Assembly: GCA_004151065.3 (NCBI GenBank)
Contig: NWUY0300006216.1
Location: forward strand, 1 to 24,679
Source of the DNA: Larix sibirica
Lineage: Eukaryota; Streptophyta; Pinopsida; Pinales; Pinaceae
Length of the DNA stretch: 24,679 nucleotides
Reading direction: 5' to 3'
In this document: positions 1-24,679 of the stretch, piece by piece
Numbering within the stretch: the stretch's first letter is position 1
Layout of the letters: every line of letters starts with the position of its first letter
Notes under the pieces: model-generated
Told to the model about the DNA's origin: nothing
Databases searched by the model: none
The model's input: the letters and a program-made list of their open reading frames with translations, nothing else
Position numbers and translations under genes: made by a program

Positions 1-46
1 GGAAACTAGTAGATTGGTGGAATTTCCTCTTTTGAAATTTATTTGA

Positions 47-1000
47 ATGGGGACATTACATTTTATTGATTGGATTCAAGCATGTATAAATTCTCCATGG
101 ATAGCCCCCCTGATTCATGGAAGGCCAACAACCTTTTTTCAAGGAACAAGAGGGTTTAGGAATAGTTTTCTGCTCTCACCTATACTATATAAAATCATGG
201 AAAACTCATTGAGTAGAAAGTTGGAAGTGGAAGGAATGCGGGGAACTTACCAGGAATCACAATAGTCAGCAAAGTTAAGGCGATCAGTCATTCCCAATTT
301 GTATATGATAACTCTTCTATTGTGGGGAGACTCCATGATGATAATAGATAGGTTAAAGGCAGTCATACATGATTATCTTAAAGCATTTGGAGGGGAGGCA
401 AACAAGCATAAGTGCAGGGTTCTTGGATGGAATTCTTCCCTAACTAGCTTACAAAAAATTGTTGATAAGCTGGAATTTTCTACTCAAAAGGATTGGAACT
501 CATTCATATACCTAGGCATCCATATCTTCCTCAGTCTCCCTACGGTTGTGGATTAGGAGGAGGTCATAGGAAAAATAAAAAAAGAATGGGCCAATGGGGC
601 TCCCAATGGTTAAATCCTGTGAGTTAGGTAGTAGTTATAAAATCAGTCTTGGCTTCTCTTGCAATATTTCTTAATTCTATTCTCCTAGACCTGGCTAGGG
701 TTTCCTCTCAAATAGATTTGTTACAATGAAATTTTTTATGGCAAGGAGGGAAATCAAATTCCAAGAAATGTTATTTAATCATCTGTGAAATTGTTATTGC
801 TCATATGGAATACATAGGGATTGCAATAAGGGAATCAGGTTTATTGAATAAATCTCTAGGAACAAAATTTGTGTGGAAACTCATCATAGGTGAAGAATCT
901 TGGTGGAAAACTTTTTGCATAGAAAACACACTTGAATTGTAAGAAACTGAATTCTGGAACATGAATTCAATCTTGGGCCCTGTACAGCGATCTCGAGTCT
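47..1000 (+). pseudogene. LINE reverse transcriptase relic (RT core to thumb)
   Basis: In an active LINE this domain copies RNA into DNA by target-primed reverse transcription. Visible pieces in order are FIDWIQACI followed by FRNSFLLSPILYKIMENSLS (the RQGxPLSPxLF block), then SHSQFVYDN near 290-320, which stands where FADDT is expected, then LKAVIHDYLKAFGGEANKHK (the fxxxSGLxiNxxK block) and YLGIHIF (YLGIPI). From about 625 one frame gives VVVIKSVLASLAIFLNSILL, NFLWQGG, IGIAIRESGLLNKSLGTKFV and WKLI, the usual thumb/connection signature. The first catalytic aspartate of the DD pair appears to be lost and the frame shifts just after it. Stops occur in every segment, for example at 262-264 and 553-555. 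Confidence 0.85.
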
Positions 1001-1019
1001 TTGTAAAGCCTCAGTTGAA

Positions 1020-1590
1020 GTTTTGAGAGGGAATGTTACTTGGATGCTAGGAAATGGAGCAAAAATCAGAATATGGGAAGACAAAACCATGAATAGGTCA
1101 GCTTTAAGGGAAAATGTACAAATTTTACAATTACAAACATGGATGAATAAAAACAATATACAATTGCTAGAGGGTATCGTGGAATGGGACACAGATAGAA
1201 ATTGGAAAGGATGGAGTTCCCCAAATTTTCTTTAAAACTTGAAACAACAGTGGCAAGAGTTAGTCCTCTATCTTTATGGTGCAACACCAATTGGTTGAGG
1301 GTCTGGGGAAGGAAATGTAGAAACTCTTCAGTAAAAGAAGGATATTCCTTGCAAAATCAACTTCATTGCTCCCTACCAAAAAAATCAGCCCGAAAAGCCA
1401 ACTTTGTAAGAGAGAGGAAGAAACAATAAATCACCTATTCTTGCAATGTGAATTTGTTGTAGAGGTTTGGAGTAAGAACATGGTTGAATTAGGTATTAAT
1501 CCAATAGTTCCATTGACATTTCAGGAACGCTATTTAACCTGGCACAAAAGATACATGAGAAAATTCATTAATAAGCCTTTGTTAAAATAG
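1020..1590 (+). pseudogene. LINE connector and zf-RVT zinc-binding segment relic
   Basis: Positions 1023-1192 encode RGNVTWMLGNGAKIRIWEDK, matching the conserved W-x-IGNG-x-x-I-x-F/W-x-D block between RT and zf-RVT in plant LINEs. Positions 1366-1480 encode LPTKKISPKS, CKREEETINHLFLQCEF and VVEVWSK, the C-x-x-x-x-E-x-H-x-F-x-x-C zf-RVT motif with its following tryptophan. The two pieces are in different reading frames, with stops between them. The segment is the expected bridge from RT to the RNase H at 1852. Confidence 0.8.
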
Positions 1591-1851
1591 ATATGAAGAG
1601 CTCTTCCATATTTATCTTTTGGAAAATTTGGTTAGCGAGAAATGAAAACATTTTCAATAATAAGAACGTGCCAACCAGGATTGGTAGCAAACCAAGCTTG
1701 GGAAATGTTAGTAGAAGCAATTAAGACAAAACATCTTGCCAAGCAATAACCTAGTAAGCTGGAATTGGAGGAAAGAAACTAACTTCATAGCTTTCTATTC
1801 ACTTCGGAATTTCCAAGGTATCCGACAGTAAAACCAAGGGGCTGAGAAGTT

Positions 1852-2338
1852 GTGAATTGGAGGCTGATAATAAAGCAGGTAAAAGTGAAGGATTGGATCA
1901 TAGATCAAAACAAACATTCTCTCTTCTTTGATGGAGCTTTGAAGAACAATCCAGGGTTTGTAGGTGCAAGGGGGGAGGAGCTACTCCTTGACCCCAGAGG
2001 AAAAATTAAGAAAACATATGCATGGGAACTGGGAATAATGACAAGCAATCAAGCGGAAGCATTGGCTTTGTGGCGGGGTTTAAAGTAGGTCAAAGGCATG
2101 GAAATCCGACCATTGAATGTTATAGCGGAATCCATGGTTATAATTTTCCATTTATTCTTACATACTAATCCAAAGGACTTGATCTTAGCTCGCTTTCTTT
2201 AGTGAATCCGTCGTGAGATCAACAATATAAGAAAAATCATATTTTTCCAAGTGTTAAGGGCTCTTAATAAGAGGTTGATCACCATGTAAACAAGGCTTGT
2301 AATATTCCCACAGGGACCATAAGGATCAATGACGAAGT
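1852..2338 (+). pseudogene. LINE C-terminal RNase H relic (RVT_3 type)
   Basis: RNase H removes the RNA strand of the RNA-DNA hybrid. The frame from 1852 gives LFFDGALKNNPGFVGARGEE, LLLDPRGKI, WELGIMTSNQAEALALWRGL, which is the FDGAxKgNPG...G...TNNqAEaxALwxGL pattern carrying the first catalytic Asp and the Glu. After a stop at 2086 the same frame continues with VIAES, where EGDS is expected, so the second catalytic Asp appears lost. It then reads IRREINNIRKIIFFQVLRAL. A frameshift near 2260 leads to DHHVNKACNIPTGTIRIND, the degraded N-x-x-AD-x-x-AN tail. Both the stops and the lost residue make it inactive. Confidence 0.85.
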
Positions 2339-2359
2339 AACTCTCAAATCTACCATCTC

Positions 2360-3790
2360 TTGACCATGTATATAAAGCTAATGGATCAAAGAAATCATAA
2401 TCAACTGAGTAGTGTTCTCGTTGATCATGACGAGATAGATCTGTGGCAAGGCGATCCGAGGATTAGATTTGCATTTAACTTGGAAATTAATGAAGCAAAG
2501 GGAGAATTAAGAATGCTATCTCATGTTGTTTGCTTTGCACACAGGGATTTAATGATCATGATGAAGCCTTGGAATGATGATATCATTCTCATGACATTGA
2601 TATGAACGGGGTCAAGTATCAACATTCGATCATTGTTCCAGGCCCTTCTCCTTGTGTAGAAAGTGACGACAAATTCATTGTTGTTCTTTGGAATTTCAAT
2701 CAGTGGGGCAGTGTTAAGTCCAAAGGCTTCTATTAGTTTCTTTGGAGGGATTTGATTCCCAGGTCGATGCATTTAGATCAGCCTCTTGATGAAGATTGAA
2801 GCATAGTTTTGAGTAGGGCCACTGAACTCTTAGTGGGGAATTATGAAAGTAGCAAGCTCAACCTTACTCTTGAAGAAGTCTTCCTTCTTTGTTATTTCTG
2901 GATTCTTTGCCATTCTCTTGGTTTTTTTTGTTAGAACTATGAAAAGGCCTAAAGATCAGTTTTGGGGTGGTAAGAGTAATTGTGTTGAAGATGACGATTT
3001 ACGATGTGTAAAATCGACGACAAACAAACAACCTTGGATTCAATTAGAGGTAGGATCTCAACCTGGTATGGCAGATTGCAATTGTTGCAAAGGCCTGAAC
3101 AATATTAAACCTGATCATTTCGATATAGAGCTTCTTCGCAATAGTGTTTTAATAAGTGTGTTTCAAGCTTTGGACAAAGTAGATTCAATAACTTTGAGTT
3201 ATAGTCCAACTTGAAACCTTTGTGCATGTTTTGTAAGCTTCATAAATATTTCAATTTCTTTGGTTGGAGTCTGGCAGAGATATAATAATCAAGTGGTTCC
3301 AAGGCCTCTAGTGAGCTTAGTTCGGTTTTTCTAGTTGTTCTTTGCTGCATCCAAAATATAATGGCAGCTACTCCGAGAAACAAAGACCTCATTAAGCGAA
3401 GGGATGTGGTACCTCCGAAGGATTCAAAGGTTATAGTGGATAAAGAGACACAAAAAACCAATAACTAGCAAAAACATTGGGAGGCGAGATATGCTCATGA
3501 TCAACGTATTGGCAAAACAAAACATGAACTCCTTCGGACCCAAATGAACTATATGAGGTGTAAGCTGATTATGGAAAAAGTTGAAATAGATTTTTGGAAA
3601 GGAAAATCTAATGCTTGGGAGGAAAAAATCAGCTTGATTCAAGAGGCAATATAAGTTTTAGGACAAGATTTGAATCTTAGACTCGGCTTGGACAGGAAGC
3701 TGGCAGTCTCATAGGTATTTGAAGCTTCAGATGAGAATGTTAAGACTGGGGTTGGGGAACCCTCTTCTCCCCACTTTCCTCCATAGTAGA
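2360..3790 (+). pseudogene. Broken coding relic of unknown identity
   Basis: I do not recognise this protein. One frame is recurrently open: GVKYQHSIIVPGPSPCVESD near 2608, FIVVLWNFNQWGSVKSKG, LIPRSMHLDQPLDED, then from 3361 AATPRNKDLIKRRDVVPPKD, a charged helical stretch (KLIMEKVEIDFWKGKSNAWE, ISLIQEAI) and VGEPSSPHFPP near 3755-3784. A second frame is open from 2843 to 3214 and encodes a very hydrophobic segment (FFVISGFFAILLVFFV) followed by a Cys/Asp-rich stretch. About ten stops and at least one frame switch break it. It sits between the two RNase H relics, so it may be retroelement-derived, but nothing specific shows this. Confidence 0.4.
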
Positions 3791-3884
3791 TCAGGAGTCA
3801 ACTGCACTAGACAATCAAGGATAAAATCCAACATAATGTTTTGTCAATGCATTACAAATGTTCTTTGTTTTTGGGCCAGTTTAA

Positions 3885-4035
3885 GGCCGCAAGTTTTTTT
3901 TTATATTACAAAAAGTAATTGTTTATTTGAAAAAAAAACAATTAAACCCAAGGAATGTATTAATAATTTATATACTTTTAAAAATTATATGTTAATTAAT
4001 GTAAAAATTGTAACAAGTTTAATATTTATTTAAGA
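3885..4035. other. Very AT-rich non-coding stretch
   Basis: It contains a T-run near 3894-3902, an A-run near 3930-3939 and mostly A/T between and after them. It separates the unknown coding relic from the second RNase H relic and could hold the eroded A-rich tail of an older retroelement. I see no target duplication to prove that. Confidence 0.5.
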
Positions 4036-4088
4036 TTTTGTGAAAGAACACTTCAATTAGGTGAGTTCTTTGTCAATCAAAACATCAA

Positions 4089-4470
4089 ACAAAACAAGGG
4101 TGGCAGATGCGGGGTACTTTATGACCATGGAGGAAATACAAAGGTTGAATACTCATGGGGAGTAGGGATAACATCAAACACTAAAGTAGAGGCATTCATT
4201 CTATACCAAATATTTTTTATCATTTATTTCCTTCAAGTTAAAGAGATGATTATCTTTGGGGATTCACTTATGATAGTGAACCTGGTAAAAAAAGAAATGC
4301 AAAAGGAGGAGCGACACTGAGCAAAATAATCCAAAGGATTATCAAGCTATTAGAAAAGATAGAAGAGGTAAACATCTTCCATGTACATCATTGCAATAAT
4401 AAGGAAGCAAATCAAATGGTAAATAAAACCACTTGTTTGGAAAAAGGGGTTCTCATAAAAAACTAGGAGC
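4089..4470 (+). pseudogene. Second RNase H relic (RVT_3 type), separate from the LINE above
   Basis: The frame from about 4097 gives GGRCGVLYDHGGNTKVEYSW, GVGITSNTKVEAFILYQ and then VKEMIIFGDSLMIVNLVKK, matching the G-x-x-lyDpgGn, TNNxAEaxaLyqG and GDS blocks. A one-base shift near 4300 leads to LSKIIQRIIKLLEKIEEVNI, FHVHHCNNKEANQMVNKTTC and LEKGVLIKN, then a stop. The catalytic Glu and the Asp of GDS are present, while the final ADxxAN is changed to ANxxVN. No reverse transcriptase precedes it, so it is an isolated 3' fragment of another LINE-like element or of a dual-RNase-H retroelement. Its sequence is clearly different from the copy at 1852. Confidence 0.75.
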
Positions 4471-4474
4471 CTTT

Positions 4475-5060
4475 GAACATCAATTGGGTACCATAATCTT
4501 CTTCCATGGAAACAAAAATTGTGCAAAGGGACTTAGATCCAAAGACCCACTTACAAGTATTAATCTAGAAGTCATGTGGCACTCCACTAAAACTGAAGGA
4601 CATTCAGGCTTATATCATCCATGCAAGGGAGGTTTTAAGTTGCACACCACGCTTGATCCTCAACCATGCGGTGAGATACACCAAGTACAATATTTTAAAT
4701 CCCATTTGGTTTGGTTCAATCATGAAGGTGGGATATCCCATGCAAGTAATGATGATGTTTAGGGGAAACTACAATTTATTTAGTGTGTTCTCTTGAGGGG
4801 GTGATTGGACTCTACAACAGACACATTAGGGACAACTGGGCAGTGATAGGTTCTTCTCCTGCTTCTAGTTCACTTGCCTATGTTTTAAGTATGCTTGATT
4901 TAGTGCTAGTGATAACACTTCTATGCATGTCCTCGGCTAGAGGTAATGTGTTGAACATTGTAAAAAATTTCCATTCTATTTTTTGTTGTTTGGGGGAAAC
5001 TGAAGAAATTATAGGCTGGGATGTCTTGTGTTATGCCAAAGAGGTAGATTAGGCAAGTTT
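4475..5060. other. No supportable gene; weak open frames only
   Basis: Short open frames occur at 4433-4762 and 4783-5052, but they carry no recognisable motif, and the first overlaps the RNase H tail in another frame. I cannot tell chance open frames from an eroded element tail. Confidence 0.4.
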
Positions 5061-5095
5061 ATTGGGATTAAGTGGATTGTCTATTAGTTGGATAA

Positions 5096-5301
5096 AAGTA
5101 ATTGTTGGCTTGTCTCATGCCATCTACTTTGAATTTTGTAGGTTGATAGTTGTACTTTTAAATCTTGTAAACAACAATAGTATAATGGCTAAGCCACCAT
5201 GCTTTGGAGAATACAGAATATAAAACTTTTATAACTTAAAAGAAAACATTGAGGGGGGTTCACGAGCAAGTAGATGGCACGAGACAAGCCAACAATTACT
5301 T
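5096..5301. repeat. Inverted repeat, 34-bp arms with 138-bp loop
   Basis: The arm at 5096-5129 and the reverse complement of 5268-5301 match at 33 of 34 positions. A further AGTTGG/CCAACT pair lies just outside after a short mismatched stretch. The loop is AT-rich and non-coding. A transcript would fold into a long hairpin. It may be the remains of a fold-back or MITE-type element, but I see no clear target duplication. Confidence 0.85.
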
Positions 5302-8279
5302 GAGCGACCAACTTGAATTTCAAGAGAAAAAATGGGTAGAGATAGAAAAACAAAACTCAGGAGAATAGAGCTATATTGGACAGAGTGGAGAAGGGAATAA
5401 ACAAGCACTATATCATGATCTAACCTATAAATGTACATTATCAGAAGAGTTGCCAAATTTGAGTTAGAGTGAGGGTGTAAATGCACATTACTAGATTAGT
5501 AAATCCTCAAAGGACAAGGCACCACAAAGCACTACATTGATTGAATTGTGACATCCATTATTAGAATCTTCACTTCCTTCTCAAGTCCATGTTGTGGAGC
5601 ATTGGTTTATGGTGAAAATCCTCTTCCACTAATATTTCAAAGCTTAAAATATATGATTTGATTCCATGGTTGTTAATTTTGTTAATGTTAGTTTTGGATT
5701 TCATTGGATGATAATGCATTAATGATTTTGGATCAATATGTGTTATTTTATTAGATGTTTAATTATGGTCACAACCCCTCCATTCCTCTCTCTCTTTTTG
5801 GCCATAAGGCCAATTAACATACTCATGGAGGGTCAACTAACATGATCAATCAAATATATGTATGTGATACAAAACATAGTCTTGTTGTTTGTCCAAGATT
5901 CATATCTTGGCTTTTATTAAAAAACAAGGAGTTGAGAGGAATAGGGGCTCTACAAGGGTTTTATATGTGCTTATCTAGGGCATTGATGTTTTGGTATTGC
6001 TCATCATTTTCTCACTCTGGAAACCTAGTTGTCTTTTTGGTGGCTCCAAGCAATTGTTGTTTCCTTTTAAAAGGCTCAAGGGCACCTTGTAATGGCTAGC
6101 TATAATCCAAGGTTGAGTTTAACAACCCTACAAAGAATAAATTGATTGGAAGGGTGTTACTTATTATGATTTTTTTCTATTAAAATCAAACAAATCGAAC
6201 ATATCTAAGGAACCAAGTAATTAAACAACCAAAGATTACTTTAACATAAAGAATATGTACATGTAACCCTTCACCTTTCTATGACCGACCTCTAGTCTAA
6301 ACCAATATTCCACAACCAGATAGCAAATAAAGGGGGAATTCTGTCCAAGGGGTGTCTTTCCACCCATGTTATGCAATCACATGAACCCGAGTGTTGTCCC
6401 CCAAGCAAGGGCTTAAGATCGGTGAATGTGGAGGTCAGGGAAAATGAGTCAAGGTATTCACAACAAGTCAATTGAGTACCCAATAATCACATAAAAAATG
6501 TTTAGACGTCCAACTAATTAGTTAGGTTGGTGTAGATTCCTTTGAGATGACAACACTCACATACCCCTCAGAGTTATGGTGTGCAAGAACACCCACTCTA
6601 GCTCTTGATGTAACCTCAATTTGTCAGGTACACCTCCATTTGTGGCGTTTCTCTACAAGTATTGTACTCTTCCCTTGTAGTTCCTTACGTACCCAAGTTG
6701 ATGAAGATGTGGAGTCCCAACGGCCTAAAATGAATTTCGAGGCTCAAATAATGGGTATTAGTACCCCTAGTTGGTTAGGTATGCCGTCAACCTCATACAT
6801 CCAAATATGCAAAGATGGAGCAGAGATCAGACTGCTCCTATTCAATTTCCAAAACCCACAACTCTCTTTATCAAGGTAGACATTCACATCAATCCACCCA
6901 AATCTAGCCTTCTTACATAAGGTAAGCAGCTCTTTTTATAATCTTTCACAATATAGCAACTCCCTCCTAAGAAAGTCAACCTTCTCTTTCCCCCTTCTTG
7001 AATACACTAAGGGAAAAATTTGGCTCAGTAGCAATACAAGTGCTACAAAATAGGTAAAAAGTGAAATAACACTTATCCCTCTTAGAATATTTACCCTATA
7101 TCACTTATGAAATAAATTCAAGTTAGTTTTCCCCTTCCTAGGCTCTTTAGACCCCAGGACCAGGCAGGCCATCCTAATTGAGCAAGAGTCTCGTCCTTTG
7201 GAAACAATTTATATAACTTAATCTCCACCTGAGCTACTCCCATCACCTAAACCATGTTAGTGTGGGTCTTGGGAACATAACCTGCAGAAAAGTTAGCTTT
7301 CCAAAGAACATTATAGTATACATGAAAACATGAATCTAATGCATCATTAATGGAAATAAATCAATGAATCATTAAATACATAATCATCAATAATGTTCTA
7401 GGAAATAATGAGTCCAAAACATCATTTTTTAACCAAGCATCATAAGTTTCACCTAAAACAATTAAGCATAAAAAAATAAGGTCCTTAATGAAATATAGAA
7501 CAATCATAATGCATTAGGGGTGTTATAACACTCCCGCTCTAAAATATTACAACATCAAAGCTAGGTCACCATCAAACAAATAAGAATAGAGCATGGCCAT
7601 TTTCTATTTTAATTCCCCGTGTATCATCTTCTTCTCATTGATGCTACCAACAAAACTTGACCCAATAAATGACTATATTGTAGATGTTGTTGCTTAGTGT
7701 TGTGTTTAGTTAGCAAAAACTTCCCCAAAATTTTGTTTTCTCTAAAATAATAAGCGGAAGATGGGGGGCCTTCCTCAACTTTGTGCCTTGAATTTTTGCT
7801 CATGCATAAGACTATACTTCAAGGTTTTCCATCTATTCTTTTACTGAACCTCCTTGCCTTGCGTTGTTCTTCACTTGAGCTATCTTCATTTGGGTTTAGA
7901 CTAGCTAGTATTTTAATTCCTTTTTATTTGTCAATCTTTTGGCTAAATATTGTGCCTAACTTCCTCAGTTTGAAAATTGTAGCAAAGCTAAAAAGATAAT
8001 AAGTTGTGAAAATTTTCAAAAATTCACTGTGAGCTGAATAATTAATTTTTCTCTCTCTCTTGTCGGTTTTCCCTTCAGGGTTTTTCGACCAGTGTTTACC
8101 CAAAAATTCTTTGTCAATTTTGTGAGAATGGTTTTCTATTTTTGCTGCATATTGCATGTTAATAAGCTCGGTGTATTTCTCTTCATAAAAAAACAGATCT
8201 TGAATTTATTGTTTTCCATGCATGCATTTGAGTATAAAATATTTTTATTCGAAGTAGTAATCATAAATGAGCTCAAAGA
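5302..8279. other. Intergenic or unclassified repeat DNA, no gene seen
   Basis: Open frames here (for example 5842-6099, 6547-6879 and 7781-7999) are short, lack recognisable motifs and are not supported by neighbouring frames. Small CT-rich tracts occur near 5785-5797 and 8050-8062. The palindrome TGTTATAACA at 7521-7530 resembles an LTR-type terminus, but I found no partner. I see no tRNA, primer-binding site or domain in this stretch. Confidence 0.5.
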
Positions 8280-8370
8280 AACTTAACAATTTCGTGTAGC
8301 TTAGTTAAACTATTAAATTAAACACTCAAGTAAACCACAATACATAAATAAAAAACATGAGTTAAAGAAA

Positions 8371-8510
8371 GAAATAACATGAATTTGTGTATGTCTATAG
8401 GAATCGATATATGTCTGTAGGAATCTATATGCAGGTGCAAAAACTTATCTATAACTACATGAACCTATATGTGAATGCAGGAATCTGCTCAAGTATACAG
8501 AAATCGATTA
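8371..8510. repeat. 20-bp-period minisatellite in LTR1 (7 degenerate units)
   Basis: Units start at 8371, 8391, 8411, 8431, 8451, 8471 and 8491, each exactly 20 bp. The approximate consensus is ATGTCTACAGGAATCTATAT. Units diverge by substitution without indels. The same array is present in LTR2 and LTR3. Confidence 0.85.
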
Positions 8511-9534
8511 TGTTATAGTATTGTGTTTGCTTAAATGTATTTACCCAGTAAATGATAGAATTTAAATCCATGGATTAAAATTTAATTTTATGCACAAAGG
8601 TAAGTTACTTGCTTTATGTATACTTTAACAATTATGTAAATTATGTATGAAAGCTACCAAACCAAACTATGTCAAAAGTGAATCTTCATTCAACAATTAA
8701 TGCTCTCTAGCATGAATTTCATTCCCACCGTTCAATTCATAATGTTTCGCTTAGTGATCAAGTGTTCTTGTAAGCACAAAAGATGATTAATTCAATGGAT
8801 AAGAAATTACATCCACTATTAAGCTTAATTGAAACATGCTACTGACATATCATTTACAAGAATTAAAAACATAAATAACAATCTAGATTATACCATCTAA
8901 GTATCCATGAAAACCACTTAAGTGTACAACCACTAACTGAAACATTTAAGAACTGTATATTCATGCTGCTACAAAAGAAGTAAATCTACGATACTAAAGA
9001 GATGAAAATACTGAACAACAAAAGATCACAAGCAACATAGACAAATGTTATTTGCACATGAATAAAATACAGTTAAAGTGCTTAATAAACAATACTGTAA
9101 ATTACACCATGAAAATATTTTTATACATGTAAACATGCACAAAGATACCTACAAAAGAAGTTAAGTAAAAGTATTTACAAAAACAACAATAGCCTTACAC
9201 TCTGCTTGGTGGGCCCTTGCTGATTGGACTATAGAGCTATCTAGACTCCAATCTCACACAAAGATAAACACAACATCGCAGAAACTCACTTTGGCATTAA
9301 TGAATGAAAACTGGAATTATAGTGGCAAAAAATCATAAGCAAATTACTCTCTTTTACAAATTGGCAACAATTCACTCTCCAAATCTCCAATGGCTTATTG
9401 ATCCCTCGACACTCCCTTCCAGCTTCATTATACATGAGAGGTGACAAACAAACTAAAAAAAACACTCACAATTTTAGCCAAGTCATTTGCTACCTGGAAA
9501 ACAAATAAATACAAATCGAAGCGCAACATGCAAT

Positions 9535-9539
9535 TTGGG
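9535..9539. repeat. Target site duplication TTGGG, left copy
   Basis: TTGGG sits immediately before the insert and is repeated at 14755-14759. LTR2 has the uninterrupted sequence CAATTTGGGGGAATTC near 20102-20117, with the motif once, so the duplication arose on insertion. Confidence 0.9.
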
Positions 9540-9540
9540 T

Positions 9541-10002
9541 GTTAGTCCTAGAGACGTTCTAAGGCTGTATTTTAGAATTGTGCTTGGGCATCAATAATAT
9601 TGCTTGTTTTAGTTTATCGTCAGGCCAACACTTAATCAAGAATTATATCATCTACTTTAATTGCAAATATAGAGGACATCCATAATCACGATTATATGTG
9701 GCCAGGAGTTATGGCATGTCAACAAAATTTTGGAATGAATGGATAAAGGAAAATGCATGAGTAGAGGTACTGTAAAGTAAATCTTTATCTCATGTTTACA
9801 GAAAACATATTGAACAGTGAATTTAGTAGTTACAATAGAATATTAAAAAAATAAACCCAATCCTTGCTGGAATAATCCAATCAATGGTCAATTGATATAT
9901 TATGAATACTTCACAACACACAATAAAAAGATACCCACAACCATATTTGAATCAAATATCAGTGGAAGATTAAACCATGGGGACATAAACCCACTTTGCC
10001 AA
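9541..10002. other. Left flank of the insert, non-coding
   Basis: This is AT-rich sequence between the left terminus and the N gap. It lies downstream of the minus-strand coding relic, where a 3' untranslated region or terminal non-coding region would be. I see no coding motif here. Confidence 0.5.
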
Positions 10003-10024
10003 NNNNNNNNNNNNNNNNNNNNNN
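10003..10024. other. Assembly gap (22 Ns)
   Basis: The run of 22 Ns lies inside the insert, downstream of the coding relic. Its true size is unknown, so the 5,215-bp element length is provisional. Confidence 0.99.
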
Positions 10025-10229
10025 TCGACCCTATCTATTACTTGTTCTGATCTATTTATAGTCTCTTAGGCTCTTACAAGATTTACAACAAAAATTGTTA
10101 TGGAATAACAATCTTCCGTTTCTTCAAATGTTTTAAACAAAATATTGTTACAAAAATGCTTATCTGGAAAAATGATGTTGAGTCACTGGAGGCGGAGACT
10201 AGGGTCCTCCTTACCGACGTGGAGGAGGA

Positions 10230-13200
10230 TTTTGCTACTACGCTGATGCTCCAGTTGCTAGTTGTGTAGACAAGCCTCTTTCTAGCCGCGTTAGTTGGAG
10301 AAATGTAGTGATGCTTTTCCATTCTTTACCCAACGGATACCAGAAAACTTTTAGTTCCCTGAGTGCCATATCCAGATCTGTATAATGCTCAAAAGTGGGT
10401 TTTGGCAAAGACTTGAAAATCGTTTGAAGGCGACTGAGGATTTTGAAATATGGGTGCAGCTTGTCCGCGACCGTCTTTCTGTCTAACTTTCCGTCCATAT
10501 CTACTAGATGGAATCTAGAGTTACGTGCCTCTAAAAACATGACATTGTAATGATCCTTACGGTACAAATCTCGATGTCCATCCTAAAAAGACGGGAGGCC
10601 TAATGGAAACACATTGCTAAATAGGGATTTAAAAGAACGAACGTCATGGCATAGTTGGTTAGCCATGCCCCCAACATTCTGGGCCATCATACCTTTAGTG
10701 ATCACTTTGTTAGCCTCTATGATGATTTTTGTTCTATCTCAAACATCATAGGCTTGGAACTTGTCAAAGGTTTTTTCATTTAAGAAATCAATGACTGCTT
10801 TTGCTAGCTTCGTCTTTTTGTCCACGCTATTCAGGATAGTGCGAGAATCATGAGAAGTTGTCTCATCAATTTCCCACTCCTCTCGTGAAATAACAAAATG
10901 GCTCCATTGAGCCATTATGAGTGTTGCTATCTGTTCCAAAATTAGGAACCTTGCAGTTTTGAGCAAAGGCTTACCCATTAGCTTCCTAGACAAATCCCGA
11001 ATGCTCTTCTACATGTCCACTTTAGACTGATGTAGTTAAAAAATGGCAATGTATATTTTGGTTACCTCTTCATTATAGATTCTTAACTCTTCACTCTTCT
11101 ACTTTAGTTGCTCTTACACATTACTCAATTGAGTGTCTTTGAGGCTCATTTTTGCTATTGCATGTGCAAGCTTATCTGTTGGGTCAGTTGAAGATGTGGC
11201 CTGCAAAGCTGCTGGCTTTTGAAGCAAAATATCTTGATTTTTCTTTTTGAGCTCGTACACTTCCCCTTCCAGAGAAACGATTTTTTCTTTAAGTATTTGG
11301 CTATCTTCCAACGCCTTGTCCAATTCATATTGTATTGCAAGAATTTCAGTTGTCTAAGAGTGCTCAACAACGGGAATATTGAGCTTTTTCTTCAATCCTG
11401 CAATCTCTTTATCTTTCTCCTTGAACATGTTTTGAATAGGAGTTGCATCACTTGGATCTTTTACTAATTTGGTAATTTCTTGCTCCAAATTAGCAATCTT
11501 CAACTGCTTGGCTTTATTTGACGACTTTTCATTTTCTAGCTGCCTTTCTAGTCTTTTGACTAAAGCCTATAACTTATTAGTGCTCATAGTGTATTTCATT
11601 ACATCTCTATATACACCTTCACCTGTCTGTCGGTGAAGTTGCATGATGTCTTTAGAAGGGAACGTGTCCAAGTTAACTGTGACCCTTGTGATCTTATAAT
11701 CTGTTGGCACCCTCTTACCTCCAGGTGCAACCTGTTCAAGGATGGCCAATTTAGGGTACCTTGCCTCAAATCCAGAGTAGATGACATCCTGGACTGGTGT
11801 CTCGTATCAAGATCTTTCTTTGGAAAAAGAGCCTTTTGAATATATATGTTATCATCCTTTATCTGGGAGTATAAACCCAAGAGCCCATCTTTCACTGGAG
11901 ACATTGTTACTAGAGAATCTTGCTGAGAGGTTGTCTCCTGCTTCTGAGGCCACGATGCAAAGGGAAAATTTTCCAAAATGATAGGTGATAGCGACGTGGG
12001 GGTTGGATTTAGCTGTAGCGTTGTGCTGGATACTTTCTCTGACTTAAAATTTTTTGACTGGGACCCAACACTTTCATATTTTTCCTTGTCGATATTAGAG
12101 GTCGGTTCAGACACATGCCTTTTCCCTAGAATATCAAACTTGTGTGGAGTGGGAATAATTGGGGATATTACTGATTGATTCGGATCCAAATCTAGCTTTG
12201 TCTGTTCCCCACTATCCAGATTGGCGATCTTGTCTAGTATTAGATACGACTCATGAGGATAAGCCGTTGATCATGCATATTGCCTTTTTCGGGATATGAT
12301 CCCTTTAGGATCGTATTTCCATATAAAATTTGTAGAGAAGTTAAAGGTATCCAACATCTCTTCAACCACTGCTTGAGCGGACCTGCTTCTTACTTTAAAA
12401 GGCCCTACTTCACTAGGAACTTTGAAGGTCCTAGGGATATTGCCCTTCATGAAATGTACATCATCAAAATTGAATTTCTCACGAATATATTCAAAAGAAA
12501 AGAGTCTAGGAGTCAGAAACACGAGTAGTTTATATGGGTCTTGTTATGCTCCATAAACTCAAATCTCAATGTGTGTTTCAAATCAAAACCAATCCCCAAT
12601 TGAGTCGTCAGGGTTTTGCTAGAGAAACTTCTTACACTCTGGAAGGATACTGGGAGGAGGGGCATCAAATAATGAGAAATAGAATTTAGTCATGATGACA
12701 TCCACAAATACAGAAAATCGTTCATGGCTTGTAACAGAAGCAACTGAATTCTAGGCATCCTCTCGATCAAAGAATTCTTTGTTATGGAAGATGATGATGT
12801 AAATAAAGTAGTAGGTGTATCTAAGAAGCTTTCTAGTAGCAAAATTCTTGAACTGTAACTGCATATACTAAGCAAGGAAATATGCAAAACTTGATTGGTG
12901 ACTCATGCTGTGATAGATTTATCAGGAAAATAAAACCTAAGGCAACATCATCGATTACTAAATCATGATCATAACCAAGTATATGACATACCAATGATAG
13001 TGCAGGACATGATTGCTCGGAGAATACTGCTAAACTGAACACATACTATGTGCTTGGCAGGTTTGCTTCCGTGGGAAGCAACATCCTAATGAATGCTTCC
13101 CTACTTTCTGATGACAATTCGCTAAATTTAGAAGCCATGAAATCCTAGTCAAAATCAAAGCTGGAACTGTCCTCCTTCGTGTCTGTCATTTCAATGAGGA

Positions 13201-13525
13201 GCTCCCTCTGAATTGGACATACAATTGATTCGAGGCGGGAGATAACAACTTTTCTTTCGGGCGCATATCTCTTTGCGCACCACTTCACGAGCTCTGGGAA
13301 GGCTTGGGCTTGAGGTAAAATCATATTCACTAATCCAGAGCCCTAGAGGTTGAATGTATCATTTCTGCTCTTGGCAGGGTCTTCTACCTCTCGAGATAAC
13401 TGATGCAAATTTGGAAATGATAGTATGGGGTCATGAATGTCAAAATGCTCATCCCCCAAGTGCTTCTCCTTGTTTAGAATAGAGCTTGCAGAGGGAATTG
13501 TTTCAGGTTCTGCGACAGATGCCAT
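10230..13525 (-). pseudogene. Large coding relic in the insert, coiled-coil protein of unknown function
   Basis: The frame starts at an ATG at 13523-13525 in a strong context (CCACCATGG) and can be followed for about 1,095 codons. One frame covers 13525 to about 12855, another about 12850 to about 11800, then the first frame returns to 10238: two offsetting frameshifts plus roughly 18 stops. The N-terminal ~350 residues look globular (AFPELVKWCAKRYAPERKVV, EAFIRMLLPTEANLP, CHILGYDHDLVIDDVALGFI, LLRYTYYFIYIIIFHNKEFF). Residues ~445-580 are rich in Ser, Thr and Pro. Residues ~655-805 form a coiled coil (ALVKRLERQLENEKSSNKAK, IAGLKKKLN, DKALEDSQILKEKIVSLEGE). Residues ~845-1095 are helical (LILEQIATLIMAQWSHFVIS, MALRELKVFWYPLGKEW). 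I recognise no catalytic motif. It may be a retroelement gag-like protein or a captured host gene. Confidence 0.7.
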
Positions 13526-13658
13526 GGTGGAGCTTGTGGAGTGAATGCAAGGATGAAGAATGCTCTGGATAAGCTAAGAATCAGGTGGTGTGGCAATGAA
13601 AAAGCATAGTAGCTCGCAATAGAAGAAGCATGAGTGCTCAAACAATTCAAATAATGCA

Positions 13659-13668
13659 CATATATAGC
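13659..13668 (-). promoter_or_regulatory. Candidate TATA box for the insert's coding relic
   Basis: The minus strand reads CGCTATATATG here, about 135 bp upstream of the relic's ATG. That would place transcription start near 13630 and give a leader of about 105 nt. This is a motif and spacing argument only. Confidence 0.5.
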
Positions 13669-13845
13669 GGGATTTTGAAAATGAGAGACTTAAATGAGTT
13701 AGACGCGTGGCATCTGGCGATTGGTCCTTTAGGCGAGGGTTGCGGGGGTATTTAATGCGCGGGGACCATTGCCGTTAAAATGGTGGCGGTAATATCCATT
13801 GGGTAAAATCCCAGTGGGTCCATCATGAAAACATCATACTCATAA

Positions 13846-14492
13846 GGCAGTTTTAGCGCTCTATGAAGGCGGTATTAAGTAACTGCTTTTTGGGCCCTAA
13901 ACGAGCCTGGAGCTGCCATGTGGAACAGGTGGTTTTTGTTCAGGGTCACACTAGACTCTTTAAACATCGAGCAGCTACGACGGCCTGAAAACATTACAGT
14001 CGTAGATATCATCATCTCGAGATCTGCGCTTGACTTGAGGGGTTATCATAGTCACATGGCCCACTTGATCTGATAGATTCCCGTCGTGAGGTAACAACCA
14101 CCTATATTTTTTTGAAAACTAAAAGGAGTGGTTTCAGGGCCACAATAAGGTGGTTTTCTTAGACTTCTTTTGAGGCCCTGAATCCATATTATGTTGACAC
14201 GTGTCTAGGCGGTTTAGGACGTGAATTATCAATTGAGCATATTGGGAACCCCGAAAGGACGTGAACCGTTGATATGTGATAAACACAGATATCAAGATCT
14301 TCTAAATTCGGGTATCTTTGCAACGTACGACGAGGTGCTTCCTCATTACGTCAATGTACCTCATGGTCTTCGGGCTACGCCACTTTATCATTGCTTTCTT
14401 ATGGCAGTTTTAGGGCTCCTTATAGGCGGTTTTGATAGACTGCTTTTAGGGTCCTGAATGAACTTGAGAGAGCCGCGTGGCTAGACGGTTTA
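13846..14492. repeat. Three degenerate copies of a promoter-side repeat
   Basis: Copies lie at about 13846-13938, 14126-14216 and 14403-14492. Shared blocks in order are GGCAGTTTTAGGGCTC, AGGCGGTTTT, TAGACTGCTTTT, GGGCCCTGAAT and GCGTGGCTAGACGGTTTA, with substitutions and small indels. A weaker partial copy starts near 13930. They lie upstream of the TATA box on the coding relic's side, as enhancer-like subrepeats often do in transposon terminal regions. Confidence 0.7.
14196..14205. promoter_or_regulatory. Palindromic G-box (GACACGTGTC)
   Basis: This is a perfect 10-bp palindrome with a CACGTG core, the plant bZIP/bHLH binding site. It lies inside the second promoter-side repeat copy. The corresponding places in the other two copies read CATGTGG and CGCGTGG, so only this copy has the full core. 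It is about 670 bp upstream of the relic's ATG. Confidence 0.5.
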
Positions 14493-14754
14493 TCATTTAA
14501 GGCTCGAACTCTCTGCTTAAAAGTCGCGCACTTCTGGGCCCTGAATAAATCTCCACCATTGATCTAAAATTTTATGTGTCAAACTCTGGAGATCGCTTAA
14601 TGTTACGATTGACAACTTCATGATCACTCCCACAGTAAAACCTCAGTAATTTTCCTTCGGATTTAAGCTCGAATCTCCATGATACGAATGTGTCTACGTC
14701 ACCTGTGATCAACTGCGTTGCTTTTTGTTGGTCGAGAAAATACTGGTACTAACA

Positions 14755-14759
14755 TTGGG
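14755..14759. repeat. Target site duplication TTGGG, right copy
   Basis: It directly follows the insert's terminal CTAACA and matches 9535-9539. Sequence to its right (AAAATTTGTGTTGAAGATTAG) continues the LTR as in LTR2 at about 20111. Confidence 0.9.
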
Positions 14760-15338
14760 AAAATTTGTGTTGAAGATTAGCTTAAATATCCTAAACCGTT
14801 CATGATTTTGAGAAACCATCCATGTTGTAATCAATTTTTCATACTATGAACAAAACACATGTTTTAGTTTTCCAAGATTCATCTTCATCACCTCGTAAAT
14901 CATGCCAAAAGTTAGTTGTTTGAAAACTGCTGCTAATTTCGACCAAATCATTGACCAAGTGGTTGGAGGTTCACACGTGCGACTTGGACATGATCTAATG
15001 GACACATAACCACCTAGAAGCATACAACTATCATATCCATGTGCCCATTCCTGCATTGGACACGTGGAAGTATGAGTAACAATGATGAAGGTTGCAGGAA
15101 TTTAATTGTACCACAAGAACTAAACTATGGTTGTAAACTGTCATTACCAAAATCATAACATAATCCACTTTAATCACTAAAAATAATAGAAAAATAGATG
15201 TATTAACCACAAGTGCATATTAAGATTTGAATGAAGATTTGCTAATGGAAATGGTCATATATTATGGATGAAGTGTGAAAAATGGCTTATGAATATGGAC
15301 TTATTTGATAGTAGATATGACAAAATCATAGGCCAACA
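14760..15338 (-). repeat. LTR1 right portion (sense LTR start)
   Basis: This resumes LTR homology after the insert and matches 20111-20710. It ends in GGCCAACA on the + strand, so the sense LTR begins TGTTGGCC, directly next to the polypurine tract. With the left portion, LTR1 has about 1.83 kb surviving of roughly 2.05 kb. Confidence 0.85.
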
Positions 15339-15378
15339 TCTCCCCCACACCCGAGGATTGGCATGTCCTCATGCCAAT
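15339..15378 (-). other. Polypurine tract and adjacent hairpin, internal 1
   Basis: The minus strand carries GGGTGTGGGGGAGA abutting the LTR, the expected plus-strand primer. Just upstream in sense lies ATTGGCATG-AGGA-CATGCCAAT (15357-15378), a perfect 9-bp stem with a 4-base loop. A stem whose loop region reads GAGGACA, followed by GTGTGGGGGAG, is a recurrent arrangement in plant Ty3/gypsy elements. Confidence 0.8.
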
Positions 15379-16190
15379 TGAGTGAGGAAATGAGATACTT
15401 GTATTTCAAATGAAGCTTGGGAAATTTTATACTCAATCATTTTTAACTTGAAGACCAACATTTACTTGTGGTCTTTGCTTAAATAGACAACCATGAATTC
15501 ATCCTTTTTAGAGAACATTCAATGATGACTTATGAATGTTTATAAAGCACAAGGTGAGATATGTTGCTTTATTTTGTATTTGTATACCACGATTACTTTT
15601 CTTTTATTTTATTCATGGTCTTGTGATCAAAGTATGAGCCTTATTGTGGATGGTGAATTTACAAATCGAAGGTCTGATAATTAATGATGATGGTATTTGT
15701 GAGTGGTGATGAATTGTATGGATGGTGGTTTCCCAAATTTCTCATGAAATACAGATTCTTACACTTGTTTTACCTCAAGTTTACCCTTGCTTTGAATTAT
15801 ATTGTAGATTGAAAGAGGACTGTGTAGAACTGATGCATGATGAATTAAGGTTAAAGATGGGGCATATCAAGGCTGAAAGCTGCTAGGGAAATCCGCGGTT
15901 GATCATCCACAAAATATCCATCTCGGAATACTAAAATGATCTCCGATTTCATGCTGCAAAGGAGGAGATAATATTACCATATTTGATCTGGAATGTTTTA
16001 TTTTTTGTAGCATAGAATCATGGAAATACTGAAAAAGTGGCTACTAGAAATGTTATGATGTGAATACTTAGACTTTAGAAACTAATCAAATTTGAGTAAA
16101 ATGAATTCTAGCTGCATAACAGGAACTGGAGGATGCATTTGAGGTGATGCAATACTAAACAAGATTTCTTGCGACCTTTATGTATTTTCG

Positions 16191-16266
16191 ATAGCATCAT
16201 GGAGATTCTGTGACACTAAGGAGTTCCAGTAACACTATGGTATTTCTGCAACATAGTGGAGTTCTT
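16191..16266. repeat. 19-bp tandem repeat, four units, internal 1
   Basis: Units start at 16191, 16210, 16229 and 16248, each exactly 19 bp. The approximate consensus is GTAACACTATGGAGTTCCT. The matching array in internal 2 is 21572-21647. Confidence 0.8.
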
Positions 16267-16375
16267 GCAACCAGAGATACAAAAAGACACTGCTGCTGCA
16301 GAAACTGATGAGAATGATGTAAAGTTGGAAATGCTGTCAAAATTTATTGCTTCCAAGACTAGTACTGATGGGCAA

Positions 16376-16412
16376 TCCCCCACATTGAGATCTTTGCATT
16401 TCCTCATGCAAA
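16376..16412 (-). repeat. Second PPT-like site with hairpin, internal 1
   Basis: The minus strand reads GTGGGGGA (16376-16383) next to a hairpin TTTGCAT-GAGGAA-ATGCAAA (16393-16412). This repeats the layout of the true polypurine tract about 1 kb away, although no LTR adjoins it. It looks like a duplicated or relict PPT region. Confidence 0.65.
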
Positions 16413-17278
16413 TGAAGTAGGGAATCTTTGATCCATTTTAACAGAGCTGAGAGGACATATGAAAATATGAGAATGAGCATGGTTGTTGGATGATGAATGT
16501 TGATCAAATCCACTGAACTATACCATGCTACAGGATTGATACCGATGTTGCTAATGATGAAAATCTAGACTCTATATTAGAACCAAACTAAAAATGAAAG
16601 ATGAATACTAAATCAAAACAAAAATTCTACTGCTACCGTTGATACCATAAACCATATAGTCTTCACATACAAACATTACTATTGCAATTCAATCTATGTG
16701 AATGGATTTACTTGGATTTGAACATAGAAAGAAATCATTGGATTAACGATCAATAATGTAAATCGTTAACCAATGCGAGATGACACACCATTAATGTCAA
16801 TGGGAATCGAGGTACAAAAGTACATTCTAGTTGGCGTGAATGAATGTGTTGGAGTCAAACACCTATAGAATACATTGGTCAAGGAACATTTATGTATTCC
16901 CTTACTAATAGCGAGAGAACCTGCTATTAAGGCATGTAGGCCCCAAGGTACTTATAAAAATTTCTAATCTAAATCCTAGATGATGCGCTGGAGTCGATGG
17001 TATGAGATTTGTCAGAAGGTGAGCCTTATGGAATTTCACGTCACTCAACATGAGCATAGAACATAAATAATTTTCAAGAACCACATTACAAAATTAAACC
17101 AACATACATAACTTTATTGAGAATTTTGCCCGCTAGTTGCCTTGTTTTCAAGTAAAACTAATGTCCAATTGTGCCAGTAAATTGGTTTTCACAACTAGAC
17201 TTATTTTTATTTTTACTATTTTATTAATTTATTTAGTTATTTACCCTATGCTCCTTTACTTGAAAAAGAAAGTCTCTT

Positions 17279-17917
17279 TCAAGTGTAGGAATACTTCCAA
17301 TGGACCCATTTGCATAACAAGATCTCTAGTGTATTCATACCCAAATCTGAAAAGTGTACCTCAATGAATACCGAGGTATGAGAGGGCAGCTGCTCTTGTG
17401 AATATGGTTCCAAGAAGTGTTGAAGGACGGTGTGGTATTGTGGCCTGATGACTGTTTGGAACCAAGCTTCAATGTATTCTTTGTCTCCTTGGATTTGTTT
17501 GGAATTCATGAAATGCAATTCTTTGGAAAGTGGGTCATCACATTCCATAATACACAAAGGATCTAGTGATAAACATGCCGAAAATTCTTCGTTATCAGGC
17601 TCAAGTATTTTCTCTTCATCTAATGTGGTCCATGATCCTTGATTTATTCCATCTACTCACACAGACTATTAGGAGAAACTTCTATATCCTACTCTTGTAG
17701 AGTATGTTCATGGATCCCAAATTCTTTTATTGTTTCTTGGATTCCTGATTCATCCATAGTGACAATTATGGACAAGGACTTGAGACAATCCTTGTTATAT
17801 AATTTCCTCCTTTGCTCAACAAGTTCCTGAGCATCTTTAGTTCTTAATTGATCTAGAGCTGCTGCTCACAAATGCATTAATACCTGGGGTTCTTACAACA
17901 CCATTTTTTTTTTTTTT
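17279..17917 (-). pseudogene. Gag-like coding remnant, internal 1
   Basis: This is the first coding-like stretch downstream of the primer-binding site in sense, starting after an A-run next to ATGG at about 17905. Pieces include KDAQELVEQRRKLYNKDCLK, IQETIKEFGIHEHTLQE and, in a second frame, CDDPLSKELHFMNSKQIQGD and YIEAWFQTVIRPQYHTVLQH. Its position is where gag begins in Ty3/gypsy elements, but I cannot identify a gag domain. It is charged and helical, about 200 codons, and broken by stops and at least one frameshift. The equivalent remnant in internal 2 shares the peptide pieces, which supports a once-coding origin. Confidence 0.5.
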
Positions 17918-18297
17918 AAATATTGAAGAAATGGAAATGAAACTAACTACAAAAATAAAATATACAAAACAAATTACAAAACATAGCATGTATTCAGACA
18001 CCTCACGCTACTAAGGCCCTGCTGTCACCAAGATGCCTGTGAACATGAGAAGCTTTGCCCTTTCTATGCATAGAAAAGAAAACACATTGTACCAACCCGA
18101 CGAGGGTTCAAAGAAACCCACTAAAGTGGATGCATCCAAATATTACACCACATAAATTATGTTGTGAGGTCGTCTTTGCATCTTACCGTTTCTCCTGCTC
18201 CAACTCGTAAATGTTGGCTTAATAAAAAAAAATATATGGGAACAAAAATATAAAATGCAAAAAATCAACTACTAATACTCTAACCTCTTTAGCATCT

Positions 18298-18314
18298 CCT
18301 CGGCAACGACGCCA
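18298..18314 (-). other. Primer-binding site, tRNA-Asp type, internal 1
   Basis: The minus strand reads TGGCGTCGTTGCCGAGG. The complement of the plant tRNA-Asp(GUC) 3' end is TGGCGCCGTTGCCGGGG, so 15 of 17 match and both differences are transitions. It is separated from LTR2 by a 4-base spacer (18315-18318). Confidence 0.85.
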
Positions 18315-18637
18315 AAAATGTCTGTCAAATTATATGCATAACTTTCGAACATTAAATTATTGACCGGGTGGTTCGTAAACTTCAAGATGAAAGCACAGGA
18401 AATTCAAGATCAGAGTAATATCTAATCTAAGTGAACTGAAATTAAAGGCAAATATGTTTAACCAATCACTTCCAAGGATTAAAGCTAAGTTCTAAAGTCC
18501 TATAACTAAGTGCAATACAATTGAATTAGTGACTTACCAATTTTTTGTAGCTTAGTTAAACAGTTAAATTAAACTTTCAAAAATAAATCACAATACATAA
18601 ATAAAAAACATGTGTAAAAGAAAGCAGGAATATGCGT

Positions 18638-18757
18638 ATGTCTGCAGGAATTGATATATGTCTGCGGGAATATATATGTAGGTGCATAAACTTATATGTA
18701 ACTACATAAATCTATATGCGAATGGAGGAACCTGCTCAAGTATATAGAAATTGCTTA
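18638..18757. repeat. 20-bp-period minisatellite in LTR2
   Basis: Six units of exactly 20 bp start at 18638, 18658, 18678, 18698, 18718 and 18738, matching units 2-7 of the LTR1 array one for one. The last unit is also the start of the 313-bp duplication. Confidence 0.85.
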
Positions 18758-19363
18758 TGTAATAGTCTTTTGTTTGCTTAAATGTGTTTACCCAATTAAT
18801 GATGGAATTTAAATATAGGGATTAAAATGTAAATTTATGCACAAAGGTAAGTTACTTACTTTATGTATACTTTAACAGTTATGCAAATTATGTATGGAAG
18901 CTACCAAACCAAACCGCGTGAAAATAAATTTGCATTCAATAGTTAATGCTCTCTTAGCATGAATTTTATTCCCACAATTGAATTCACAATGTTTCACTTA
19001 GAGATCAAGTGTTCTCATGAACACAAAAGATGATTAATTCAATGGCTAGGAAGTATACAGAAATCGATTATGTAATAGTCTTGTGTTTGCTTAAATGTGT
19101 TTCCCCAATTAATGATGGAATTTAAATATAGGGATTAAAATGTAAATTTATGCACCAAGGTAAGTTACTTGCTTTATGTATACTTTAATAGTTATGCAAA
19201 TTATGTATGAAAGCTACCAAACCAAAATGCGTGAAAATAAAATTGCATTCAATAGTTAATGCTCTCTTAGCATGAATTTTATTCTCTCGATTCAATTCAC
19301 AATGTTTCACTTAGCGATCAAGTGTTCTTGTGAGCACAAAAGATGATTAATTCAATGACTAGG
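18738..19363. repeat. 313-bp tandem duplication private to LTR2
   Basis: 18738-19050 and 19051-19363 are adjacent copies starting AAGTATA and ending in CAATGGCTAGG or CAATGACTAGG. LTR1 and LTR3 have the segment once. The copies differ by scattered substitutions, so the duplication is not recent. Confidence 0.85.
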
Positions 19364-19554
19364 AAGTATAAGCTTAAATGAAACATGCTACAAAAAGACC
19401 ATTTACAAGAATTAAAATGATAAAATAACAATCGAGATTAAACCATCTAAGTATCCTTGAAATCCACTTTAGTATATAACCACTAACTAAAACATCTAAG
19501 AACTGTATGCTCGAGCTGCTACAAAAGAAGTAAATCCATGATGCAAAAGAGATG

Positions 19555-19630
19555 AAAATACTAAACAACAAAAGATCACAAGTGGTATAAACAAAATACT
19601 AAACAACAAAAGATCACAAGTGGTATAAAC
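19555..19630. repeat. 38-bp tandem duplication in LTR2
   Basis: 19555-19592 and 19593-19630 are identical or nearly identical copies beginning AAAATACTAAACAACAAAAG. LTR1 (near 9010) and LTR3 (near 24535) have one copy. Confidence 0.9.
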
Positions 19631-19999
19631 AAACGTTTTGTGCACATGAATAAAACAGAGTTAAAATGATTAATAGACAATACTAGAAATTACACCATGA
19701 ACATATTTGTATACATGTAAAGATACATACACGTTGAGTAAAAGTATTTACAAAAACAACAATAGCCTTACACTCCACTTGGTGGGCCCTTTCCTATTTC
19801 ACTGTAGATCTAGCTAGACTCCAATCTCACACAGTGATCAACACACCATTGCAGAAACTCACATTGGCATTAATTAATGAAAATTGGAATAACAATGGCA
19901 ACAAAATCATAAGCATAGTACTATGTTTTACAAATTGGTAACAATTCACTCTCTAAATCTCTAATGTATTATTAATCCCTCTACACTCCCTTCCACCTT

Positions 20000-20007
20000 T
20001 ATTTATA
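20000..20007 (-). promoter_or_regulatory. Candidate LTR TATA box
   Basis: The minus strand reads TATAAATA about 705 bp into the sense LTR, a plausible U3 promoter position. The equivalent LTR1 site near 9428 is eroded to TATAATGA. Confidence 0.4.
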
Positions 20008-20624
20008 CATGAGAAGTGGGAAACAAACTCAAAACAACATTCACAATTTTAACAAAGTCCTTTTCTAGTTGGAAAAAAAATACAAATATGGGCACAACAT
20101 GCAATTTGGGGGAATTCATGTTGAAGATCCGCCTAAATATCCTAAATCGTTTCTGATTTTGAGAAACTGCTCATGCGACACTCAATGTATCATACTATGA
20201 ACACAACCCATGTTTTAGTTTTCCAAGGTTCGTCTTTATCACCTCATAAATCATGCTAGAAGTTAGTTGTTTGAAAACTAGTGCTAATTTCAACCAAATC
20301 ATTGACCAAGTGCTTGGAGGTTCACATGTCCGACCTGGGAATGATTCGATGAACACATAAACATCTATAAGCATCCAGCTATCATATCCATCGGCATGCT
20401 CATCCATTGTATACATGGAAGTATGAGGAAAACTTATGAAGGTTGCGGGAACTAAACTGTGCTGCAGGAACCGAATTGTGGCTATAAACCACCATTGGAA
20501 AAATCATAGCATAATCCACTTTAATCACTAAAAACATTACAAAATAGAGGTATTAGCCACAAGGGCATATTAAGGCTTGAATGGAGGTTTGGTAATGGAA
20601 ATGGTCATATATTATGGATGAAAT

Positions 20625-20672
20625 GCAAAAAATAGCTTATGAATAGTGGCAAAAAATGGCTTATGAATAGTG
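20625..20672. repeat. 24-bp tandem duplication in LTR2
   Basis: 20625-20648 and 20649-20672 are adjacent copies of GCAAAAAATGGCTTATGAAT plus AGTG, differing at one base. LTR1 has the motif once near 15277. Confidence 0.85.
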
Positions 20673-20710
20673 AGCTTATTTGATAGTAGATATGACAAAA
20701 TTGGAGCCCA

Positions 20711-20750
20711 TCTCCCCCACATCTAAGGATTGGCATGTCCTCATGCCAGT
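20711..20750 (-). other. Polypurine tract and adjacent hairpin, internal 2
   Basis: The minus strand carries GTGGGGGAGA abutting LTR2, with the hairpin at 20729-20750. The stem has one mismatched pair relative to the perfect copy in internal 1. Confidence 0.8.
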
Positions 20751-21571
20751 TGAGTGAGGAAATGAGATACTTGTATTTCAAATGAAACTTGGGCAATTTT
20801 ATACTCAATCATTTTTAACTTGAAGACCACCATTTACTTATGGTGTTTGCTTGAATAGACAACCATGATCTCATCCTTTTTAGATAACTTTCAACGATGA
20901 CTTATGAATGTTCATAATGCACTAGGTGAGATATGCTACTTTATTTTGTATTTGCATACCGGAATTACTTTGCTTTTATTTTATTCATGGTCTTGTGATA
21001 AAAGTATGAGTCTTATTGTGGATGGTATATTTGAAAATGGATGGTTTGATAATTAACGATGATGGTATTTCGTGAGTAGTGATGAATTGTATGGAGTGTG
21101 GTTGTCCATCATGTTTCCCAAATTTCTAGTGAATTAAAGAGTCTTATACTTTTTTTACCTCAAGTGTACCTTTGCTTTGAATTTTACTAGCATAATGAAA
21201 GAGGATGATGTAGACTTGATGCATGATGACTGGAGAAGATGAGGCATATCAAGGCTGAAAGCTGCTGGAGAAATATGAATCTGATCATCCACAAAATCAC
21301 CATCTCAGAATAATGAAATGATCTTCGATTTCATGTTGCAAAGGAGGAGATAATCTTACTGAATCTGATATGGAATGTTGTCTTTTGTGTAGCATAGAAT
21401 CTTGGAAATACTAAATAGGTGGCTACTAGAAAAGTTAAGATGCGAATACTTAGACTTTAGAAACTAATCAAATATGAGTAAAATGAAGTCTAGTTGCAAA
21501 TCTGGAATTGGAGGATGCATATGAGGTGATGGAATACTAAATAGCCTTTCCTTCCACCTCTATGTATTTCC

Positions 21572-21647
21572 GTAGCATTATGGAGTTCCTGTGACACTAT
21601 GGAGTTTTGATAACACAATGGGATTTTTGCAACGTAGTAGAGTTCCC
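21572..21647. repeat. 19-bp tandem repeat, four units, internal 2
   Basis: Units start at 21572, 21591, 21610 and 21629, with the same period and unit number as in internal 1. Confidence 0.8.
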
Positions 21648-21756
21648 GCGACCAGTGACACAAAAAGATACTTCTGCTGCAGAAACTAATGATAATGATG
21701 TAAATATGGAAATGTTATCAAACTTTATTGTTGCCAAGACTGGCACTGATGGACAC

Positions 21757-21793
21757 TCCCCCACATCGATATATTTGCATCTCCTCTTGCAAA
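21757..21793 (-). repeat. Second PPT-like site, internal 2
   Basis: GTGGGGGA on the minus strand is followed by a weaker TTTGCAT...TTGCAAA hairpin. It is the counterpart of 16376-16412, so the duplicated layout predates the chaining. Confidence 0.6.
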
Positions 21794-22559
21794 TGAATTA
21801 GGGAATATTTGATCCATTTTAATAGATCTAAGAGGACACTTGAAAATATGAAAATGAGCAAGGTTGTTGGATGATGAATGTCGATCAAATCCACTAAACT
21901 ATACCATGCTACAAGACTAATATTGATGTTGCCAATGATGAAAATCTAGACTTTGTTATTATAACCAAACTGAAAATGAAAGCTGGATACTAAATTAAAA
22001 CTAATATTCTACTGCCGTTTTCGATACCATAAACCATATAATTGTCACATATAAACCTTACTAGTACAATTCAATCTATGTGAATGGATTTAATTGGAGT
22101 CGAACATAGAAAAAATTATTGGATTACCGACCAATAATGCAAATCGTTAACCAATGCGAGATGACCCACCATTAATGTCAATGGGAATCAAGGTACAAAA
22201 GAACACTCTAGTTGGTGTGATTGAATGTGTTGGAGTCAAACACCTATAAAATCCATCAGTCAAGAAACATTGATGTATTCCATTGCTAATAGTAAGAGAA
22301 CCTTCCATTAAGGCAAGCAGGCCCCAAGGTATTTATAAACATCTCTAATTTCAATCCTAGATGATGTGATGCAATCAATAAGATGGGATTCGTCGGAAGG
22401 TGAGCCTTAAGGAATCTCATGTCCAATTGTGCTAATGAATTGGTTTTCACATATGGACCTATTTTTATCTTTACTATTTTGTTCATTTATTTACTTATTT
22501 ACACTATCCTACTTTACTCGGAAAATAAAATCTCTTTCAAGTGTAGGAATACTCCCAAT

Positions 22560-23180
22560 GGAGCCGTTTGGGTAACAAAATATCTAGTGCAATCATACCC
22601 AAATTTGAAAAGTGTACCTCAATGAATACCAGGATATGAGAGGCCAACTACACGTGCTAATAAATGTTGAAGGACGGTGTGGTATTGTGGCTTGATGACT
22701 GTTTGGAACCAAGTTTCGATGTAATATTTGTCTCCTTGAATTTCTTTGATTGTCATGCCATGAAATTATTTGGAAAGTGGGTCATCACATTATGTGATGC
22801 ACAAAGGATCTGGTGATAAACATGCCAAAAATTCTTCGATCTATGGCTCAAGTATCTACTTTTCGTTTGATGTGGTCCATGATCCTTTGATTTTTTCCAT
22901 CTGCTCACATAGACTATTAGGAGAAACTTGTAGATCCTCCTCTTGTAGAGTATGTTCATGGATCCCGAGTTCCTCTATTACTTCTTGGATTTCAGATTCA
23001 TCCCTAGTGAAAATTCTAGAGTGTGGAAAAGGACTTGAGGCAAACCTTGTAATATAATTTCCTCCTTTGCTTAACAAGTTCTTGAGCATATTTAGTTCTT
23101 CTGGATTATTTAGAGCTCTTGCTCACAAATGGAGTAGTAGATGGGGTTCTTATAGAACCATTTTTTTTTTGGTTTAAAAT
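22560..23180 (-). pseudogene. Gag-like coding remnant, internal 2
   Basis: This is the counterpart of the remnant at 17279-17917. After an A-run and ATGG, the sense strand gives ESEIQEVIEELGIHEHTLQE, EDLQVSPNSLCEQMEKIKGS and, in the same direction further on, CDDPLSK, IKEIQGDKYYIETWFQTVIK and PQYHTVLQHLL. Stops and frame changes break it. Its longest clean stretch is 22856-23089. I recognise no zinc knuckle or protease motif. Confidence 0.5.
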
Positions 23181-23563
23181 TTTTATTGAATAAATGGAAA
23201 TGAAACTAACTAAAAAAATAAAGTACACAAAACAAATTGCTAAACATAAAATGTATTCGAACACCTCACGCTACTAAGGTCCCACGATCACCAAGTTGAC
23301 TGTGAACATGAGAATCTTTTCATTTTCCAAGCATAAAAAATAAAACACATTGTACCAACATGACAAGGGCTCTGAGAAACCCACTAAAGTGGATGCGTTG
23401 AGCTATTACATCACATAAATTATGTGGTGAGGTCGTCTGTTCGTCTTATCATTTCTCCTACTCCAAGTCATAAATGTTGTCTTAATAAAAAATTATATAT
23501 ATGAACAAAAAGATAAAAATAAATAAAAAATCAACTACTAATACTCTAATCCATTTAGCATCT

Positions 23564-23580
23564 CCCCGACAACGACACCA
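23564..23580 (-). other. Primer-binding site, tRNA-Asp type, internal 2
   Basis: The minus strand reads TGGTGTCGTTGTCGGGG, 14 of 17 to the tRNA-Asp complement. All three changes are C to T on the sense strand. A 4-base spacer separates it from LTR3. Confidence 0.8.
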
Positions 23581-23584
23581 ATTT

Positions 23585-24656
23585 TTTTTATCAAGTTATA
23601 TGCATAATTTCCGAACATTAAATTATCGTCTAGGTGGTTCATAAACTTTGAGATGCAAGGACAGGAAATGTAGGATCAAAGCAAGATCTAAGATAAGAGA
23701 ATTGAAATTAAAGGCAAATGTGTTTAACCAAGCACTTCCAAGGATTAAAGCTAAGTTCTAAAGTCCTGTAACTAACTGCAATACAATTGACTTAATGACT
23801 TATCAATTTCTTATAGCTTAGTTAAACAGTTAAATTAAACACTCATACATAAATCGCAATACATAAATAAAAAACACGAGTAAAAGAAAGCAATAACAAG
23901 AATCTACATATGTCTACAAGAATCGATATATGTCTACGGGAATCTATATGCATGTGCAAAAACTTATATGTAAATACAAGAATCTATATGTGAATGTAGG
24001 AACCTTCTCAAGTATACATAAATCGCTGATGTAACAATCTTGTGTTTGCTTAAATGTATTTACCCAATTAATGATAGAATTTAAATATAGGGATTAAAAT
24101 GTAAATTTATCCTCGAAGTTAAGTTACTTGCTTTATGTATACTTTAATATTTATGAAAATTATGTATGAAAGCTACCAAACCAAACTGCATGAAAAGTAA
24201 ATCTTCATTCAACAGTTAATGCTCTCTTAGCGTGAATTTCATTCCCACAGTTTAGTTCACAATGTTTCACTTAGCGATCAAGTGTTCTTGTGAGCACAAA
24301 AGATAATTAATTCAATGACTAAGAATTTACATCCATTGTATAAGCTTAAATGAAACAAGCTACAAAAGATCCTTTACAAGAATTAAAACATAAAATAACA
24401 ATCTAGATTAAACCATCTAAGTATCCTTGCAAACCACTTAATTATATAACCACTAATTGAAACATCTAAAAATTGTATGCTCGAGCTGCTACAAAAGAAG
24501 TAAACCCATGATACCAAAGAGATGAAAATACTGAACAACAAAAGATCACAAGTGATATAGACAAACGTTCTGTGCACATGAGTAAAATAGAGTTAAAGTG
24601 ATTAATAAATAATACTAGAAATTACACCATGAACATATTTGTATACATGTAAACAA
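23585..24656 (-). repeat. LTR3, left portion only
   Basis: This is homologous to LTR2 from its first base, although the terminal TG is eroded. Homology to LTR1 and LTR2 stops near 24656 within CATGTAAACA. The last 20 or so bases of the window are unrelated, so another breakpoint or insertion starts here. Confidence 0.8.
23890..24029. repeat. 20-bp-period minisatellite in LTR3
   Basis: Seven units of exactly 20 bp start at 23890 and match the LTR1 array in register and order. Confidence 0.85.
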
Positions 24657-24679
24657 GGTATTTTTTAAGGATTCTAATA

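Follow-up and report, generated by a model that had tools for sequence, protein, structure and literature searches.

A gene-bearing 5.2-kb insert in Larix sibirica is probably the solo LTR of a Tat-type Ty3/gypsy retrotransposon

An insert with retrotransposon-like ends and no LTR pair

What kind of mobile element leaves a 5.2-kb insert that ends like a retrotransposon, holds the remains of a long gene and shows no pair of long terminal repeats (LTRs)? The question arises in a contig of Larix sibirica, of which 24,679 nt (the window) were analyzed. Positions 8281-24679 form an array of ~5.3-kb tandem repeats, and the insert, which includes 22 N (10003-10024), sits in one unit of this array (copy A). 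The features that delimit it are:

9535..9539, strand not assigned: TTGGG target site duplication, left
9540..14754, minus strand as transcription sense (U3 end 14754, U5 end 9540): probable solo LTR of 5,215 bp, judged by target site duplication, empty site, TG...CA ends and gag-pol neighbours of its copies
9540..9551, plus strand: inverted LTR end TGTTAGTCCTAG, 10/12 against the opposite end
14743..14754, minus strand: inverted LTR end TGTTAGTACCAG
14755..14759, strand not assigned: TTGGG target site duplication, right
20106..20110, strand not assigned: empty target site with one TTGGG, in repeat copy B

When the flanks of the insert were joined and aligned with sister copy B, they matched its single TTGGG at 20106-20110. 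With TTGGG on both sides, TG...CA termini and this empty site, the insert proposed in the initial annotation is real; the annotation was also right about the empty site but had labelled its host LTR2, which is a unit of the tandem array. The termini and the 5-bp duplication fit the solo-LTR criterion of a 4-6 bp target duplication. In agreement with the annotation, no LTR pair was found within the insert: the two direct comparisons of its end regions gave scores of 15.5 and 16.5, below the respective shuffle means (17.7 and 16.9), whereas a true array repeat of similar age scores 400 in the same comparison. Because the insert is missing from copy B, and copies A and B diverge by 14-15%, an internal LTR pair would be too young to have decayed beyond detection.

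The two ends, TGTTAGTCCTAG and TGTTAGTACCAG, match in inverted orientation at 10/12 positions, and no inverted similarity was detected past 12 bp (first versus last 150 bp, score 8.0; shuffle mean 9.6). One intronless gene within short inverted ends, bordered by a 5-bp duplication and lacking an LTR pair, could thus be read as a DNA transposon whose 1,095-codon protein is a novel transposase, a reading that the selection on this protein (see below) also favors. A Pfam search of all six frames of the insert nevertheless returned no match, transposase and integrase domains included (E <= 0.1). The whole window was also scanned against Rfam and for tRNAs, with no matches. Elsewhere in the window the Pfam scan recovered a decayed LINE RNase H, which serves as a control for detection.

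Copies of the unit beside gag-pol genes

Copies were retrieved from the source genome by a search from one end of the insert only. The terminus TGTTAGTACC is present in contigs C18816, C9941 and C10698, with a one-base variant in C9651 and C4480. In C4480, the unit lies on the minus strand from 44511 to about 39192, its 23-base end motif beginning at 44489. Downstream of it and in the same sense are matches to Retrotrans_gag (E 1.5e-5), then RVT_3 RNase H (2e-16) and RVT_1 (7e-4), the last of which is below Pfam's cut-off and interrupted by the end of the stretch; on the upstream side of the unit lies a copia gag (9e-23) that is unrelated. In C9941, RNase H (26403-25951), reverse transcriptase (RT; 25123-24394) and a PFV-like integrase (23943-23167) are encoded on the minus strand, all directed toward the unit, which begins with TGTTAGTACC at 19477, downstream of the integrase. 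Comparison with PDB showed that the RT resembles Ty3 chains 4ol8 and 7q5b, the integrase PFV 3l2q and others, and the RNase H chains 4e19, 3hst, 3u3g, 4h8k, 3aly and 2ehg, several of which are archaeal. A Pfam scan of the plus-strand frames of C9941 gave a polyprenyl synthetase domain only.

RNase H precedes RT in both contigs, the order in C9941 resting partly on duplicated assembly because near-identical duplicates occur there at single-N joins. This order, together with the archaeal-type RNase H and a Ty3-type RT that is followed by the integrase, is the basis for assigning the element to Tat: placement of the additional RNase H ahead of RT is the layout of Tat elements known from clubmosses and gymnosperms (structure #2, PMC10508981) and, in the excerpt available of a second paper, that of TatI/TatII (PMC6317226).

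Gag-pol genes thus lie downstream of the unit in one contig (C4480) and upstream of it in another (C9941), and from this position at either end of gag-pol we conclude that the unit is an LTR. The genome search proposed in the initial annotation was thus borne out for pol beside the unit on either side, and not for both LTRs of one element on a single contig, an arrangement that was not seen in the source-genome contigs. A second unit in C4480, 99.97% identical, borders a single-N join and has the same DNA behind it on the gag side, for which reasons it is regarded as an assembly duplicate.

The contigs are short, contain runs of N and near-identical duplicates, and are joined in places by a single N, which would also allow that C4480 and C9941 each have a gene-bearing element nested beside an unrelated Tat element. 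Against this, the internal DNA beside the unit, at the gag end in C4480 and at the integrase end in C9941, is related (77.6% identity over 3,546 columns) and in one sense, and the same internal DNA lies upstream of the LTR fragment in C7107. A second stretch of it in C9941 (22914-20826; 77.6%) ends 1.35 kb from the LTR start, with no N seen between. Chance nesting would hardly be expected to yield such related adjacency, and we regard the nested reading as very improbable.

Smaller signals at the LTR borders were weaker. A primer binding site-like stretch after the C4480 unit matched a tRNA-Asp-type motif at 12/18 positions, a score equalled by 7 of 1,000 shuffles. No polypurine tract was obvious by eye at the LTR start in the C9941 and C18816 flanks, and no target duplication was found around the C4480 and C18816 units. 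A 70-nt flank common to C9941 and C18816 (83%) was considered as the site of primer binding, which would put gag-pol on the strand opposite to the gene. The gag-pol domains showed the reverse, and the flank is the last part of the internal region, next to the 3′ LTR.

The adjacency of gag-pol DNA, downstream of the unit in C4480 and upstream of it in C9941 and C7107, also bears on the DNA transposon and contradicts it, given trustworthy contigs. Moreover, plant LTRs of >3 kb with 10-bp inverted ends exist (Retrosat2/RIRE8; PMC3485330, in excerpt). Ginger transposons, as described in the accessible part of PMC2836005, have TGT ends in common with the insert but TIRs of ~40-270 bp and an integrase; a Ginger-type transposon was rejected because the inverted ends stop at 12 bp, no integrase lies within the insert and pol genes adjoin its copies. 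We therefore hold a DNA transposon to be the least credible reading, with almost no weight left to it, and the annotation's non-canonical element with short inverted ends falls for the same reasons (no transposase domain, inverted ends of at most 12 bp, pol genes on either side). Its other suggestion, a giant solo LTR with a protein-coding gene, is supported by both sets of neighbours: gag, RNase H and RT directly after the unit in C4480, and RNase H, RT and integrase before it in C9941.

A promoter and a relic gene within the LTR

Read as an LTR on the minus strand, the insert is divided as follows:

13636..14754, minus strand: U3-like promoter region with TATA box and repeated modules; putative transcription start ~30 bp past the TATA box
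14425..14458, minus strand: 34-bp module, copy 1 (33/34)
14149..14182, minus strand: 34-bp module, copy 2 (28/34)
13868..13901, minus strand: 34-bp module, copy 3 (27/34)
13660..13666, minus strand: TATA box TATATAT
10238..13525, minus strand: relic of ~1,095-codon gene; ATG at 13525 in CCACCATGGC context, stop at 10238-10240
9540..10237, minus strand: 3′ part of the LTR, putatively the end of R plus U5

The three modules are phased and all lie upstream of the TATA box. Among six aligned sequences the TATA site reads TATATAT in four, TATATGT in C9941 and TAGATAT in C4480; promoter features are retained across the aligned copies. TATA box, modules and gene share their sense with gag-pol, and the gene starts ~110 nt past the putative transcription start. 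After the gene, a canonical AATAAA is absent from the window copy and from C18816, and one occurs in C4480, so that any R boundary is putative.

The gene is readable without an intron. The window copy is dead: the 1,103 codons examined contain 18 stops, and the reading frame changes at least twice (~12.88 kb and ~11.81 kb). That the ~1,095-codon relic is real is confirmed by stop counts in its three frame pieces, which are well below those of shuffled sequence: 8 stops in 522 codons (mean of shuffles 32, minimum 17 among 1,000 shuffles), 7 in 352 codons (mean 21.7, minimum 8) and 4 in 232 codons (mean 12.9; 2 of 1,000 shuffles as low). A weaker and cruder control, the best 400-codon stretch in six frames, gave 6 stops (mean 12.5, minimum 6, 200 shuffles). 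GC at the three codon positions of the relic is 0.46/0.33/0.40. Against the two full-length copies, dN/dS was 0.326 for C18816 (1,046 codons) and 0.283 for C4480 (1,031 codons), and values of ~0.3 indicate that the LTR protein was under selection during the family's movement. For the time since the A/B duplication, 10.8 stops would be expected; 18 or more were reached in 3% of 200 simulations, and this excess counts against our preferred explanation.

No relative of the protein was found outside the source genome in a protein set that may hold few plants (7,992, 1 and 846 candidates scored), in viral contigs (two protein pieces as queries) or in prokaryote genomes (one piece as query). PDB gave no match, and Pfam none to TRP28 (Retand-type), the plant mobile domain or any other family (E <= 1 / 0.1). 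Predicted structures of two stop-free pieces were of low confidence (mean pLDDT 53.6 and 44.3). A genuine LTR holding a captured passenger gene, with no role for the element, would be in keeping with a protein lacking relatives in Pfam, PDB and the protein set, and with extra ORFs of plant LTR elements being often mutually dissimilar (PMC6317226, in excerpt). That the gene is matched by tblastn in part in 7/7 copy-bearing contigs and entire in both full-length ones, that dN/dS is ~0.3 across ~1,000 codons and that the promoter belongs to the LTR itself all argue against a passenger, which we consider unlikely.

Proposed origin, significance and comparison with known elements

Taken together, these results make it very probable that a Tat-type Ty3/gypsy retrotransposon left the insert as a solo LTR, containing a ~1.1-kb U3, a promoter and a selected accessory gene. 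The once complete insertion would have had two ~5.2-kb LTRs, and recombination of one with the other would have left the solo LTR. Genomic RNA would begin in the 5′ LTR, making the LTR gene the first long ORF, with the primer binding site and gag behind it. With the gene between transcription start and primer binding site, reverse transcription would place it in both LTRs, and each solo LTR would thereby stay a promoter-plus-gene unit whose protein is probably an accessory factor of the element. More tentatively, the LTR of a Tat lineage might have acquired a selected accessory gene under its own promoter, each insertion then having two gene copies and each solo LTR being a free-standing gene. 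Solo LTRs might act in trans on the remaining elements, as helper or brake, and their formation would then gain a functional consequence; we see this as possible and rather less likely than otherwise.

LTRs normally hold control signals only, so that one with a long selected gene is unusual. A plant-type element can apparently house such a gene in its LTR, here 5.2 kb with a TATA box and phased modules, which raises the questions of how gag-pol is translated behind the LTR gene, where the RNA ends and whether solo LTRs, usually counted as debris, can express a protein acting on the family. For annotation, the unit on its own can be mistaken for a DNA transposon that has short inverted ends and carries a gene.

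A gene within the LTR, and hence duplicated at both ends, is found in mouse mammary tumour virus as sag. The likeness meant here is one of position; sag belongs to an animal retrovirus and sits in U3, whereas the gene described here follows the TATA box. Previous work has described Tat elements, LTRs of large size and additional ORFs. For plants, our limited search gave no case of an LTR with a conserved gene in it, although the counts of extra ORFs upstream of the polyprotein in PMC6317226, as excerpted, may include such genes. Retand TRP28 and similar ORFs are also accessory proteins kept across copies, but these ORFs are internal, that of Retand being antisense and located after pol, before the 3′ LTR (PMC7264820, PMC11963269, both in excerpt), and the insert protein has no TRP28 or other Pfam match. 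Another comparison is with Retrosat2/RIRE8/FRetro3, for which the excerpted source describes LTRs of >3.2 kb with multicopy cis elements, 10-bp inverted ends in Retrosat2 and RIRE8, and an extra, fast-evolving ORF upstream of gag-pol (PMC3485330). This ORF0, however, is described as preceding the gag-pol ORF and not as belonging to the LTR (PMC3485330), and the elements are grouped with Tekay/Del chromoviruses rather than Tat (PMC6317226, in excerpt). Tat elements share with the family described here gag, RNase H before RT, RT and integrase, a 5-bp target duplication and large LTRs, which reach about 5 kb in large non-chromovirus elements (PMC6317226, in excerpt). They differ in where additional genes are placed: the reviews, in the parts available, put extra ORFs internally (PMC7264820, PMC11963269), whereas here a conserved ~1,095-codon gene lies within the LTR.

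The insert and the array around it

The insert was found to interrupt one unit of a tandem array, with the following layout.

Insert and array features (window coordinates)
9540-14754: insert, 5,215 bp, TTGGG on either flank
20106-20110: empty site, a single TTGGG, at the place in the sister repeat copy that matches the insert site
8281-18531: array copy A, containing the insert
18532-23797: array copy B
23798 to window end: array copy C (partial)

The TTGGG duplication and empty site described in the initial annotation were thus confirmed, while its "LTR" label for one array unit was not; that unit belongs to the ~5.3-kb tandem array at 8281-24679. Array units shared 84.6-86.7% identity over four aligned blocks, and the array is older than the insert. 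GC content was 0.40 in the insert vs. 0.31-0.35 in the array, and the CpG observed/expected ratio was 0.57 vs. 0.35-0.41, indicating less loss in the insert. The array (8281-24679) contained no convincing Pfam domain, with one sub-threshold cadherin match; unit A carries a 125-codon open stretch without a Pfam match (17279-17656, minus strand), and unit B a 313-bp direct tandem duplication (18738-19370; 93% identical) that is younger than the array. Elsewhere in the window, an L1-type LINE relic occupies 1384-2271 (zf-RVT, 1384-1470; RVT_3 RNase H, 1927-2271, E = 2.8e-8), and a second, weak RVT_3 match lies at 4000-4320 (E = 0.01).

As initially noted, no LTR pair was visible within the insert: comparisons of its end regions scored no better than shuffles, and a genuine array repeat of like age scored 400. 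The inverted ends matched at 10 of 12 positions, with no further agreement. With no internal LTR pair and inverted ends of only 12 bp, the insert is either one LTR or some other sequence with TG...CA ends.

Genome copies and adjoining gag-pol domains

A search of the 618-Mb source assembly with window 14355-14754 returned nine matches, namely the window itself and eight more across seven contigs. Whole units were present in two contigs and partial copies in C9941, C10698, C15327, C9651, and C7107.

Whole copies, and pol domains leading toward the unit
C18816, 3660-9023: whole unit in two blocks, 80% and 88% identity
C4480, 44511 to ~39192, minus strand: whole unit, main block 77% identical, ends mutated
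C9941, 26403-25951, gene sense: RNase H
C9941, 25123-24394, gene sense: RT
C9941, 23943-23167, gene sense: PFV-type integrase

The unit start, TGTTAGTACC, fell at the same base in C18816, C9941, and C10698 and had one base changed in C9651 and C4480. Upstream flanks differed among the window, C9651, C10698, and C4480 and were common to C9941 and C18816 (70 nt, 83%); no target duplication was found at the C18816 or C4480 copy. In C10698, two ~1.45-kb direct repeats (5982-7417 and 14436-15890, stretches L015/L016; 86% identical, 8.5 kb apart) start just past the breakpoint of the LTR fragment and are possibly another LTR element. The flank of that fragment (L015 1-4312, minus strand) encodes a DUF4283 domain (E = 9.8e-21).

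Read in the gene sense, the C4480 unit has a copia gag upstream of it (PF14223, 9e-23), taken as interrupted host sequence; downstream come Retrotrans_gag (1.5e-5), RVT_3 (2e-16), and RVT_1 (7e-4, under Pfam's cut-off and truncated where the stretch ends). A primer binding site (PBS)-like stretch begins at 39184, ~7 bases beyond the inferred LTR end, with a weak match (12/18) to a tRNA-Asp-type motif, equaled by 7 of 1,000 shuffles. The C9941 DNA leading toward the unit and the internal region of C4480 shared 77.6% identity. The best RT match in C9941 (Ty3 chain 4ol8, 1.3e-12) lay at 22069-21632, within a second stretch that is near-identical and closer to the LTR; from this stretch (22914-20826 by BLAST) to the LTR start at 19477 no N was seen in the bases examined (all but 20200). 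C7107 showed the same pattern, with internal DNA (687 columns, 77%) 5′ of its LTR fragment. Hence, one copy has the unit upstream of gag, and other copies have it downstream of pol. Judged from its neighbors, the unit is an LTR, and of the two initial proposals (a solo LTR carrying a gene or a non-canonical element with short inverted ends), this layout bears out the former. C9941 (L009/L010) and C4480 (L021/L019) also contain duplicates, 99.3-99.97% identical, that sit at single-N joins; these are probable assembly duplications that could mimic young LTR pairs, and they were not counted as LTR pairs.

With RNase H placed ahead of RT, the element shows what we read as a Tat arrangement; several RNase H chains that it matched are presumably archaeal. 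Near the Tat copy in C9941, a polyprenyl synthetase domain (28237-28947; L010 8037-8747; E = 2.8e-58) probably represents a host gene.

A gene within the LTR

Gene relic in the window
13525 (ATG) to 10238-10240 (stop), minus strand: at least two frame changes (~12.88 and ~11.81 kb)

The relic contained 18 stops in 1,103 codons examined, and counts in its three frame segments were far under those of dinucleotide shuffles. A cruder, less decisive six-frame scan gave 6 stops in the best 400 codons (mean of 200 shuffles, 12.5; lowest, 6). TAG accounted for 12 of 19 stops tallied, which would fit decay of methylated CAG. Neutral simulation of one array lineage, using the A/B substitution spectrum, predicted 10.8 ± 3.3 stops, with 3% of 200 runs reaching ≥18; the expected number of frameshifts was 7.1, against at least two seen. 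These counts suggest that the gene was probably intact or nearly so when the insert arrived, although the stop excess (18 vs. 10.8) is a point against the strict form of that claim.

By tblastn, each of the seven contigs yielded the protein, complete in C18816 and C4480 and partial in the other five; longer segments showed 57-75% and 48-71% identity in C18816 and C4480, respectively, some values being lowered by segments that cross the query's wrong frame. Using aligned codons without stops, dN/dS was 0.326 against C18816 (1,046 codons) and 0.283 against C4480 (1,031 codons), and ranged from 0.138 to 0.539 (C18816 vs. C15327) across all 15 pairs formed by five copies and the window, a set without C9941 and C9651. 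From its presence in every contig and these ratios, we take the gene to be a component of the LTR that was under selection; this selection was probably stronger in the mobile lineage than measured because dead copies add neutral change. Pfam, PDB, and the database searches made returned no relatives of the protein, and its structure models, of low confidence, added nothing on role.

In an alignment of the window, C9941, C18816, C4480, C10698, and C9651, the ATG was conserved in all six sequences and TATATAT in four (TATATGT in C9941, TAGATAT in C4480). Measured from the LTR start, three 34-bp modules occurred at ~295, 575-590, and 855-873 bases in all sequences except C4480, which had two above threshold; C9651 had a fourth match. 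The gene and gag-pol share one sense, and the gene lies 3′ of the TATA box and 5′ of the LTR end. Genomic RNA would start near 13636 and carry the gene, then the PBS, then gag; the span from RNA start to PBS would constitute R/U5 and be copied into both LTRs. Inter-LTR recombination probably made the window copy solo, and the protein may serve as an accessory factor.

Comparison with known elements

RNase H before RT corresponds to Tat structure #2, reported in PMC10508981 for three clubmosses and all gymnosperms studied, which makes a gymnosperm or clubmoss the probable host. PMC6317226 gives the same RNase H position for TatI and TatII and describes extra ORFs, and LTRs up to ~5 kb, in large non-chromovirus elements. 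Very large plant LTRs whose inverted ends are short are likewise known, as PMC3485330 describes for Retrosat2. Extra ORFs are known in Tat-group elements, but the sections of PMC7264820 and PMC11963269 at hand place them in the internal region, whereas the insert's gene lies inside the LTR. In the literature searched, we found no case of a conserved gene inside a plant LTR. Among animals, mouse mammary tumour virus offers a parallel in the gene carried by its LTR.
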